DNA from: Erythrobacter neustonensis
GTDB taxonomy: Bacteria; Pseudomonadota; Alphaproteobacteria; Sphingomonadales; Sphingomonadaceae
Reading direction: 5' to 3'
DNA: 64,000 bases
NCBI RefSeq assembly: GCF_001663175.1
Contig: NZ_CP016033.1
Coordinates: 2,418,001-2,482,000 of the forward strand
Each line of letters opens with the position of its first letter. Positions within the stretch are counted from its first letter, which is position 1. The position numbers and the translations under genes are program-made. The notes beneath the pieces are model-generated. The model worked only from the letters and a program-made list of their open reading frames with translations, ran no database searches and was not told where the DNA came from. Below, in pieces: positions 1 through 64,000 of this stretch.

Positions 1-117
1 GCGCGCGAAAAACTGCGCGCGCAGTTGTGGAGCGTGCTCACGCGGCCCCCTGCGACAGTGCGGCGGCGTCCGGATGGCGGTGATATGGGCCGCCGCTATG
101 CCGGGGGCCTGCGATGA
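1..117 (+). CDS. C-terminal fragment of an unidentified protein
   Basis: The frame is open from the first base and ends at TGA 115-117, giving the last 38 residues of a protein whose beginning lies outside the window. The tail is Arg-rich (ends RRYAGGLR) with no recognisable motif. Its stop overlaps the ATG of the next gene as ATGA (114-117), which indicates translational coupling and membership of the same operon. The shared operon is the only clue to function. Confidence 0.55.
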   Translation, partial: AREKLRAQLWSVLTRPPATVRRRPDGGDMGRRYAGGLR

Positions 118-1916
118 TGCCAGCGCCCGAAACCCTTGCTGCGGTGCTGATCGGTGCTGGCGCGGCGCTTGCCGCAATTCGCTGGCTGGTGATGCGCCGC
201 GACCTGCGCACCGCCGCGCTTGCCTTGCTGACATTGGCCAGCGGCGCGCTGCTATACCTCACGCTGTTCCCGCCGATGCTTCCCTTGGGAGGCGAACGGC
301 TGATCATTGCCACCGCCGAAACGCCTGCGACCACCAAAGCAGGGGTCGGCGAGCGGCTGATCGCACTGCCCGAAGCCCCGCCGATTTCCGGGGCCGAGCG
401 TGTCCCCGATCTGGCAACCGCGCTGCGCCGCCACCCGCGCGGCTCCGCGCTCACGATCCTTGGGCGCGGGCTCACATCGCGCGACCGCGAACAGGCCGCC
501 GGCCTCCCCACCCGCTTTACCCCGCTGCCGGCGCCGCGCGGTCTGGTGCGGCTCGACCCTCCCGCCGATACGCCGGCGGGCGCGGTCTTCGTGCTCGGCG
601 GCGCGGCACACGGGCTTGCAGGCGGCTGGGCCGAATTGCTCGATCCTTCGGGCGCGCGGGTGGATCGCCGAGTGATCGGTGATGATGGCGGCTTCACGCT
701 CGGCGCTGCCGCGCGCGCGCCGGGTCTGACGCTGTTCACGCTGCGGCTGCGGAGCAACGATGGCAGCACGGTATCCGAAACGCCGGTGCCGCTGCGCACA
801 CTGGCCGAGCCCGAACCGGTGCGCCTGCTGTTGATCGGTGCGCCATCGCCCGAGAACAAGTATCTGCGCCGCTGGGCCGAAGACGCGGGGCTGGACGTTG
901 CGATCAGTCTGGCAGCGGGCGGGGGCGTGGATCTGGGCGATGGCGGCGCGCGCCTCGATCCGGGCGCGCTGGCCAAGGCCGATGTGGTGATCATCGACGA
1001 TAGCGCGCTGGGCGGCGGAACGCGGGCGGCGCTGGCGCGGGCGGTGGCGGGCGGGCTCGGCGTCGTGGTGCGGATGACGGGGCCCGCGACCGGCGCGGCG
1101 CGGCAGAACTGGCGCGCGCTGGGCATCGATGTCGGCGGCGGGGGCGATGCCGTGCCGCTCGCGCTGGCACCGCTCGCCGAGGATGCCGAAACGCTCGCTG
1201 TGCGCCGCGGACCGGCAGCTGGAGAGGTTCCGGCATCGCTCAACACGCTTGAAGACCCCATGCCGGATCTGGCGCGTTTCGCGGTGCGGGGAGGGGGCGA
1301 TTTCGTGCCCGCGCTGCGCGATGCCGAAGGCGCGGTGCTCGCCGGATGGCAGCAGCGCGGGCAGGGGCGCGCCGGACTGTGGGCGGTGGCGGGCAGTTTT
1401 GCGCTGGTGCTGGGCGGGCAGCAGGAACGCTATTACCAGTGGTGGAGCACGATGGTGAGCGCCGTGGCCCGGCCCACCCGCGCATTCCGGGCCGAGACCG
1501 CGCCGCTGGTCATGACCGGCGAACGCACCGCCTTGTGCGGGTTGACGGGCGCGCCGCGCGTGCGCGCACCCGACGGGCGAGAAACCGCGCTGGCGATCGA
1601 CCCGCGCGCAGGCCCGCGCGGCTGCGCTGCCTATTGGCCTGAACGCACTGGGGTCCACACGATCATCCAGCCGGGCGAGCAGGGCGAGCGGACATGGGAT
1701 TTTGCCGTTGTGCCTGCACAAAGATTTGGTGCCATGCGCGCGGCCCAAACCGGCGAAGCGACCGCGCGATGGGCTGCGACGCAGCGATCGGGCACCGCGA
1801 CGAGCGCGCAAGACACCGAAAGGCGCGGTCCGGCATGGCCGTGGCTGCTTGGCTGGCTCGCGGCAAGTAGCGCATTATGGCTCGCGGAGCGCCGCTGGCG
1901 GATATCGCCGGCCTGA
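114..1916 (+). CDS. Large membrane-anchored protein, function unknown
   Basis: A 600-residue protein with two hydrophobic segments near the N-terminus (about residues 8-25 and 32-52) and one near the C-terminus (about 575-592). The long region between is probably periplasmic. The middle part (about 240-345) has alternating strands and glycines (LLLIGAPSPENKYLRRW, VVIIDDSALGG) resembling the class I glutamine-amidotransferase-like fold seen in membrane proteins of MoxR/DUF58/BatA-type operons. No catalytic Cys-His pair is evident, so a structural or regulatory role is more likely. The ATGA overlap fixes the start. The family assignment is an inference from architecture. Confidence 0.8.
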   Translation: MMPAPETLAAVLIGAGAALAAIRWLVMRRDLRTAALALLTLASGALLYLTLFPPMLPLGGERLIIATAETPATTKAGVGERLIALPEAPPISGAERVPDLATALRRHPRGSALTILGRGLTSRDREQAAGLPTRFTPLPAPRGLVRLDPPADTPAGAVFVLGGAAHGLAGGWAELLDPSGARVDRRVIGDDGGFTLGAAARAPGLTLFTLRLRSNDGSTVSETPVPLRTLAEPEPVRLLLIGAPSPENKYLRRWAEDAGLDVAISLAAGGGVDLGDGGARLDPGALAKADVVIIDDSALGGGTRAALARAVAGGLGVVVRMTGPATGAARQNWRALGIDVGGGGDAVPLALAPLAEDAETLAVRRGPAAGEVPASLNTLEDPMPDLARFAVRGGGDFVPALRDAEGAVLAGWQQRGQGRAGLWAVAGSFALVLGGQQERYYQWWSTMVSAVARPTRAFRAETAPLVMTGERTALCGLTGAPRVRAPDGRETALAIDPRAGPRGCAAYWPERTGVHTIIQPGEQGERTWDFAVVPAQRFGAMRAAQTGEATARWAATQRSGTATSAQDTERRGPAWPWLLGWLAASSALWLAERRWRISPA

Positions 1917-2224
1917 TCGCAGCCGACAGCCTGATCCGGACGGGCTGGCGTATCGCCAGTTTGGCCTCTCGGCTAATCCATTTGACCGTGTTCCTAGGGT
2001 CCAACTGGCATCGCCGGAAATAAAGATATCAACCCCTGTCGCGCGTTTGAATGGCAGGCGCTGCGGGCTATGGCGTTCTGCGGCTGATTTCGTCGGGTAT
2101 TCCTCGCCTTGCGCAACAGCACAAGACCGGTGCCCGGATGCGATGCCGGAACCCGGCTTTTCTCGCGCCGGTGTGTGAGGGGGCATTGGCGAAGCGGCAA
2201 GGAGCCGGAAGGGGGGCGACCGAA
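1917..2224. other. Intergenic region, no gene seen
   Basis: 308 bases between the membrane protein and the first polysaccharide gene. No open frame here has a plausible start, ribosome site and recognisable product. The region should carry the promoter of the epimerase gene; a purine-rich ribosome site (AAGGGGGG) lies about 10 bases before its ATG. I see no clear hairpin terminator after 1916. Confidence 0.5.
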
Positions 2225-3238
2225 ATGCGCACTGTTTTCGTCACGGGGTCAGCCGGGTTCATCGGGTATCACCTGTCGGCGCTGTTGCTGGCCGAGGGGT
2301 TCCGCGTCGTCGGTTATGACGGGATGACGGACTATTACGATGTCCGGCTGAAACAGCGGCGGCACCAGATGCTGCTCCAGCATCCGAACTTTTCCTGCAC
2401 CGAGGGGCTGCTGGAGGATTTCGAGACACTGCACGCGCTGGCGCTGGCGGAAAAGCCCGATGTGATCGTTCATCTCGCCGCGCAGGCGGGGGTGCGCTAC
2501 AGCCTCGAAAACCCGCGTGCCTATGTCGATGCCAATCTGGTCGGCGCGTTCAACGTGATGGAATGCGCGCGCGAGCTTGGCGTCCAACACCTGCTGATGG
2601 CCTCGACCTCATCGGTTTACGGGGCCGAGACCGACATGCCGTTCCGCGAAGCGCAGAAGGTCGACACGCCGCTCACGCTCTACGCCGCGACCAAGAAGGC
2701 GAACGAGGCGATGGCGCATTCCTACGCGCACCTCTGGAACCTGCCGACCACGATGTTCCGGTTCTTCACGGTCTACGGGCCCTGGGGACGGCCCGACATG
2801 GCGCTGTTCAAGTTCACGCGCGGGATCCTCGAAGGCACGCCGATCGACATCTACAACGACGGCGCGATGTACCGCGATTTCACTTACGTTACCGATCTGG
2901 TGCGCGGGATCCGGCTGCTGATCGATGCCGCCCCGGTGCGGCCCGAGAGCCCGGAGGACATCGCGGACGGCGACAGCCTTTCCCCGGCTGCGCCCTACCG
3001 CGTGGTCAATATCGGCAATGGCGACAAGGTGCGGTTGCTCGATTTCGTCGAGGCGATCGAAGCCGAATGCGGGCGCGCCGCGATCCGCAACTACCTGCCG
3101 ATGCAGAAAGGCGATGTGCCCGCGACCTGGGCTGATGCCTCGCTGCTCAGGGCGCTCACCGGCTACGCCCCGCAAACGCCGTTTCGCGAAGGCGTCGCGC
3201 AGTTCGTTGCGTGGTACCGCGAATATTACGGGGTGTGA
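2225..3238 (+). CDS. UDP-glucuronate 4-epimerase-like NAD-dependent sugar epimerase
   Basis: A 337-residue extended short-chain dehydrogenase. The Rossmann motif TGSAGFIG is at residues 7-14, the active-site Ser cluster STSSVYG at about 128-133, and the catalytic YxxxK at Tyr153-Lys157 (YAATK). The early stretch YDGMTDYYDVRLKQRR is typical of UDP-GlcA 4-epimerases, which interconvert UDP-glucuronate and UDP-galacturonate in the cytoplasm. ATG 2225 is chosen because the Rossmann strand begins immediately after it; upstream codons would add an unrelated extension. It stands alone at the left edge of the polysaccharide locus and would supply UDP-GalA. The exact substrate is inferred from family resemblance. 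Confidence 0.85.
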   Translation: MRTVFVTGSAGFIGYHLSALLLAEGFRVVGYDGMTDYYDVRLKQRRHQMLLQHPNFSCTEGLLEDFETLHALALAEKPDVIVHLAAQAGVRYSLENPRAYVDANLVGAFNVMECARELGVQHLLMASTSSVYGAETDMPFREAQKVDTPLTLYAATKKANEAMAHSYAHLWNLPTTMFRFFTVYGPWGRPDMALFKFTRGILEGTPIDIYNDGAMYRDFTYVTDLVRGIRLLIDAAPVRPESPEDIADGDSLSPAAPYRVVNIGNGDKVRLLDFVEAIEAECGRAAIRNYLPMQKGDVPATWADASLLRALTGYAPQTPFREGVAQFVAWYREYYGV

Positions 3239-3363
3239 TTACTGGGCCGCGTCCGCTGCCAACAATGATGATCATCCCGAATGGTCACACCGGCCAAGAC
3301 GAACCGCCCTATAGTGATTGCGACCCCCGAGAGGAGCACGACAAAGCAAAGGCGCTGACACCC

Positions 3364-4314
3364 GTGAGCAAGGCAGACCAAAGAGCGATGGAAGGCATGC
3401 CGATACACGGCAGATCGTCCAACAGCATGTTGTGGCGGAATATTGTCTCGGCGCTACGTGTCCCGCAATGGTCGAAGAACCTGCTGATCTTCGCCCCCGT
3501 ATCGGTCACCCGGTCATTCGACGCGCAGACAGTCTTCGACGCGGCGACGGCTTTCGTCGCCTTCTGCCTCGCTGCTTCGGCAACCTATGTCGTCAACGAC
3601 CTTGTCGACCGCGAAGCCGACCGCAATCACCATCACAAGCGGTACAGGGTGTTTGCATCTGGCCAGATGTCGCCGCCTGCGGGCTTTGCGCTCATAGCCG
3701 CACTCGGGATGGCGGCGGCTCTGCTTGCAACCCGCCTGCCATGGCAGTTCGGGGTTGCCCTGCTGCTCTATGTGGCTGGCTCTCTTGCCTACTCGCTGGT
3801 GCTGAAGCGGATGCTGGCGATCGATGTCGTGACGATCGCCTGTCTTTACGTCTTGCGGATTGTCGCAGGCGACGAGGCGATCGGCGCGCAATTCGACGGG
3901 ATCGATTCATCGAACTGGATCCTCGGCTTTTGCTGCCTGTTTTTCCTGTCACTCGCGCTCGTCAAACGGTGCTCGGACCTTTCTGCGATCCGCGCAGAAG
4001 TCGACGGGCGCATGGCCGGGCGCTCCTATAGGACCGAGGACTTCCCCGTCCTGATGGCGTTCTCGGCGGCTTCCGCGATGGCCTCGATCGCGATCCTGAT
4101 GCGGTATATTGATTCAAAGACCGTCACGGAAAGTTACCGCAATCCCGATACGCTGTGGCTTGTCGTGCCGGTGATTGTTTTCTGGCTGCTGCGCATGATC
4201 CTGTTGGCGAACCGCGGCAAGATCAGGGAAGACCCGGTGGTTTTCACCTTCAAGGATCGCAAAAGTCAGATTTGCACGCTGGCTGTGGCGCTGATCGCTT
4301 TTGCTGCGGTCTGA
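3364..4314 (+). CDS. UbiA-family prenyltransferase, decaprenyl-phosphate phosphoribosyltransferase-like
   Basis: A 316-residue polytopic membrane protein with about eight hydrophobic segments. Two Asp-rich UbiA motifs are visible: NDLVDREADRNHHHKR (about residues 80-95) and KRMLAIDVVTIACLY. The NDxxDxEADR form is typical of enzymes that transfer phosphoribose from PRPP to decaprenyl phosphate (DPPR synthases) rather than of quinone prenyltransferases. The usual HPxKR is here HHxKR. The start is uncertain: GTG 3364 is listed, with ATG 3388 and ATG 3397 (GAAGG just before it) possible. The stop lies one base before the next ATG, so the two genes form an operon. Confidence 0.78.
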   Translation: MSKADQRAMEGMPIHGRSSNSMLWRNIVSALRVPQWSKNLLIFAPVSVTRSFDAQTVFDAATAFVAFCLAASATYVVNDLVDREADRNHHHKRYRVFASGQMSPPAGFALIAALGMAAALLATRLPWQFGVALLLYVAGSLAYSLVLKRMLAIDVVTIACLYVLRIVAGDEAIGAQFDGIDSSNWILGFCCLFFLSLALVKRCSDLSAIRAEVDGRMAGRSYRTEDFPVLMAFSAASAMASIAILMRYIDSKTVTESYRNPDTLWLVVPVIVFWLLRMILLANRGKIREDPVVFTFKDRKSQICTLAVALIAFAAV

Positions 4315-4315
4315 C

Positions 4316-5677
4316 ATGCGCATCCCGGCAGACCCCGAAGCGCAGCCCGCGCACCGCGCGATTGCGGTGCTGCAGGAACTGCGCGCGTATTTTTCCGGGC
4401 TGGATTCCAGGGACATGTATGCCGCGATTGCCACCGGGCTGATGATGACGGCAGTGTCGGCGTGGCGGATCAGGGACACCCAGCTGGCAACCATCGTCAA
4501 CAACTGCATTTTCGGTGCCGATTCCGCGACCTACGCGATGTGGCTCGATGCCGGCAATCCCTTGGGCCTAGGGGTGAAAAAGCATACGCTCGCAGTCCTG
4601 CTGGTCGGGGCGCTGTCAAAGCCGCTCGCTTTTGCAGGCGTGCCCGAACGGATCGCGGCGGGGCTGGCCATGGCCGCGATCTGGGGCGGCGGCGCAGGGG
4701 CCGCATTCCTCTATTTTCGCCAGGCGAAAATGGCGCGGCTTGCATCGGCAGCTTTCACCGCCCTCGCGATGTCGAGTTTCGGTTTGATAACGCATTCCGG
4801 CATCGTCGAGACTTACGGCGTTACCGTCTTGATGATCGCAGTCGCCTGCCTGATCCTTCCCGCAGCGGCCGCGATCGCAGCCGGACATACGGCCGAAAGC
4901 GCGATGATGGCTGGCGCTGTCGGCGCGGGGCTCGCGCTCGCCAACGCTCCGGCGATTGCCTTCATGCTGGTCTATTATGCCTGCCTGCCGCTGAAGCCCG
5001 GCAGCCGGGCGGACCGGCGCAAGCTCGGCCTTTGTATCGTTTTGCCGATGCTGATGACCTTGCTTGCAGTCATCGCCCCGGCAATTGTCGCCGAAGGCGT
5101 GGGCGGGACCGCGTGGCACCGCGATTATCTCGGCCGTTATGCCAGTCCGGACAACCTGACCGACGTGCAAACTCTGGCAAACTATGCCGCCGCAGTGCTG
5201 GTGTTCTCGTTTGTCGCACCGCTCGATTTCATCCAGTGCCGCTTTGTGGTCGAACACCTGTTCGCACTTTTCGACCGTCCGATTGCTGTGATCGCGTGGA
5301 CATCGGTGATCACGCTTTTGATCGCAGGCATCGCGCGCTCGGCGCGCAAGGCGCGCGGAGCAGAAGTCGGCGGTATCCTTGCCGCAGTGGCGCTGATCCT
5401 GTTGTTCTATCTGTTGTTCAACCCGGACGAAGCGTTGCTTTACAGTCCGCAGTGGCTGCTTGCCGTGTTTTTCGCCGCATCGCCCGATTTTCGCGGCGTT
5501 GCTGCCTGGGCCGGAGCGGCGGCTGCCGCCAGCCTTGCGGTCAACCTGCCACCGCTCCACGATAAACGCTCGTTCGATCCGGCGGTTTGCTGTCCCGATC
5601 CCCCGGCGAGCATGCTCCCGCGCGAACACCCCGCAGCGATCGTATTGCCACGCACCCTCTCACGGAATGCGCGATGA
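4316..5677 (+). CDS. Polytopic membrane protein, possible GT-C-type glycosyltransferase
   Basis: 453 residues with about ten hydrophobic segments and short hydrophilic loops. An early loop (HKTLAVLLVGALSK region, about residues 75-110) and a conserved-looking HRDYLGRY segment stand out, but no family motif is certain. It sits between the DPPR-synthase-like gene (1-base gap) and an acyltransferase (ATGA overlap), so it probably works on a lipid-linked sugar. A GT-C transferase using a polyprenyl-phosphate sugar donor would fit, but this is inferred from topology and context only. Confidence 0.7.
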   Translation: MRIPADPEAQPAHRAIAVLQELRAYFSGLDSRDMYAAIATGLMMTAVSAWRIRDTQLATIVNNCIFGADSATYAMWLDAGNPLGLGVKKHTLAVLLVGALSKPLAFAGVPERIAAGLAMAAIWGGGAGAAFLYFRQAKMARLASAAFTALAMSSFGLITHSGIVETYGVTVLMIAVACLILPAAAAIAAGHTAESAMMAGAVGAGLALANAPAIAFMLVYYACLPLKPGSRADRRKLGLCIVLPMLMTLLAVIAPAIVAEGVGGTAWHRDYLGRYASPDNLTDVQTLANYAAAVLVFSFVAPLDFIQCRFVVEHLFALFDRPIAVIAWTSVITLLIAGIARSARKARGAEVGGILAAVALILLFYLLFNPDEALLYSPQWLLAVFFAASPDFRGVAAWAGAAAAASLAVNLPPLHDKRSFDPAVCCPDPPASMLPREHPAAIVLPRTLSRNAR

Positions 5678-6804
5678 GCGGCGGGATAGAGCTTTCAGTG
5701 GGATCGATCCCGGCGGCGGTGCAGTCCTCGGCCCCGGCTAAGGCGGCTCGTCTCGAATACCTCGACGGATTTCGCGGGGTGGCGATCATATTCGTCGTGC
5801 TGATCCACGCCAACAATGCGATGTTGCAACGCGGTGTCGCGCTGACCCCTGACGCGTTCTCACCGGTCTGGACGGCTTTTCACATCCTGTCGCACAACGC
5901 GACCGTCTACTTCGCGCTGATATCGGGCATACTTTACGCCTATCGCCTTCACGACAAGCCGCACGCCGCCTTTCTGCGTTCCCGCTTCGAGGCGGTCATC
6001 ATTCCCTACGTCCTGGTGTCGACGGGGCTGACCGCGCTCATGCTTGCGATGGCGGCCCGCCGCAGCGGCGAATGGCCCCGCGCCCATGAAGCGCTGCTTC
6101 GGATCATCGGCAATATCCTGACCGGCGATGCCTGGAATCATCTGTGGTACATTCCGGTCGTGGCGATCCTTTACCTGATCAGCCCATTGCTTTTGCGGGC
6201 GGTGGAAAATCCGCGCACGGGCCGCGTATTCGCGGTGACGATGGTTTGCCTGCCCTTGGTGTTTTCGCGGACCGCGACAGATATCACCATTGCGATGCTG
6301 GTGTATTTCTCCGGCGTTTACACGGCGGGCCTTGTCATCGGACGCGATCCCGAGAGGATCCTCGCGCGCCTGTCACGCAGCATCGCCCCGCTTTCGTTTG
6401 TCGCCGCAGGCGCGGCTGTCACGGTGTGGTTGCTGGACCGTTCGGGGATCGAGTTTGCAGGGCCGGTTTCGTTCCGCGAAAGCGCGATCTATGTGCTGCG
6501 GATGAGCCTTGCCGTTCTGATGCTGATCGGGCTGCGGGCTGGAATGGGGTCGCTCGGCCCGGCCGCGCGGCGTGCGCTGGACCGGATCGCCGCCTATTCG
6601 TTCGGGATCTATTTCCTGCACGCGCCGCTGCTTCGCCCGATTGTAGGCGTGATCGGCCCGCTGGTTCCGGCAGGCAATCCGGCATGGGCGCTGGTGCTCG
6701 CTGTCATGGCGTCATTCGTTACAGCGCTGGTGCTGACATGGCTGGTCGTTCACGTCGTGAAGATCGCTGCGGGCAACAGATCCAAATTCCTCGTCGGCAG
6801 CTGA
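5674..6804 (+). CDS. Acyltransferase 3 family membrane protein (O-acylation of glycan)
   Basis: 376 residues with roughly ten membrane segments. The acyltransferase-3 signature is at the N-terminus: YLDGFRGVAIIFVVLIHANN, with the conserved Arg and the catalytic-type His. A later ISGILYAYR segment matches the second conserved loop. Members of this OafA/WecH family transfer acyl groups, usually acetyl, to sugars of surface polysaccharides at the inner membrane. The start overlaps the previous stop as ATGA, so it is translationally coupled to the membrane protein before it. The acyl group and target sugar cannot be read from sequence. Confidence 0.85.
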   Translation: MSGGIELSVGSIPAAVQSSAPAKAARLEYLDGFRGVAIIFVVLIHANNAMLQRGVALTPDAFSPVWTAFHILSHNATVYFALISGILYAYRLHDKPHAAFLRSRFEAVIIPYVLVSTGLTALMLAMAARRSGEWPRAHEALLRIIGNILTGDAWNHLWYIPVVAILYLISPLLLRAVENPRTGRVFAVTMVCLPLVFSRTATDITIAMLVYFSGVYTAGLVIGRDPERILARLSRSIAPLSFVAAGAAVTVWLLDRSGIEFAGPVSFRESAIYVLRMSLAVLMLIGLRAGMGSLGPAARRALDRIAAYSFGIYFLHAPLLRPIVGVIGPLVPAGNPAWALVLAVMASFVTALVLTWLVVHVVKIAAGNRSKFLVGS

Positions 6805-6851
6805 AGGCGGCGGGGGGAAGGCGCTGTGCCTTCGCCCCCACACACCGCATG

Positions 6852-8678
6852 TCAGGCCATCGGCCGGCCGCAGTTATAGGCCGGAAGCGTTCCGGTACCG
6901 GCTGTGTAGATCCCCCGATACCGCGTATGCTCGTTGGCGAGCAGATTGAGATATTCCTCGATATTGGGATAGCCGTCGCCGTCGGGATCGGCGTTTGCAT
7001 CCCACACCGCCGGATTGGTGCCGGAATACAGGCGCTCCCAGGCATCGGGCATGCCGTCCTTGTCCTGATCGGAAGGCACTGCGCCGCTGGTCGAAAGCTT
7101 CGCAAATCCGCCCGAATCCACAACGCGTGACGTCCAGCCGGTTTCGAACAGATAGGGCGCGCGGTCGCAGGTTCGCACATCTTCGACATAAAGCGCATCG
7201 ACATTGTCGCGGCAGCTGCCGTGGCGGCATAAATCGGCGCCCGAAAACGCGAGCACGTTGCGCATCGCCTGTTCCGGCGTCGAAATCATCCACGGCTCGA
7301 ACGCTTGCGCGGTTACGCCGGGCGCTCTGACGGGGCTTGTGTCTTTCACCACGTTGAGGCCGGTGATCGAACAGTTCACGCTGCCATCGGTGTTGAGACC
7401 GCAGACCTGGCCTGCCGAAACACCCGGAAAAAGGCCGACGCTGCGCAGGAACGGATCGGTAACGCTTTGACCGAACTGGCCCGCCATCCTGCGGCGCGGG
7501 GTGACGTTGTCCTTCATGTAGACACTGAAACCGCGCGGATTGGATGTCGCGCCGCTGTAGAGCGCAAGAAGATAATTGGGCTGGCTCGCCTGATATCGCG
7601 GTCCGCGCAGGTAAACATTGCCGATGTAGTTTGCGTAAGGACTTGCAAACTGGTTCGACAGCAGACCGTTTTCTTCGACGAAGTGATACATGACGTTGTT
7701 GAAAATATCGGCCTGACTTGTCGTGCCAGCGGTCACCGGGCTCACGCCGGGAGCAAGGTTCATCCCGCGCTGTTCGCCATGCTGGGTAAGATTGTAGGCG
7801 ATCGAGACGCGGTTGCCCGGCTTGATGAAGAAGGTCTTGCAGTGCAGCGCAGACGTGTGGCCCGCATTGCGGCAGATGTTCGGGCCGATGATCGACCATT
7901 GCACGGTGCAGTTCGTGCAATCGGCGAGCTCGAGGCTTTCGTCCGTCCCGAACATCGACGAAACGTGATCGATGATCTGGTATTTCGACACGTTGATGCG
8001 GATCGGATCCCCGTTGATCGATGTGCGACCGGGATGTTCGCCCAGTCTGGCGCGGATATGGCGCAGGATCATGTGGTCCCCGCCGCGCCGCGTGTCGATC
8101 AGCGCATCGACCGGGTTGTAGTTCGCCCCGAGCCGCAATTCGATACCGCCAGGCGAAGTCTGTCCGGCAATGTAGATGCGCGGGGTCGTAATGCGGATCG
8201 GCGACTGGATGACGATCGCGCCTGCCACTTCGAAGACGCAATAGCGCGGCCGGCCGCCGGGAATCTGGTAGGGCGAGGTAACCGGCAGGGCCAGCGCACA
8301 TTCGCGATAGGTGATCTTGCCATCGCCCTGAACCGCGCTGTCTTCGAGCGAGTTGATCTTGTAGACGACAGCATTGGAAGCACGCACCGATGTGGCACTT
8401 CCGAAGCCGATGGCGGTGGGGAACGCCAGCGGATGTTTCGCCCGGTCGGGGATGTTGCCGTTGTCGGGGTTTGTGAACGCATCCGCAGTGCCTGTTCCGG
8501 AGGTCAGTGTCGTCGTCGCGCTCAGCGCGGTCGTTGCCACCGGGGGGACGCTGGGTGTCAGCGTGGCCGCCCCTCCGGTCGGGGATGGAGGCCCGGCGGT
8601 GTCCTCTCCTCCACAGGCGTTAAGCGAAAGCAGCGTGGCCGCGAGCAACGGCATTGAGACGAAAGGTTTGGTGGGCAT
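6852..8678 (-). CDS. Polysaccharide lyase-like (PL1-type) right-handed beta-helix lipoprotein
   Basis: 608 residues. A lipoprotein signal (hydrophobic stretch then LNAC, Cys at about residue 22) is followed by a low-complexity Pro/Thr/Ser linker. A parallel beta-helix region then contains the pectate-lyase-like sequence IIDHVSSMFGTDESLEL and VQWSIIG. The C-terminus has Asp-rich, calcium-binding-like repeats (DQDKDGMPDAWERL, DADPDGDGYPN). Such enzymes cleave uronate polymers by beta-elimination. A predicted lyase inside a polysaccharide export locus probably trims or releases the polymer. It is a paralogue of the gene at 19341-20738. Catalytic activity has not been shown and the exact PL family is uncertain. 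Confidence 0.8.
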   Translation of the reverse strand: MPTKPFVSMPLLAATLLSLNACGGEDTAGPPSPTGGAATLTPSVPPVATTALSATTTLTSGTGTADAFTNPDNGNIPDRAKHPLAFPTAIGFGSATSVRASNAVVYKINSLEDSAVQGDGKITYRECALALPVTSPYQIPGGRPRYCVFEVAGAIVIQSPIRITTPRIYIAGQTSPGGIELRLGANYNPVDALIDTRRGGDHMILRHIRARLGEHPGRTSINGDPIRINVSKYQIIDHVSSMFGTDESLELADCTNCTVQWSIIGPNICRNAGHTSALHCKTFFIKPGNRVSIAYNLTQHGEQRGMNLAPGVSPVTAGTTSQADIFNNVMYHFVEENGLLSNQFASPYANYIGNVYLRGPRYQASQPNYLLALYSGATSNPRGFSVYMKDNVTPRRRMAGQFGQSVTDPFLRSVGLFPGVSAGQVCGLNTDGSVNCSITGLNVVKDTSPVRAPGVTAQAFEPWMISTPEQAMRNVLAFSGADLCRHGSCRDNVDALYVEDVRTCDRAPYLFETGWTSRVVDSGGFAKLSTSGAVPSDQDKDGMPDAWERLYSGTNPAVWDANADPDGDGYPNIEEYLNLLANEHTRYRGIYTAGTGTLPAYNCGRPMA

Positions 8679-8954
8679 CGACCTGTCCGAAGGGGGGGAG
8701 CGCGACTGATCCGAGTGGATCGGGCACGCCGCTACAATCGATCAGGATTTTCGGGCAACCGTCCCATGGCGCAGACGTGTCCGATGTCGGCCAAGACGTG
8801 GCAAATAATCGGCGGATCGACCAGTAATTCGCCAAAAGATATGTTGCGATCCGGCAAACCGCCAAGTGCATTGGTCGGGTTTTGCTGTCAGACCGCGAAT
8901 CGTCATCTTAAATATCGTATTGAATACTTGGAGAAAAATTTTCGCGACGAACGA
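8679..8954. other. AT-rich intergenic region upstream of the lyase gene
   Basis: 276 bases, clearly AT-richer than the surroundings (around 8900-8990, including runs such as GGAGAAAAATTTTCG). It carries the promoter region of the lyase gene, read leftwards, and the 3' flank of the deacetylase gene. No gene is seen. Confidence 0.4.
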
Positions 8955-9635
8955 TTACTGGATAATTTGGCGAATATTTACAAAAGCTTCCGCTGCGAAC
9001 AGGAATGCTGTGGCACCCCGCAGCCGCGCAAGCGCCTCGATCGCTTCGACCGAGCGTTCGTCCGGGAACGGTCGGACCTGGCTCTCGAAGTGCCGGAAAG
9101 CTTCGATCTTCCGTTCGAGAGTGTCGGAGATACCGATGAATATGTCCGGCACGAAAGCTGGTGTCACCGGCGGCGCATACCAGTTGGTTTCCGAGAGGGT
9201 TTCGTAACACAGGATACGCCGCGCGGCTGTCGTGCTGCGCGGCCGGGCTGCGACCATCGCCGCGGTAAAGATGAGCTGATGATCGGTGTGGATATCGCCG
9301 AAAAATGGCAGGAACAGCGTGTCGGGTTGCACGCCGGCGATGACGTCGCCGACCGCTGCATTGATGCGGCTGGCAGGAACCGTGTCGAGCTCGGCCGCCG
9401 GAAGATCGAGCAGATGCGTCTCGTGCACGCCCAGAACCGCATGCGCGCGGCGCATTTCGGCCTGAACCTGCGCGACGCTGTCGGCGGTATAGCGCGGAGG
9501 CTTGCCTACGGTTGCGACCAGGACATGAACCTCAATGCCCGTGGCCGTCAGCCGCGCAATCGTTCCGCCGCACCCCAGCACCTCATCGTCGGGGTGGGGG
9601 GCAACGACCAGCACGCGCCCGAATGTTTCAATCAT
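8955..9635 (-). CDS. PIG-L/LmbE-family N-deacetylase
   Basis: 226 residues. The zinc-binding family signature APHPDDEVLGCGGT lies at residues 12-25 and the second metal motif HTDHQ at about residue 117. PIG-L/LmbE enzymes remove N-acetyl groups from GlcNAc-type sugars linked to lipids, nucleotides or thiols. Here it is the last gene of a leftward three-gene unit (glycosyltransferase, formyltransferase, deacetylase) and its start overlaps the formyltransferase by 8 bases. The neighbours suggest deacetylation of an amino sugar that is then formylated, but the order of the reactions and the carrier are inference. Confidence 0.88.
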   Translation of the reverse strand: MIETFGRVLVVAPHPDDEVLGCGGTIARLTATGIEVHVLVATVGKPPRYTADSVAQVQAEMRRAHAVLGVHETHLLDLPAAELDTVPASRINAAVGDVIAGVQPDTLFLPFFGDIHTDHQLIFTAAMVAARPRSTTAARRILCYETLSETNWYAPPVTPAFVPDIFIGISDTLERKIEAFRHFESQVRPFPDERSVEAIEALARLRGATAFLFAAEAFVNIRQIIQ

Positions 9636-10548
9636 GGCCAGGGTCGCTCCGCAGCACGGTGTGAAGGGGAGGGGCGTCGCCGCCTTCGATTTCCCAATCA
9701 GTCAGCAGCAGCATGCCGTCCGCGGTCTGGACGCAAAGACCACGATCGCTGCGTTCGACAATCTGGCCGATGATCGCGTGGTATCGCTTTTCATCCGGCT
9801 CGATCCTGCTGGCCGAGACCACCAGTTTGCGCCCGCGCGCATAGCAGAATGCCCCGGGATAGGGGCGACCTGCCGCGCGAACCAGCCGGTCGATGTCCCG
9901 CGCGCTTCTATGCCAAGATATAAGCCCGTCGGCAGGTGTGCGCCTTGTCGCCCATGTCGCAAAGCGTTCGTCCTGTTTGACGCGCCGCTCCGTGCCGATC
10001 TGCAGCATCGGCAAAACCTCTGCGAGCATTTCGCGCAGGCATTCCATGTGTCGGTCGTAAAGCTCGGCAACCGTGGTATCGCCGGCCAGATGAAAGAATT
10101 TCTGGGCTAGCAGATCGCCGTCGTCGACCCCGCCTGCCATCCAGAACAGGCTTCCGGCAGTGATCCTTTCGTCAAGCAGGATTGTCCAGCCAAGCACGCC
10201 GCGGCCACGCAATCGGGGCAAGGCCGACGGATGATAGCCGATGACCTTCCCGGGTCGCAAAGCGAGGAACGCGTCCGAACACAGCTGCGACCAACCAACC
10301 ACGAAGAGATAATCGGGGCGGGCAGCTTCGATCGCCGCAAGCGTTGCAGGATCGTTCGTCTTTGCCGTGCGGTACAGTCTGGCCCCCAGCGTCTTGGCAT
10401 AGGGGGCGAGTTCGACCACATCGGAATGGCGGTGATACTGGTCCGTTGGCAACGTGACGATGATCGGCACCTCCCAGCCAACGGCATCGCGCAATGCGTC
10501 CAGAAGTACCGCGGTGCTGCCGACCGCCCCGATGACCGCTGCCCGCAT
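9628..10548 (-). CDS. Formyltransferase-family protein (probable sugar N-formyltransferase)
   Basis: 306 residues with a Rossmann-type N-terminus (MRAAVIGAVGSTAVLL) and the 10-formyl-THF transferase core YHPSALPRLRGRG at about residues 104-116, plus GGVDDGDLLAQ carrying the conserved Asp. In methionyl-tRNA formyltransferase and the well-studied sugar formyltransferases the catalytic triad begins with Asn two residues before the His; here that position is Gly (GYH). The C-terminal domain is short. Together with the aminotransferase at 14190 it could make a formamido sugar. It starts within the stop of the glycosyltransferase gene (TGATG) and overlaps the deacetylase by 8 bases. Confidence 0.82.
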   Translation of the reverse strand: MRAAVIGAVGSTAVLLDALRDAVGWEVPIIVTLPTDQYHRHSDVVELAPYAKTLGARLYRTAKTNDPATLAAIEAARPDYLFVVGWSQLCSDAFLALRPGKVIGYHPSALPRLRGRGVLGWTILLDERITAGSLFWMAGGVDDGDLLAQKFFHLAGDTTVAELYDRHMECLREMLAEVLPMLQIGTERRVKQDERFATWATRRTPADGLISWHRSARDIDRLVRAAGRPYPGAFCYARGRKLVVSASRIEPDEKRYHAIIGQIVERSDRGLCVQTADGMLLLTDWEIEGGDAPPLHTVLRSDPGHD

Positions 10549-11762
10549 CAGACGACAGGATCAGCTGCGGCATCCGCCCCCGGAAGACGCGCGTCTGCCG
10601 GCGTGCTGTCCGCCTGTCTGGGCGCGAACCGATATGATGCGGGTGCCAGATCCATCGCATCGAGCAGCATCCGGTTGACGAGCGCATCGCTGTAGCTTGC
10701 CTCGGCGATCTCGCGGGATCGCGCACCCATGCGCACGGCAAGCATCGGGTCTTCGGCAAACCGTATCATGGCAGCGGCCAGCGCGCGCGGATCGCGCGGG
10801 GGCACAAGAAAGCCGTTGCCCCCCTCCTCGATCGGATCACGGCAACCCGGCTGGTCGGTGGTAATCACTGCCCGGCCTGTCGCCATCGCTTCGAGGATCG
10901 TCCGCGGCAGCCCTTCGCGGTAATAGGAGGGAAGAACGAAAACCGCCGCATCGGCCAGACAGGGCCGGACATCGGATGTTCCCGCGAGGAAATCGACCGG
11001 GTAGCGGCGCGCAATTTCGGCAATTTCGGCCCGGCCGAAGCCTTCGGGGTTTTGGTCGTCGAGATGTCCGAGGACCGCAAAACGCGCGTCCGGGTGCGCT
11101 TGCCTGACCAGTGCCGAAGCCTCGGCGAATTCGGCGATACCCTTGTTGCGCAGCAGGCGCGCAATCATCAGAAACAAGGGCGGCCCTGCCGGAACGGGTC
11201 GTGCTTCGAATTTTGCCAGATCCACCCCCGAGCCCGGAACGCGGATCACCTTCCGGGCCTGGTCGATGATGCCAAGTGCGATCATGTCCTTGCGGTCATC
11301 CGCGTTGAACACGAAAATCGCGCGCGCCCGGCGGATAGCTGCCCGGTACAGCGCGGCCGCAAGGCGCCTGACTGCCGGGTTCACGCTGCTTCCGGCGCTG
11401 AAAACGTGGCCCAGTCCCGTCATCAGCGCATAGAACCGCGGCACGGCAGCGAGGCGGGAGGCCAGCCCGCCGTAGATGATCGGCTTTTGCGTATAGGCCA
11501 GAACGAGCTGCGGGCGCTCGCGCAGCATCAGCCAGAAATAGGCAACAAGAAGGCGGATGTCGGCGAATGGATTAACGGCCGCTCGCTGCATCGGGATGAC
11601 CCTGAACGCGATCCCGCTGTCGGCCAGCTCCTTGGCGACGGCGGGATCGTAATCGGGGGCCACCGCGATGACCTGGTGGCCGTTGGCGCGCATGGCACGC
11701 AACAGATTGCCGCGGAAATTGGTCAACGAATAGGCCAGACTGCACAGCACGACGACTTTCAT
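10548..11762 (-). CDS. Glycosyltransferase family 4, PglA-like
   Basis: A 404-residue GT-B enzyme. The N-terminal Rossmann domain starts MKVVVLCSLAYSLTNFRGNLL; the C-terminal donor domain has the EX7E motif (EGLPRTILE) and TDQPGCRDPIEEGGNGFLV. It resembles the retaining GalNAc/GlcNAc transferases of N- and O-glycan and O-antigen pathways (PglA type), which act at the cytoplasmic face on undecaprenyl-diphosphate sugars. ATG 11762 is chosen because the conserved strand starts there; the longer frame upstream looks non-coding. It heads the unit that continues with the formyltransferase and deacetylase. Confidence 0.88.
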   Translation of the reverse strand: MKVVVLCSLAYSLTNFRGNLLRAMRANGHQVIAVAPDYDPAVAKELADSGIAFRVIPMQRAAVNPFADIRLLVAYFWLMLRERPQLVLAYTQKPIIYGGLASRLAAVPRFYALMTGLGHVFSAGSSVNPAVRRLAAALYRAAIRRARAIFVFNADDRKDMIALGIIDQARKVIRVPGSGVDLAKFEARPVPAGPPLFLMIARLLRNKGIAEFAEASALVRQAHPDARFAVLGHLDDQNPEGFGRAEIAEIARRYPVDFLAGTSDVRPCLADAAVFVLPSYYREGLPRTILEAMATGRAVITTDQPGCRDPIEEGGNGFLVPPRDPRALAAAMIRFAEDPMLAVRMGARSREIAEASYSDALVNRMLLDAMDLAPASYRFAPRQADSTPADARLPGADAAADPVV

Positions 11763-12096
11763 GGCGTTATCAAACCTTCCCCCGCTGGCGGCATTTGGGA
11801 AGCCAGCGTCCGCCAATGGGATACGGATCGCGCGGGCGTAGCGGCAATCGGCATTACGGGCATATCCATCCGATATGGCGAAGCTTTGCAGCGCCGGCTC
11901 CCCGCCTCGCACCAGCCACATCGCGGCGCAGCACCGCGCAGGCCCCATCCCTTCGATGGAGGCATGACCATTTCGGCTATCGCCACTCTGCCCGCCTAGC
12001 GACCGCCATCGGATCGGATATTTCATCGGCTCGTGGATATGTCATCGCCCCGACAAGGGGACAGGACGGGCCGGTGCGGGGTTGCGGAGAAAGAGG
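11763..12096. promoter_or_regulatory. Divergent promoter region with two repeat elements
   Basis: 334 bases between the leftward glycosyltransferase unit and the rightward dehydratase unit, with no gene. It holds a 7-base inverted repeat CGCTGGC (11783-11789) / GCCAGCG (11802-11808), a small dyad ATATC-5-GATAT near 11870, and a striking tandem repeat: GGATATTTCATCG (12016-12028) and GGATATGTCATCG (12035-12047), 12 of 13 bases identical and 19 bases apart. The tandem pair lies 50-80 bases before the dehydratase start, so it may be an activator or repressor site. Confidence 0.5.
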
Positions 12097-14193
12097 ATGA
12101 ACGAGAAATCTTCGCCAATCCCTGCTCGCTCATATGATGCCGACTTGTGGCGCGTGCCCGAATTGCCCGGCAAGGGTGCGGCAACCGGATCGCAAAACAC
12201 CCGCAAACGCAAGGTGAGCCTGCGCCGCGTGCTGCGACGGGTAATTTTGCTCGGCTTCGACAGCGGCGCGGTTGTCGGCAGTTATCTCGTCACGGTCATG
12301 CTGGTGTTTTCGCCGGATCTGGCGCAACAGTTCCAGACAGCCCCGTTGATCGCTGCCTTTGCCGGAATAACGGCTTTCACGTTCTACGCGTCGGGTCTCT
12401 ACAATTTCAGCTGGCGGTTCTTCAGCTTCGGCCACGCGATCCACGTCGTGGCGGTCAGTCTTTTCGCGCATGGCGTCGCGTGGGCGTTCGCGCTGTCGCT
12501 GCTCGGCAAGGCTCCGGGGCTCGGTTTTATCGCGGCCGCGCTTCTGCAGTTGCTGTTGGCGACCGCCTTCATGCTCAGTGCGCGCTCGCTGCGCCGGTCG
12601 CTTCGGCAATGGGTGCGACCGGGCAGGGCGGTCGGTGCGCTGATGGCCGGGCCTGCGAGCGAAGGGCAGGCCATCGCGCTGCTGGTCGGGTCGCCGCAAT
12701 GGGCCATGTCGGTGCTCGAACTCATCAAGGCCGAGGACAGCCCGAGCTTCGAGGTCGCCGGTCTGCTGCTTCCCTCGCTCAGCGATCCGATCGACCGTGT
12801 CGGCAAGGCCAGGGTTCTTGGCAGCCACGACATGCTTGTCGACGTGGTGAACGGGTTGGCGTTGCAGGGCCGCCGCCCCACCATCCTGATCGCCAGTGCG
12901 GACGGCATCCATCTCAGCCAGCGCGAAATGGCGCGCCTGTCGCACCGCGCCAAGGAACTGGGACTGGAAGTATCGAAAATCCGCGAATGCTGGAGCCAGA
13001 TCCTGCTCAACAGCAACAGCAGCCGGACACAGGACGTCGATCTGAGGTCGCTGCTCGGCCGGACCGAATACAAGACCAACGGCGCGATCGTGGCGGGGCA
13101 AGTCGAAGGCAACTGCGTCCTGACGACAGGAGCCGGCGGCACGATCGGCAGCGAATTGTGCTGGCAACTGGCAAGCTTCAAGCCTTCGCGCCTCGTGCTG
13201 GTCGATCACTGCGAATACAATCTCTACAAGATCGAGCTGGCCTTGCGCGAACAATACCCCGGGCTCGATATCTGCGCCGAGATTTGCAACATCCGGGACG
13301 CGGGCGAGGTGCGCCGGGTGTTCGACGCGCACCGGCCCTCGATCGTCTATCATGCCGCTGCGCTGAAACACGTGCCGATTGTCGAGACAAACCCGTGCGG
13401 CGGCGTTCACACCAACATTCTCGGCACAAAAATCGTGGCCGATGCGATGTGCGAATTCGGCACGCGGGCGATGGTTCAGGTGTCCACCGACAAGGCGGTG
13501 AACCCGGTGGGAATGATGGGCGCGACCAAGCGCGTGGGCGAGCTATACTGCCAGGCGCTCGACATGTGCGGGGTCGATGATCCCAACGCACCGCGGTTCA
13601 TGACCGTGCGGTTCGGCAATGTTCTGGGCTCGAGCGGATCGATCCTTCCGCTGTTCCAGAGGCAGCTTGAACAGGGCAAGCCGCTGACCGTGACGCATCC
13701 CGAGATCGAACGCTATTTCATGACCGTTCGCGAGGCTGTGCAACTGATCCTTCAAAGCAGCTCGTCCGCGCTGGAAACCGATTCCGAACGCGGAACCATC
13801 TTCGTGCTCGACATGGGAAATCCGGTGCGGATCATCGATCTGGCCTATCGCCTCATTGCCGCCTACGGGCTCGAGCCCGAGGTTGATGTCCCGATCAAGA
13901 TCGTTGGCCTGCGGCCGGGCGAAAAGCTGTTCGAGGAACTGTTCGACACCTGCGAGGAAAAACTGGAGTCGCGGCTCGAGGGAATTCTCGAAGCGCGTTC
14001 ACAGCCGATCCCGCTCCCCTTCATCAAGAAAAGCATCGAGCAGCTGGAAAGAGCGGTTCGCGCGGGTGACCACGACGAGGCGGTGCGCGTTACGCATCAT
14101 CTGGCCAGATTGCCCAACAGCGGTGTCCAATTCAATCTGCCACCGCCACACACCAATCGCGGCAAGATCCTTTCGATCGATACCGTGTCATGA
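12097..14193 (+). CDS. WbpM/CapD/FlaA1-type nucleoside-diphosphate-sugar 4,6-dehydratase
   Basis: 698 residues: four membrane segments (about 40-150), a CoA-binding-like domain (IALLVGSPQWAMSVLEL, about 200-290), then an SDR domain with TTGAGGTIGSE at about 342-352, STDKAVNP at about 461 and MGATKR. In WbpM-type enzymes Met replaces the Tyr of YxxxK, as here. GLRPGEKLFEEL follows near 610. Large-form members convert UDP-GlcNAc to the 4-keto-6-deoxy sugar at the inner membrane. ATG 12097 is preferred because GGAG lies 7 bases upstream; TTG 12082 would overlap that site. The end overlaps the aminotransferase as ATGA. Confidence 0.92.
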   Translation: MNEKSSPIPARSYDADLWRVPELPGKGAATGSQNTRKRKVSLRRVLRRVILLGFDSGAVVGSYLVTVMLVFSPDLAQQFQTAPLIAAFAGITAFTFYASGLYNFSWRFFSFGHAIHVVAVSLFAHGVAWAFALSLLGKAPGLGFIAAALLQLLLATAFMLSARSLRRSLRQWVRPGRAVGALMAGPASEGQAIALLVGSPQWAMSVLELIKAEDSPSFEVAGLLLPSLSDPIDRVGKARVLGSHDMLVDVVNGLALQGRRPTILIASADGIHLSQREMARLSHRAKELGLEVSKIRECWSQILLNSNSSRTQDVDLRSLLGRTEYKTNGAIVAGQVEGNCVLTTGAGGTIGSELCWQLASFKPSRLVLVDHCEYNLYKIELALREQYPGLDICAEICNIRDAGEVRRVFDAHRPSIVYHAAALKHVPIVETNPCGGVHTNILGTKIVADAMCEFGTRAMVQVSTDKAVNPVGMMGATKRVGELYCQALDMCGVDDPNAPRFMTVRFGNVLGSSGSILPLFQRQLEQGKPLTVTHPEIERYFMTVREAVQLILQSSSSALETDSERGTIFVLDMGNPVRIIDLAYRLIAAYGLEPEVDVPIKIVGLRPGEKLFEELFDTCEEKLESRLEGILEARSQPIPLPFIKKSIEQLERAVRAGDHDEAVRVTHHLARLPNSGVQFNLPPPHTNRGKILSIDTVS

Positions 14194-15401
14194 GCCGCGC
14201 GGATCTTATGCCCCTTTCGCCTGCCGCGCCCGCCGCGGTGCCCGTCGTCAGCCAATGGCCGCGCCATGAGCCGGACGAGATCGATGCCGCTCTTTCGGTG
14301 CTGGAAAGCGGCCGGGTCAACGCCCTTCTCCACGGCGAGCAGACGACCAGACTGGCGCGCGCCTTTGCCGCGTTTTGCGGGATGGAACACGGGTTTTGCG
14401 TGGCCAACGGCACGCTCGCACTCGAAGTTGCGATGCGCGCGCTCGGGATCGGACCGGGCGACGAGATCATCGTGCCCGCGCGCTCGTTCTTCGCGTCCGC
14501 AGGCGCGGTGCTGGCAGTGGGAGCAAAGCCCGCTTTTGCCGATGTCTGTCCCGACAGCCAGAACATCGACCCGCAGTCGGTCGCTCGGCTTGTCGGTCCG
14601 GCGACCAAGGCAATCCTGGCCGTGCATCTGGCAGGCTGGCCATGCGACATGAAAGCATTGAGAGGCATTGCCGACAGCAACGGGCTGTTCCTGATCGAAG
14701 ACTGCGCGCAGGCTCACGGTGCCGCGATCGGATCGCATAAGGTGGGCTCCTTCGGCGATGCTGCGGCCTTTTCGTTCTGCACCGACAAGATCATGTCGAC
14801 CGCGGGCGAGGGCGGACTGGTGCTGTTCAGGACCGCAGGCCACTGCGAGGCCGGTTTCAGTTACAAGGATCATGGCAAGAACTTCGCACGCATGGCCGAC
14901 GGGCAGGGCCGCCCCGGCGAGTTCCGGTTCATCCACGATTTTGCTGGCTCGAATTTCCGGCTCACCGAATTCCAGGCAGCAATCGGAAACTGTCAGCTGT
15001 CCAAGCTCCCGCAGTGGCTGGCCGCGCGCCGGCACAATGCGCGGGTGCTGATGATGCGGCTTGCGGGCGACGACCGCATCCGACTGCCTTTGCCGGGGCC
15101 CGACATCACCCACGCCTGGTACAAGTTCTACCTGCAACTACCGGGCGCGGAAGATTTGCCGGGCTACCGTTCGCAGGTGATCGGCAGGTTGCAGGTTGCG
15201 GGGATTCCGGCAGGATCGGGTTCGTGTCCCGACATGAGCCGCGAGGGCGCATTCGCCAACATGGACATCCGCCGCGACGGCGATCTTCCGCAAGCGCGCC
15301 GCCTTGGCCGCCGCACCGTGATGCTGCCGGTCGATCATACGCTGGGCGATGAAGCGATGCATCGCATGGCCGATGCACTGCTCAAGGCACTGGAGGTATA
15401 G
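14190..15401 (+). CDS. DegT/DnrJ/EryC1-family sugar aminotransferase
   Basis: 403 residues, PLP fold type I. The Schiff-base lysine is Lys200 in FCTDKIMSTAGEGG, and the phosphate/substrate region is ANGTLALEVAMRALGIGPGD with IEDCAQAHGA before it. These enzymes aminate the 4-keto group of nucleotide sugars using glutamate. Its start overlaps the stop of the 4,6-dehydratase (ATGA), so the simplest reading is amination of the UDP-4-keto-6-deoxy sugar made by that enzyme, as in bacillosamine-type pathways. This protein keeps the Lys, unlike the DegT homologue at 34647. Confidence 0.9.
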   Translation: MSRADLMPLSPAAPAAVPVVSQWPRHEPDEIDAALSVLESGRVNALLHGEQTTRLARAFAAFCGMEHGFCVANGTLALEVAMRALGIGPGDEIIVPARSFFASAGAVLAVGAKPAFADVCPDSQNIDPQSVARLVGPATKAILAVHLAGWPCDMKALRGIADSNGLFLIEDCAQAHGAAIGSHKVGSFGDAAAFSFCTDKIMSTAGEGGLVLFRTAGHCEAGFSYKDHGKNFARMADGQGRPGEFRFIHDFAGSNFRLTEFQAAIGNCQLSKLPQWLAARRHNARVLMMRLAGDDRIRLPLPGPDITHAWYKFYLQLPGAEDLPGYRSQVIGRLQVAGIPAGSGSCPDMSREGAFANMDIRRDGDLPQARRLGRRTVMLPVDHTLGDEAMHRMADALLKALEV

Positions 15402-15405
15402 CGCG

Positions 15406-16269
15406 ATGGCAAGGGGCAGATTACCGGATTTCATCGTGATCGGCGCGGTCAAGGCGGCGACGACCTGGATTCAGGTGCAGTTGCAGGCCAATCCCGCGAT
15501 CTTCATGCCCGATCCCGAACCGCATTTCTTCTCGCGGGAATATCATCTGGGCAAGGAGCATTATCGAAGCTGGTTCGAACCCGCCCCGCGCGGCGCCAGC
15601 CTTGTCGGGGAGAAATCGGCCGATTATCTTTCCGATCCCGAAGTGCCTCGCCGGATCGCTGCGATGCTGCCCGATGCGCGGCTGGTCGTGCAATTGCGCG
15701 ATCCTGTCGAGCGGGCCTATTCGCATTACAAGATGTTCTTCCGGCGCGGCCTCGTCAGCGCCTCGCCCGAGCAATATCTGCGCAGTCCCGACAACGCGTT
15801 TCCGCAGTTTTTGCTCGATGGCCTTTACGGCCGCCACATCCGGAACTGGCAGGCCCATTTCGACAAGCGGCAAATCCTCGCCTTCCGATACGAGGATGTC
15901 GGAACAGACGCCGAGCGCATCGTCGGGCGGGTCAGCCGGCACATCGGTGCCGAAACGGTGTTCGATCCCGCAGCCGCGAGCCAGCGCGAGAACGATAGCC
16001 GTGCCCGCATACTTCCGCTTCCGGTGCGCAACCTGCTTGGTCCGCTCAAACAGAGCGCGAAGCCGTTTCGCGGCAGACCATGGTTCGAGGGCGCACGTTC
16101 GCTGCTCGCAAAAGAGATCGCCTATCCCCCCTTGCCCGACGATCTGCGCTGTCATCTGGCAGAATTTTACCGCGAAGACATCGCGCTGGCCGAAAGCCTG
16201 CTGGAGTTGGATTTGTCAGGCTGGCGCAACGGGGATGGCGCCGTTGTTCGCGCAGCGGCCATGACATGA
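15406..16269 (+). CDS. PAPS-dependent sulfotransferase
   Basis: 287 residues. The 5'-phosphosulfate loop is GAVKAATTWIQVQL near residues 10-23, and the 3'-phosphate motif is LRDPVERAYSHYKMFF near 100, followed by FRYEDV. This is the heparan-sulfate/Stf-type bacterial sulfotransferase family, which moves sulfate from PAPS to a hydroxyl or amine of a glycan or lipid. ATG 15406 has GGAGG about 9 bases upstream. It is cotranscribed with the dehydratase and aminotransferase before it and the export lipoprotein after it, so a sulfated exopolysaccharide is likely. The acceptor is unknown. Confidence 0.9.
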   Translation: MARGRLPDFIVIGAVKAATTWIQVQLQANPAIFMPDPEPHFFSREYHLGKEHYRSWFEPAPRGASLVGEKSADYLSDPEVPRRIAAMLPDARLVVQLRDPVERAYSHYKMFFRRGLVSASPEQYLRSPDNAFPQFLLDGLYGRHIRNWQAHFDKRQILAFRYEDVGTDAERIVGRVSRHIGAETVFDPAAASQRENDSRARILPLPVRNLLGPLKQSAKPFRGRPWFEGARSLLAKEIAYPPLPDDLRCHLAEFYREDIALAESLLELDLSGWRNGDGAVVRAAAMT

Positions 16270-16329
16270 CGCTGGCGGCGGACACGCAAGAGATAAGGAT
16301 TTCGATCATCATCTGACGGGGAGGGCGAA

Positions 16330-16908
16330 GTGACGATTTTCAGGCATGCAGCAAAGACGGCATTTCTCGCCGCGACAGCATTGTTCGTGGTTGCAGGATG
16401 CAGCAGCGGGTTGGACCGGCTCGCCCCGATTGCTGCCGCTCCGCCCGGGCCTCAGCCGCTGGAAACCGGCGACAGCATCCGCGTCAAAGTCAACGATATC
16501 GAGGACGGCGACGGGCAATATGTCGTCAATGGTGCGGGCACGGTTACATTGCCGTTCGTCGGTGAACTTGCCGTCCGCGGCCTGACGATAGCGCAGGCTC
16601 AGGCGAACATCGTGCAAGCTTACCGGTCGGCCGGCATTTTCGTGACGCCCGAGGTGAACGTCCAGCCCGCTGTCCTGCGCCCCTATTACGTGGCGGGAGA
16701 AGTGAACCGGCCCGGCGAATTCGCGTATCGGCAGGGCATGACGGTGCAGGCAGCGATCTCGGCTGCGGGCGGTTACACCTATCGCGCGAAAAGCGACGTG
16801 GTCGAGATCACCCGCACGGTGAACGGGCGCGAAGTGGTCGGCGCGGCGACAAACCTCACCCCGATCACGCCGGGCGACCGCGTTCGCGTGCTCGAAAAAT
16901 GGTTCTGA
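16330..16908 (+). CDS. Wza/GumB-like polysaccharide export lipoprotein
   Basis: 192 residues from GTG 16330, with GGAGG just upstream. The lipoprotein signal ends VVAGCS (Cys at about residue 24). It is followed by a Poly_export domain (LETGDSIRVKV, GELAVRGLTIAQAQ) and an SLBB-like domain (YVAGEVNRPGEFAYRQGMTV). It is short, like GumB-type proteins, and lacks the extra SLBB repeat and C-terminal membrane helix of E. coli Wza. It would form the periplasmic/outer-membrane export channel with the Wzc-like protein at 24997. It overlaps the following beta-barrel gene by 10 bases. Confidence 0.92.
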   Translation: MTIFRHAAKTAFLAATALFVVAGCSSGLDRLAPIAAAPPGPQPLETGDSIRVKVNDIEDGDGQYVVNGAGTVTLPFVGELAVRGLTIAQAQANIVQAYRSAGIFVTPEVNVQPAVLRPYYVAGEVNRPGEFAYRQGMTVQAAISAAGGYTYRAKSDVVEITRTVNGREVVGAATNLTPITPGDRVRVLEKWF

Positions 16909-18137
16909 ACCGGTCGCGCGCGCTATCGGGCGCGGTGCTTGCGGTTTCTGCCGGCGCGATCCCGGCCGCGCTGTCGGCCCAGACCCTGCCCGATATCACA
17001 CCCGCAATCGCCCGCTTCGATCCGGAATACGAGCCGGCCCCGATCGATATCGGGCCGGTGCGATTGAGCATCGATGGCAATGTCCGGATCGAATATGACG
17101 ACAATGTCTTTGCCTTGCCGGACAATCCGACGAGCGACGGGATCGCGGTCGCCTCGCTCGAGGCCGGACTGCAGCACCGCGCCGGCGCGTTTACCGCTAA
17201 GCTGGATGCGTCCGTAACCGCGCGCCGGTTCTTCGAAGAAACCTCGCAGGATTCGGAGGCCATGCGGGTGCGGGCGGGGCTGGCCTGGGAGCCGCATCAG
17301 GAAGAAACCTTCGAAGTCTCGGGCACCTTGCAGCGCGGGGTCGAGGATCGCGGCGACCCCGAAGCGCGGCTCGAACTCGACCGCGGGCCGCGCCTGATCG
17401 ACATCGCATCGGTGGTCGCGGGTTATCACCGGGCACGGGGCAAGCTGTTGTTCGATCTGACGGGTGAGGTGACCGAGCTCGATGCCGTCGATCAGCTCGA
17501 TGGTGATCGTGACTTCACCGTCTATGGGGGCACCGCCAAGCTCGGTGTGCGTACGGGGGGGCGGATGTATGCGACCGCGACAGCCTTCGTGTCGGTCCGG
17601 GATTTCAGGCTGGCGACCGACTTTGGCGGGATCAATCGCGATGCCACGATCTATGGTGCGCGTGCAGGCATCGAATTCATACCCGGTGGGTTTTTCGAAG
17701 GCAGCATCTCTGCCGGGGTCTTCCGCAACGAGCCATCGGACCCGCAGCTGACTGCGCGGACCGGATTTTCGCTAAACGGGCTGCTCACATATCGGCCGAC
17801 AAGGCGGATGGCGCTGGTGCTCGATGCCTTCAACGGCGATGTCGCGACATTCCGCGGCGGGACAAGCGGGCGGACGGACACGGTGCTGAGGCTCGTCTGG
17901 CAACACGAGATCCGCCACAATCTCCTGTCCAGTGTCTCTGCCGGCTACCGCAAAAGCGATTTCATCGGATCGGGTATCGAGGAACAGACTTTCATCGCGT
18001 CGGGCGGTCTGGAATATCTCATGACCCGCAATCTCTCGCTGGTCGGCAACATCACCTACGGGACGCGCGAAAGCGACCTGGCGCGCGATGAATTCGAACG
18101 CCTTCGCGCGAATATCGGCATCCGGTTCAGGTTCTGA
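16899..18137 (+). CDS. Outer-membrane beta-barrel protein of the export locus
   Basis: 412 residues with an N-terminal Sec signal (SGAVLAVSAGAIPAALSAQ). Long alternating strands end in Phe (IGIRFRF), the usual outer-membrane insertion signature. Repeated features such as RIEYDDNVFALPDN and FIASGGLEYLMTRNLSL resemble the outer-membrane beta-barrel family found beside wza/gumB in sphingomonads and acetic acid bacteria. Its start lies inside the export lipoprotein gene (10-base overlap), so the two are coupled and probably act together in secretion. Its last 11 bases overlap the end of the opposite-strand glycosyltransferase. Confidence 0.85.
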   Translation: MVLNRSRALSGAVLAVSAGAIPAALSAQTLPDITPAIARFDPEYEPAPIDIGPVRLSIDGNVRIEYDDNVFALPDNPTSDGIAVASLEAGLQHRAGAFTAKLDASVTARRFFEETSQDSEAMRVRAGLAWEPHQEETFEVSGTLQRGVEDRGDPEARLELDRGPRLIDIASVVAGYHRARGKLLFDLTGEVTELDAVDQLDGDRDFTVYGGTAKLGVRTGGRMYATATAFVSVRDFRLATDFGGINRDATIYGARAGIEFIPGGFFEGSISAGVFRNEPSDPQLTARTGFSLNGLLTYRPTRRMALVLDAFNGDVATFRGGTSGRTDTVLRLVWQHEIRHNLLSSVSAGYRKSDFIGSGIEEQTFIASGGLEYLMTRNLSLVGNITYGTRESDLARDEFERLRANIGIRFRF

Positions 18138-19341
18138 CGAGTTCCCGGCGCACCGTCAGCGCGCGGTATGTCTCCATTATCTCGCCGACATGGCGTTCGC
18201 GCGAAAATCGCGTGCGTGCGGCGGTCATGGCCCGTGCAACCATCGCCTCGACGCGGGGGCGGTCCGCGAGCAGATCGCTGGCCGCCTGTGCCATGGTGGC
18301 CGGATCGAGATCAGGCACAAGAACGCCGCACTCATTCGCAAGCGCTTCCGGATTGCCGCCCGAACGCGTCGCGATGACGGGCGTCCCCACGAGCATCGCT
18401 TCGACCAGAGTGCGCCCCAGAGGCTCGTCCACCGCAGGGACGAGCAGAAGGTCGCAGCCGCCGATCCACTCGTGCCCCGGCGTGCGGTATCCGGCATCCT
18501 CGACGCGGCCTTTGCTGCCGTCGATGCTCCGGCGGATCGCATAATGTTCGGCAGCATTTGTGGCCTCGCCGAACAAGAGGCCCTTTACAGGTCTGGAGCT
18601 GATTGCGGACAACGCATCGATTGCTTCGACAAAGGCTTGCGGGCGTTTGCGCGGGATGAACGTGCCGAAGAAGCCGCATATGACAGCGTCGTCAGGCAGA
18701 TCGAATTCGGCGAGGATCAGCTTGCGCATGGCCGCCCGGTCGACAGTAACCGACACATCGAAGGGGCTGTAGACCACGCTGGCCTTACGCCGCAGGGAAC
18801 CTGGCTGGGCTGGCAGGGCGAAGGACGACACGGTGATGATCCGGTCTGCCAGCCATGGTGCCGCAAGCCGCACACCCCGGGCATCGGGGCTGCCGCGATG
18901 ATGCCAGACAAGGCGCTTGCGGGCCAGTTTCGCGGCAAGCGCCCATGTGGCATGCGTGCGGCCGTCATTCGTATGCACGATGTCGATATCGTTCCGCATC
19001 AGAAAATCGCGCCGTCGCTTCAGTCCGCGCAAGGTCCGCAGCACGCTGAGCGGTCCGAAACGCGCGCCGGCGTCGAAGGATCTGGCAGGCGGGGCAGGAT
19101 CTGCCACCTGCTCGAATTTCGCGTAATGTGCCGCAAGGCGCCCATGCGGCACTTCCAGCCCGATCAGGATCCTCACCTGTGACGGATCGAGCCCTTCCAG
19201 CAACCCCAGCAGCGATACATGGCTGCCGCCCATCGTGTCGCCCGCCATCGGGTAGAAAACGGTCAACTGCCGGGGCGCAGCCGCCAGCGCGCCTTCCGGC
19301 AATGCTGAGGCCGACAGGGGTGACGCGGGAGAGATTCGCAT
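18127..19341 (-). CDS. Glycosyltransferase family 4
   Basis: 404 residues, GT-B fold. The N-terminal domain includes YPMAGDTMGGSHVSLLGLLEGL (glycine-rich acceptor loop) and the HTNDGRTHATWALAAKLA region; the C-terminal domain has GFFGTFIPRKRPQAFVEA and the EX7E motif in DEPLGRTLVEAMLVGTP. Donor and acceptor are not predictable. It is second in a leftward pair with a secreted lyase-like gene; the start overlaps that gene's stop as TGATG. The 3' end overlaps the beta-barrel gene tail to tail by 11 bases. Confidence 0.88.
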   Translation of the reverse strand: MRISPASPLSASALPEGALAAAPRQLTVFYPMAGDTMGGSHVSLLGLLEGLDPSQVRILIGLEVPHGRLAAHYAKFEQVADPAPPARSFDAGARFGPLSVLRTLRGLKRRRDFLMRNDIDIVHTNDGRTHATWALAAKLARKRLVWHHRGSPDARGVRLAAPWLADRIITVSSFALPAQPGSLRRKASVVYSPFDVSVTVDRAAMRKLILAEFDLPDDAVICGFFGTFIPRKRPQAFVEAIDALSAISSRPVKGLLFGEATNAAEHYAIRRSIDGSKGRVEDAGYRTPGHEWIGGCDLLLVPAVDEPLGRTLVEAMLVGTPVIATRSGGNPEALANECGVLVPDLDPATMAQAASDLLADRPRVEAMVARAMTAARTRFSRERHVGEIMETYRALTVRRELVRT

Positions 19342-20738
19342 CAGCGCATCAGTTCATTCTCGCGCCACGCGAGGAAGGCTTCGAAATTACTGATGCCCGT
19401 GGTTCCGACGATCGCCCACGGGTCGGCGCGCTTTGGATCGGCGCCGTTGTTGCGTTCCCACCAGTCGTCCATCCCGTCACTGTCCGCATCCTTATAGGCA
19501 TCGGCCCCGGTCGATGCGGCAAGATCGCGTGGCAGATAGCCGATCCTCCCCGTGCGGCTGCGAATTTCCGCGACCACCTGGGTATCGATCGGGTCGCGCG
19601 GAAAAGCCCCGGCCGTGTCGAGCACTCGGCCCACCGCAGCCGAAGCGGCAAGCGGGCGCAAAGTCAGCTTGCACGGCGGGGAAGCGACGAGGATTTCCTT
19701 CGCATTGGGGCTGATCGGCACGAACAACCCTTCGAATTGGTTGTCGTTCGCATAAAGCCGCGCCCGCCCGGTCGATGCGGTCCGGTCATTTTCGATCCCC
19801 ACCGAAGCCTTGTGCGTATCGGGCCCGGCAATGAAGCTGTTGCCCACAAGCGCAATCGGCGTTCCGCCCTCGCTTTCCCAGATTTCGGCAAATTCGGACT
19901 GGGCGTTGTAAAGCACGTTGTTGACCACCTCGACACAGGAGCCGGGCGGGAAATTGGCGTCGGGGTTCCGGTCGCCGTTATGGGCGCAGATATTGCCGAC
20001 AAAACTGAACCGCACCGGGCCAGTGGGGTCGCTCGCGAGCAGGGCGCATTTGTCATGGCCCGGCACGCCATGGGAAAACACCGAGTGGCTCACCGTAATG
20101 GCGTCATTGTCGCCATGACCATCGACCAGTTCGTCGCGGGCACCCGACGCGCTGACGTGATCGATGATCACGTTTCTGCTGTTTTCAATCGTGATCGCGT
20201 CTTCGGCCGCCCGGTCCGCGCCGGGCCGGTCGAGGCGGATGCGGATATGCCTGACGATCACATCGTGGGTGTTCTTGATGACCAGCGGGGTGCGCCCGCT
20301 TGGCCCCCCCGCATGGCTGAGCGTGATGCCGTTGCCCGGCGCGGTGAGCCCGGCAATGGTCAGGAACGGATTGCGGATGACAGGCGGCCGGGTCGAAAAG
20401 CGGATCACCCCATCGACCCGGAAAACGCATACCCGCGGGCCCGATGCCTCCACACAGGCGCGGTAGGAGCCTGCGCCTGCATCGGACAGATTGGTGACTT
20501 CGATGATCTGCCCGCCCTGTCCGCCGCGGCTCTGATTGCCGTGGCCGACCGCTGCGGGAAAGGCGATTGACGGACCGCCAGGGGCAATATCGCCAGTCTG
20601 CAATGGCGGTGACTGGTCTGGTCTGGACGGCGTCTGGGCACAGGCCTGCGCCGACAAGACCATGGGCCACAGCAGACAAGCGCATGCGCTGCGCCACAAC
20701 CGGCGCGCATCAAGACAGGACCTGACCAAATCAGCCAT
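19341..20738 (-). CDS. Second polysaccharide lyase-like (PL1-type) beta-helix protein, secreted
   Basis: 465 residues from ATG 20738; GTG 20768 is an alternative that adds ten residues before the signal peptide. A Sec signal (LWPMVLSAQACAQ) precedes the repeat domain. The beta-helix region shows NVIIDHVSASGARDELVDGHG and VTLSHSVFSHG-like turns, and the C-terminus has an Asp-rich segment (KDADSDGMDDWWERNNG) like that of the protein at 6852-8678. A PL1-type lyase acting on a uronate-containing polymer is the best guess. It is coupled to the downstream glycosyltransferase by TGATG, so the enzyme and the glycan synthesis are expressed together. Confidence 0.78.
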   Translation of the reverse strand: MADLVRSCLDARRLWRSACACLLWPMVLSAQACAQTPSRPDQSPPLQTGDIAPGGPSIAFPAAVGHGNQSRGGQGGQIIEVTNLSDAGAGSYRACVEASGPRVCVFRVDGVIRFSTRPPVIRNPFLTIAGLTAPGNGITLSHAGGPSGRTPLVIKNTHDVIVRHIRIRLDRPGADRAAEDAITIENSRNVIIDHVSASGARDELVDGHGDNDAITVSHSVFSHGVPGHDKCALLASDPTGPVRFSFVGNICAHNGDRNPDANFPPGSCVEVVNNVLYNAQSEFAEIWESEGGTPIALVGNSFIAGPDTHKASVGIENDRTASTGRARLYANDNQFEGLFVPISPNAKEILVASPPCKLTLRPLAASAAVGRVLDTAGAFPRDPIDTQVVAEIRSRTGRIGYLPRDLAASTGADAYKDADSDGMDDWWERNNGADPKRADPWAIVGTTGISNFEAFLAWRENELMR

Positions 20739-20917
20739 CGCATCGGACCGCCGTGCTTTGGCTGCCACGTGCAGCCATCTGCGTAGCCGTGCATCTAATC
20801 CGCGGATCGTGCGCCGAGAAAGCTATCAATTGGAGATGACGATGTCTGGCATATTGCCAAACGACGTACTGCCAATGCCCCCCAAGCTAGCCCAAGGGCT
20901 CCTTTGTCAAAGCGCTG
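20739..20917. promoter_or_regulatory. Divergent promoter region with a TGGCA-TAT-TGCCA dyad
   Basis: About 180 bases between the leftward lyase unit and the rightward Wzy unit. A perfect 5-3-5 palindrome, TGGCATATTGCCA, lies at 20847-20859, followed by a further TGCCA at 20870. Its central position makes it a candidate operator for both units. No experiment or database match supports it here. Confidence 0.4.
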
Positions 20918-22279
20918 ATGTTCGCGCAAAATCGCGCGATGTCGACAGCGGCGAGATATGGCGGTGAAGGCCTCCACGAAAGCCAGATGCTCCTGGCGCG
21001 CAGTCCGGCGCCGGTGCTTGCGATGTCGTCGGTCGACAAGACCGCTCGGATGTTCGCGCTTGCAGGCGCGTTCCTTTTGTCATGGCAACTCGTACGCATC
21101 CCCGAATTCAACTTCACCATCTCCGATGCCGCATTTCTGGTTGCGCTGGGAGCTGTGCTGCTGGGGGGGAGGCTGACGCCTTCCCCATTCGGACGACTTA
21201 CCGTGATGTGGATGGTGGGCGTCCTGCTGTTGCTCGGCGGATTGTTTCTCGGCTCGCTTTTCCATGAGGAAGTCGAGCGCTGGTTCAATGTCGCGGTGCA
21301 ATATCTGCTCGCGCTGTTCGTGCTTCCGCTGGTGCTGGCCAGTTTCGACCGGGAATTTCTGGGCAAAGCCGGTCTTGCCTTCGCCTATGGCGTCGCGGTG
21401 TCGCAGGTGGTGGGCATCGCGGCGCTGAAACTCGTGGGCTACGAACAGCTCACGCCGATCGTCGGTCGAACCATTGTCCTGGGTAACGACCGGATCGGTG
21501 CGCTGACTGCCGAGCCCAATGCCAATGGGGCGGTCTGTGTGTTTGCCCTGGTGATCCTGGCATCGGCGCTGCTCGAACGCCGGATCCGGCCGCTCCTCTG
21601 TGCGGCGACGGTGGCAACGGTGGTCGCGGGCCTTGTGTTCAGCGCCAGCTTTACTTCGCTGCTTGCGCTTGTTGCGTTAACCGCGATCATCGCGCCGCTC
21701 ACCTGGTCGCGCGGCTTCAATCGCGTCGCGGTGGCGGGCATCATGCTGGCGACGGTCTATATCGGCTTGGGCGGCCCGATCCCCGACATTTTCATGGAAC
21801 GGGTCGGCAGCGCCATCATCGAATGGGACCTGAGCAAGGCGGGAACCTTCGAAGGCCGCACGTCGCTGATCCTCGATGCCTGGCACCTTGCCAATGGGAA
21901 CCTCCTTGTCGGGCTGGGGGTCGATCAGTTCCGCGATGCGAGCATCTACGGCGCGCCTGTCCATAATCTGCCGCTGCTGCTGCTGAACGAGGGCGGTCTG
22001 CTGTCCTTCGCCGGACTTGCGATTCTTGTGATCTGCCTGTTTTTTTCATCGGCCATGGCCGGGGGCACCGATACGGTTGGCGGCGCCATCTGCTTTGCCG
22101 CACTTACGGTGCTGATGATCTACATCATGTCGTTGCCGCACATGTATGCCCGCCACTGGTTCGGGCCTGTCTTGCTGATTTACACGTATTATCTTGTCCC
22201 GCGGGTCGCGGCGATCAGGGGTTTTGCGCGTTCGGCATCACCTTCGGCTGCAACCTCTTTCTCCGGGGCCGGTTCATGA
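20918..22279 (+). CDS. Wzy/O-antigen ligase-like polysaccharide polymerase
   Basis: 453 residues, about 10-11 membrane segments. The large periplasmic loop typical of Wzy/WaaL follows the middle helices (VGSAIIEWDLSKAGTFEGRTSLILDAW), with the pattern RTSLILDAWHLANGNLLVGLG and VHNLPLLLLNEGG characteristic of the O-antigen ligase/polymerase family. It would join repeat units on the periplasmic side. The start is not well fixed: ATG 20918 and ATG 20939 are both in frame and neither has a strong ribosome site. It overlaps the flippase gene by ATGA and heads the five-gene assembly operon. Confidence 0.85.
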   Translation: MFAQNRAMSTAARYGGEGLHESQMLLARSPAPVLAMSSVDKTARMFALAGAFLLSWQLVRIPEFNFTISDAAFLVALGAVLLGGRLTPSPFGRLTVMWMVGVLLLLGGLFLGSLFHEEVERWFNVAVQYLLALFVLPLVLASFDREFLGKAGLAFAYGVAVSQVVGIAALKLVGYEQLTPIVGRTIVLGNDRIGALTAEPNANGAVCVFALVILASALLERRIRPLLCAATVATVVAGLVFSASFTSLLALVALTAIIAPLTWSRGFNRVAVAGIMLATVYIGLGGPIPDIFMERVGSAIIEWDLSKAGTFEGRTSLILDAWHLANGNLLVGLGVDQFRDASIYGAPVHNLPLLLLNEGGLLSFAGLAILVICLFFSSAMAGGTDTVGGAICFAALTVLMIYIMSLPHMYARHWFGPVLLIYTYYLVPRVAAIRGFARSASPSAATSFSGAGS

Positions 22280-23670
22280 ACCTCGGTCGGTCAAGCCATT
22301 TGCGGAGCGCGATCGCCGGCACCTCCGATCATTCCGAAAACCCCGAAGGTAGATTCAACACCGAAAAATCGCTTTTCCGGCGCCGATCGGAAAGCCTGCT
22401 TCATCTGATCGGGGGGAGCATCGGCACGGCATTGCTGATGTTTGCCAGCATCTCGATCGCGGCACGGGCGCTCGGTCCGGCGGCATTCGGCACGCTCGTG
22501 CTCATCCTTGCGATCGGCCGGGTGTGCGAGCGGTTGCTGCGGTTCGAATCATGGCAGCCGTTGATCCGCTATGTCGCGCTCGAGGAAGCAGCCGGTAACA
22601 ACGCCAATATCGCCCGCCTCTATCTTTACGGGCTGCTGCTCGACATCACGGCCGCCTTTGCCGCGGCACTGGTCGCGGTTGGTGCGGGTCTAGTGCTTGG
22701 CCCCTATATCGGGCTTCGACCGGAACACGCCGGACTGGTCGCGATCTATGCCCTGGCGATTGCCTGCAATATCCGCGGCGTGCCGAGTGCCGCACTGCGG
22801 ATGGCGGGGCGGTTCAGGACGCTTGCCTATATTCAGGCCGTGTCGGCAATCATGCGATTGGCACTGGCTTTCGTCCTGCTGTTCCAGGGGGCGGGGCTTG
22901 CCGCTTTCGTGGTGCTGTGGACTGCCATTCAGATCCTTGATGCGGCGATCTTTTTTCTGCTCGGCCTGAAGAGCCTGCGCGATCAGGGCGTGCCTTCGCT
23001 CTTTTCGGTGAGCTGGCGGGGCCTGCGGCAAGCCTTTCCGGGGTTTCTGCGGTTCGCGATGTCGACCAACCTGTCCTCCACCTTGCGCACGTTTTCGCAT
23101 GAGGCGGATACCTTGCTGGTCGGGTTCTTCATGGGGCCGGCAGCCGCCGGTCTGTATTTCCTTGCCCGGCGCATCGCCAAAGTCGCGCAACAGATCGGCG
23201 ACCTTGTCCAGATGGTGACCTATCCCGACCTTGCCCGCAGCTGGCATGCGGCGAAACGGGCGGCCTTCGGTCGGCTGGTACGTTTCGTCCAGATCGTCCT
23301 TGCCGGCTTTGGTCTGACGGCGATTTTTGGTGTCTGGTTGTTCGGGAAACCGGTTCTCGCTGCGGCCTTCGGTCCGGATTTCGTCGATGCCTACCCGATG
23401 CTGCTGGCCCAGCTGGTGGCGGTCGCCCTGATCCTGCACGCCGCGCCTTCCCGGTCCGCGCTGCTGGCGATGAACCGCCCCGCATTCGTACTCGCGACAG
23501 CAGCGGTATCGACCGTTGTCTTCTTTGCGACGGCGCTGTTTGCCATTCCGCACTACGGAGCAATCGGTGCCAATTTCGCGCATATCGCATTCGGAATCGT
23601 CACAGCGATCGCGCTCGACGCCGCTCTGTGGCGCGGCATCGGACGGCAGCCGCGCGAGTTGGTGGGTTGA
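22276..23670 (+). CDS. Wzx-like oligosaccharide flippase
   Basis: 464 residues with about 12-14 membrane segments of the MATE/MVF polysaccharide transporter type: GGSIGTALLMFASISIAARALGPAAFGTLVLI at the N-terminus, then a conserved FLRFAMSTNLSSTLRTFSHEADTLLVG segment. Wzx proteins move undecaprenyl-diphosphate-linked repeat units across the inner membrane. The start overlaps the polymerase stop as ATGA. A hydrophilic N-terminal extension of about 35 residues precedes the first helix. Confidence 0.88.
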   Translation: MNLGRSSHLRSAIAGTSDHSENPEGRFNTEKSLFRRRSESLLHLIGGSIGTALLMFASISIAARALGPAAFGTLVLILAIGRVCERLLRFESWQPLIRYVALEEAAGNNANIARLYLYGLLLDITAAFAAALVAVGAGLVLGPYIGLRPEHAGLVAIYALAIACNIRGVPSAALRMAGRFRTLAYIQAVSAIMRLALAFVLLFQGAGLAAFVVLWTAIQILDAAIFFLLGLKSLRDQGVPSLFSVSWRGLRQAFPGFLRFAMSTNLSSTLRTFSHEADTLLVGFFMGPAAAGLYFLARRIAKVAQQIGDLVQMVTYPDLARSWHAAKRAAFGRLVRFVQIVLAGFGLTAIFGVWLFGKPVLAAAFGPDFVDAYPMLLAQLVAVALILHAAPSRSALLAMNRPAFVLATAAVSTVVFFATALFAIPHYGAIGANFAHIAFGIVTAIALDAALWRGIGRQPRELVG

Positions 23671-24821
23671 ACGCGCCGCAGACCATAGCGCCCGCCTGCT
23701 CGCTGGCCCCGCAACCGCACGGCGGACTCGAGGTCTGGTCGATCCTGACAAGTCTGACGACGGGCGGCGCGGAAAGTCTGGTGGTCAATCTCGACCGCAG
23801 CTTCCGGCAAGCGGGAATGACCCATAAGGTCGTTGCGCTGTGCGATGCCGCAACGCTGGGCAATTCGTGCAAGACCGAAAGGCGCATTGCGAACCGGATC
23901 GAGGACGATGGCGGTACATTCGTAAGTTTGGGGCTGAGCCGGAACCGCAATCCCCTTGCCGGAATCGCCGCACTGAACAGGCTGCTGCAAACTGGCAGGC
24001 CGCACGTCATCCACGCGCATACCGCAAGGGCGGTGCCCATCGCCGCGCATTCGCGGCATCGCGGCGCGCTGGTGATGACCCATCACAACAGCCGCCTGTC
24101 ATTTCCCCGCGGTGCGTTCCGCTATCTCGATCTCGTGGTCGACACCTATGTCGCGATCAGTGCCGAGACCGAAGCGCTATACCGCGCGGTGTGCCGCAAG
24201 CCTGTGCGAAGAATAGCGAACGGCGTGCCCGAATCGTTCCTTTCGGAACGCAGGTCCGCGCCACGCCGACCCCCGTTCACGGTTATGAGCGTCGGCGCCA
24301 TATCCGAACAGAAGAATTACCGGCTGCTCATCGCCGCCGCCCGCGAAATCCGAAATCGTGCTGCCGGCAATCCGGTTGTAAAATTCAGGATCGCCGGCGG
24401 CGGGCAATCCCTCGACAGCCTCCGCTGCGAGGTCGATGCGGCGGGGCTTGCGGGCAGCGTTGAATTCGTGGGAGAGCGGTCCGATGTGCCGATCCTGCTG
24501 GGCACTGCCGATCTGTTTCTCAACACTTCGCGCTACGAAGGCCAGTCGATCGCGATGCTGGAGGCAATGGCGATGGCGCTTCCCGTCGTGGCGACCGATG
24601 TGCCGGGGAACCGCAATCTTGTCGTCCCCGGACACAATGGTCTGCTCGCGCCGCTGGACGACCCCGGCGCGATTGCCGATGCGATCATAAGATTGGCGGA
24701 TGATCCGCAGCTTTACGCAAGCATGTCGGATGGCGCGCGTGCAACGGGGCGGCAGTTCACCGTCGAAGCGACGGCCGCCGATCACCGCGCCCTTTATGCC
24801 TCGCTGGTCTCCAATGGATAG
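23667..24821 (+). CDS. Glycosyltransferase family 4
   Basis: 384 residues. The N-terminal domain carries VWSILTSLTTGGAESLVVNL (the TGGAE acceptor loop of many GT4 enzymes) and HAHTARAVPIAAHSRH; the C-terminal domain has VMSVGAISEQKNYRLLIAA and the EX7E motif in YEGQSIAMLEAMAMALP. The listed start is TTG 23667, which overlaps the flippase stop as TTGA; GTG 23628 inside the flippase gene is the alternative. Linked sugars are unknown. Coupling to wzx suggests it builds the repeat unit handled by this operon. Confidence 0.85.
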   Translation: MNAPQTIAPACSLAPQPHGGLEVWSILTSLTTGGAESLVVNLDRSFRQAGMTHKVVALCDAATLGNSCKTERRIANRIEDDGGTFVSLGLSRNRNPLAGIAALNRLLQTGRPHVIHAHTARAVPIAAHSRHRGALVMTHHNSRLSFPRGAFRYLDLVVDTYVAISAETEALYRAVCRKPVRRIANGVPESFLSERRSAPRRPPFTVMSVGAISEQKNYRLLIAAAREIRNRAAGNPVVKFRIAGGGQSLDSLRCEVDAAGLAGSVEFVGERSDVPILLGTADLFLNTSRYEGQSIAMLEAMAMALPVVATDVPGNRNLVVPGHNGLLAPLDDPGAIADAIIRLADDPQLYASMSDGARATGRQFTVEATAADHRALYASLVSNG

Positions 24822-24996
24822 GGCCTGCGCCAATGGGGCTAGGATGAAAGTGCCAGTATTCCATCCCGATGCGCGTTAGAAAGCCTGCCGCAGAACCCGC
24901 ATAGTATCCGCCAAGGGGCGCGCGCGCTTTCGGGACTCGGAAAACCGGTCCTTTTCTTGCGCGCACCGGGATGGACGAGATGCAGGGGATCAAGAC
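24822..24996. other. Intergenic gap before the Wzc-like gene
   Basis: 175 bases without a gene. It probably includes the ribosome site GGGGATCAAGAC before ATG 24997 and possibly an internal promoter. No clear hairpin terminator is seen. Confidence 0.35.
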
Positions 24997-27297
24997 ATGC
25001 AACAGGCTCTGACCGCAAATCCCCAGTTCCCGCCGCCCGCAGAGGCGCCGGCAGCGTTCAATTCCGGCGGCATGCTGCCCGCCGACAATGCGCCTGTGAC
25101 ACTGCGCGATCTGGTCCGCATCGCCAGCCGGTACCGGGTCATGATCATCGCCACCGTGCTGCTGGTGACGATCCCCGTTCTTGCCCAGCAATTGCTTTCG
25201 CCGAAAATCTACCAGTCGACGACCCATGTTCAGGTCGAACTGATCGACGCGGTGGGGCTCAACCAGGCCGATGTGGCGTCGCTCAACAGTCAGCGAGTGA
25301 CCAATGCCGTCCGCCTCCACCGATCGCGCACCTCTGCCGCGCGGGTGCTGGACGACCTTGATCTCATCAACGATCCCGATTTCCGCAAGGAGGTGCGCGA
25401 TCTGTCGGGGACCCGCGATGAAGTCCGCCAGCGCGCGACGAACACGCTGTTGTCGATGATCGAGGTCACGTCCGAGCCGAAATCGGATCTGCTGCAGGTT
25501 TCGGTGTCGAGCCGTTCGCCCACACTGTCGGCGCGGATTGCAAACCAGCTTCCGGAATCTGTCGGCGCGGTGCGCAATGCGATCATCACCGAACGCCGGA
25601 AAAAGCTGCTTGGCGCGCTCGAACAGGAGCTCGAATTGCGCCGCAAGGCCGCGGTCGTATCCTCGGAAAGGGTCGCGCAATTCCGGCGCGACAACCGGAT
25701 GCTGGTCGGTGCAGGCGGGATCGAGGATTTGTCGCAACTGAACCAGATCGCGGCTGCAGCAGCCAATGCCAGTTCCGGCCGCGCAGGTTCAGCCGCACGC
25801 GCAAGCGGCGTGGCTGCGGCTGCGAATTATTCCAGCACGGCAACCGCCACGTCGGCAGTGCTCGATCAGCTCGAACGCCAGCGCGCGCAGCTGATTGCCG
25901 ACCGGTCGCGCATGGCGCCCACCTTCGGCCCTAACCATCCCGAAATGGTCAAGGTGACATCGCAGCTTGCCGAGGTTGACGCGAACATCCGGATCGAGCG
26001 CAGCCAGGCTCGGGCGAATGCGGCCGAGATGAACGCTGCCGAGGCGGGAAGGATGACCGGGCTGGCGCAAAGCGAAATGGCCCGCGATGCAGCTGCGGCC
26101 GGGCGTCTCTCGGGGATTGCGGCCAGCATCGAGAGCAAGGCGTTCGAGAATGTCGCCAACTCGGTAAGACTGGCCGAACTGGTGCGTGCTTCCGAACTTT
26201 CGGACAAGGCCTATCAGTCTATTGCGGAGCGCCTCGAACAGGTTCGGGCGCAAATGCAGCCCGAAGGCGTGTCGTCATCGGTGGTATCGCCTGCCGTGCC
26301 GAGCTTCGACCCGATCTCTCCCTCTCCGGTCAAGACCACGCTGTTCGCGATCCTGGCCTCTCTGATGCTCGGTTTCATGCTCGCCTATATCCGCGAACTG
26401 CTCGACGACCGTCTGCGCACGGCCGCGCAGGTAAGCCGCCATTTCAACCTTCCCACCTTCGGCATGTTGCCGCTGATTCCGCGCGAAGCCCTGCTGGAAG
26501 ATCCCAACCACAGCCCCGTGATTTTGGACCCGCAATCGCTGTTCGCGGAAGTGGCACGCTCGGCTTACAGCGATGTCCGGGGGTTGCAGCAGGGGAGCGG
26601 CTGCCAGGTGGTGTTGATCACATCGCCGCTTCCGGGAGATGGCAAATCGACAGTGTCGCTGGCGCTTGCCGCTGCGGGCGCGGCGCTGGGCGACCGCACG
26701 ATCGTGCTCGATCTGGACTTGCGCAAGCGTGGTCTGCTCCAGCAATTGCAGGAATCGATCCCCACTGCCGATCTTATCGATCTGATTGCGGGCAAGATCG
26801 AACTCGACACGCTCATTCCGCGGCATGTCCCGAAGGACGCCGGGGATGACGAGATCGGGCAAGTGCTTGTCTTGAGCTCCAACCGCAAGGTCGACCATCC
26901 TAACTCGATGATCTCCTCGCGCCGCCTTATCAAGCTTGTTGGCGCGCTGCGCGAGCGTTTCGATTTGGTGGTCATCAATGCACCGGCGGTCCTCGCTGTC
27001 CGCGATGCCCGGACGATGTGCGATTATGCCGATCACACGATCATGGTCGCACGCTGGGGACGAACCACCAGCGAGCAGATGCGTGCTGCGCTGCAACTGG
27101 TCAGCTATCAGACGAGCGCGGTGATCTTCGACCATGTCGACTTCGCCGAGCACGCCCGTCGCCGCTACGGCGATTCCATCCAGTTCTACATGGCGTCGTC
27201 GGACTATTACACTCTGCCTCCCACGGCTCAGCCGGGTTCGGGGTTCCTTGGCAGGCGGCGGGGCGCGATGGTCGGGGGCGTGCCGCGCGCGGCATGA
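24997..27297 (+). CDS. Wzc-like polysaccharide co-polymerase with BY-kinase domain
   Basis: 766 residues. N-terminal membrane helix (about 50-68), a long coiled-coil Wzz region with Ala-rich helices to about 430, a second membrane helix (about 448-466), then a cytoplasmic ATPase domain. Walker A is SPLPGDGKST with Lys550 and Walker A' is DLDLRK (Asp572, Asp574). Walker B reads VVINAPA, with Asn661 and Ala664 where BY-kinases usually have Asp and Pro. The C-terminus has a small Tyr cluster (YGDSIQFYMASSDYY). Such proteins control chain length and gate export through autophosphorylation. The substituted Walker B makes normal kinase activity uncertain. It overlaps a 10-codon frame at its stop. 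Confidence 0.9.
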   Translation: MQQALTANPQFPPPAEAPAAFNSGGMLPADNAPVTLRDLVRIASRYRVMIIATVLLVTIPVLAQQLLSPKIYQSTTHVQVELIDAVGLNQADVASLNSQRVTNAVRLHRSRTSAARVLDDLDLINDPDFRKEVRDLSGTRDEVRQRATNTLLSMIEVTSEPKSDLLQVSVSSRSPTLSARIANQLPESVGAVRNAIITERRKKLLGALEQELELRRKAAVVSSERVAQFRRDNRMLVGAGGIEDLSQLNQIAAAAANASSGRAGSAARASGVAAAANYSSTATATSAVLDQLERQRAQLIADRSRMAPTFGPNHPEMVKVTSQLAEVDANIRIERSQARANAAEMNAAEAGRMTGLAQSEMARDAAAAGRLSGIAASIESKAFENVANSVRLAELVRASELSDKAYQSIAERLEQVRAQMQPEGVSSSVVSPAVPSFDPISPSPVKTTLFAILASLMLGFMLAYIRELLDDRLRTAAQVSRHFNLPTFGMLPLIPREALLEDPNHSPVILDPQSLFAEVARSAYSDVRGLQQGSGCQVVLITSPLPGDGKSTVSLALAAAGAALGDRTIVLDLDLRKRGLLQQLQESIPTADLIDLIAGKIELDTLIPRHVPKDAGDDEIGQVLVLSSNRKVDHPNSMISSRRLIKLVGALRERFDLVVINAPAVLAVRDARTMCDYADHTIMVARWGRTTSEQMRAALQLVSYQTSAVIFDHVDFAEHARRRYGDSIQFYMASSDYYTLPPTAQPGSGFLGRRRGAMVGGVPRAA

Positions 27298-27326
27298 ACT
27301 TCGCGGCACTGCTCCCTACGGGATGA
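27294..27326 (+). other. Ten-codon coupling reading frame
   Basis: Starts at ATG 27294 overlapping the Wzc-like stop as ATGA, encodes ten codons (Met-Asn-Phe-Ala-Ala-Leu-Leu-Pro-Thr-Gly) and stops at TGA 27324-27326, which overlaps the next gene's ATG 27323 as ATGA. There is no ribosome site before ATG 27323, so ribosomes may pass down this chain by reinitiation. It may also be chance. Confidence 0.35.
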
Positions 27327-27910
27327 ACAAGATGGGCGCCCGGCTTCTTGCGATTGTACTGCTGGCTGTGCTGGCGCCGCTGATGCTGCTGCTCGCGCTG
27401 GGCGTGTTTGCGTCCGTGGGATCGCCCGTCCTGTTCCGCCAGACGCGGTCGGGGCAGGGGGGGCGGACGTTCGCGATGCTGAAGTTTCGCAGCATGCATG
27501 ATGCCAAAGGCGCGGACGGTGTGTTGCTGCCCGATGATCGGCGGGTCACGGCATTCGGGCGGTTTCTGCGCCGTTCGCGGCTCGACGAGCTGCCGGGGCT
27601 TGCCAATATCGTCACCGGCGACATTGCCTTTGTGGGACCGAGGCCGCTGCTTCCGGAAACGATCCGCGATCTTGGGCCAAAGGGCGTTGCCCGGGGCACG
27701 GTCAAGCCCGGGCTTACCGGCTGGTCCCAGGTCAATGGCAACACCAAACTTCCGCTGGATCGCAAGGTCGAGCTTGATCTTTGGTATATCGCCAATCGCA
27801 GCCGCTGGCTCGATCTGCGGATTCTCGCCCGCACTTTTTCGGTGATGACCCTGGGTGAAAAGGACACCGAGGCCGTCCGGCGTGCAGCTCACCAGGGCGA
27901 AAAATCGTGA
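27323..27910 (+). CDS. Undecaprenyl-phosphate sugar phosphotransferase (initiating transferase, short form)
   Basis: 195 residues. One N-terminal hydrophobic segment (residues 6-32) is followed by the bacterial sugar-transferase domain: PVLFRQTRSGQGG, FAMLKFRSMHDA, the catalytic-type RRSRLDELPGLANIVTGD and FVGPRPLLPE. Transfers of sugar-1-phosphate to undecaprenyl phosphate start repeat-unit assembly at the inner membrane. This is the short PglC/WbaP-C-like form without the extra transmembrane region. It is the last gene of the wzy-wzx-GT-wzc operon and is the only initiating transferase in the window. ATG 27323 is chosen by homology. Confidence 0.9.
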   Translation: MNKMGARLLAIVLLAVLAPLMLLLALGVFASVGSPVLFRQTRSGQGGRTFAMLKFRSMHDAKGADGVLLPDDRRVTAFGRFLRRSRLDELPGLANIVTGDIAFVGPRPLLPETIRDLGPKGVARGTVKPGLTGWSQVNGNTKLPLDRKVELDLWYIANRSRWLDLRILARTFSVMTLGEKDTEAVRRAAHQGEKS

Positions 27911-27914
27911 GGGG

Positions 27915-28658
27915 TCAGCGCTCTTTTCGGCCCGCATGCACCATCACGCCGCGCGCCGCATCATTACTATGCGCCTTTGTGCCGACTATGATCTGGTCGA
28001 GGCTCGTCACGACATGCCCGGCTGCACGGTCGGGGCTGATGGGCGCACCTCTGTGGATCCGGCCCGGACGAAGGATCTGGACCGTCTGCCATCCCCGCCT
28101 GTTCGGCGCGATAAAGTCCTTCGCGGCATTGTCGGCAATATAGACGAGGGCGGAACCCGAAAAGCCGGTCGCCTCTTCGATGTGTTCGAACGCTCGCGGG
28201 TGAGGTTTGCCATACCCTGCCGGGAAGGCGCCTGTCAGAACGATGTGACCGATCCGGTCGGCAAGACCCAGCGCCACGACCTTCGCCGTCTGGGTCGGGG
28301 CAGGTCCATCGCTGATCAGACCCGTCGCTTTCACCACCGTCCGCGCCAGAAAGCGCTCTGCATCAAGGCACAAGGTTATTTGGGGCCGATGGCTGCGGTA
28401 AGCTTCGACGAGATTTTCGATCAGTCCGACCGGCGGAGTGACGCCCATAATCTCCAATGCCCGGTCGAAGACATCGCCCCGCTGGCCGGCATCGAGCAGT
28501 TGCAGGCAGCAGGCGGAAAATCTTTCCGGATTGAATTGTCCGCCAAACTGCCGGCTTGCCGCGATGAACCCGCTACGGGCAAAATCGCGTTCGAGATACA
28601 GCGTGTCGTCCAGATCGAAGACCACAACTTCCGCCGCGATCCGGACGAGGTCATTCAT
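27915..28658 (-). CDS. HAD-superfamily hydrolase
   Basis: 247 residues. Motif I is DLDDTLYLERD (Asp15 and Asp17 as nucleophile and acid/base), motif II ISDG, motif III the Lys of GKPHP, and motif IV IADNAAKDF, all typical of a phosphatase in HAD subfamily I. Substrate unknown; a phosphosugar or similar fits. Its start overlaps the ATP-grasp gene end by 8 bases and its 3' end lies 4 bases from the end of the rightward sugar transferase gene. It is the last gene of a leftward three-gene unit. Confidence 0.85.
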   Translation of the reverse strand: MNDLVRIAAEVVVFDLDDTLYLERDFARSGFIAASRQFGGQFNPERFSACCLQLLDAGQRGDVFDRALEIMGVTPPVGLIENLVEAYRSHRPQITLCLDAERFLARTVVKATGLISDGPAPTQTAKVVALGLADRIGHIVLTGAFPAGYGKPHPRAFEHIEEATGFSGSALVYIADNAAKDFIAPNRRGWQTVQILRPGRIHRGAPISPDRAAGHVVTSLDQIIVGTKAHSNDAARGVMVHAGRKER

Positions 28659-29622
28659 GGTAGACCGCTGCGTCGTAGCGCAGCATCAGCACGTTCTCGC
28701 GCCAGGCATTGCTGGCGCATTCTGGCTGCCCGATCGCGCGCGCGAGCAGGCTTTCGGCAAAGCGGCCGCCTGCCCTGTCAGCCAGCGGGTATCCGCCGCC
28801 GAAACGGGCGTTGATCTCGAACACTTTTGGCCCGTGGGTGCGATCATCGATTAGCTGGAAACACATCACTCCGGCAGGATCGGGCAGGGCCGCAACCAGC
28901 GTTCGGGCTATTTCTTCGAACTCGGGCCGGCGCACCGTCTCGCCCTTTTCGACCTCGCCGGCGCGGATCGACAATCTGCGGTGCGGGATCGCGGCCATGA
29001 GCGCTCCGGCCTGATCGACGTAGATGTTGACCGTAAATTCGTTGCCTTGCAGGAGTTCCTGAAGGATCATCGGCTCGGAATAATTGCGGGCAAGCTGATC
29101 GGCCGAACGGATCACGCCGATACCGCGGCTCGCGCTTCCGCCCGCAGGCTTGATGAACAGCGGCCACATCCAGTCATCAGGCGCTGCGAGCACCTCTTCG
29201 GGCGTGCCGGTCCGCGGCACCGGAACCCCCGCCGCCCGCAAGACATCGGTGGTTCTCTCCTTGTCGCGCACGATGGCAATCGTTTCCGGCCCGCTGACAT
29301 GAACCAGCGTCCCGGCGGCAGCGAAGCGGTCGCGCGCTTGCGCAAGCGGCATCAGCTCCGGATCGATCGTGGGAACCAGCAAACCGATGGAATTAGTCCG
29401 GCAATAATCGAAAAGGACATCGGCATAATCCGGTGCGCTGCATAGCGGGACGCCAAAAGAGTGGTCGGCCTCCCGGCACCCGGCACTGAGCGCGGGATCG
29501 AAATCGCAGGCGTGAACTTCGAGGCCCATCCCGATGCTCATGGCCGCCTTGCGGAAACAGCGGATCAATTCGACCCGGCGCCCCGCCGACGTGATGAGGA
29601 TGCGAAGCACTTGTCCACTCAC
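28651..29622 (-). CDS. ATP-grasp domain protein (CarB-like ligase)
   Basis: 323 residues. N-terminal Rossmann-like domain (VLRILITSAGRRVELIRCFRK) and an ATP-grasp domain: PLFIKPAGGSASRGIGVI (nucleotide-binding loop) and VFEINARFGGGYPLADRAGG (metal-binding Glu/Asn). Such ligases join a carboxylate to an amine with ATP, via an acyl phosphate. Close family members occur in surface-polysaccharide loci next to HAD and glycosyltransferase genes, possibly attaching an amino acid or similar group. GTG 29622 overlaps the preceding glycosyltransferase stop as GTGA; GTG 29610 is the alternative. The carboxylate and amine substrates cannot be read here. Confidence 0.8.
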   Translation of the reverse strand: MSGQVLRILITSAGRRVELIRCFRKAAMSIGMGLEVHACDFDPALSAGCREADHSFGVPLCSAPDYADVLFDYCRTNSIGLLVPTIDPELMPLAQARDRFAAAGTLVHVSGPETIAIVRDKERTTDVLRAAGVPVPRTGTPEEVLAAPDDWMWPLFIKPAGGSASRGIGVIRSADQLARNYSEPMILQELLQGNEFTVNIYVDQAGALMAAIPHRRLSIRAGEVEKGETVRRPEFEEIARTLVAALPDPAGVMCFQLIDDRTHGPKVFEINARFGGGYPLADRAGGRFAESLLARAIGQPECASNAWRENVLMLRYDAAVYHE

Positions 29623-30761
29623 GAGGCGGTGTTTTCGATAACGAGTTCGGGCTGCGGCCAAGGCGCTGCTTTTCGCCGCGAGCGGGTGGTCGCTTCGATC
29701 AGATCGTCCCAGCGTGACAGAATGGCTGCGGGCTCGAACTTCCGCATCGAAACTTTGGCCATCGCTCCATAGCTGCTGCGAAGCGTGTGATCGGTTATCA
29801 GGCCGGAGATTGCATCTGCCATCGCATCGGCATCTTGCACCGGGACGAGCACCCCGTTCTCACCGTTGGCGATCATTTCTGCAGGGCCAAAATCGCAATC
29901 GGTCGCAATCACCGGCAAACCCGATGCCAGTGCCTCGCCCAGGGCATTGCCGAAGCCTTCATAGAGCGATGACTGGACGAATATGGTCGCATGGCGCGCC
30001 CAGTCACCTGGTTGTTCGGTCGTCCCGGGAAGGCTGATGCGGCTGCCTAGTCCCATTTGTTCGACCTGTTGTTCCAGCGCCGCCCTGATCTCCCCGTTGC
30101 CCCAGATCGTGAGGTTCCATTCAGGGTGATGATCGGCGACTTTCGCGAAGGCATCGATCAGGTGCGGAAAGCCTTTCTGCGGCGTCAACCGTCCCACCGC
30201 ACACAGCGTCCTGGCATCGTCTGCGTCCGGATCGCGATCGAAGCCCGCAATCGGATTGTAGATCACGACCAGGCGGTCGCGCACCGAACGCGGAAAACAG
30301 CGCCTGATCGCATTGGTCTGGCAGACGATGAAATCCGCGCGGCGATAACCGACCTTGAGCAGCAGGTTCCAGAGCCGGTTGGCATCCTGGCGTTCGGGAT
30401 TGTTGCGCTCCGAACAGATCAAAGGCGTGGGCGTGCCGAGACAGGCCAGCGCGGCGAGCAGATTGTTCTTGGTGAGGAAGGAAACCAGCGCGTCGGGCCG
30501 GATTTGGCCAAGCGTTTCGCGCAGGCGAAGCAGGCGTCTGGCATTCCCGCGATACCCCACCGAGACCTGCGCGCCGAGCCTCCATAGCGTCACCTGCGCG
30601 GGCAATGGGTGATAGACAGGATCGTCGGCCCGGTCGAAAGTGATGATCGACACGCGGTGCCCGCGATCGACCCAATGGTGCGCAAGCATCGCGATCACCC
30701 GTTCGGCGCCCCCTGCGCCAAGCGCGGTGATGAGGATCGCGATGTGCTTTTGCGCCGACAC
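29619..30761 (-). CDS. Glycosyltransferase family 4
   Basis: 380 residues from GTG 30761, chosen because the conserved core begins right after it (HIAILITALGAGGAERVIAM). The middle has CSERNNPERQD and RRADFIVCQTNA; the C-terminal domain has LCAVGRLTPQKGFPHLIDAF and the EX7E motif in YEGFGNALGEALASGLP. The region upstream of 30761 is not coding-like. It leads a unit with ATP-grasp and HAD genes. Donor sugar unknown. Confidence 0.87.
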   Translation of the reverse strand: MSAQKHIAILITALGAGGAERVIAMLAHHWVDRGHRVSIITFDRADDPVYHPLPAQVTLWRLGAQVSVGYRGNARRLLRLRETLGQIRPDALVSFLTKNNLLAALACLGTPTPLICSERNNPERQDANRLWNLLLKVGYRRADFIVCQTNAIRRCFPRSVRDRLVVIYNPIAGFDRDPDADDARTLCAVGRLTPQKGFPHLIDAFAKVADHHPEWNLTIWGNGEIRAALEQQVEQMGLGSRISLPGTTEQPGDWARHATIFVQSSLYEGFGNALGEALASGLPVIATDCDFGPAEMIANGENGVLVPVQDADAMADAISGLITDHTLRSSYGAMAKVSMRKFEPAAILSRWDDLIEATTRSRRKAAPWPQPELVIENTAS

Positions 30762-31012
30762 TGATCGTCCACCCCGAACGCTGTTGCATGCAAGGTAGTA
30801 GCAGCGTGGCCCGCACGCTGAAGTAATCTTGCGGGCTACCCCGTTTTGGAAAGGCGCCGATTGCGCCAAACCTGGATGGCGCGCGCTTCGCCAAGAATGA
30901 TTACGCCGGTTTTGCGCTCGCTTGAGACGGCAACAAGGATCATCGCGGCAAAGCAGGAATACTAAAAACGCGGGAGACCCGGGGCGTGGCGACAGGCAGA
31001 GGTGAGCATCCG
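30762..31012. promoter_or_regulatory. Divergent intergenic region between two glycan units
   Basis: About 250 bases between the leftward GT4/ATP-grasp/HAD unit and the rightward GT-C/CDP-sugar unit; both promoters must lie here. No clear repeat is seen. The ribosome site of the rightward gene (GAGGTGAG) is at 31000-31007. Confidence 0.4.
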
Positions 31013-32575
31013 ATGCGGCGCCCGGCGGCATTCGCCGGCTTTGCCGCCCTTTCGCTCATCCTGACAGGTATCGCGGGGCGGATCCTTTCCTATCCCCTCA
31101 ATCGTGACGAAAACCTGTTCATCGCCGCAGCGAGCCAGCTTGGCAGCGGGGACCTCTACCGCGACCTCGGTTATAACCATCTTCCCAACTTCGCCTATCT
31201 GCTAGGGGGCTTCTACCGGCTCACGAATGCGCAATATCTGCTGCTGTCAGGCCGCCTCCTCATGTTTGTCGGGTGGATTGCGGCGCTCTGCGCAATCTGG
31301 CTGCTGGTCAGAAAAGCGCGGCAGGGTATCGAGCTTTTCTTCGCGTCCTCGGCCCTGCTGGTGGGCAATGTGTTTTTGCTTGGCCCCTCGGGAATGCTGG
31401 TCAGTAACAACTTCATCCCGATCCCTTGCATCCTGTTCGCGTTCTTTCTCCTGTGGCGCGCGCTCGAACACGGGCCCCCTCGCAGCATCGACGCATTCGT
31501 TGCCGGAGTGCTGGTTTCTCTGACAATCGGCCTCAAGGCGAATTACATCATCCTTGCGCCATTCTTCGCACTGGCGACCGTGATCGCACCAAGGGCTCTA
31601 TCGATCGGTCAGCGCCTTCTCAGGGGAAGCCTACCGCTGGCGATCGGCGGTCTGGTCGGCGGGCTGCCTGTTCTGATCCATATGGCGCTCGATCCCCAAG
31701 GCTTTATCGCCCATACGCTGCGCTACTTCACCGAATTGCAGCCGGCATTCTGGCGCAGCGTCGATGGCCCCAAAACCGTCAGCATCGCGGACAAGATCCT
31801 GCTCGCCGAAGAGGTTTGGATGAGCGGCGTCGTCCTGATGGCTGCGGCTACCAGCGCGGTTCTGTGCGGGATCGTGATTCTGCGATCGGGCGCGCGGGGG
31901 CTTCTCGATTGGCGTGTGCTGATATTGTCGGGCCTGCTTGCATGCAGCGTGCTGGTGGCTTTCGTGCCCACCCCCTCGTTCCCGCAATATTTCGTCCCGC
32001 CGGTGCCATTTCTGATCCTGCTGATGATCGTTCTGGCCAGCATGGTCGAGGGCGGCAGCCGGGCCTTCGTGCAAGTGCTGATGATCGTGTTTGCGCTGCT
32101 TGGTCTTGTTACAGGCGCATCGCGGGTTTTGCCGGGACTGCTCGCGTTTCGCGATCCCGGAAGCTGGCAATCGCTCGAAATTCACCGCGAAATCCGCGAG
32201 ATGGGGCGCGCTGCCGGCCTTGCCAAAGGGGCGCGGATTGCTGCGCTTACCCCGGTGCCGGCCCTCGAAGGGGGATACGCGATCTACCCTGAATTTGCTG
32301 CGGGGCAGTTCGTCTACCGCGTCGCGCCTTATATCGCGCCAGCCGACCGGCGCTTCTACCGAACGACCTCGCCGGCCGGTTTGTTCGAGTTTCTCGATGC
32401 CAACCCTCCGGCCGGCATTCTCGTCAATCCTGCCGAACCGATCGAGACACGCCTTGCCGAATATGCGCGGGCGCGTGGGTTCGTTCGCCTGGACAACCTC
32501 AACAGGTACGGCAGCTTCGACCTTTACATTCCTTCGAGCGGGAATGCCGCAAGCCCGCCATCAGCCAGAAGATAG
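31013..32575 (+). CDS. GT-C-type polytopic glycosyltransferase-like membrane protein
   Basis: 520 residues, about 10-11 membrane segments. The first periplasmic loop carries an acidic motif, NRDENLFIAAASQL, at the position where GT-C glycosyltransferases (ArnT/PMT type) carry catalytic Asp/Glu residues. A C-terminal hydrophilic domain follows (about 400-520). Such proteins use polyprenyl-phosphate sugar donors on the periplasmic side. ATG 31013 has GAGGTGAG upstream; GTG 30986 is the alternative. It may pair with the GtrA/GtrB proteins at the other end of this unit, in the manner of three-component Gtr systems. That pairing is inference. Confidence 0.78.
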   Translation: MRRPAAFAGFAALSLILTGIAGRILSYPLNRDENLFIAAASQLGSGDLYRDLGYNHLPNFAYLLGGFYRLTNAQYLLLSGRLLMFVGWIAALCAIWLLVRKARQGIELFFASSALLVGNVFLLGPSGMLVSNNFIPIPCILFAFFLLWRALEHGPPRSIDAFVAGVLVSLTIGLKANYIILAPFFALATVIAPRALSIGQRLLRGSLPLAIGGLVGGLPVLIHMALDPQGFIAHTLRYFTELQPAFWRSVDGPKTVSIADKILLAEEVWMSGVVLMAAATSAVLCGIVILRSGARGLLDWRVLILSGLLACSVLVAFVPTPSFPQYFVPPVPFLILLMIVLASMVEGGSRAFVQVLMIVFALLGLVTGASRVLPGLLAFRDPGSWQSLEIHREIREMGRAAGLAKGARIAALTPVPALEGGYAIYPEFAAGQFVYRVAPYIAPADRRFYRTTSPAGLFEFLDANPPAGILVNPAEPIETRLAEYARARGFVRLDNLNRYGSFDLYIPSSGNAASPPSARR

Positions 32576-32699
32576 TGCGGGTGGATAAAGCTGCCTACTC
32601 CGAATGCCCATTACAGCGGTGCCGGCGCAGCGCGTAGAATTGTTCCCGATCAGGCAGGCACGCGAAAGCCGCAGTTCTGCCAAGTATAGGGGTGTGGCG

Positions 32700-33521
32700 A
32701 TGAAGGTTGTCTTGCTGGCTGGCGGGATGGGTTCACGGCTTGCCGAAGAAACCATCCGTATTCCCAAGCCCATGGTCGAAGTCGCCGGGCGCCCGATCAT
32801 CCTGCACGTTATGGATATCTATCACAGTTTCGGGTTCAGCGAATTCATCGTCGCATGCGGATACAAGGGCATGCTGATCAAGAAGTTCTTTCATGATCTA
32901 CACCTGATGAACAACGACTTCACGGTCGGGATCGGCGACGGGGAAATGTGCCTTTCGCCCACCTGCAAGCTCAACTGGCGGGTATCGGTGGTCGACACGG
33001 GCCTGTCGACGATGACCGGGGGGCGGATCAGGCGGCTGCGCGACTGGATCGGCGATGAGCCTTTCATGGTCACCTATTCCGATGGGGTCGGCAATGTCGA
33101 CATCGGCAAGCTTGTCGCGTTCCACAAGGCGCACGGCAAACTGGCGACCGTGACGGCGGTCCAGCCGCCTGCGCGGTTCGGCAATCTCGAACTGGCCGGC
33201 GACAAGGTCACCGATTTTACCGAAAAGGTGCAGCGTCACGAAACCTGGATCAACGGCGGGTTCTTCGTCTTCGAGCCTGCGGTGCTCGATTACCTGACCG
33301 GGGACGACGAACCGCTGGAAAAGGAACCGCTGACGCAGATCGCGCGCGATGGCGAACTGATGGCGTTCAGGCATCACGGTTTCTGGCATCCGATGGACAC
33401 GATCCGCGACCGCGACCTGCTCGAAAATCTGGGCGCGCGCGTGCTGCCACCCTGGATGGATTTCGAAAACGGCAAAGCGATCACCAGCACCGATATCCCC
33501 GCCGAGCTGATCAGTGCGTGA
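32700..33521 (+). CDS. rfbF: Glucose-1-phosphate cytidylyltransferase
   Basis: 273 residues. The nucleotidyltransferase signature LAGGMGSRLAEETIRIPKPM opens the protein (residues 5-24), followed by YSDGVGNVDI, TWINGGFFVFEPAVLDYL and FRHHGFWHPMDT, all close to RfbF. The enzyme makes CDP-glucose from CTP and glucose-1-phosphate, the first step of CDP-dideoxyhexose pathways. ATG 32700 is taken because the signature starts there. The stop overlaps the GTG start of the 4,6-dehydratase by 8 bases, so both are coupled. Confidence 0.95.
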   Translation: MKVVLLAGGMGSRLAEETIRIPKPMVEVAGRPIILHVMDIYHSFGFSEFIVACGYKGMLIKKFFHDLHLMNNDFTVGIGDGEMCLSPTCKLNWRVSVVDTGLSTMTGGRIRRLRDWIGDEPFMVTYSDGVGNVDIGKLVAFHKAHGKLATVTAVQPPARFGNLELAGDKVTDFTEKVQRHETWINGGFFVFEPAVLDYLTGDDEPLEKEPLTQIARDGELMAFRHHGFWHPMDTIRDRDLLENLGARVLPPWMDFENGKAITSTDIPAELISA

Positions 33522-34656
33522 CCGGGCGGCTACAGATTTCACCGCGATCGCGGAGGCATTCCGCGGCCGGCGGGTGCTCGTCACCGGCCACACCGGCTTC
33601 AAAGGTGGCTGGCTGAGCCTCTGGCTATCGCAAATGGGCGCGCATGTGACGGGCGTTTCCTTGCCGCCAGCAGCAGAACCCTCGCTGTTCGAAAGCGCGC
33701 GTATCGCGCAATTCGTCGACCACCGGATCGCCGATATCCGCAAGCCCGAGGAATTCGCCGAGGCAACGCAAGGGTGCCAGCCGGATCTGCTGATCCACAT
33801 GGCTGCGCAGTCACTGGTGCGGCCGTCATACGATGACCCGGCGGGCACCTTCGCCACCAACGTGACGGGCACCGCAGTCGTGCTCGACTGGGCGCGGCGC
33901 TTGCCGATGCTCAAGGGGATTGTCGTTGTCACCAGCGACAAATGTTACGAAAATCACGAATGGGCCTGGCCCTACCGCGAGAACGACCAGATCGGCGGGG
34001 CTGATCCCTATAGCGCCTCGAAAGGTTGCGCTGAAATCGTCGCGGGCGCTTTTCGCCGCTCCTATTTCTCCGAACCCGGGTCGGCTCATGTGGCGACCGT
34101 TCGCGCGGGCAATGTGTTCGGGGGAGGGGACTGGGCGACCGACCGCCTGATCCCCGATATCATCCGAGCGGCGATGGCCGGCAGGAGCGTGCGGATCCGC
34201 AATCCTGCCAGTGTCCGCCCGTGGCAGCATGTGCTCGAACCGCTGTCGGGCTATCTCCTGCTCGGCAGCCTGCTGATGTCGGCACGCGGCGGCGAATTTG
34301 CCGGAGCGTGGAATTTCGGGCCGCCCGCCGACGCCTTCCTGCGGGTCGACGATATCGCGCGGGGACTGCTTGCGCAGTGGGGCGATGGCCGGCCGCAAAT
34401 CGAATTGGGCGCCAGCGCTTGCGATCCGCACGAGGCGGGCATGCTCACGCTCGACAGCAGCAAGGCGCGTCAGCGGCTCGGCTGGCGCCCGCGTCTGTCG
34501 ACCGACGCGGCCATTGCGATGACCGCCGACTGGTACCGCGCCTTTGCCGGGGGCGATGCCGACATGCAGGCATTCACCCGTGCCCAGATCGGGGAATATG
34601 TCGGCGGCGAAACGTCCATCCCTCAGCCAGCAGAGAAGATGCCATTATGCGTGTGA
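33514..34656 (+). CDS. rfbG: CDP-glucose 4,6-dehydratase
   Basis: 380 residues from GTG 33514. The Rossmann motif VTGHTGFKGGWLSLWL is at about residues 23-38, followed by IHMAAQSLVRPSY, VVTSDKCYENHEW and the catalytic YSASK. These match RfbG, which converts CDP-glucose to CDP-4-keto-6-deoxyglucose. It overlaps the cytidylyltransferase upstream by 8 bases and the dehydrase downstream by 10 bases. The product is the likely substrate of the next three proteins. Confidence 0.95.
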   Translation: MRDRAATDFTAIAEAFRGRRVLVTGHTGFKGGWLSLWLSQMGAHVTGVSLPPAAEPSLFESARIAQFVDHRIADIRKPEEFAEATQGCQPDLLIHMAAQSLVRPSYDDPAGTFATNVTGTAVVLDWARRLPMLKGIVVVTSDKCYENHEWAWPYRENDQIGGADPYSASKGCAEIVAGAFRRSYFSEPGSAHVATVRAGNVFGGGDWATDRLIPDIIRAAMAGRSVRIRNPASVRPWQHVLEPLSGYLLLGSLLMSARGGEFAGAWNFGPPADAFLRVDDIARGLLAQWGDGRPQIELGASACDPHEAGMLTLDSSKARQRLGWRPRLSTDAAIAMTADWYRAFAGGDADMQAFTRAQIGEYVGGETSIPQPAEKMPLCV

Positions 34657-35876
34657 ATTACGGACAGACCGTTCACGGGGAAGAAGAAATCGCTGCGGTC
34701 GTCGATGTGCTGCGCACCTCGACGCAGATGGGGCCCAAGGTGCGCCTGATGCAGCAACGCGTTGCAAAGCTGTTTGCGAAGAACCACGGGATCATGGTCA
34801 ACTCGGGGTCCTCGGCGAACTATCTTGCGATGGAGTTGCTCAACCTTCCCGAAGGCAGCGAGGTCATTACCCCGGCGCTCACCTTTGCGACAACCGTTGC
34901 GCCCATCGTGCGCGGGCGGCTGGTTCCCGCTTTCGTCGATTGCCGCGAAGGCACCTACAACATCGATGCCGACCGGATCGAGGAGATGATCGGGCCGAAG
35001 ACCAGGGCGATGATGATCCCCTCGCTGATCGGCAACCTTCCCGATTGGGACCGCATCCGCGAAATTGCTGATCGGCACGGCCTGATGGTGATCGAGGACA
35101 GCGCCGATACCCTGGGCGCGACGCTGCGCGGCACCAGCACCGGCACCCGCTCGCATATCAGCACGACGAGCTTTTACGGTAGCCACGTGATCAACGCCGG
35201 CGGCAATGGCGGGATGCTGTGCGTATCCGATCCGGATCTGGCGCGGCAGGCGCTGCTGCTCCGATCGTGGGGGCGGTCATCGTCGCTGTTTACCGATGCG
35301 GGCGATTCCGAAAGCATCGAAAACCGCTTCAACATCGAGCTCGATGGCATCGAATATGATGCCAAATTCGTGTTCTCCGAACTCGGCTTCAATGTCGAGC
35401 CGTCGGAAATGGGGGCCGCCTTCGGCCTCGTCCAGCTCGACAAGCTCGACCGGAATATCGCGCTTCGCGAACACAATTTTGCCCGGCAACTGGCCTTTTT
35501 CAGCCAGTATGAGGACTGGTTCGTTCTGCCCCGCCAAATAGAGCATTCGCGGACGGGCTGGCTCGCCTTTCCGCTCACGCTGCGGCCCGGTGCGCCCTTC
35601 AGCCGCCGGGAGATGCAGATATTTCTCGAAAAACACGACATCCAGACGCGGGTCGTTTTCACCGGCAACATCCTGCGCCAGCCGGCGATGCGCAATGTCG
35701 CGTGCAAGACGCATGACGGCGGATACCCGGCGTCCGATGCCGTCATGCGCGGCGGCATCCTGCTTGCCTGCCATCACGGGCTGACCGACCAGCAGCTCGA
35801 CTATCTCCACGAATGTTTCAGTGAATTTGCCCGCACCCGGACGGGCATCCAGACCAGCGAGGCCGTCCATGCTTGA
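34647..35876 (+). CDS. PMP-type DegT-fold sugar 3-dehydrase homologue without Fe-S cysteines
   Basis: 409 residues of the DegT/DnrJ/EryC1 fold. The Schiff-base Lys is replaced by His180 (SFYGSHVINAGGNGG), the hallmark of PMP-dependent 3-dehydrases (RfbH/E1 and ColD). After LRSWGR, where E1/RfbH carries its Cys-rich [2Fe-2S] loop, this protein has SSSLFTDAGDSESIENRF with no Cys. No E3-type reductase gene is seen in the window. It may therefore deoxygenate C-3 by the ColD-like, glutamate-assisted route. The reaction is inferred. Overlaps: 10 bases with rfbG, 8 with the methyltransferase. Confidence 0.85.
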   Translation: MRVNYGQTVHGEEEIAAVVDVLRTSTQMGPKVRLMQQRVAKLFAKNHGIMVNSGSSANYLAMELLNLPEGSEVITPALTFATTVAPIVRGRLVPAFVDCREGTYNIDADRIEEMIGPKTRAMMIPSLIGNLPDWDRIREIADRHGLMVIEDSADTLGATLRGTSTGTRSHISTTSFYGSHVINAGGNGGMLCVSDPDLARQALLLRSWGRSSSLFTDAGDSESIENRFNIELDGIEYDAKFVFSELGFNVEPSEMGAAFGLVQLDKLDRNIALREHNFARQLAFFSQYEDWFVLPRQIEHSRTGWLAFPLTLRPGAPFSRREMQIFLEKHDIQTRVVFTGNILRQPAMRNVACKTHDGGYPASDAVMRGGILLACHHGLTDQQLDYLHECFSEFARTRTGIQTSEAVHA

Positions 35877-37131
35877 TCCGCTTATGACCCAGACGCTTCC
35901 CGCTTCGACGATGGACAAGTGCCGCGCCTGCGGTGCGCCCGATCCCTATCTCTTTCTGGCCTACGGCGAACATTCGCCGGCCCAAATGCTGATCCGGCCG
36001 GAAAGCGTCGACGAACCGCAGCCCACCTTCCCGCTGAACGCGCAGGCCTGTCTCAACTGCGGACTGATTGCGGTGGCCGACCAGATCCCCGAAAATTTCT
36101 TTGCCCATTACCTCTACGTGCCTTCGGGCGCGGCCACGATGCACAGCCATTTCGAGGAATTTGCCGAAGTGATCGCCGATCGCGTCGGCGCGCGGGGGTT
36201 GATCGTCGATATCGGCAGCAACGACGGGCTGCTGCTCGCGGCGTGCAACGCGCGCGGCTGCGCAACGCTTGGCGTGGACCCTGCAAAGAACATCGCCGCG
36301 CTCGCCGCAAAACGCGGGGTCGAGACGCATGTCGATTATTTCCATCCGGCCTCGGCGCGCGAGTTGCTGGCAAAATACGGGCCGGCAACGGTCATCACCA
36401 CCACCAACACCTTCAATCACATCGGCAACCTCCATCAGTTCATGGAGGCGGTGTGCATCTTGCTGTCCGCCGACGGAACCTTCATCATCGAGGTGCCCTG
36501 GGCCAAGGAAATGCTCGAGCGTGCCGAATTCGACAACATGTACCATGAACACGTGTCGGAATTCAGCATGCTCTCGATGGTCAAACTGGCCGAGCAGTTC
36601 GATCTCGAAGTCAGCGACGTGACCTTCTTGAAGGGCATTCACGGCGGATCGATCCGGGTCTTCATGACGCGCCAGACCGCCGGTTTTCCCATCTCGGACA
36701 ATGTCGCCAAGCTGCTCGCCGAAGAACGTGCGGTCGGCATGTTCGACAAGGCGACCTATGATGCGCGCAAAAGGGAATTCGACGAAACCGGCGAAGTGCT
36801 GGTGAGCATCATCGAAGACCTGAAAGCGCAAGGCAAGAAGATCGCAGGCTACGGTGCCTCCGCCCGCGGCAACACCACGATCACCTATTACGGGATTGGC
36901 CCGGAGCATCTCGATTTCCTCGTCGACAAGAATCCACTGAAGCAGGGGTTGTTTTCGCCCAACACGCGCATTCCGATCAAACCGGTCGAAGCGATCGAGG
37001 AAGAACGCCCCGACGTGCTGTTCATGCTGGCGTGGAATTTCTTCGACGAGATCTACGCGCAGCAAAGCGCGTTCCGTGAGCGGGGAGGGCAGTTCCTGGT
37101 TCCCTTCCCCAGACCGCATCTCGTTTCCTGA
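35869..37131 (+). CDS. Zinc-finger sugar C-methyltransferase (NovU/TylC3 family)
   Basis: 420 residues. An N-terminal four-Cys zinc module (Cys18, Cys21, Cys61, Cys64: CRACG and CLNCG) is followed by a SAM-binding domain with VDIGSNDGLLLAAC at about 103 and a C-terminal domain containing KIAGYGASARGNTTITYYG. This architecture is that of NDP-sugar C-methyltransferases, which add a methyl to C-3 or C-5 next to a 4-keto group. In context the substrate would be a CDP-4-keto (dideoxy) sugar. ATG 35869 overlaps the preceding gene by 8 bases. Confidence 0.9.
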   Translation: MLDPLMTQTLPASTMDKCRACGAPDPYLFLAYGEHSPAQMLIRPESVDEPQPTFPLNAQACLNCGLIAVADQIPENFFAHYLYVPSGAATMHSHFEEFAEVIADRVGARGLIVDIGSNDGLLLAACNARGCATLGVDPAKNIAALAAKRGVETHVDYFHPASARELLAKYGPATVITTTNTFNHIGNLHQFMEAVCILLSADGTFIIEVPWAKEMLERAEFDNMYHEHVSEFSMLSMVKLAEQFDLEVSDVTFLKGIHGGSIRVFMTRQTAGFPISDNVAKLLAEERAVGMFDKATYDARKREFDETGEVLVSIIEDLKAQGKKIAGYGASARGNTTITYYGIGPEHLDFLVDKNPLKQGLFSPNTRIPIKPVEAIEEERPDVLFMLAWNFFDEIYAQQSAFRERGGQFLVPFPRPHLVS

Positions 37132-37156
37132 TTGAAACGTGGGGGAAGGGCGGATC

Positions 37157-38140
37157 TTGCAAGGGCGCATCTGTCTTGTGACAGGTGCGGCCGGCTTCAT
37201 CGGGTCGCACATGGTGCGGCGCCTGGTCGCCGAGGGCGCACAGGTTCATGCGCTGGTCCGGCCGGGCAGCGCACCCGTCAGGCTTGAGGCCCTCTGCAAC
37301 AAGATCCGGATGGCTCCGGTCGATCTGCACGATGCCTGCGCGGTCAGATCGGCGGTTGCGGCAGCGAGGCCCGATCTCGTGTTTCATTTTGCAGGCCAGA
37401 ACCGCGGGCTCGATACGGCCAGTCCGAACGCTGCGCGCAAGGCGCTGGCCGCGATCCTTCCGCCAGCGATCAACCTGATCGACGCCTTAGCACAATTGCC
37501 AGCCGCGCCGCGGGCGGTCGTGCGCGCGGGGACGATTGCCGAATACGGCCTCTCGTCCTTGCCCTATCGCGAAAGCGACCGCGAAAAACCGGTCAACGCC
37601 TATGGCGCGGCGATGCTGGCCGCGACCCGCACCATCGAGATGCTGGCGCCCGGGCTCGCCTTTCCCGTCACGACTGCGCGGCTCGCGCTCACCTATGGCC
37701 CCGGCCAGTCAGACGCGTTCCTGATCCCGCGGCTTGTCGACGCGGCCATTTGCGGGCGCAGCGTCGAAGTCCGCCGTCCCGGTGACCGGCGCGATCTGAT
37801 CCACGTCGACGACGTGGTTTCGGCAATGCTTGCGCTTGCTTGCGCGCGCGATCCGCGCAGCAGGATCATCAACATCGGCACAGGCGCTGCACCGAGCATG
37901 CGCGAGGTCGCCGCCGAGATTGTCTCGGCGAGCGGCTGCAGTCCCGCGCTTATCGTTCACCGTGCGCAATCGGCTGGCGAGAAATTCGCCGAACTGCGCA
38001 GCGATCCGTCGCTTGCCCGCGCGCTGTACGGCTGGTCCCCGCAATGCAGCCTGCGGCAGGGGATCAGGCAGCTCGTCGCAGGCCGGCGCACCCCGGGCCA
38101 TTCCCATTATTTACCGGATAGGGCGGACACCTATGGGTAA
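37157..38140 (+). CDS. NAD(P)-dependent extended SDR, possible 4-ketoreductase
   Basis: 327 residues from TTG 37157, which has GGGGGAAGGG 7 bases before it; GTG 37139 upstream lacks a ribosome site. The Rossmann motif is TGAAGFIGSHM at about 9-19. The usual catalytic YxxxK reads YGAAM (Tyr149, Met153), so the Lys is missing, and the Ser cluster is RAGTIAEYG. In its place in the pathway it would reduce the 4-keto group or change a stereocentre, but the missing Lys leaves activity open. Its TAA overlaps the glycosyltransferase ATG by 8 bases. Confidence 0.75.
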   Translation: MQGRICLVTGAAGFIGSHMVRRLVAEGAQVHALVRPGSAPVRLEALCNKIRMAPVDLHDACAVRSAVAAARPDLVFHFAGQNRGLDTASPNAARKALAAILPPAINLIDALAQLPAAPRAVVRAGTIAEYGLSSLPYRESDREKPVNAYGAAMLAATRTIEMLAPGLAFPVTTARLALTYGPGQSDAFLIPRLVDAAICGRSVEVRRPGDRRDLIHVDDVVSAMLALACARDPRSRIINIGTGAAPSMREVAAEIVSASGCSPALIVHRAQSAGEKFAELRSDPSLARALYGWSPQCSLRQGIRQLVAGRRTPGHSHYLPDRADTYG

Positions 38141-39125
38141 GAGCAGCAGCGCCACGCTTGTTTCGATTCTTGTCCCGGCATTCAACGAAGAGGAGAATGT
38201 CGAACGCGCTTACGAGACGATCGTGCGGACGTTCGAGCGGTTGCCCGATTATCAATGCGAAATCATCTTCACCGACAATCATTCCACCGATCGGACCTTC
38301 GAGATCCTGCAGCGGATCGCGAAAGAGGATCAGAGGGTCAAGGTGACCCGGTTTTCGCGGAATTTTGGATACCAGCGCTCTCTGCTCTATGGCTACAAGA
38401 GCGCGTCGGGCGCGTGCTCCATCCAGATCGACTGCGACTTGCAGGATCCGCCCGAACTCATTCCCAAGATGCTCGAACTGTGGCGGATGGGGCACCAGGT
38501 CGTGTTTGGTATCCGCCGCACGCTGGCCGACGGCTTCGTCGTGGCCTCGCTGCGGCGGGCGTTCTACTGGCTGATCGCAAGCATCAGCGACGACAACCTG
38601 CCGATCAACGCCGGCGAATACCGGCTCTGCGACCGGGTCATTCTCGACGAACTGCGCAAGGTCAACGACACAACACCCTATATGCGCGGCCTGATCAGCG
38701 CGATGGGGTTCTCCCAGGTCGGGTTCGAATACGACCGTGCCGATCGCATCGCCGGGACGAGCAAGTTTCCCTTGAAGTCGATGATTTCGCTCGCGGTCGA
38801 CGGCATGCTCAACCATTCGCTTCTGCCGCTGCGCCTCGCGTCGTTCGCCGGGCTTGGGGTGGGACTGATCTGTCTCGTGCTGACCTGCAGCTATATCGTG
38901 GGGCGGGTATTGTTCGGACAGGACTGGCCCGCCGGCTTTGCCACCACGACGATCCTTTTGTTGATGTCGATCTCGCTCAACGCGATGTTTCTGGGTGTGA
39001 TCGGCGAATATATCGGCCGGTTGTTCGTGCAGTCGCGCACCAATGTCGATCCGATCATCGAGGCGAAGCTGAACTTCGAGGAACCGAAGCCGTATCGCCT
39101 GCGCGGAATACAATCAGTCGATTGA
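38133..39125 (+). CDS. GtrB/DPM1-like glycosyltransferase family 2 membrane protein
   Basis: 330 residues. The GT-A catalytic domain opens VSILVPAFNEEENVERAYE, with DxD-like IQIDCDLQDPPELIPKML and RNFGYQRSLLYGYKSA. Two C-terminal membrane helices follow (about 240-262 and 277-300). GtrB-type enzymes transfer a sugar from its nucleotide to undecaprenyl phosphate on the cytoplasmic side. It is the last gene of the CDP-sugar unit, so the CDP-branched sugar may be its donor. Its 3' end overlaps the opposite-strand GtrA gene by 71 bases. Confidence 0.9.
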   Translation: MGKSSSATLVSILVPAFNEEENVERAYETIVRTFERLPDYQCEIIFTDNHSTDRTFEILQRIAKEDQRVKVTRFSRNFGYQRSLLYGYKSASGACSIQIDCDLQDPPELIPKMLELWRMGHQVVFGIRRTLADGFVVASLRRAFYWLIASISDDNLPINAGEYRLCDRVILDELRKVNDTTPYMRGLISAMGFSQVGFEYDRADRIAGTSKFPLKSMISLAVDGMLNHSLLPLRLASFAGLGVGLICLVLTCSYIVGRVLFGQDWPAGFATTTILLLMSISLNAMFLGVIGEYIGRLFVQSRTNVDPIIEAKLNFEEPKPYRLRGIQSVD

Positions 39126-39489
39126 GAACGTAGAAAACCGCCGCGTAGGTGCAGATCGCGATGAGCTGGACAATCACCCCATCAAGCCATGCAAGCTGCC
39201 GCCCGGCCGCAAGCACCGCCACGTTCACGCCGTAAGCAGCGGCGAGCACCAGTGCAAACCGGACCAGTTCGGATACTCCGGCAACCCGCGCTGCCCGGAA
39301 GGTGAAATGGCGGTGCAGACGATGCGCGAGAGGTATGCCAAGCGCAAAGCCGAGAGCATTGGCGGCAAAGTCGCCAAGGCCAAACGACAGACCCAGCAAT
39401 ATGATTGCATACCCGATCGCGGTGTTGAATATCCCCACGGCGACAAAGCGCAAGATCGTGAACAGTTCGGTTCTCGCCTTGTGGGTCAT
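39055..39489 (-). CDS. GtrA-family flippase-like membrane protein
   Basis: 144 residues and four membrane helices in the GtrA/DPMS pattern: VAVGIFNTAIGYAIILLG, then PLAHRLHRHFTFR and YVLNRLIVFRAG. GtrA proteins are thought to flip undecaprenyl-phosphate sugars to the periplasm. ATG 39489 is where the conserved N-terminus begins. The gene is convergent with the GT2 gene: its last 71 bases lie antisense to the end of that gene. GtrA and GtrB genes are normally codirectional, so the arrangement is unusual. Confidence 0.88.
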   Translation of the reverse strand: MTHKARTELFTILRFVAVGIFNTAIGYAIILLGLSFGLGDFAANALGFALGIPLAHRLHRHFTFRAARVAGVSELVRFALVLAAAYGVNVAVLAAGRQLAWLDGVIVQLIAICTYAAVFYVLNRLIVFRAGDTASVPRSSASPR

Positions 39490-39668
39490 CGCAGTCCCCG
39501 GATGCGGGTTTGATAACGACCATCCCGGGGCGATGGTCAAACAGGCCCGCCTGTTGCAAATTCGAACGCAAGAGCGCGTTCTCACCAGTCGAGGCTGAGT
39601 AATCCAGCCCCGACTGCGTGATCCCATGACTTGTATTGATTGATCCGCCTGATCCGGGCTCCGCCGCG

Positions 39669-40421
39669 TCAGGCCGGAATTTGGCGCTGGTCAGGCAGAT
39701 AGTCCTCGTCTTCATCCAGCACGATATCGTTGGCGCTGTAGATCGATGACAAGGTTGCCGTCGCACCGAGGCCGCTGTTCACCGCCCGGATCGCGGCCTG
39801 GGTGCGATTCTGCACTCCCAGCTTGCGAAGGATCGCCTTCACGTGAACCTTGACGGTCGCTTCACTGATGTCGAGCCGGTAGGCGATGACCTTGTTGGGG
39901 TATCCCATGATCAGGCACCGCAGCGTTCCCAGTTCGCGTTCGGACAGGGTAGCGAGCAGGTCGGCTCCATCGTTGAGATCGGTGCTCGCCATTCCGTTGC
40001 TGGGGGGCAGGTGTTTGACCAGCTGGCTGGGCAGCACCTTTTCGCCGCAGGCAATCAGCTTGAGCGATTCCACCAGCGACCGGCATTCGATATCCTTGAC
40101 CAGATAGCCGTCCGCCCCGGCACGAAAGACGCTTGTCATCGTGTCGAAGTTGAAGCTGTCGGCAAGCAGAACCAGCCGGCAGTTGGGCAGCCGTTCCCGC
40201 AGAGCGGATATATGGCGTTCAACATCCGCGACCGACCCCTCGAAGACGATGATTTCCCCGTCCCGGACAAATACGTGTCCCGGCGCTTCACTAAGAAACG
40301 GACCGGCGTCCTGAAACGAATTGCGGACCTTGAAGCAGTCTTCCGAAAGAATGCGACTGAGGCCTTCCTTTACTAAAGAATTTGGGCAAACAATAGAAAC
40401 GTCAATGTCATAGCTAGTCAT
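39669..40421 (-). CDS. NarL/LuxR-type regulator with degenerate receiver domain
   Basis: 250 residues. The N-terminal receiver-like domain (about 1-115) keeps the Lys of YLVKD (Lys109) but has VCPN where NarL has the acidic pocket (VDDH type), and VFEG with Glu61 where the phosphorylated Asp is expected. A LuxR helix-turn-helix follows at about 155-215 (LSERELGTLRCLIMGYPNKV, ISEATVKVHVKAILRKLGV). A short acidic tail ends the protein. Phosphorylation as in a normal response regulator seems impossible; Glu61 could mimic the phosphorylated state. It lies at the right end of the polysaccharide locus and may regulate it. Confidence 0.88.
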   Translation of the reverse strand: MTSYDIDVSIVCPNSLVKEGLSRILSEDCFKVRNSFQDAGPFLSEAPGHVFVRDGEIIVFEGSVADVERHISALRERLPNCRLVLLADSFNFDTMTSVFRAGADGYLVKDIECRSLVESLKLIACGEKVLPSQLVKHLPPSNGMASTDLNDGADLLATLSERELGTLRCLIMGYPNKVIAYRLDISEATVKVHVKAILRKLGVQNRTQAAIRAVNSGLGATATLSSIYSANDIVLDEDEDYLPDQRQIPA

Positions 40422-40978
40422 CTTCCCGAACCCCGCACGTAGGTTGAAGAGGTAAGCAGACCCGGTTTCTTATGATTCGGGGTGTTGCAGATGACCTGCA
40501 TCATCAATCCCCCCGCCGGAATATGATTTACCACTCATCACCAGAGCAGTCGACCAGGTTTGTTGGGGTCAAGACAACCATCAAAACCTTGAGGGAGGCC
40601 TATGGTCGTCTTTGAAAAATCTTTCGGGATTTGAGCGGGGTATCGTGCCCTGCGAAGATTCCGCAGCTCCGTGTGAAGCCTTAGGCCAGGCGGACTAATA
40701 CTAAATAGGTAGCCGCGCAAATTGGCAACTATCCGTCGGCGGCGCGCACGAATATTGCGATTGCAGCCTTCCTTGTCTGGCCGCAAGACTTGCTCGCGTG
40801 GAATCGATCACATCGCCGGAACAGTCACTTGGTCTCAAACTTGGCCGGGATTGTGCTGCAATCGATTGTGCAAATTGCAGGATCGAGCGTTCGGTCGCCG
40901 AAAAACGCCAAAGCGCGGCATCGGTTCCGCAAGGTATTCGTCATGATGATAAAAACACGCAAGATCATGCGCGATAAT
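40422..40978. other. Long intergenic region between the regulator and tRNA-Pro
   Basis: 557 bases without a convincing gene. It holds the regulator's promoter, read leftwards. A weak hairpin (CGCA, 6-base loop, TGCG at 40958-40971) followed on the minus strand by five T residues lies just after tRNA-Pro and could end its transcript. The open frames here have no recognisable product. Confidence 0.4.
40951..40972 (-). terminator. Weak intrinsic terminator after tRNA-Pro
   Basis: On the minus strand, CGCA-6 bases-TGCG (40971-40958) is followed by GTGTTTTT. The four-base stem is short, so this is tentative. Confidence 0.3.
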
Positions 40979-41055
40979 TGGTCGGGGAGAGAGGATTCGA
41001 ACCTCCGGCCCCTGCCTCCCGAAGACAGTGCTCTACCAGGCTGAGCTACTCCCCG
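40979..41055 (-). tRNA. tRNA-Pro (anticodon CGG)
   Basis: A 77-base cloverleaf on the minus strand. The acceptor stem CGGGGAG pairs with CTCCCCG; the anticodon arm CTGTC/GGCAG encloses loop TTCGGGA, giving anticodon CGG. The T arm has GGTTCGAATCC and the CCA end is encoded (40979-40981). Confidence 0.96.
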
Positions 41056-41156
41056 ACCGTGTCGTTCCGAAAGTCCCCCGAAAGGACCTGCGGATCGAGG
41101 CAAGGCGCGCCCTATAGGGGGGGATGTGCAGGGTGGCAAGCGGGCAATTTCGGCCT

Positions 41157-42137
41157 ATGGTCATTGGCATGGTCACAGTCGCGAATCCCCTTTCTCCCTC
41201 GGGCAATATCCATCCCGAACAGCAATATCTCGATCTGATGCGACAGATCTGGGAGACAGGAAGCGAGCGGATCGACCGGACGGGAATCGGCACGCGGTCG
41301 ATCTGCGGCGCGATGCTGCGATTCGATCTTGCCGATGGCGCGATGCCGCTGCTCACCACCAAGCGGGTCTACTGGAAAACCGCGACGCGTGAATTGCTGT
41401 GGTTCTTGACCGGCTCCACCAACATCCGCCCGCTGGTGCTGCAAGGCGTCAAGATCTGGAACGAGTGGCCGCACGCCAATTACGTGCGCGAAACCGGCGA
41501 TCCGATCGGCCTCGACGATTTCGTCGCGCGCATCGCCGAGGACGAGACTTTCGCCAACCGCTGGGGCGATCTGGGTCCTGTCTACGGCAAGCAATGGGTC
41601 GACTGGCCGACCTATCGCTACCGCGCGGACGGGCTTTACGAAAAGGGCGAGGGCATCAACCAGATCGCCGCGGTGATCGACAGCTTGCGCACATCGCCGG
41701 GCAGCCGCCGCCACATCATCGAAGGCTGGAACGTCGCCGAGCTTGACCGGATGGCGCTGCCGCCGTGCCACAAGACCTACCAGTTTCACGTGTCGGGCGA
41801 GGAGGAGGGCGCGCGGCTCAACTGCGTGCTCTATCAACGCAGCTGCGACGTTGCGCTGGGCCTGCCGTTCAACCTGTGGTCGGCAGCATTGCTGACTGCG
41901 ATGATCGCGCAGCAGACCGAGATGCAGCCGGGCGAGCTGGTGTGGATGGGCGGGGACGTGCACCTCTATCGCAACCATGCGCACCTGATCGAGGAACAGC
42001 TTTCGCGCACGCCCGGCGGCCACCCGCGGCTTGTTATTGCGCGACGGCCCGAAACAATATTCGATTACCGAATCGAGGATTTCACGGTGCATGATTACAC
42101 GCCGCAGGCCCCGATCAGCGCACCTGTTGCGGTTTGA
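41157..42137 (+). CDS. thyA: Thymidylate synthase
   Basis: 326 residues. The enzyme methylates dUMP to dTMP using 5,10-methylene-THF. The folate/dUMP region DRTGIGTRSICGAMLRFDL, the catalytic Cys in LPPCHKTYQFHV and the C-terminal DYRIEDFTVHDYTPQ are all present. It is longer than the 264-residue E. coli enzyme because of an insertion after RWGDLGPVYGKQW, as in the long-form ThyA group. ATG 41157 is listed; ATG 41169 is equally possible since neither has a strong ribosome site. It stands alone between tRNA-Pro and the 2-oxoacid dehydrogenase genes. Confidence 0.96.
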   Translation: MVIGMVTVANPLSPSGNIHPEQQYLDLMRQIWETGSERIDRTGIGTRSICGAMLRFDLADGAMPLLTTKRVYWKTATRELLWFLTGSTNIRPLVLQGVKIWNEWPHANYVRETGDPIGLDDFVARIAEDETFANRWGDLGPVYGKQWVDWPTYRYRADGLYEKGEGINQIAAVIDSLRTSPGSRRHIIEGWNVAELDRMALPPCHKTYQFHVSGEEEGARLNCVLYQRSCDVALGLPFNLWSAALLTAMIAQQTEMQPGELVWMGGDVHLYRNHAHLIEEQLSRTPGGHPRLVIARRPETIFDYRIEDFTVHDYTPQAPISAPVAV

Positions 42138-42249
42138 GGCTGTCCACGCGGCGTGCTTGACCGCTCCCCGGGCTTGAAATAAAAATACGTATACAAGCAA
42201 TGATTGCACCGGCATCACGCCGCGCATCATCAACGGGAGAGCGTGTCCG

Positions 42250-43556
42250 ATGGCCGATCCAGCCGAAAGAGGGGCCAACGCCGACGGCGGCAATCGCGCG
42301 CCGCTCGCACTGCACGTCCCGGAGCCCAAGTACCGGCCCGGCGACAAAGCGGATTTCTCGCATATCGATATCGGCCAGCCCGGCGATCAGCCGCGCCCCG
42401 ATGAAAGCGTCCACCCATCGGCGATGCCGGGCCTGGCCTATGGTCTGGTGCGCGTGCTGGGCGATGATCATCAGGCGCATGGCCCCTGGAACCCGCGTCT
42501 TAGCCCCGACACACTGCGTGCGATGCTCGGCCACATGGCGATGGTGCGCGCCTTCGATGAGCGCATGTTCCGCGGCCAGCGGCAGGGCAAGACCAGCTTC
42601 TACATGAAGTGCACCGGCGAGGAGGCGACCTCGATCGCGCCCGCGATGGCGCTGGCGAGCGACGACATGGTGTTCCCCAGCTATCGCCAGCAGGGCATCC
42701 TGATCGCGCGTGGCTATCCGCTGATCGAGATGATCAACCAGATCTACTCGAACAAGGCGGACAAGCTGAAGGGCCGTCAGCTGCCGATCATGTATTCGAG
42801 CCGCGAGCACAGCTTCTTCAGCATTTCGGGCAACCTTGCCACGCAATGCCCGCAGGCCGTGGGCTGGGCGATGGCGAGCGCGGCCAAGGGCGACAGCCGG
42901 ATCGCCGCGACCTGGGTCGGCGAAGGCTCGACCGCAGAGGGCGATTTCCACGCCGCCTGCACCTTCGCCGCAGTCTACAATGCGCCGGTGATCCTCAACG
43001 TCGTCAACAACCAGTGGGCGATTTCGAGCTTCAGCGGTTTTGCCGGGGCCGAGCGCACGACCTTTGCCGCGCGCGGCCTTGGCTATGGCATCGCGGCGCT
43101 ACGGGTCGACGGGAATGACGCGCTGGCCTGCTATGCGGCGGCGGAATGGGCCGCCAACCGCGCACGCGGCAATCACGGTCCGACCATGATCGAATACTTC
43201 ACCTACCGCGCCGAAGGGCACTCCACCTCGGACGATCCCTCGGGCTATCGCTCTGCGCAGGAGCGCGAGGAATGGCCGCTGGGCGATCCGGTGACGCGCC
43301 TGAAAAAGCACCTCATCGCGATCGGCGAATGGGACGAGGAGCGCCACGCGGCGATGGACCTCCAATGCGCCGAAGCGGTCAAGGCCACACCAAGGAGGCC
43401 GAAAAGAACGGCATCCTGGGCCACGGCCTGCACCACCCGTTCCACACCATGTTCGAGGACGTTTACGAGGAATTGCCCTGGCACCTCGAAGAACAGGCCG
43501 AGCAGGCGATCCGCGAACGCATCACCAAGTTCGGCACCGAAAGGCCCTTCGGATGA
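42250..43556 (+). pseudogene. bkdA1: Branched-chain 2-oxoacid dehydrogenase E1 alpha, frameshifted
   Basis: Encodes the TPP-dependent E1 alpha subunit of branched-chain 2-oxoacid dehydrogenase. The TPP-binding segment is GEGSTAEGDFHAACTFAAVY with NNQWAIS; the conserved HSTSDDPSGYR follows. Up to about 43386 the frame is clear. Then the homologous C-terminus (KEAEKNGILGHGLHHPFHTM onward) continues one frame off, at 43389-43556, so one base appears missing near 43387-43389. Read through the shift, the protein would be about 435 residues and its TGA overlaps the E1 beta ATG as ATGA. This is either a sequencing/assembly error or a recent inactivating deletion. Upstream GGAGAG supports ATG 42250. 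Confidence 0.85.
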
Positions 43557-44620
43557 GCGGCGATACTGCACAAGAACCGGCAAGCCTCGGCGACAACGTG
43601 TTGCCCGAACGCCGCATCAACATGATCGAAGCGATCAACGAAGCGCTCGACATCATGCTCACCCGCGATCCCGATGTGATCATCATGGGCGAGGACGTGG
43701 GCTATTTCGGCGGGGTGTTCCGCGCGACTGCGGGGCTTCAGGCCAAGCACGGCAAGAACCGCGTGTTCGACACGCCGATCAGCGAATGCGGGATCATCGG
43801 CGCGGCGGTGGGGATGGGGGCCTATGGCCTTCGCCCCGTGCCCGAAATCCAGTTTGCCGATTACATCTATCCGGGCCTCGACCAGCTGATCTCGGAAGCG
43901 GCACGGCTGCGTTATCGTTCGGCGGGCGATTACATCGCGCCGATGACGGTGCGCTCGCCTTTCGGCGGCGGGATCTTCGGCGGGCAGACGCACAGCCAGA
44001 GCCCCGAGGCCTTGTTCACGCATGTGGCCGGCCTCAAGACCGTGATCCCGGCGACGCCCTATGATGCCAAAGGCCTGCTGATCGCCGCGATCGAAGACAA
44101 TGATCCGGTGATCTTTTTCGAACCGAAGCGGATCTACAACGGCCCGTTCACCGGCTTCTACGATCAGCCGGTCGAACCATGGAAGAAGCATCCCGACAGC
44201 GTGGTGCCCGAAGGCTATTACAAGGTGCCGCTGGGCAAGGCGCGGACCGTGCGCGAAGGCGAGGCGCTGACCGTGCTGACCTATGGCACGATGGTCCACG
44301 TCGCCGAGGCCGTGTGCCGCGAGAAGGGCGTGGACGCGGAAATCCTCGACCTGCGCACGCTGGTTCCGCTCGACATCAAGGCGATCGAAGCCTCGGTCGA
44401 GAAGACCGGGCGCTGCCTGATCGTTCACGAGGCGACCCGCACCAGCGGCTTTGGCGCAGAGCTTTCCGCGCTCGTCACCGAACGCTGCTTCTACCATCTC
44501 GAAGCCCCGGTCGAACGCGTCACCGGGTTCGACACGCCCTATCCGCACAGCCTCGAATGGGCCTATTTCCCCGGTCCCGTCCGTATCGGCGAGGCCATCG
44601 ACAAGCTTTTGAGCGAGTAA
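43553..44620 (+). CDS. bkdA2: Branched-chain 2-oxoacid dehydrogenase E1 beta
   Basis: 355 residues. The transketolase-like pyrimidine-binding domain includes IIMGEDVGYFGGVFRAT and VFDTPISECGIIGAAVGM, and the C-terminal domain has YGTMVHVAEAVC and DLRTLVPLDI. It pairs with E1 alpha to decarboxylate 2-oxoisovalerate and related branched acids. The start overlaps the end of the E1 alpha reading frame (ATGA) and the E2 gene follows after 6 bases. The E3 gene is not in the window. Confidence 0.94.
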   Translation: MSGDTAQEPASLGDNVLPERRINMIEAINEALDIMLTRDPDVIIMGEDVGYFGGVFRATAGLQAKHGKNRVFDTPISECGIIGAAVGMGAYGLRPVPEIQFADYIYPGLDQLISEAARLRYRSAGDYIAPMTVRSPFGGGIFGGQTHSQSPEALFTHVAGLKTVIPATPYDAKGLLIAAIEDNDPVIFFEPKRIYNGPFTGFYDQPVEPWKKHPDSVVPEGYYKVPLGKARTVREGEALTVLTYGTMVHVAEAVCREKGVDAEILDLRTLVPLDIKAIEASVEKTGRCLIVHEATRTSGFGAELSALVTERCFYHLEAPVERVTGFDTPYPHSLEWAYFPGPVRIGEAIDKLLSE

Positions 44621-44626
44621 CCGCAA

Positions 44627-45967
44627 ATGGCGAAGTTCATTTTCAAGATGCCCGATGTGGGCGAAGGCGTGGCCGAGGCGGAAGTCGTCGAATGGCACGT
44701 GAAGGTCGGCGACCGGGTCGAGGAAGACCAGCACATCGTCGATGTGATGACCGACAAGGCGACGATCGACATCGAAAGCCCGGTATCGGGGATCGTCACC
44801 ACGCTCGCAGGTGAGGCGGGCGATGTGGTCGCGATCGGCGCGATGCTGCTGGTGATCGAAACCGAAGGCGAAGCCACCGCAGAGGAAGCCGAGGCCGAAG
44901 CCGCAGCCGAGCAGATCGAGGACGAAATGTCCGATGCGGACGATGCGGACGGCGCCGACCGCGTTGCCGAACGAATCGAGGTCGAGAACCCCGATGCCTC
45001 CGACGCTGACGACGCGATTGCCGCCGCGTTAGCGCCTGCACCTGCGCCCGCCACGACCTCGACGCCGGCCGCGACCGCAGCAGCGCCCGCGGCCCATGCC
45101 AAGGTACTGGCCAGCCCTGCGGTGCGCCAGCGTGCGCGCGATCTTGGCATCGATCTGGCTGAGGTGAAGCCGGCCGCCGATGGCCGCGTGCGTCACGCCG
45201 ATCTCGATGCCTTCCTTGCTTACAATGCAGGAAGCGGTTTCGGCAGCGGCAAGGCGCGCGCCGACGAGGCGATCAAGGTGATCGGTCTGCGCAAGCGGAT
45301 CGCGCAGAACATGGCCGCGGCCAAGCGGCACATCCCGCACTTCACCTATGTCGAGGAGTGCGACGTCACCGATCTGGAAACCCTGCGCGCGCAATTGAAC
45401 GCCGCGCGGGGCGAAAAGCCCAAGCTCACCATGCTGCCGCTGCTGATCAGCGCGATCTGCAAGACGATCCCCGATTTCCCGATGATCAACGCGCGCTTCG
45501 ACGACGAAGCGAACGTCGTGACCCGTTACGGCGCGGTGCATCTGGGAATCGCGGCGCAGACCGATGCCGGGCTGATGGTGCCGGTGATTCGCGACGCGCA
45601 AAGTCGCAACCTGTGGCAGCTCGCACGCGAGATCGCCCGCCTGGCCGAAGCGGCGCGCAGCGGCAAGGCGACTTCGGAAGAGCTCTCGGGCTCGACACTG
45701 ACGGTCACTTCGCTCGGGCCCCTTGGCGGGGTCGCGACCACGCCCGTCATCAATCGCCCCGAAGTCGCGATCATCGGCCCCAACCGCATCATCGAGCGGC
45801 CGATGTTCGTGTCCGACGGCATGGGCGGCGAACGGATTGCCAAGCGCAAGCTGATGAACATCTCGATTTCCTGCGATCACCGCGTGGTCGACGGCCACGA
45901 TGCGGCAAGCTTCGTGCAGGCGATCAAGCGCCTGATCGAAACCCCTGCGCTGCTGCTTGTGGATTAG
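44627..45967 (+). CDS. bkdB: Branched-chain 2-oxoacid dehydrogenase E2 (dihydrolipoyl acyltransferase)
   Basis: 446 residues in three domains: an N-terminal lipoyl domain with the lipoylated Lys44 in VMTDKATIDIESPVSG, an acidic Ala/Glu/Asp linker, a peripheral subunit-binding domain (LASPAVRQRARDLGIDLAEV, about 160-195), an Ala/Gly-rich linker, and the acyltransferase core ending SISCDHRVVDGHDAASFV with the catalytic His and Asp. It transfers the acyl group from E1 to CoA. It closes the operon, 6 bases after E1 beta. Confidence 0.95.
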   Translation: MAKFIFKMPDVGEGVAEAEVVEWHVKVGDRVEEDQHIVDVMTDKATIDIESPVSGIVTTLAGEAGDVVAIGAMLLVIETEGEATAEEAEAEAAAEQIEDEMSDADDADGADRVAERIEVENPDASDADDAIAAALAPAPAPATTSTPAATAAAPAAHAKVLASPAVRQRARDLGIDLAEVKPAADGRVRHADLDAFLAYNAGSGFGSGKARADEAIKVIGLRKRIAQNMAAAKRHIPHFTYVEECDVTDLETLRAQLNAARGEKPKLTMLPLLISAICKTIPDFPMINARFDDEANVVTRYGAVHLGIAAQTDAGLMVPVIRDAQSRNLWQLAREIARLAEAARSGKATSEELSGSTLTVTSLGPLGGVATTPVINRPEVAIIGPNRIIERPMFVSDGMGGERIAKRKLMNISISCDHRVVDGHDAASFVQAIKRLIETPALLLVD

Positions 45968-46083
45968 GAAAAAAATAAACCGCCAAAGGGGCAAAAGAGG
46001 GCTTTACAGCTTTTGATGACCCCCCTATTGGCGGCGCTCCAGAGCGGAACGGCCCAGCCGGAACGCTCCGAAAAACAAGATGT

Positions 46084-46160
46084 GCGGGTGTAGCTCAGTT
46101 GGTTAGAGTGCCGGCCTGTCACGCCGGAGGTCGCGGGTTCGAGCCCCGTCACTCGCGCCA
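46084..46160 (+). tRNA. tRNA-Asp (anticodon GTC)
   Basis: A 77-base cloverleaf: acceptor GCGGGTG/CACTCGC, anticodon stem CCGGC/GCCGG with loop CTGTCAC giving anticodon GTC, T arm GGGTTCGAGCCC, and encoded CCA. Confidence 0.97.
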
Positions 46161-46196
46161 CTTGTTTTTCATGGAAACGCCCAGAAGGGCACGGAT

Positions 46197-46222
46197 AAGG
46201 CGGGCTTCGGCCCGCCTTTTCT
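46197..46222 (+). terminator. Intrinsic terminator after tRNA-Asp
   Basis: A perfect 7-base stem GGCGGGC-TTCG-GCCCGCC (46199-46216) with a stable UUCG tetraloop is followed by TTTTCTTTT. It ends the tRNA-Asp transcript before the oppositely oriented DUF2842 unit. Confidence 0.85.
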
Positions 46223-46266
46223 TTTGTCCGGATCGCGCCCGGCGGGGCCGGGTCGCGACGCGCGGC

Positions 46267-46491
46267 TTACTCGGGCGGGTGCCAGCTGCCGGTTTCCATC
46301 CAGATCAGAAACCGCCGCAAGGGCAGCAGCCAGATCAGGCCCAGCACCACATAGACGACCGTCTGCGCCGCGCCGCCCCAGTTGCCGATGATATCGGGGG
46401 CATAGCGCGCCACGATCACCCCGTAGACGATCAGCAGAACGAACAGGCTGACGATGCCGAACGGGATTCGCCAAGTAGGGGTCTCGCGCAT
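46267..46491 (-). CDS. DUF2842 small membrane protein
   Basis: 74 residues with two membrane helices (about 9-28 and 42-62) and the conserved ending WLLPLRRFLIWMETG typical of DUF2842, a family found in alphaproteobacteria with no known function. Its ATG directly follows the stop of the cyclo-ligase gene, so the two form one unit. Confidence 0.8.
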   Translation of the reverse strand: MRETPTWRIPFGIVSLFVLLIVYGVIVARYAPDIIGNWGGAAQTVVYVVLGLIWLLPLRRFLIWMETGSWHPPE

Positions 46492-47070
46492 TTACAACTT
46501 TCCGTAGATTCGGGTGGTGGTGACGACAGCGTCGAGCGCCTTGTCATGCGGTTCCGTCGGCAAGGTGTCGCAGGCTTGCGCGTCCCATGCCAGGCCAACG
46601 GCAAGGCGCAGGGGATGTTCCGCGACCCAGCGGTCGTAATGCCCGCCGCCCTGTCCCAGCCGGTCAAGATCGGCGGTAAAGCCCACCAGCGGCACGAACA
46701 ACACGTCGGGGATCAGCCTTTCGGCATCGGCCCCGGGTTGCAGCATGCCGTATGGGCCGACTTCGAGATCGCTTTCCGCGTAGGGATCGGTGTGCTGCGC
46801 AAACGTCATCGGCGCGCCCATTGCGGCAAAACGGGGCAGCGCGAGCCGGTGCCCGGCATCGTGAAAGAACCGCGCGTAACCGCCAGCCGGCGCTTCGAAG
46901 GGTCCTGCGTGATAAAGCCCGATCACCGCCTCGTCGCCGATCCGGGCGAGCAAGGGGGCAGGGGGGCGGTGAAACAGCAGGCCGCGAATGTTCTGCGGCA
47001 AAGCCTGGACATGCGCCTTGCGCACGGCGCGCAGGGTGCGACGCAGGTCCGATTTTGTGGGAATGGTCAT
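46492..47070 (-). CDS. fau: 5-formyltetrahydrofolate cyclo-ligase
   Basis: 192 residues. The enzyme converts 5-formyl-THF to 5,10-methenyl-THF with ATP. The N-terminal KSDLRRTLRAVRKAHV, the middle YAESDLEVGPYGMLQPG and the C-terminal signature GFTADLDRLGQGGGHYDRW match the YgfA/MTHFS family. ATG 47070 begins the conserved part; the longer upstream frame is not supported. It lies directly downstream of the 6S RNA gene, as in many proteobacteria where 6S RNA and ygfA are cotranscribed, and directly upstream of the DUF2842 gene. Confidence 0.92.
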   Translation of the reverse strand: MTIPTKSDLRRTLRAVRKAHVQALPQNIRGLLFHRPPAPLLARIGDEAVIGLYHAGPFEAPAGGYARFFHDAGHRLALPRFAAMGAPMTFAQHTDPYAESDLEVGPYGMLQPGADAERLIPDVLFVPLVGFTADLDRLGQGGGHYDRWVAEHPLRLAVGLAWDAQACDTLPTEPHDKALDAVVTTTRIYGKL

Positions 47071-47124
47071 TTCACGGTTAAAGGTAGGCCACGGCCCGCA
47101 GGCCCGCAAGGGCGACCGCCCGAA

Positions 47125-47297
47125 CGCAGTGCAAGCAGTCGTCCGCAGCTTCACTGCGCATCCCGGCGCAGGTTACGGCCAAGGCGCGTCAATCAAGAAC
47201 AAGATCGGCCGCAAAGGCCGCAAGGCCGAACGGCCGCCCGCAGCGTGCGCAGCTATGCTGCGCGTCCAGCGAGGACCGCAGCCCGGATGGGCTGCGG
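47125..47297. repeat. Cluster of perfect inverted repeats sharing GCAGC words
   Basis: The stretch between 6S RNA and the cyclo-ligase gene holds several exact hairpins: CGCAGTG (47125-47131)/CACTGCG (47152-47158); a GGCCGCAA-rich palindromic tract (47205-47236); GCGCAGC-TAT-GCTGCGC (47247-47263); and CCGCAGCCC-GGAT-GGGCTGCGG (47276-47297). No gene is present here. They may be RNA processing or attenuation elements on the 6S-fau transcript, or REP-like genomic repeats. Confidence 0.6.
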
Positions 47298-47324
47298 AAA
47301 ACAAAAAAGTGACGGAACCACCAT

Positions 47325-47475
47325 GGGTCGTTTGCGCTAGAAATCCTCTGACGCGTGGTACGTCAGGTGGGCGCCGTATGCCCAAGAGTTCCGGACGAAC
47401 CGGCACGCAAGGGCAGGGACAACTCCCATTTGGATTACTTATAGCCTCAGGGATATTCAATCGGCTCGTGCCGGG
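47325..47475 (-). ncRNA. ssrS: 6S RNA (SsrS), approximate ends
   Basis: Located on the minus strand between zapA and the cyclo-ligase gene, the conserved site of 6S RNA in proteobacteria. The sequence folds as expected: outer stem GAA(T)ATCC at 47458-47451 with GGATTTC at 47346-47340, a 5' bubble side CCCTGAGGCTATAAGTAATC resembling the E. coli CCCTGAGCC strand, an apical CCGG-TTCGT-CCGG hairpin, and a 3' bubble hairpin CTGACG/CGTCAG (47366-47348). 6S RNA binds the sigma-70 holoenzyme by mimicking an open promoter. The ends are estimates. Confidence 0.68.
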
Positions 47476-47495
47476 CAGTCCCGCCGCCTTGCTAT

Positions 47496-47981
47496 CTAGG
47501 CGCTTGCGGCGATCGCTTCAAGCGCTGCGGCATGGGCCTCGGCCTCGGCGGCGATCGCTTCGAGCCGCGCGGCCAGCGCCTCGCCGTCGATTTCCTGATC
47601 GTCCGCGCCGCCGAACAGGTCGCTCGGGGCAGCAGTCTCTGCCGCTGCGGCAGCCGCATCGCGGGCGGCGGCCAGATCGGCTTCGAGCGCGGCGATCGCG
47701 TTCTGCAAGGCGGTGATGGCTTCGGGATCGACCGCTTCGGCGACCGGAGCGGGCGGGGCCGCGTCGATTTCGGCGAGCCGCTTGCGCGCCTGATCGAGCT
47801 CGTCGGCCATGAACAGGGCGGCAAACACCAGATTCTGCGCTTCGAGCGGCGCGCGCGCGGTGCCGAGCTTGGCGTATTTTTCCGCAATCATCGCGCCCAG
47901 CGCGCGGACGTGGGCTTCCTCGCCATCACCGCAGGCGATGGTGTAGGACTTGGGGCCGATGCTCAGCGTGACCGTGCTCAT
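47496..47981 (-). CDS. zapA: Cell division protein ZapA
   Basis: 161 residues. The N-terminal ZapA head starts VTLSIGPKSYTIACGDGEEAHVRALGAMIAEK; after LVFAALFMADELDQARKRLAE comes a long Ala/Glu-rich helical tail to the C-terminus (about 75-160), which is longer than E. coli ZapA. ZapA cross-links FtsZ filaments at the division site. The start overlaps the preceding small gene as ATGA, and 6S RNA follows immediately downstream. Confidence 0.92.
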   Translation of the reverse strand: MSTVTLSIGPKSYTIACGDGEEAHVRALGAMIAEKYAKLGTARAPLEAQNLVFAALFMADELDQARKRLAEIDAAPPAPVAEAVDPEAITALQNAIAALEADLAAARDAAAAAAETAAPSDLFGGADDQEIDGEALAARLEAIAAEAEAHAAALEAIAASA

Positions 47982-48193
47982 GATGCGGCCTGTTCGTCGA
48001 GCTGTTCGAGCAGATCGTCAAGTTCGCGAAGCGATTCAGACACCTGCTCGCGCAACTTCTCGTGCACATTGACCAGCCCGACCACACGCGCGCCGCCCGC
48101 GCCGCCGCGCGGCACGGCAGCGGTGGCCGCTTCGATACGGGCAAGGGCAGCCTCGGTGCGGGCAAGGGCTGCGGCAATTCTGTCAACGCTCAT
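47978..48193 (-). CDS. Small coiled-coil protein, candidate ZauP-like ZapA partner
   Basis: 71 residues, mostly helix with heptad-like patterns (IAAALARTEAALARIEAA and VHEKLREQVSESLRELDDLL) joined by a Pro/Gly linker. It lies directly upstream of zapA and overlaps it by ATGA. In Caulobacter, a small coiled-coil protein, ZauP, is encoded with zapA and works with it at the Z-ring. Gene order and structure suggest the same role here; sequence alone cannot confirm it. Confidence 0.72.
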   Translation of the reverse strand: MSVDRIAAALARTEAALARIEAATAAVPRGGAGGARVVGLVNVHEKLREQVSESLRELDDLLEQLDEQAAS

Positions 48194-48391
48194 GGCGGCG
48201 ACAGATACCAATACACGGCTGCGCGCGCAAAGCCTTGCGCACGGCTGTTGATAAAGAAACGCGCCGAAGTGCTCCGGGAATCCTGTGCACGCATGGTTGA
48301 CCTGCTCCGTCCCCTCGGCAATGGCACGCGCGACCGGAACAGGGGTCGAATCGCGCAACTGTGCGCGTGTTTCCCCAGCCAGGAGAATAGC

Positions 48392-50395
48392 GTGCCGATG
48401 ACCCTCGATGCCGCCCGTCTTCAGCCGATGGCCAACGCCATCCGCGCCCTCTCGATGGATGCGGTCGAAGCCGCCAATTCGGGCCATCCGGGGATGCCGA
48501 TGGGCATGGCCGATGTCGCCGCGGTGTTGTTCGGCGGCCACCTGAAGTTCGATCCGACCGCGCCCGACTGGGCCGATCGCGACCGTTTCGTGCTGTCGGC
48601 GGGCCACGGCTCGATGCTGATCTACAGCCTGCTCTATCTCACCGGCTATGCCGCGCCCACGATCGACGACATCCGCAATTTCCGCAAGCTCGGAAGCCCG
48701 TGTGCCGGCCACCCCGAGAACTTCCTGATCGACGGTGTGGAATGCACCACCGGCCCGCTGGGGCAGGGCCTCGCGATGGCGGTCGGCATGGCGATGGCCG
48801 AGCGGCATCTCAATGCGGTCTACGGCGATGATCTGGTCGATCACCACACCTGGGTAATCGCGGGCGATGGGTGCCTGATGGAAGGCATCAACCACGAAGC
48901 GATCGGGCTGGCAGGGCATCTGAAGCTAGGCCGTCTGAACGTGCTGTGGGACGACAACCGCATCACCATCGACGGCGCGACCGATCTGTCCTCGTCCGAG
49001 GATATCAAGGCGCGGTACATCGCGACGGGCTGGCACGTCACCGAGTGCGACGGCCACGATTTTGCCGATATCGACCGCGCATTGGCCGAAGCCAAGGCCG
49101 ATCCGCGCCCCTCGCTCGTCGCCTGCCGGACCATGATCGGCAAGGGCGCGCCCAACAAGCAGGGCACCAGCGGCGTCCACGGCGCAGCGCTAGGGGCTGC
49201 GGAAGTTGCCGCCGCGCGCGAGGCGCTGGGCTGGTCGCACGAACCCTTCGTGGTGCCGTCCGAAATCCTTGCCGACTGGCAGCAGACCGGCGAGGCAGGC
49301 CGGGCTGCGCACGGTGCCTGGGCAGAGCGGCTCGAAGCATCGACGCACAAGGACGCCTTCCTTGCACAGCTCGCGCCGATCGCCGAACGCGTGGCGCCTG
49401 CGATCGAGGAGTATGTCCGCGGTCTGATCGCCAATCCGCAAAAGGTCGCCACTCGCAAGGCGTCCGAAATGGCGCTTGGCCCGCTTACCGCCGCGCTGCC
49501 GCAGCTGGTCGGCGGTTCGGCCGACCTCACCGGATCGAACAACACCAAGACGCCCTCGACCCTGCCGATGAGCGCCGATGATTATGCGGGTCGCTATGTC
49601 TATTACGGCATCCGCGAGTTCGGGATGGCCGCGGCGATGAACGGGATGTCGCTGCACGGCGGGATCGTGCCTTACGGCGGCACCTTCCTGATCTTCTCCG
49701 ACTATTGCCGCAACGCGATCCGCCTCTCGGCGTTGCAGCAGACCGGCGTGGTCTATGTGCTGACGCATGACAGCATCGGGCTGGGCGAAGACGGGCCGAC
49801 GCACCAGCCGGTCGAACAGGTGATGAGCCTGCGTCTGATCCCCAACCTCAACGTCTATCGCCCTGCCGATGTGGTCGAGACCGCGGAATGCTGGGCACTC
49901 GCGCTCTCGACGCCCGAGACGCCTTCAGTGCTCGCGCTGACCCGCCAGAATCTGCCGCAGCTGCGCGGTGAGGGTGAGGGTAACTGGACGCAGGAAACCA
50001 ACCGCAGCGCCAAGGGGGCCTACCGCCTCCATGCCGCCGATGGCCCGCGCAAGGTGGTGCTGGTCGCCACGGGATCGGAAGTCGAACTCGCGGTCGATTG
50101 CGCCGCGGCGCTCGAGGAGAAGGGCATCGGCGCCGATGTCGTCTCGATGCCCTGCATGGAACTGTTCGACGCCCAAGACGAAGCCTACCGCGCCGATCTG
50201 CTCCCTGCCGACGCGTTGATCGTCTCGATCGAGGCGGGCTCGACCCTCGGGTGGCAGCGTTACACCGGGCGCAGTGGCATCAATATCGGGCTCGACACCT
50301 TCGGCGCTTCGGCCCCGGCGGAAGATCTGTTTGCCCATTTCGGCTTCACCGCGGCGGCAATTGTCCCGCAAATCCTTCAGAAATTGAACGCTTAA
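48392..50395 (+). CDS. tkt: Transketolase
   Basis: 667 residues. TPP-dependent enzyme of the pentose phosphate pathway, transferring two-carbon units between sugar phosphates. Landmarks are SGHPGMPMGMADVAAVLF near the start, the TPP motif GDGCLMEGINHEAIGLAGHLKLGRL with DDNRITIDG, and the pyrimidine-domain STLPMSADDYAGRY... HDSIGLGEDGPTHQPVEQ. GTG 48392 is chosen because AGGAG lies 6 bases upstream; ATG 48398 is the alternative with 12-base spacing. It opens the tkt-gap-pgk unit; gap follows after 15 bases. It is divergent from the zapA unit. Confidence 0.96.
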   Translation: MPMTLDAARLQPMANAIRALSMDAVEAANSGHPGMPMGMADVAAVLFGGHLKFDPTAPDWADRDRFVLSAGHGSMLIYSLLYLTGYAAPTIDDIRNFRKLGSPCAGHPENFLIDGVECTTGPLGQGLAMAVGMAMAERHLNAVYGDDLVDHHTWVIAGDGCLMEGINHEAIGLAGHLKLGRLNVLWDDNRITIDGATDLSSSEDIKARYIATGWHVTECDGHDFADIDRALAEAKADPRPSLVACRTMIGKGAPNKQGTSGVHGAALGAAEVAAAREALGWSHEPFVVPSEILADWQQTGEAGRAAHGAWAERLEASTHKDAFLAQLAPIAERVAPAIEEYVRGLIANPQKVATRKASEMALGPLTAALPQLVGGSADLTGSNNTKTPSTLPMSADDYAGRYVYYGIREFGMAAAMNGMSLHGGIVPYGGTFLIFSDYCRNAIRLSALQQTGVVYVLTHDSIGLGEDGPTHQPVEQVMSLRLIPNLNVYRPADVVETAECWALALSTPETPSVLALTRQNLPQLRGEGEGNWTQETNRSAKGAYRLHAADGPRKVVLVATGSEVELAVDCAAALEEKGIGADVVSMPCMELFDAQDEAYRADLLPADALIVSIEAGSTLGWQRYTGRSGINIGLDTFGASAPAEDLFAHFGFTAAAIVPQILQKLNA

Positions 50396-50410
50396 GCAGG
50401 AGAACCTCGC

Positions 50411-51418
50411 ATGGCTACCAAAGTTGCGATCAATGGCTTCGGCCGTATCGGCCGTCTTGTCGCACGCGCCATTCTCGAACGCACCGACCACGATCTCGAT
50501 CTGGTCGCGATCAACGATCTGGCAGATGCCAAGGCCAATGCACTGCTCTTCAAGCATGACACCGTCCACGGCCGCTTCGACGGCGATGTGACCGCCGACG
50601 GCGATGCGATCATCGTCAATGGCAAGCGCATCGCGGTGACCAAGGAGCGCGATCCGGCCAACCTGCCGCACGGCGAAATGGGCATCGATATCGTGCTCGA
50701 ATGCACTGGCTTCTTCCAGAGCGACGAAGCCAGCCGCCCGCATATCGCCGCAGGGGCCAAGCGCGTGATCATTTCCGCGCCCGCGACCGGTGTGTCGAAG
50801 ACCATCGTGTTCGGCGTGAACCATGAAACGCTCACCGCCGATGACGTGATCATCTCCAATGCGTCGTGCACCACCAACTGCCTTGCGCCGGTGGCCAAGG
50901 TGCTGAACGACGCGATCGGGATCGAGCGCGGATTCATGACCACGATCCACTCCTACACCAACGACCAGCGCATGCTCGACCAGATCCACTCGGATCTGCG
51001 CCGTGCGCGTGCGGGCGCGCAGAACATGATCCCGACCACCACCGGCGCGGCGCGCGCGGTCGGGCTGGTGTTGCCGGAGCTGAAGGGCAAGCTTGATGGC
51101 TCGTCCGTCCGTGTGCCGACGCCGAATGTCTCGATGGTCGATCTGGTCTTCGTGCCCAGCCGCGACACCACCGCCGAAGAAATCAACGCCGCCCTGAAGG
51201 CGGCTGCCGATGGCGCGATGAAGGGCGTGCTCGATTACACCGACCAGCCGCTGGTTTCGAGCGATTTCAATCACTACCCGGCGTCTTCTACCGTCGATTC
51301 GCTGGAAACCAGCGTGATGGAAGGCAAGCTTGCGCGCGTGGTCAGCTGGTATGACAACGAGTGGGGCTTCTCCAATCGCATGATCGACACCGCCGGCGTG
51401 GTGGCAAAGTTCCTGTGA
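50411..51418 (+). CDS. gap: Glyceraldehyde-3-phosphate dehydrogenase, type I
   Basis: 335 residues. NAD-binding N-terminus [17 protein letters not shown], and the catalytic Cys in [17 protein letters not shown] with His in the following [11 protein letters not shown] segment. [21 protein letters not shown] binds phosphate. It oxidises glyceraldehyde-3-phosphate to 1,3-bisphosphoglycerate. It sits between tkt and pgk; AGGAG precedes ATG 50411. Confidence 0.97.
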
Positions 51419-51503
51419 TCTGATCCCGGCCGTGCCGCGCGTCCCTCGGGGCATCGGCACGGCCATTGCCTGCAACGCTCCTACCGAACGGACCTGCCGC
51501 ACC

Positions 51504-52706
51504 ATGAGCTTCAAGACCCTCGATGATCTCCCTGCCGATCTGACCGGCGAAGTCGCACTGGTGCGGGTTGATCTGAACCTGCCGATGAAGGATGGTTCCG
51601 CGACCGATGTGACGCGGGTCGAAGCGGTGAAGCCTACCATCTTCGAACTCGCAAGCCGCGGCGCCAAGGTGCTGCTGCTCGCGCATTTCGGGCGGCCGGG
51701 CGGGCAGCGGTCCTCGATGCTGTCGACCAGCATGGTGATCGGCGATGTCGAGCGGGTGATCGGCAAGGAAATCATGTTCATCCCCGAGATCGCCGGGCCC
51801 GTGGTGGCGCAGGCGGTGTCCTCGATCCTGCGCGATGGCGATATCGGCCTGCTCGACAACACGCGCTTCTGGCCGGGCGAGGAAAAGAACGACCCCAATC
51901 TGGCGCAGGCAATCGCCGCGCACGGCACGCTCTATGTCAACGACGCCTTCAGCGCCGCGCACCGCGCGCATGCCACGACCGAAGGCCTCGCACATTTTCT
52001 CCCCGCCTATGCCGGCCGCTCGATGGAAGCCGAGCTGAAGGCATTGGATGCAGCGCTCGGCACGCCCGAACAGCCGGTCGCGGCGGTGGTCGGCGGGGCG
52101 AAGGTTTCGACCAAGCTTGCCGTGCTCGAACATCTGGTGGGCAAGGTGCAGCACCTCATCATCGGCGGCGGCATGGCCAACACCTTCCTCGCCGCACGCG
52201 GGGTCAATGTCGGCAAGAGCCTGTGCGAACACGATCTGGCCCCCACCGTCGCCCGCATCATGGACGAGGCCGACGCCAAGGGCTGCACCGTGCACCTTCC
52301 CTATGACGTGGTAGTGGCCAAGGAATTTGCGGCCAACCCGGCATCCTTGCGCACATGCAACGTTCACGAGGTTGCCGAGGACGAGATGATCCTCGACCTC
52401 GGTCCGCAGGCGGTCGAGGCCTTGGCCGATGTGCTCAAGACCTGCCGCACGCTGGTCTGGAACGGTCCGCTGGGCGCGTTCGAGACCGAGCCGTTCGATG
52501 CCGCTACCGTGGCGCTCGCGCGCACCGCTGCGGCGTTGACGCTCGAAGGATCGCTGATCAGCGTGGCGGGCGGCGGCGATACTGTCGCAGCGCTGGCCCA
52601 CGCGGGAGCGTCGCAAGATTTCACCTATATTTCAACCGCTGGCGGCGCATTCCTCGAATGGATGGAAGGCCGCGTGCTGCCCGGTGTCGCCGCGCTCGAA
52701 GTTTGA
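51504..52706 (+). CDS. pgk: Phosphoglycerate kinase
   Basis: 400 residues. The N-terminal [11 protein letters not shown], the substrate-site [11 protein letters not shown] and [14 protein letters not shown], the hinge [19 protein letters not shown] and the nucleotide-site [12 protein letters not shown] are present. It moves phosphate from 1,3-bisphosphoglycerate to ADP. It starts 85 bases after gap and ends 3 bases before the SnoaL-like gene, so the downstream genes are cotranscribed. Confidence 0.97.
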
Positions 52707-52709
52707 GCT

Positions 52710-53135
52710 ATGGCCGATCCCGCAGCGGAAATCGAGGCGCTGACGCTTGGCATGATGCGTGCCTGGGTCGCGGGTGATGCCAAGGCGATGAAGAAGCTGC
52801 TGGCCCGCGATTTCATGATGCTGGTTGGCAGCACGCCCCCGCAACTGCTTGACCGGCCAAGTTTTCTGGCCGCAGCCGGGCAAGGGTTCGCCTGCACGCG
52901 GTTCACCATGCGCGAAGTCATCGTGCGCAGCCACGGCAAGACCGCGTGGCTGTCTGCAGGGGCGGAACTGGATCTTGCCTTGGGCGCAAAAATCTGGCGC
53001 GGCGGATTTCTGCTCACCGATCTGTGGCGCAAGGGCGCGATCGGCGGGTGGAAGCTCGCCGAACGCAGTCTTGCGCGGATGGACGGCGATGAAACCCTCG
53101 CCCCGGCGATCAGCCGCCTGCAATTGTGGAAGTGA
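52710..53135 (+). CDS. SnoaL/DUF4440-like NTF2-fold protein
   Basis: 141 residues of the NTF2-like fold: EIEALTLGMMRAWVAGDAKAMKKLLARDF at the N-terminus and WRGGFLLTDLWRKG in the last sheet. No specific catalytic residues are evident. It starts 4 bases after pgk and ends at the start of the hotdog gene (TGA 53133-53135), so it belongs to the central-carbon operon. Its function is not predictable. Confidence 0.75.
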   Translation: MADPAAEIEALTLGMMRAWVAGDAKAMKKLLARDFMMLVGSTPPQLLDRPSFLAAAGQGFACTRFTMREVIVRSHGKTAWLSAGAELDLALGAKIWRGGFLLTDLWRKGAIGGWKLAERSLARMDGDETLAPAISRLQLWK

Positions 53136-53137
53136 GC

Positions 53138-53590
53138 ATGAGCGAAGCAGTCGAAACCAGCTACGGCGCCCTGAAGGTCATGGAAGAGGGCGAATTTGCC
53201 GGTTGGCGGTTTTGGGAAGGCGATCCGTTCGAAACGCGCTCGGGCCCGTTCTTCTATCGCCGCGAGGATGACGGCAGCTATGTCAGCGCCTTTCGTGCGG
53301 AGGACCGTCATATGAACGGCGGCGGGTCGATGCACGGCGGCTGCATGATGACCTTTGCGGATTTCGCGCTGTTCGCGATCGCCACCGATGCACTGGCAGG
53401 CGATCATGCGGTCACGCTCAACCTGTCGGGCGATTTTCTCGGGCCGATTGCATCCAGCGCGCTGGTCGAAGCGCGCGGCGAAGTGACGCGCGGCGGGGGC
53501 AAGACGATCTTCGTGCGCGGCACGGTGACCGGCGACGGCAAGCCCGCGCTCAGTTTTTCCGGCATCATCCGCCGCCTCTCCAAGCGGTAA
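53138..53590 (+). CDS. PaaI-like hotdog-fold thioesterase
   Basis: 150 residues. The hotdog core with NGGGSMHGGCMMTFADFALFAIA and GDFLGPIASSALVEARG matches the PaaI/4HBT acyl-CoA thioesterase group, including the Asn/Gly/Asp-containing central helix. The substrate is unknown. ATG 53138 is chosen with GGAAG about 8 bases upstream; GTG 53132 and GTG 53126 are in frame. It ends the pgk operon, before the fda promoter region. Confidence 0.85.
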   Translation: MSEAVETSYGALKVMEEGEFAGWRFWEGDPFETRSGPFFYRREDDGSYVSAFRAEDRHMNGGGSMHGGCMMTFADFALFAIATDALAGDHAVTLNLSGDFLGPIASSALVEARGEVTRGGGKTIFVRGTVTGDGKPALSFSGIIRRLSKR

Positions 53591-53713
53591 TTCTTTCGCG
53601 GTTGCGGCACGCTTGCGGCCTCGCTAAGGGCGCTTGCGAGCGGTTCTGCATACCTATGCATAAGAGGGCGGCGCCGCACCGGAACATCATCCACGCCTGA
53701 AAGAGAGCCCGCC
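53591..53713. promoter_or_regulatory. fda promoter region with a TGCATA-CC-TATGCA palindrome
   Basis: The gap before the aldolase holds a perfect 6-2-6 inverted repeat, TGCATACCTATGCA, at 53647-53660, about 54 bases before ATG 53714. It may be an operator for a sugar-responsive repressor such as a LacI- or GntR-type protein. GAAAGAGAG before the ATG is the ribosome site. Confidence 0.45.
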
Positions 53714-54598
53714 ATGAACACCGCTGAAATGACGCACCGCATCGCCACCGGACAGGGTTTCATCGCCGCGCTCGACCAGTCGGGCGGTTCGACCCCCAAG
53801 GCGCTGCAGGGCTACGGCGTCGATGACAGCGCATGGTCGGGCGAGGAGGAAATGTTCGCCGCTATCCACGCGATGCGCGCGCGGGTGATCACCAGCCCGT
53901 GCTTTGCCAACGGCAAGGTGATCGGCGCGATCCTGTTCGAGCGGACGATGGATGGCGAGGTCGACGGCAAGACCACGGGCGATGCGCTGAAGGCGCGCGG
54001 GATCGTCCCCTTCATCAAGGTCGACGAGGGTCTGGCCGAGGAAGCGGACGGCGTTCAGCTGATGAAGCCGATGACGAAGCTTGACGCACTGCTCGAAAAG
54101 TCGGTCGCGGCAGGAATGTTCGGCACCAAGATGCGTTCGGTCATCAAGACCGCGAACCCCGCCGGCATCGCCGCCGTCGTCGCGCAGCAGTTCCAAGTGG
54201 GCGAAAAGATCAGCGCCGCCGGGCTCATGCCGATTATCGAGCCCGAATTCGACATCACCGCCCAGACCCGCGCGCAAGGCGAGGAAATGCTGCTCGCCGA
54301 AATCACCAAGGCTCTGGATGCGCTGCCCGAAGGCCGGCAGGTGATGCTCAAGCTGTCGATCCCGGCGAAGGCTGGCCTCTACACTCCGCTGGTGGGCCAC
54401 CCCAAGGTGCTGCGCGTGGTCGCGCTGTCGGGCGGGTTCTCGACCGACGAGGCTTGCGAGCGCCTTGCCGCCAACCCCGGCATGATCGCCAGCTTCAGCC
54501 GCGGGCTGTTGCAGGATCTGCGCCAGGGCCAGTCGGACGAGGAATTCGACAATGTGCTGGGCAAGGCGATCGACCAGATCGCCTCGGCCAGCGTCTGA
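53714..54598 (+). CDS. fda: Fructose-bisphosphate aldolase class I
   Basis: 294 residues. Short class I aldolase: early AALDQSGGSTPKALQGYG, LFERTMDGEVDG, IKVDEGLAEE, then IIEPEFDI and QVMLKLSIPAKAGLY, which contains the Schiff-base Lys. Class I enzymes use a Lys imine instead of a metal. It follows the tkt/gap/pgk unit and completes a glycolysis/Calvin-type set. The stop lies 4 bases before the end of the oppositely oriented lipoprotein gene. Confidence 0.95.
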   Translation: MNTAEMTHRIATGQGFIAALDQSGGSTPKALQGYGVDDSAWSGEEEMFAAIHAMRARVITSPCFANGKVIGAILFERTMDGEVDGKTTGDALKARGIVPFIKVDEGLAEEADGVQLMKPMTKLDALLEKSVAAGMFGTKMRSVIKTANPAGIAAVVAQQFQVGEKISAAGLMPIIEPEFDITAQTRAQGEEMLLAEITKALDALPEGRQVMLKLSIPAKAGLYTPLVGHPKVLRVVALSGGFSTDEACERLAANPGMIASFSRGLLQDLRQGQSDEEFDNVLGKAIDQIASASV

Positions 54599-54602
54599 TC
54601 GT

Positions 54603-55025
54603 TCAGCGCGCCGAGCCCTCACGCGCCTCATAGGTGAAGCGATAGGCGCTGGCAGGGGTTTCCTTGCCTTCGCCCGCCTCGCGGCCCGGCTCCCCCGAAG
54701 TCAGCGCGAGCACGGTGCCATGCGTGCTCCACGGCTCGCCCAGCGTGAGGTCGGCGGTGTCGCGCCAGCCCGCGCCGTCGATCTGCGTCGTCACCACCAG
54801 CCGTCCGGCCCAGATGCAGCGCGCGTTGATCGGGCAGCGGCTGTCCTCGACAACCTTGGTCGGCGTGACGACCACGCCGCCCACCGTGACCGACTGGCCC
54901 AACGCGACCGGCGTGCCTTGCGGCAAGGCGACGCTTTCGGGCTGCGGCTTGTCGGGAATCACCGCGCAGGCGCCCAAGGTCAGGGCGAGCAGGGCAGGGG
55001 CGAGCGTGCGATACATCTTGATCAT
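54603..55025 (-). CDS. Small secreted lipoprotein, function unknown
   Basis: 140 residues. Lipobox LGAC gives a lipid-anchored Cys at about residue 20 (start ATG 55025; ATG 55016 is an in-frame alternative). The mature part contains DSRCPINARCIWAGRLVVT, a two-Cys motif of a conserved domain common in sphingomonads, and a beta-rich remainder. It is convergent with fda (4-base gap). No function is known. Confidence 0.75.
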   Translation of the reverse strand: MIKMYRTLAPALLALTLGACAVIPDKPQPESVALPQGTPVALGQSVTVGGVVVTPTKVVEDSRCPINARCIWAGRLVVTTQIDGAGWRDTADLTLGEPWSTHGTVLALTSGEPGREAGEGKETPASAYRFTYEAREGSAR

Positions 55026-55106
55026 GCCGCAGCTTAAAGCGCGGCCGCGCCTGAGCCGCGCCTGAACAGGTGACAGGCGCGCGACAAGGCTTTAGCGGAA
55101 GCGCGC

Positions 55107-55748
55107 ATGACCCAGACCCAGCTCTATCTCATCAGCCCGCTCGATTGCGGCGGCGATTTTCCCGACCGGCTCGAACGCGCGCTGGCCGCCGGCGCGCGGC
55201 GGCACGGCGACCTTGTCACCGCGTTCCAGTTCCGGGTGAAAGATGTCGACAGCCACACCGCCGCAGCACTGGCCGCGCCGCTCCAAGCGATTTGCGCGGC
55301 GCATGATGTCGCCTTCATCGTCAACGATTCGGTGAGCCTCGCCAAGCGCCTCAAGGCCGACGGGGTGCATCTGGGCCAAGACGACGGCGATCCGCGCGAT
55401 GCGCGCGAGGAATTGGGCCGCGAGGCGCAGATCGGCGTCACCTGCCACGCCAGCCGCCACATGGCGATGGAAGCGGGCGAGGCGGGCGCGGACTATGTCG
55501 CCTTCGGTGCATTCTATCCTTCCGCCACCAAGGACAAGGGCGCGGATGCCGAGGTGCCCGATCTCGCATTGCTCAAGTGGTGGACTGAGATCTTCGAAAT
55601 TCCCTGCGTCGCGATCGGCGGGATCACGCCTGACAATTGCCGGCCCCTGATCGATGCGGGCGCGGATTTCCTCGCGGTCAGCCACGCGGTGTGGGGCGGG
55701 GACGAGGTCGCCGCGATCGAGGCGTTTGCCAAGGTCATGCGGGGATAG
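55107..55748 (+). CDS. thiE: Thiamine-phosphate synthase
   Basis: 213 residues, TIM-barrel. It joins HMP-diphosphate and hydroxyethylthiazole phosphate to thiamine phosphate. Landmarks are FIVNDSVSLAKRLKADGVHLGQDD, GVTCHASRHMAMEAGEAGADYVAFGAF and PCVAIGGITPDNCRPLIDAGADFLAV. It is a stand-alone gene with no other thiamine genes near; it diverges from the preceding lipoprotein gene. Confidence 0.92.
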   Translation: MTQTQLYLISPLDCGGDFPDRLERALAAGARRHGDLVTAFQFRVKDVDSHTAAALAAPLQAICAAHDVAFIVNDSVSLAKRLKADGVHLGQDDGDPRDAREELGREAQIGVTCHASRHMAMEAGEAGADYVAFGAFYPSATKDKGADAEVPDLALLKWWTEIFEIPCVAIGGITPDNCRPLIDAGADFLAVSHAVWGGDEVAAIEAFAKVMRG

Positions 55749-55893
55749 CGCGCTCGGCAAAGCCGGGCTTTCCGGCCCGTCCCGATCGCGGCTGCGTGCG
55801 ACACCTGTGCGACGTTGACCATTGAAGATCGGTCAATTCTGGCGCACCACCCGAACCGGGATGATCGCCTTCGGGCAATTGGAGAGGTTCGAC

Positions 55894-56145
55894 ATGAAGA
55901 AGCTTCACGGAATTCTTGCGCTCTCGCTGGCCAGCCTTGCGGTGATGGGTTGCGGCACGGGCGACCCGACGCCCGATCCACCCGCAGCGGAACCCTCCGC
56001 CGATCCTTCCACGCCCAGCCTCGGGACTGCAAACGGCGAGGATGTCGACGATGTCGACGTCAAGATGAACCCTAACATGCAGCACAGCGCCGAGGAAATG
56101 ACCGGCGCCGAGGAAATCAAGGAACAGCGGCCCGAAACGGAATAA
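55894..56145 (+). CDS. Small lipoprotein, acidic tail
   Basis: 83 residues from ATG 55894 with GGAGAGG upstream. A signal peptide ends VMGCG (Cys at about residue 18). The mature part is Pro/Asp/Glu-rich (GEDVDDVDVKMNPN) and appears disordered. No family is recognised. It lies between thiE and the next minus-strand gene. Confidence 0.62.
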   Translation: MKKLHGILALSLASLAVMGCGTGDPTPDPPAAEPSADPSTPSLGTANGEDVDDVDVKMNPNMQHSAEEMTGAEEIKEQRPETE

Positions 56146-56214
56146 TCGCCGCGCGCGATGCCGCCGTGGTCACGAAGGTCGCGGCGGCGACCCGCGCTGC
56201 GCGAGCCTGCCGCC

Positions 56215-56649
56215 CTAGTTGCCGCTGCCCGTGCGCGTGCACAGCAGCTTGCTGTCCGATCCGTCCGCGTTCAGCTTGCGGAGCGAATTTTCGCCGATCA
56301 GCCGGAACCGCTGGTCTTTCTTGGGGCCGCGGGTGAAGACCAGTTCTGTGCCGCGCAGCAGGTAGATCCCGTTGCCCGCATCGCTGACATAGCTTGACGC
56401 GGTGCCGATCCGGAAGCTTTCGGCCGCGACCGATACGAACGCCTCGCCCCCGGCATCGCCGGGCAGCGCGCAGTCCCATTCGCCGTGGCGCAGGATGCCC
56501 AGCATGCCGCCGCTGGCCATCCCGGCAGCGGCCTGCGGGCGCGCGGCATCGCGGTTGCTCTGGACCTGTTGACCCATGCCCTTGCCCGGTGACAGGGCGG
56601 CAGCCGCAGCGGCGCTGACGACCAGCAGAACGATGTATCGCGTCTTCAT
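56215..56649 (-). CDS. Secreted hypothetical protein
   Basis: 144 residues with an N-terminal signal peptide ([18 protein letters not shown]) and a small C-terminal domain with two Cys ([11 protein letters not shown] and KLLCTRTG) that could form a disulfide. ATG 56649 is chosen by the signal peptide. Function unknown. It is divergent from the efp gene. Confidence 0.68.
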
Positions 56650-56868
56650 GCCCGCCGCTCTAACACCGCCCGGGCGTGTGCGCCACGCATTACCGCGCGC
56701 CTGTCCTTGGTTGATACCGATGCGCGCGGGGTTCCTGAGGCGCGGGGCCTGCGCCATGCTTGCCCCGCGCGCGATGCGCGGCTATGGGCGCGCATCATTT
56801 TCGGGCGCGCGCCTTTCCGGCTGCGCACCCAAAAGCTCTTTCCACCTCGTGAAAAAGGCCCACAGCCC

Positions 56869-57432
56869 ATGAAGATCAGCGGCGTCGACATTCGCCCCGG
56901 CAACATCCTGGAATATGAAAAAGGCATCTGGAAAGTCGCCAAGATCCAGCACACCCAGCCGGGCAAGGGCGGGGCCTATATGCAGGTCGAAATGAAGAAC
57001 CTGCAGGATGGCCGCAAGACCAACGTGCGCTTCCGCAGCGCCGACACGGTCGAACGCGTCCGGCTCGACACCAAGGATTTCCAGTTCCTTTATGCCGAAG
57101 GCGAGGATCTGGTGTTCATGGACAACGATACCTACGAACAGATCACGCTTCCGGGCGATCTCCTGGGTGATGCGCGCCCGTTCCTGCAGGACGGGATGCA
57201 GGTCGCGCTCGAACTGTGGGACGAAAAGCCGATCTCGGTCGAACTGCCCGCGCAGATCGAAGCCACCATCGTCGAAGCCGACGCAGTGGTGAAGGGGCAG
57301 ACCGCTTCTTCCAGCTACAAGCCCGCGATCCTCGACAACGGCGTGCGCATCATGGTGCCGCCGCACATCGGCAGCGGCACGCGCATCATCGTCGATGTGT
57401 ATGAACAAGCCTACGTCGGCAAGGCGGGTTAA
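56869..57432 (+). CDS. efp: Elongation factor P
   Basis: 187 residues. It rescues ribosomes stalled on polyproline. The KOW-like N-terminal domain has the modified-Lys loop [16 protein letters not shown] with Lys33 at the tip; the two OB-type domains follow, with [19 protein letters not shown] at the end. ATG 56869 begins the conserved core. The inositol monophosphatase gene follows after 7 bases, so they are likely cotranscribed. Confidence 0.97.
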
Positions 57433-57439
57433 GCAGCAC

Positions 57440-58258
57440 ATGGCAGCTATTTCCGGCCTCATCCGCGTCATGGAACGCGCCGCGCGCAAGGCGGGCGGGC
57501 GTTTGCGGCGCGATTTCGGCGAAGTCGAACACCTCCAGGTCTCCCGCAAGGGCCCGGCCGATTTCGTCAGCAAGGCCGATATGCGGTCCGAGCGCACGAT
57601 CTATGACGAACTGACCGCAGCCCGTCCGGGTTGGGGCTTCGTGATGGAAGAGGCGGGCGTGATCGAGGGCGACCCCGGCATGCCGCGCTGGATCGTCGAT
57701 CCGCTCGACGGCACCAGCAACTTCCTCCACGGCATCCCGCACTTCGCGATTTCGATCGCCGCGCAGGAGCCGCGCGCGGACGGCAAGGGCTGGGGCGATG
57801 TGGTGGCCGGCGTGGTCTATCAGCCGATCACCGACCAGACCTTCTGGGCGGAAAAGTCGCGAGGGGCATGGCTGCACGATGCGCGGCTGCGCGTCTCGGC
57901 CCGCTCGCGGCTGTCCGATGCGCTGGTTGCGACCGGAGTGCCCTTCTTCGGCCACGGTGATTTTTCCGAATGGACGCGCATCTTCGGCGCGATCGGCCCC
58001 GAGGTCGCGGGCATCCGCCGCTTCGGTGCTGCCAGCCTCGATCTGGCCTATGTCGCGCAAGGGCGCTTCGACGGGTTCTGGGAAAGCGGTCTGTCCGATT
58101 GGGACACCGCGGCAGGGTGCCTGCTGGTGCGCGAGGCGGGCGGTTTCGTCTCCGACTTCCGCGGCCGCAGCGAGGCGATCCATTCGGCCCAGGTGCTCGC
58201 CGCGAACGACGCGCTGCACTCCAAGCTGCACAAGCTTTTGGCCGGCGCGCTGCGCTAG
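57440..58258 (+). CDS. suhB: Inositol monophosphatase family protein
   Basis: 272 residues. Metal and substrate motifs are EEAG near 65, WIVDPLDGTSNFLHGIP near 80-95, and WDTAAGCLLVREAGG near 220. The enzyme hydrolyses inositol-1-phosphate; some bacterial members also affect RNA processing and antitermination. It starts 7 bases after efp. No other inositol genes are present. Confidence 0.9.
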   Translation: MAAISGLIRVMERAARKAGGRLRRDFGEVEHLQVSRKGPADFVSKADMRSERTIYDELTAARPGWGFVMEEAGVIEGDPGMPRWIVDPLDGTSNFLHGIPHFAISIAAQEPRADGKGWGDVVAGVVYQPITDQTFWAEKSRGAWLHDARLRVSARSRLSDALVATGVPFFGHGDFSEWTRIFGAIGPEVAGIRRFGAASLDLAYVAQGRFDGFWESGLSDWDTAAGCLLVREAGGFVSDFRGRSEAIHSAQVLAANDALHSKLHKLLAGALR

Positions 58259-58447
58259 CCCGTTTGGGCACCGGGTCTGGAGCGGTTTGACCCCCTCCAG
58301 ACCCCGCCTTGCCCCCTTTCAGCCCGGTTTCGACCCTGCAAAACGGCGTGTTTTTCGCGTTTGCGCGGCTGTTTCACGTGAAACATTGCGCCGCGCTGCT
58401 TGCCAGCCAGCATCACGCCCGCTAACAGCGCGCGGTCCGTCCGGGTT

Positions 58448-58532
58448 GCCCCTGTGGTGGAATTGGTAGACGCGACCGACTCAAAATCGGTTATCGAAAG
58501 ATGTGCCAGTTCGAGTCTGGCCAGGGGCACCA
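58448..58532 (+). tRNA. tRNA-Leu (anticodon CAA)
   Basis: An 85-base class II tRNA: acceptor GCCCCTG/CAGGGGC, anticodon stem ACCGA/TCGGT with loop CTCAAAA (anticodon CAA), a short variable arm (TATCGAAAGATGT), T arm CAGTTCGAGTCTG, and encoded CCA. Confidence 0.96.
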
Positions 58533-58704
58533 CCTTCACGCCAAAAGCAGCGTCAGGCCGCTCCCGAGCATTTCCCGATCGCACGTCATGTGTGCAAGGC
58601 TAAAGCGTTGAAGTGCGATCTGATCGTCGCTTCCGCCCCAAGGTGTGCGGCTCCCGAAATTTAGTGCTGTGCGCCGCGCAGTCCAACGGCTAGCCCGGCA
58701 GGCT

Positions 58705-60492
58705 ATGTTCGAAGCTCCAAATCCGCACGCTATCGCCGCAATGGCCGTGACCGTCACGATGTTCATTGCCTTTGCCCGCGGCAGATACCCTGAGGAGATC
58801 ATCTCGCTCGTCACCATCGCGGTGATCGGGGTCGGCCTCTATTTCGCGCCACTGCCGGGAACCCGGCCCACCGACGGGCTAACGCTGGCGTTCGCGGGCT
58901 TCGGTCATTCGGCGCTGGTGACGATCTGTGCGCTGATGATCATGGGGCGCGGGCTGGTGGTGACCGGCGCACTTGAACCCGTTGCGGCGGGACTGGAAAA
59001 GGTATTCCGGATCAACGGACAACTGGGATTGCTGGTCGCGCTGGTGGCGGCGTTCCTGATGTCGATGTTCGTCAACGACACGCCGGTGATGGTGCTGCTC
59101 ATTCCCATCGTGATGGCGATTGCGGCCAAGGGACTGATGCCGTCCTCGCGGGTGTTGATGCCGCTCAACACCGCGGTTCTGCTGGGGGGAATGTCGACAA
59201 CGATCGGCACCTCGACCAATATCCTTGTCGTCAGCATCGCCGATGATCTGGGCATGGATCCGATCAGCGTGTTCCAGTTTACCCCGTTGGTGCTGGTCGC
59301 CGGGATCATCGCCTTGCCCTATCTGTGGTTGGTGATGCCGCGGTTGCTGCGGGACAACAGCGTCGCCCCGGAGCAAGGTGCGCGGATTTTCCACACCCGG
59401 CTGCGCGGCGGGGAGCCGCCGATGCGCGGCGGCACGCTGCCCGAAGGGATCACCCTTCACAATCACGCGGAAACGGATATCGGGCCGTTCCACATCTCGG
59501 GCACGCACGAAGCGATCGCGGATGCGGCCCGCGCGCTGAAGGGCGAATTGGCCCCGGTCTGGATCATCGAGCGTATCCGGCAGATTTCCAAGGCCCGGGG
59601 CGAGGATATCGTCGCGGTGGAAATGACCGTGACGGCCGATTCGCGCCTGATCGGACATACGCTGGCAACCTCGGGGATCGCCGATCTGTTCGGCGTCGCA
59701 GTGCTGGGCATTCACCGCCCCGGCGCAAATGCTGCCGAGGCGGACGCCAACCCGGTCATGCGTGAAGGCGATGTGCTGCTGGTGATGGGGATCGACGAAG
59801 ATCTCTCCGCGTTTTCCCGTGCCGACGCGCTGCTGCGGCTCGAAGGCGCACGCGAATTGCCGCGCCGGTCCAAAGCCGTGCTGGCGGCGGCCATCATGCT
59901 GACTGCGATCGCCACGGCATCGCTGGGCCTGCCGTGGTTCGACGGAGGCCAGTATGCTCCGATCAAGCTGCCGATCGCGATTTCCTCGCTTGCCGGTGCG
60001 ATCGCGATGTTCGTTACCGGCTGCGTGAAATTCGACCGGGTGGGGCGGGCGCTTTCGGCCAAGGTTATCGTGCTTATCGCCGCCAGCCTTGCGATCGGCC
60101 GCGTGATCGATGACAGCGGCGCGGCAGCTTGGCTGGGCGAAGCATTGTCGCTGGGGCTTGCCTATCTGCCGCCAGCCCTCACGCTTGCCGCGATCATGCT
60201 GTTCGTCACGGTGCTCACCAACTTTGCATCGAATGCGACCGCGGCGACGATCGGCACACCGATCGCCTATAACATCGCGGCCCAGATCGGGCTTCCGCCC
60301 GAGCCTCTGGTGCTCGCCGTGCTGTTCGGCTGCAACCTGTGTTACGCCACACCGATCGCCTATCAGACCAACTTGCTGATCATGTCCGAGGGCGGCTACA
60401 CTTTCCGCGACTACGTGCGCGCTGGAACGCCCTTGGTGGCGATCATGGTCGCGGTGCTCTCGGTGCTGCTGGTGCTGTGGTACGGTCTCTAG
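58705..60492 (+). CDS. SLC13/DASS-type permease with RCK_C (TrkA-C) domain
   Basis: 595 residues. Two membrane halves (about 10-235 and 400-595) flank a cytoplasmic domain with TrkA-C features: VEMTVTADSRLIGHTLATSGIADLFGVAVLGIHR and MREGDVLLVMGIDEDL. The first half contains MSMFVNDTPVMVLLIPI and NTAVLLGGMSTTIGTSTNI, and the second TNFASNATAATIGTPIAYN, as in SLC13/CitT-type sodium-coupled carriers. The substrate is unknown (a dicarboxylate or inorganic anion is possible). ATG 58705 is chosen with AGG upstream; GTG 58645 would add 20 residues. Confidence 0.82.
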   Translation: MFEAPNPHAIAAMAVTVTMFIAFARGRYPEEIISLVTIAVIGVGLYFAPLPGTRPTDGLTLAFAGFGHSALVTICALMIMGRGLVVTGALEPVAAGLEKVFRINGQLGLLVALVAAFLMSMFVNDTPVMVLLIPIVMAIAAKGLMPSSRVLMPLNTAVLLGGMSTTIGTSTNILVVSIADDLGMDPISVFQFTPLVLVAGIIALPYLWLVMPRLLRDNSVAPEQGARIFHTRLRGGEPPMRGGTLPEGITLHNHAETDIGPFHISGTHEAIADAARALKGELAPVWIIERIRQISKARGEDIVAVEMTVTADSRLIGHTLATSGIADLFGVAVLGIHRPGANAAEADANPVMREGDVLLVMGIDEDLSAFSRADALLRLEGARELPRRSKAVLAAAIMLTAIATASLGLPWFDGGQYAPIKLPIAISSLAGAIAMFVTGCVKFDRVGRALSAKVIVLIAASLAIGRVIDDSGAAAWLGEALSLGLAYLPPALTLAAIMLFVTVLTNFASNATAATIGTPIAYNIAAQIGLPPEPLVLAVLFGCNLCYATPIAYQTNLLIMSEGGYTFRDYVRAGTPLVAIMVAVLSVLLVLWYGL

Positions 60493-60521
60493 CGGCCGAT
60501 GGAATGATGGAAGGATCGACG

Positions 60522-61841
60522 ATGCGCGCGATGACAGCTTGGGCAGCGGGTGCCAGCATGATGGTGCTGGGCGCGGTGCCGGCAAAGGCGGACGAACTGC
60601 GTGATTCGGTCACGAGCGATCTGCCTGCGCTGGTCGCGCTCTACGAGGATCTGCACGCTCATCCCGAGCTGTCGTTTCAGGAGACCGAAACCGCGCGAAA
60701 ACTTGCCGACCGCGCCCGCGCGCTGGGCTTTGTCGTCACCGAAGGGGTGGGCAAGACCGGCGTGGTTGCGGTGATGGAGAACGGGCCCGGCCCGGTGGTG
60801 ATGCTGCGCGCGGATATGGACGGGTTGCCGGTGATCGAGCAGACCGGCCTGCCTTACGCTTCCAAGGTTCGCGCGGTGGCGCAAAACGGCACCGAAACCG
60901 GGGTGATGCACGCCTGCGGCCACGACACGCACATGACCGCGTGGATCGGCACTGCGCAGCAGCTTGCCGCGCGCAAGGGCGACTGGTCGGGCACGCTGAT
61001 CATGATCCTGCAACCCGCCGAAGAAATCGGGCAGGGCGCAAAGGCGATGCTCGATGATGGGTTGTTCACCCGCTTCGCCAAGCCCGATTACGTGCTCGCC
61101 TTCCACGACGCGGCGCAATTTCCGGCCGGGCAGATCGGCTATTCGAAAGGGTTTGCGCTGGCCAATGTCGATTCGGTCGACATCGTGGTGCCGGGTGTGG
61201 GCGGGCACGGGGCCTATCCGCACACGGCAAAGGACCCCATCGTCATCGCGTCGAGCATCGTGATGCGGCTGCAGACACTGGTCAGCCGCGAACTGAACCC
61301 CACCGATTCCGCCGTGGTCACGGTGGGCAGCTTCCAGGCCGGCGCCAAGCACAACATCATCCCCGACGAAGCGCGCCTGCAGCTCACCGTGCGCAGTTAC
61401 GAGGACAAGACCCGCCAGCACTTGCTCGACGGGATCGCGCGGATCGCGCGCGCCGAAGCGATGGCCGCCGGGATGCCGGACGATAAGTTGCCCAAGGTCA
61501 CCGTGCAGGATCCCTATACGCCGGCGACCTACAACACGCCTGAATTCACCGACCGGGTTATGGCCGGGCTGAAACCGCGGTTCGAGGGGCGGATCATGGA
61601 AACCCCTGCGGTGATGGGGGGCGAGGATTTCAGCCGGTTCTACCGCGCGGACAAGGCCAATCTCGAAAGCCTGATCTTCTGGGTCGGCGGCGTGCCGAAA
61701 GACCAGTGGGACAAGGCGCAGAAGGGCGAAATCACGTTGCCGTCGCTGCATTCACCCTTCTGGGCCCCCGATGCGCCCGTGGTGATCGCCACCGCCACCG
61801 AAGCGATGACGGCGGCAACACTGGAACTCATGAAAAAATAA
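60522..61841 (+). CDS. Periplasmic M20-family metal-dependent amidohydrolase
   Basis: 439 residues with a signal peptide (AWAAGASMMVLGAVPAKA). The M20 metal site is visible in order: MLRADMDGLPV, HACGHDTHM, LQPAEEIGQGAKAM, and MGGEDFSRFYR near the C-terminus. HLLDGI lies in the lid domain. Such enzymes cleave N-acyl or peptide amides. A periplasmic location is inferred from the signal peptide. It follows the SLC13-type gene by 29 bases, and GGAAGG lies 9 bases before the ATG. Confidence 0.9.
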   Translation: MRAMTAWAAGASMMVLGAVPAKADELRDSVTSDLPALVALYEDLHAHPELSFQETETARKLADRARALGFVVTEGVGKTGVVAVMENGPGPVVMLRADMDGLPVIEQTGLPYASKVRAVAQNGTETGVMHACGHDTHMTAWIGTAQQLAARKGDWSGTLIMILQPAEEIGQGAKAMLDDGLFTRFAKPDYVLAFHDAAQFPAGQIGYSKGFALANVDSVDIVVPGVGGHGAYPHTAKDPIVIASSIVMRLQTLVSRELNPTDSAVVTVGSFQAGAKHNIIPDEARLQLTVRSYEDKTRQHLLDGIARIARAEAMAAGMPDDKLPKVTVQDPYTPATYNTPEFTDRVMAGLKPRFEGRIMETPAVMGGEDFSRFYRADKANLESLIFWVGGVPKDQWDKAQKGEITLPSLHSPFWAPDAPVVIATATEAMTAATLELMKK

Positions 61842-61865
61842 CCGCGTCGATGCGCCCGGAAAAAA

Positions 61866-61921
61866 GGCGGCCGCCGGAACGATCCCTTTTTGCAAAGAGG
61901 CGCTCCGGCGGCCGTTTCTCC
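61866..61921. terminator. Bidirectional terminator between convergent genes
   Basis: An 11-base stem, CGGCCGCCGGA (61868-61878) and TCCGGCGGCCG (61904-61914), encloses a 25-base loop. On the minus strand it is followed by CCTTTTTTTCC and on the plus strand by TTTCTCC, so it can end both the amidohydrolase and the small minus-strand gene transcripts. Confidence 0.8.
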
Positions 61922-61956
61922 TCCCCAGGAGAACTGTGAAACGGGTGGTATCGCGC

Positions 61957-62145
61957 CTACTCGCCTGAAGCGGGCACATAGGTGCCAAGGCGGTGGTGCA
62001 GCGCGTTGATCTTGGCGATTTCCTCGCGGTCTTCGGTGGCGCGGGCATGGCTTTCGAGCGCGCGGCGCAGCAGCTTCATGTCGGCGGTCGAGAGCAGCGC
62101 GCGGGCGCGTGCGGGTTCGGCATTCGGGGTATCGGTATCGGTCAT
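61957..62145 (-). CDS. Small hypothetical protein
   Basis: 62 residues, hydrophilic and mostly helical (MKLLRRALESHARATEDREE), with no membrane segment and no recognised family. Codon use is typical of the window and the start has an upstream purine run, but no motif is seen. It follows isocitrate lyase on the same strand and may be cotranscribed with it. Confidence 0.6.
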   Translation of the reverse strand: MTDTDTPNAEPARARALLSTADMKLLRRALESHARATEDREEIAKINALHHRLGTYVPASGE

Positions 62146-62246
62146 GTCACTCTCCGCTGGGTGATGTCACCCGCGTTTGTCTAGGCGGCTTTGGGGGCAA
62201 CCGGAAGGCTGCAAATGTGCATCCTTCCGGCCCTCTCCCGGGCGTC

Positions 62247-63845
62247 TTAGGCCGCCTCGAACTGATTCATCGTGTTGTGCGCGCCGCCGGCCTTGAGTGC
62301 AGCTTCACCCGCGAAATATTCCTTGTGATCGTCACCGATGTCGCTGCCCGACATGTTCTGGTGCTTCACACAGGCGATTCCCTGACGGATTTCCTCGCGC
62401 TGCACGCCCTTGACGTAGCCGAGCATACCGGCCTCGCCGAAATATTCCTTCGCGAGATTATCGGTGCTCAGCGCCGCCGTGTGGTAGGTCGGCAAGGTGA
62501 TGAGGTGGTGGAAGATGCCCGCCCGTGCCGCAGCGTCTCGCTGGAAGGTGCGGATCTTCTCGTCGGCCTCGTCCGACAGCTCGGTGCCGTCGTAATCGAC
62601 GCTCATCAGCTTGGCTCGATCATAGGCCGACACGTCCTTGCCCGCCGCCTGCCACGCATCGAACACCTGCTGGCGGAAGTTCAGCGTCCAGTTGAAGCTG
62701 GGCGAGTTGTTGTAGACCAGCTTGGCATTGGGCACGACCTCGCGGATGCGGTCGACCATGCCGGCGATCTGTTCGACGTGGGGCTTCTCGGTCTCGATCC
62801 AGAGCAGGTCGGCGCCGTTCTGGAGCGAGGTGATGCAGTCGAGCACGACGCGGTCCTCGCCCGTTCCGGCGCGGAACTGGTAGAGGTTCGAGGGCAGGCG
62901 CTTGGGGGAAAGCAGCTTGCCGTCGCGGCTGATGAAGACCTGGCCGTTGGTGATGTTGGCCGGATCGACTTCATCGGCGTCGAGGAAGCTGTTGTACTGG
63001 TCGCCAAGATCACCCGGCTCCTTCGAGAAGGCGATCTGCTTGGTAAGACCGGCGCCAAGCGAGTCGGTGCGGGCAACGATCACGCCGTCATCCACACCCA
63101 TTTCAAGGAAGGCCATGCGGCAGGCGCGGATCTTCTGGAGGAAATCCTCGTGCGGGACGGTAACCTTGCCGTCCTGGTGGCCGCATTGCTTTTCGTCCGA
63201 CACCTGATTTTCGATCTGGAGCGCGCAGGCCCCGGCCTCGATCATCTTCTTGGCGAGGAGATAGGTCGCCTCGGCATTTCCGAAGCCTGCGTCGATGTCG
63301 GCAATGATTGGCACCACGTGGGTCTCGTAATTGTCGATCGCGTTTTCGAGCCGCTTCGCTTCGACTGCGTCGCCGGCCTTGCGCGCTTCATCGAGCGCGC
63401 GGAACATCATGCCCAGTTCGCGGGCATCGGCCTGCTTGAGGAAGGTGTAAAGCTCGCCAATCAGTGCGGGCACCGAAGTCTTCTCGTGCATCGACTGGTC
63501 GGGCAGCGGGCCGAACTCGCTGCGCAGCGCGGCAACCATCCAGCCCGAGAGGTAGAGGTAGCGCTGCTTGGTGGTGCCGAAGTGCTTCTTGATCGCGATG
63601 AGCTTCTGCTGCGCGATGAAGCCGTGCCAGCAGCCGAGCGACTGGGTGTAGTTGGCGGAGTCGGCGTCATAGGCGGCCATATCGGCGCGCATGATCCCGG
63701 CGGTGTATTTGGCGATATCCAGACCGGTGCGGAAGCGGTTCTGGATGACCATGCGCGCCGCACTTTCGGGATCGATGGCGTTCCAGCCCGGCCCGCCATT
63801 GGTCACAACGTCGCGCATCCGGGCAATGGTGTTTTGGTAGGTCAT
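62247..63845 (-). CDS. aceA: Isocitrate lyase
   Basis: 532 residues. It splits isocitrate to succinate and glyoxylate in the glyoxylate shunt. The active-site loop reads EKQCGH (Cys221), the long-form variant of the KKCGH loop. Further landmarks are IIADIDAGFGNAEATYLL, VSDEKQCGHQDGKVTVPHEDF and WIETEKPHVEQIAGMVDRI. The length matches the approximately 530-residue alphaproteobacterial/pseudomonad subfamily. ATG 63845 is preceded by GGACAGGAGAACGCC, a strong ribosome site. Malate synthase is not in the window. Confidence 0.96.
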   Translation of the reverse strand: MTYQNTIARMRDVVTNGGPGWNAIDPESAARMVIQNRFRTGLDIAKYTAGIMRADMAAYDADSANYTQSLGCWHGFIAQQKLIAIKKHFGTTKQRYLYLSGWMVAALRSEFGPLPDQSMHEKTSVPALIGELYTFLKQADARELGMMFRALDEARKAGDAVEAKRLENAIDNYETHVVPIIADIDAGFGNAEATYLLAKKMIEAGACALQIENQVSDEKQCGHQDGKVTVPHEDFLQKIRACRMAFLEMGVDDGVIVARTDSLGAGLTKQIAFSKEPGDLGDQYNSFLDADEVDPANITNGQVFISRDGKLLSPKRLPSNLYQFRAGTGEDRVVLDCITSLQNGADLLWIETEKPHVEQIAGMVDRIREVVPNAKLVYNNSPSFNWTLNFRQQVFDAWQAAGKDVSAYDRAKLMSVDYDGTELSDEADEKIRTFQRDAAARAGIFHHLITLPTYHTAALSTDNLAKEYFGEAGMLGYVKGVQREEIRQGIACVKHQNMSGSDIGDDHKEYFAGEAALKAGGAHNTMNQFEAA

Positions 63846-64000
63846 GGCGTTCTCCTGTCCGTCCTGGGGAGTGACGCTGGCCGTTGGAGGCTGGCGCCGG
63901 GGATGGACAGCGTTTGAACCCCCGGATCGAGTCGCGACAGAAAAATTGACAGATAATCGTGTAGCTATGGGCACAAATGCGCTTCGACTTGTGTAAATCG
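63846..64000 (-). promoter_or_regulatory. aceA upstream region with a CACAA dyad
   Basis: The region upstream of the isocitrate lyase gene. An imperfect inverted repeat, CACAA (63972-63976) and TTGTG (63989-63993) with 12 bases between, lies about 130 bases before the start and may be part of a regulator site, such as a site for the acyl-CoA-sensing regulators often found beside aceA. Only the dyad is visible; no regulator gene falls in the window. Confidence 0.28.

Follow-up and report, generated by a model that had tools for sequence, protein, structure and literature searches.

CDP-linked sugars with a methyl branch have a precedent in CDP-vinelose of Azotobacter, a 6-deoxy sugar with a 3-C-methyl branch. 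C-methyltransferases of the TylC3 type methylate a C3 that carries a hydroxyl group, and the homolog NovU methylates C5; to our knowledge, the known TylC3/TcaB9-type enzymes act on dTDP-linked sugars. Removal of the 3-hydroxyl is carried out by DegT-fold 3-dehydratases with a catalytic histidine, among them E1/RfbH, which uses a [2Fe-2S] cluster with E3, an NADH-dependent Fe-S flavin reductase, the cluster-free GDP-4-keto-6-deoxymannose 3-dehydratase ColD, and the dTDP-4-keto-2,6-dideoxyglucose 3-dehydrase SpnQ. According to a review, SpnQ can work with non-dedicated partners (PMC8987622), and in a separate study the E1/E3 system failed in vitro, which its authors attributed to a probably dysfunctional iron-sulfur cluster (PMC7851689).

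We analyzed a window of 64,000 nucleotides from Erythrobacter neustonensis (contig NZ_CP016033.1), in which six genes form a tight operon at 32700-39125, with adjacent genes overlapping or lying 7 bp apart (Table 1). Gene coordinates and family models agree with the order given in the initial annotation, from cytidylyltransferase and 4,6-dehydratase through the DegT-fold protein, C-methyltransferase and SDR to GT2, and the dehydratase carries YSASK, a YxxxK form. All six genes are present together in 23 other fetched loci, so that the set exceeds what chance would produce. We propose with moderate confidence that the operon serves to synthesize a CDP-activated sugar that is both 3-deoxygenated and C-methylated, and to deliver it, with the DegT-fold protein acting in the manner of ColD; the pathway would probably start from CDP-glucose and end in a rare deoxy sugar with a branch, destined for the cell surface.

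Table 1 Genes of the operon and its two membrane-protein neighbors, in window positions
Feature	Position	Strand	Evidence
Glucose-1-phosphate cytidylyltransferase	32700..33521	+	TIGR02623, 328 bits vs cut-off 300
CDP-glucose 4,6-dehydratase	33514..34656	+	TIGR02622, 450 bits vs cut-off 278
DegT-fold His-type, Fe-S-less candidate CDP-sugar 3-dehydratase	34647..35876	+	409 aa; PF01041, 257 bits; His180
TylC3/TcaB9-type zinc C-methyltransferase	~35869..37131	+	PF08421 zinc domain, PF08484; start codon uncertain
Extended SDR, candidate C4 reductase	37139..38140	+	Tyr155-xxx-Met159 where YxxxK expected
GT2, GtrB/ArnC polyprenyl-phosphate glycosyltransferase type	38130..39125	+	Two C-terminal hydropathy peaks
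GtrA-family membrane protein, candidate lipid-linked sugar flippase	39055..39627	-	PF04138, 68.5 bits
Polytopic membrane protein, candidate GT-C periplasmic glycosyltransferase	31004..32575	+	523 aa, 11 hydropathy peaks

In the DegT-fold protein, alignment places His180 exactly at the PLP lysine. The cysteines that hold the cluster in E1, noted from the outset as missing after LRSWGR, are indeed absent from all three loop positions in the alignment to E1: the E1 ligands, which we take to be C193, C251, C253 and C261, align with A153, S212, L214 and I224, and the CX57CX1CX7C spacing was confirmed on the E1 sequence itself. Among relatives scoring above 300 bits to the window protein, His180 and a Ser at the C251 position occur in 81/81 rows (72 distinct, with the window protein included and recurring as L002 and L088) and a loop Cys in none, while Cys at the first ligand position is kept in 11/81. 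The same His and Ser, again with no loop Cys, were found in all 120 best database homologs. As a control, the loop CxC-x7-C was present in 30/30 fetched loci with a protein over the cut-off of the curated RfbH model NF011936, against which the window protein scores 315-318 bits, below the cut-off of 423.

Sequence comparison indicates that the protein lies outside both E1/RfbH and ColD, in a third, well-supported clade of DegT proteins with the catalytic histidine. A careful tree built on 53 chosen rows recovered this clade at 100/100, the ColD clade at 99/92 and the split from Lys enzymes at 100/100, although the Lys and Fe-S groups were labeled by the residues themselves, which makes the alignments and trees partly circular. 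The comparison with RfbH and ColD by alignment and phylogeny that the initial annotation had called for thus places the protein inside neither, and the result it named as contrary, a position among aminotransferases with an alternative lysine, did not arise. The sister group was left undecided between E1 and ColD by a quick tree, from which 35 named loci had been omitted, most of them as near-duplicates and others to reduce the size of the set; the careful tree favors E1 (97/87), and an AU test rejected neither alternative (Query+ColD as sister groups, P = 0.098). In rooted trees one gain of the cluster on the RfbH stem suffices, raising the question of whether the E1 cluster is a derived state. 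Loci L151 and L152, which encode two 3-dehydratases, were considered as counter-evidence and set aside, the second protein there belonging to the ColD clade. Searches of open-licence PMC papers turned up neither the clade nor its product, and we know of no activity for any member.

From these elements we infer the deoxygenation, the methylation site and the product. According to the curated family models, glucose-1-phosphate and CTP would yield CDP-glucose, which would then be dehydrated to CDP-4-keto-6-deoxyglucose. Carrying its cofactor as PMP, the DegT-fold protein would then make a Schiff base with C4, His180 would take up a proton and the C3 hydroxyl would leave. Because we found neither an Fe-S cluster nor an E3 partner, we propose that the adduct is hydrolyzed in the ColD fashion to PLP and an enamine, that the enamine would lose ammonia to yield the 4-ketone, and that PMP would be re-formed by an amino donor such as glutamate, although the absent cluster does not by itself demonstrate glutamate use. 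That the enzyme works like ColD, as first suggested, is the best reading of the data, but the separate clade gives no support to its being a ColD. The zinc C-methyltransferase would add a methyl group beside the C4 ketone, the SDR would reduce C4, the GT2 would load the sugar onto polyprenyl phosphate, GtrA would flip the lipid-linked sugar, and the 11-peak membrane protein would transfer it to a surface glycan, the last three assignments drawing on homology.

The methyltransferase combines a CxxC...CxxC zinc domain, a SAM domain and the PF08484 C-terminal domain. The zinc cysteines, H184 and H228 are conserved in 31/31 rows and Y225 and E227 in 30/31; apart from the cysteines, these residues presumably make up the Tyr/His/Glu/His active site. 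Methylation next to the C4 ketone is most likely at C3, with C5 possible. Reduction by the SDR is the least sure step and may be wrongly assigned, since the triad lysine is missing: the protein keeps Thr132, Tyr155 and a GxxGxxG nucleotide-binding motif, and Met159 occupies the lysine position. This lysine occurs in 0/30 operon SDR rows and in 1/120 best SDR homologs, set beside 13 Lys-type comparison rows that include three repeats. The predicted structure (pLDDT 92) matches SDR epimerase/dehydratase folds.

Gene neighborhoods bear on the substrate and on the order of the steps. Among 48 relatives from named genomes, homologs of the cytidylyltransferase and the CDP-glucose dehydratase both lie in the fetched stretch in 33, only one in 5 and neither in 10. 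In other phyla the DegT gene is paired with RmlC/RmlD-like or Lys-type SDR genes, a pairing that fits because a 4-keto-3-deoxy sugar would need such genes. Four operons (L016, L019, L199 and L200) lack the methyltransferase and keep the rest, which argues that deoxygenation is independent of methylation. Two loci replace the 4,6-dehydratase with a nucleotide-sugar 6-dehydrogenase and an SDR nearest UDP-glucuronate decarboxylase, implying a pentose version of the pathway; such a pair would likewise supply a 4-keto sugar whose 3-hydroxyl is free, which fits the proposed pathway.

The GT2 has a solved glycosyltransferase, sll0501 (177 bits), as its best match, which we take to be GtrB; ArnC is also similar, and the domain and C-terminal hydropathy peaks fit the GtrB/ArnC type. 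That its donor is the CDP sugar we infer from operon content, and no polyprenyl-phosphate transferase that uses one is known to us. GtrA homologs lie beside the operon in 10/31 operon-type loci at the sensitivity used (L006-L013, L053 and L197), and a homolog of the upstream membrane protein is in the fetched stretch of 30/31. The latter had no Pfam match at E ≤ 1e-4, and its topology and a motif that we presume to be of the RDE type make it a candidate GT-C enzyme. Together these neighbors suggest lipid-linked export; a published system for pentofuranose uses a MATE flippase (PMC11127046). The lysine loss in the SDR, the type of the GT2, and the GtrA and membrane-protein neighbors were all absent from the initial annotation.

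Several other readings of the same genes were weighed. The order of steps could differ, with methylation preceding deoxygenation or falling on C5, a somewhat unlikely variant: TylC3-type precedent and NovU speak for it and C3 and C5 both flank the ketone, but the four operons without the methyltransferase retain the dehydratase and SDR, and ten solved homologs of the methyltransferase are named 3-C-methyltransferases or TcaB9. The DegT-fold protein might instead use PMP/PLP to epimerize or isomerize the 4-keto sugar at C3 (or C5) without deoxygenating it, giving a C-methyl 6-deoxy product of the vinelose kind rather than a 3,6-dideoxy sugar. His-type proton transfer could do such chemistry and CDP-vinelose shows that such a sugar exists, yet RmlC-like epimerase genes adjoin the DegT gene as separate genes and the characterized His-type enzymes E1, ColD and SpnQ are 3-dehydratases (PMC8987622); we think this quite unlikely. 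An aminotransferase using another lysine, as the automatic database names of relatives would have it, deserves almost no credence given the histidine in every row and best homolog and the full support for separation from Lys enzymes; Gly340-Asn341 is also shared with His types, whereas the second of these residues is Pro in most Lys rows, and a shifted lysine was excluded by the alignment and both trees.

In a reading closer to E1, the 3-deoxygenation would be the same, but the glucoseen-PMP adduct would be reduced with no protein-bound cluster, its electrons coming from a non-dedicated donor such as ferredoxin, a flavin or NAD(P)H. The protein is nearest E1 by score, structure and tree, it shares W208 and Y237 with E1 and hardly with ColD or Lys rows, and the genome encodes proteins of the ferredoxin type as well as one resembling ferredoxin-NADP reductase. 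(R210, R227 and D238 had also seemed exclusive to E1 and this class, but ColD-like rows have them in 1/11, 3/11 and 5/11.) Against this, the electron-relaying cluster cannot form, no row having a loop Cys, and the structure prediction gives the loop little order (block means of 58 and 66 for residues 211-230), so we consider it improbable. The early observation that no E3-type reductase gene is seen extends to the complete chromosome, where an E3 query gave no match at E ≤ 1e-10 and the two FAD_binding_6 proteins lack a ferredoxin domain; this weighs little, since a strong E3 was seen in only 6/20 RfbH genomes, and the absent neighbor was dropped as proof because E3 adjoins RfbH in only 4/20 neighborhoods. 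Most speculative, and very doubtful, is a relay in which the nucleophilic carbon of the released 3,4-enamine attacks SAM instead of the enamine being hydrolyzed, after which the SDR would reduce the 4-imine to give a CDP-3-C-methyl-4-amino-3,4,6-trideoxy sugar with no aminotransferase. If so, the conserved lysine loss would reflect reduction of an imine rather than a ketone; we know of no precedent.

If ColD-fashion deoxygenation followed by C-methylation is correct, the clade would be a third lineage of sugar 3-dehydratases, one able to deoxygenate CDP sugars with no need for the iron-sulfur pair E1/E3. Having no cluster, such an enzyme would make CDP-3,6-dideoxy sugars accessible to synthesis. 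The operons would also offer a conserved case of SDRs without the catalytic lysine and a swap of hexose and pentose modules.

Among solved structures, E1/RfbH (CDP-6-deoxy-L-threo-D-glycero-4-hexulose-3-dehydrase, PDB 3bcx) gives the window protein its top score and shares its fold, catalytic histidine, loop length and CDP-glucose gene context; the window protein differs in its missing cluster cysteines, sub-threshold RfbH score, separate clade and the lack of an E3 match in the genome. ColD (PDB 2gms/3b8x) is alike in its cluster-free histidine and the hydrolytic route proposed, but falls in another clade, whereas the window protein sits beside CDP- rather than GDP-sugar genes and has WGRSS where 10/11 ColD-like rows have HGW(T/V)R. 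SpnQ, likened here by description, is also a His-type 3-dehydrase, but carries a four-Cys cluster motif (PMC8987622) that the window protein lacks. TylC3 and TcaB9 (PDB 4rv9, 3ndi) share the zinc cysteines and Tyr/His/Glu/His set with the window methyltransferase, whose expected substrate is instead CDP-linked and possibly already 3-deoxy. The GtrA-GtrB-GT-C three-component glycosylation systems and ArnC/ArnT likewise combine a GtrB/ArnC-type GT2, a GtrA neighbor and a polytopic membrane protein, but here the donor would be a CDP sugar. The branched CDP sugar, which the initial annotation did not know from CDP pathways, is not without precedent among C-methyl sugars given CDP-vinelose; vinelose, however, keeps its 3-oxygen, and no 3-dehydratase is expected in its pathway.

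The CDP-sugar gene set recognized in the initial annotation is sound: within the single-contig genome of 3,090,363 bp (window at G000:C1:2418001-2482000), six plus-strand genes, overlapping or almost contiguous, encode a cytidylyltransferase, a CDP-glucose 4,6-dehydratase, the DegT protein, a C-methyltransferase, an SDR and a GT2 glycosyltransferase, the first two scoring over the cut-offs of the curated models TIGR02623 and TIGR02622, respectively. A membrane protein whose hydropathy profile shows 11 peaks lies 5′ of this operon and a convergent GtrA-family gene lies 3′. The reading of an Fe-S-less His-type CDP-sugar 3-dehydratase candidate accompanied by a C-methyltransferase was right in outline but needed three corrections. 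Homologs of the GT4 gene divergent to the operon were found again near many other operon loci.

Features in the window and at comparison loci (L-numbers).
Feature	Location	Strand	Remarks
Polysaccharide genes	12097-24815		Export protein, flippase-type protein, GT4s, sulfotransferase, Polysacc_synt_2 dehydratase, Lys-type DegT
Lys-type DegT	14190-15395		Among the polysaccharide genes
HAD-like, PylC-like ATP-grasp and GT4 genes	27915-31031	-	Divergent to operon
SDR	37139-38140	+	
Truncated operon, Novosphingobium HII-3	L053:7992-9400		
ColD-like protein locus	L082:2355-7230		With cytidylyltransferase, CDP-glucose dehydratase, RmlC-like and C-methyltransferase genes
ColD-clade protein and Fe-S RfbH	L151:2595-6908		
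Operon version	L164:9961-16841		With 6-dehydrogenase and decarboxylase-like SDR

The DegT protein had been likened to ColD, the cluster-free GDP-sugar 3-dehydratase; it is placed in a third clade, not in that of ColD. In 53-row and 116-row trees, both rooted with Lys-type enzymes as outgroup, His-type proteins formed three groups: RfbH, which carries a [2Fe-2S] cluster, ColD-like proteins, and a third clade of relatives scoring >300 bits to the window protein (the query class), supported at 100/100 in the smaller tree and by an SH-aLRT of 100 in the larger, where the long ColD-like row L154 falls outside the ColD-like group. Grouping of the query class with RfbH was favored in the 53-row tree (97/87), with the alternatives of query class plus ColD (P = 0.098) and RfbH plus ColD (P = 0.209) both unrejected. 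The best-fitting model for the window protein was RfbH NF011936, at 315 bits and below its cut-off of 423. Matches to the RfbH model at E ≤ 1e-80 occurred in 44/398 genomes of a phylum sample, 36 of the 44 exceeding the cut-off; fragments aside, scores were bimodal (668–761 vs 271–345 bits), the window falling in the low group at 318. The other low-scoring loci fetched (n = 9; G344 left out) were ColD-like or L154, and none belonged to the query class. The closest named relative of the protein comes from an uncultured Erythrobacter (86%); public records label some database homologs ‘NarL family transcriptional regulator’, likely a misannotation. L151 and L152 each bring together, in one region, CDP-glucose genes and two His-type proteins, one of the ColD clade and the other an Fe-S RfbH, ~2 kb from each other in L151 and ~8 kb in L152.

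We also searched for E3, the Fe-S flavin reductase partner of RfbH. An E3-like protein, first spotted via its ferredoxin motif, occurred in 4/20 RfbH neighbourhoods. Genome-wide matches of at least 190 bits were found in 6/20 RfbH genomes vs 0/20 query-class genomes, and matches of any strength at E ≤ 1e-10 in 10/20 vs 5/20; the window’s own genome gave none at this threshold. Absence of E3 agrees with an Fe-S-less enzyme, although alone it is not strong evidence.

Amongst 48 query-class loci from named genomes, several on contigs that end early, homologs (at least 35% identity) of both the cytidylyltransferase and the CDP-glucose dehydratase were present in 33, with four loci containing only the former, one only the latter and ten neither. 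All six genes were retained in 23 of the 31 alphaproteobacterial operon-type loci, window excluded (L014 and L036 with one additional internal gene), and the methyltransferase alone was missing in four (L016, L019, L199, L200). No homologs of SDR or GT2 were found at L203, nor of methyltransferase, SDR or GT2 at L053, where the operon ends at the DegT gene and GtrA follows directly, through deletion or an assembly join. L164 and L165 lack the 4,6-dehydratase; its slot in L164 holds a nucleotide-sugar 6-dehydrogenase (TIGR03026, 394 bits, over cut-off) and an SDR closest to UDP-glucuronate decarboxylase (187 bits; next family 78), and L165 carries copies 80% and 88% identical, a swap that suggests a pentose product. 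A comparable pair sits between cytidylyltransferase and DegT in L044, a Legionellales MAG. Elsewhere the DegT gene adjoins RmlC- and RmlD-like genes (L026 and L028, Flavobacteriales), a Lys-type SDR (L027, L033, L039, L046) or a split transketolase (L034). An acetolactate-synthase-like TPP enzyme is also annotated near the L034 gene, and similarity assigns the same clusters to L035, L045 and L052; these enzymes might add a two-carbon branch to a 4-keto sugar. The window’s cluster is patchy, occurring in 13/298 genomes of the family and 11/385 of the class, its own genome counted in both, and in none of six other congeners listed.

The SDR, correctly placed in the gene order, is abnormal in having Met159 at the lysine position of YxxxK. 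Lysine was found in 0/30 operon SDR rows, which carry Met, Leu or Ile apart from one Gln and one His, and in 13/13 comparison rows (three repeats), including RfbH-adjacent SDRs and same-slot SDRs of other phyla. Amongst the best 120 database homologs it was missing in 119, mostly replaced by Met or Leu, while Tyr155 persisted in 117 and Thr/Ser132 and Glu135 in all 120. Because operons without the methyltransferase share the change, lysine loss is not tied to methylation. C4 reduction is the likeliest role, at low certainty; loss of SDR triad residues need not end activity, as E. coli FabG variants were active (PMC7973133).

Against solved structures, the C-methyltransferase matched TylC3 best (268 bits), followed by sugar 3-C-methyltransferases and TcaB9. 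Its alignment has 31 rows, three of which are not of the operon type (L082, L175 and a weak one, L179). Every row conserves the four zinc cysteines together with the catalytic H184 and H228, and 30 rows conserve Y225 and E227, also catalytic. The L175 homolog adjoins a cytidylyltransferase ~7.5 kb from an RfbH. The GT2 most resembles sll0501 (177 bits), a GtrB, ahead of ArnC (97 bits); together with GtrA and the polytopic membrane protein, this suggests transfer via a polyprenyl-phosphate sugar. We know of no GtrB/ArnC-type transferase that uses a CDP-sugar donor, and none came up in one literature search.

Curated models underlie the first two steps, CDP-glucose formation and 4,6-dehydration. 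In the later, inferred steps, the DegT protein would remove the 3-hydroxyl, the methyltransferase would add a C-methyl branch, the SDR would reduce C4, and GT2, GtrA and the membrane protein would deliver the sugar. L082, through its ColD-like protein, independently couples an Fe-S-less protein of the His type to C-methylation. The third correction concerns the branched CDP sugar: CDP-linked C-methyl sugars as such have a precedent in CDP-vinelose, although we know of no 3-deoxy example.
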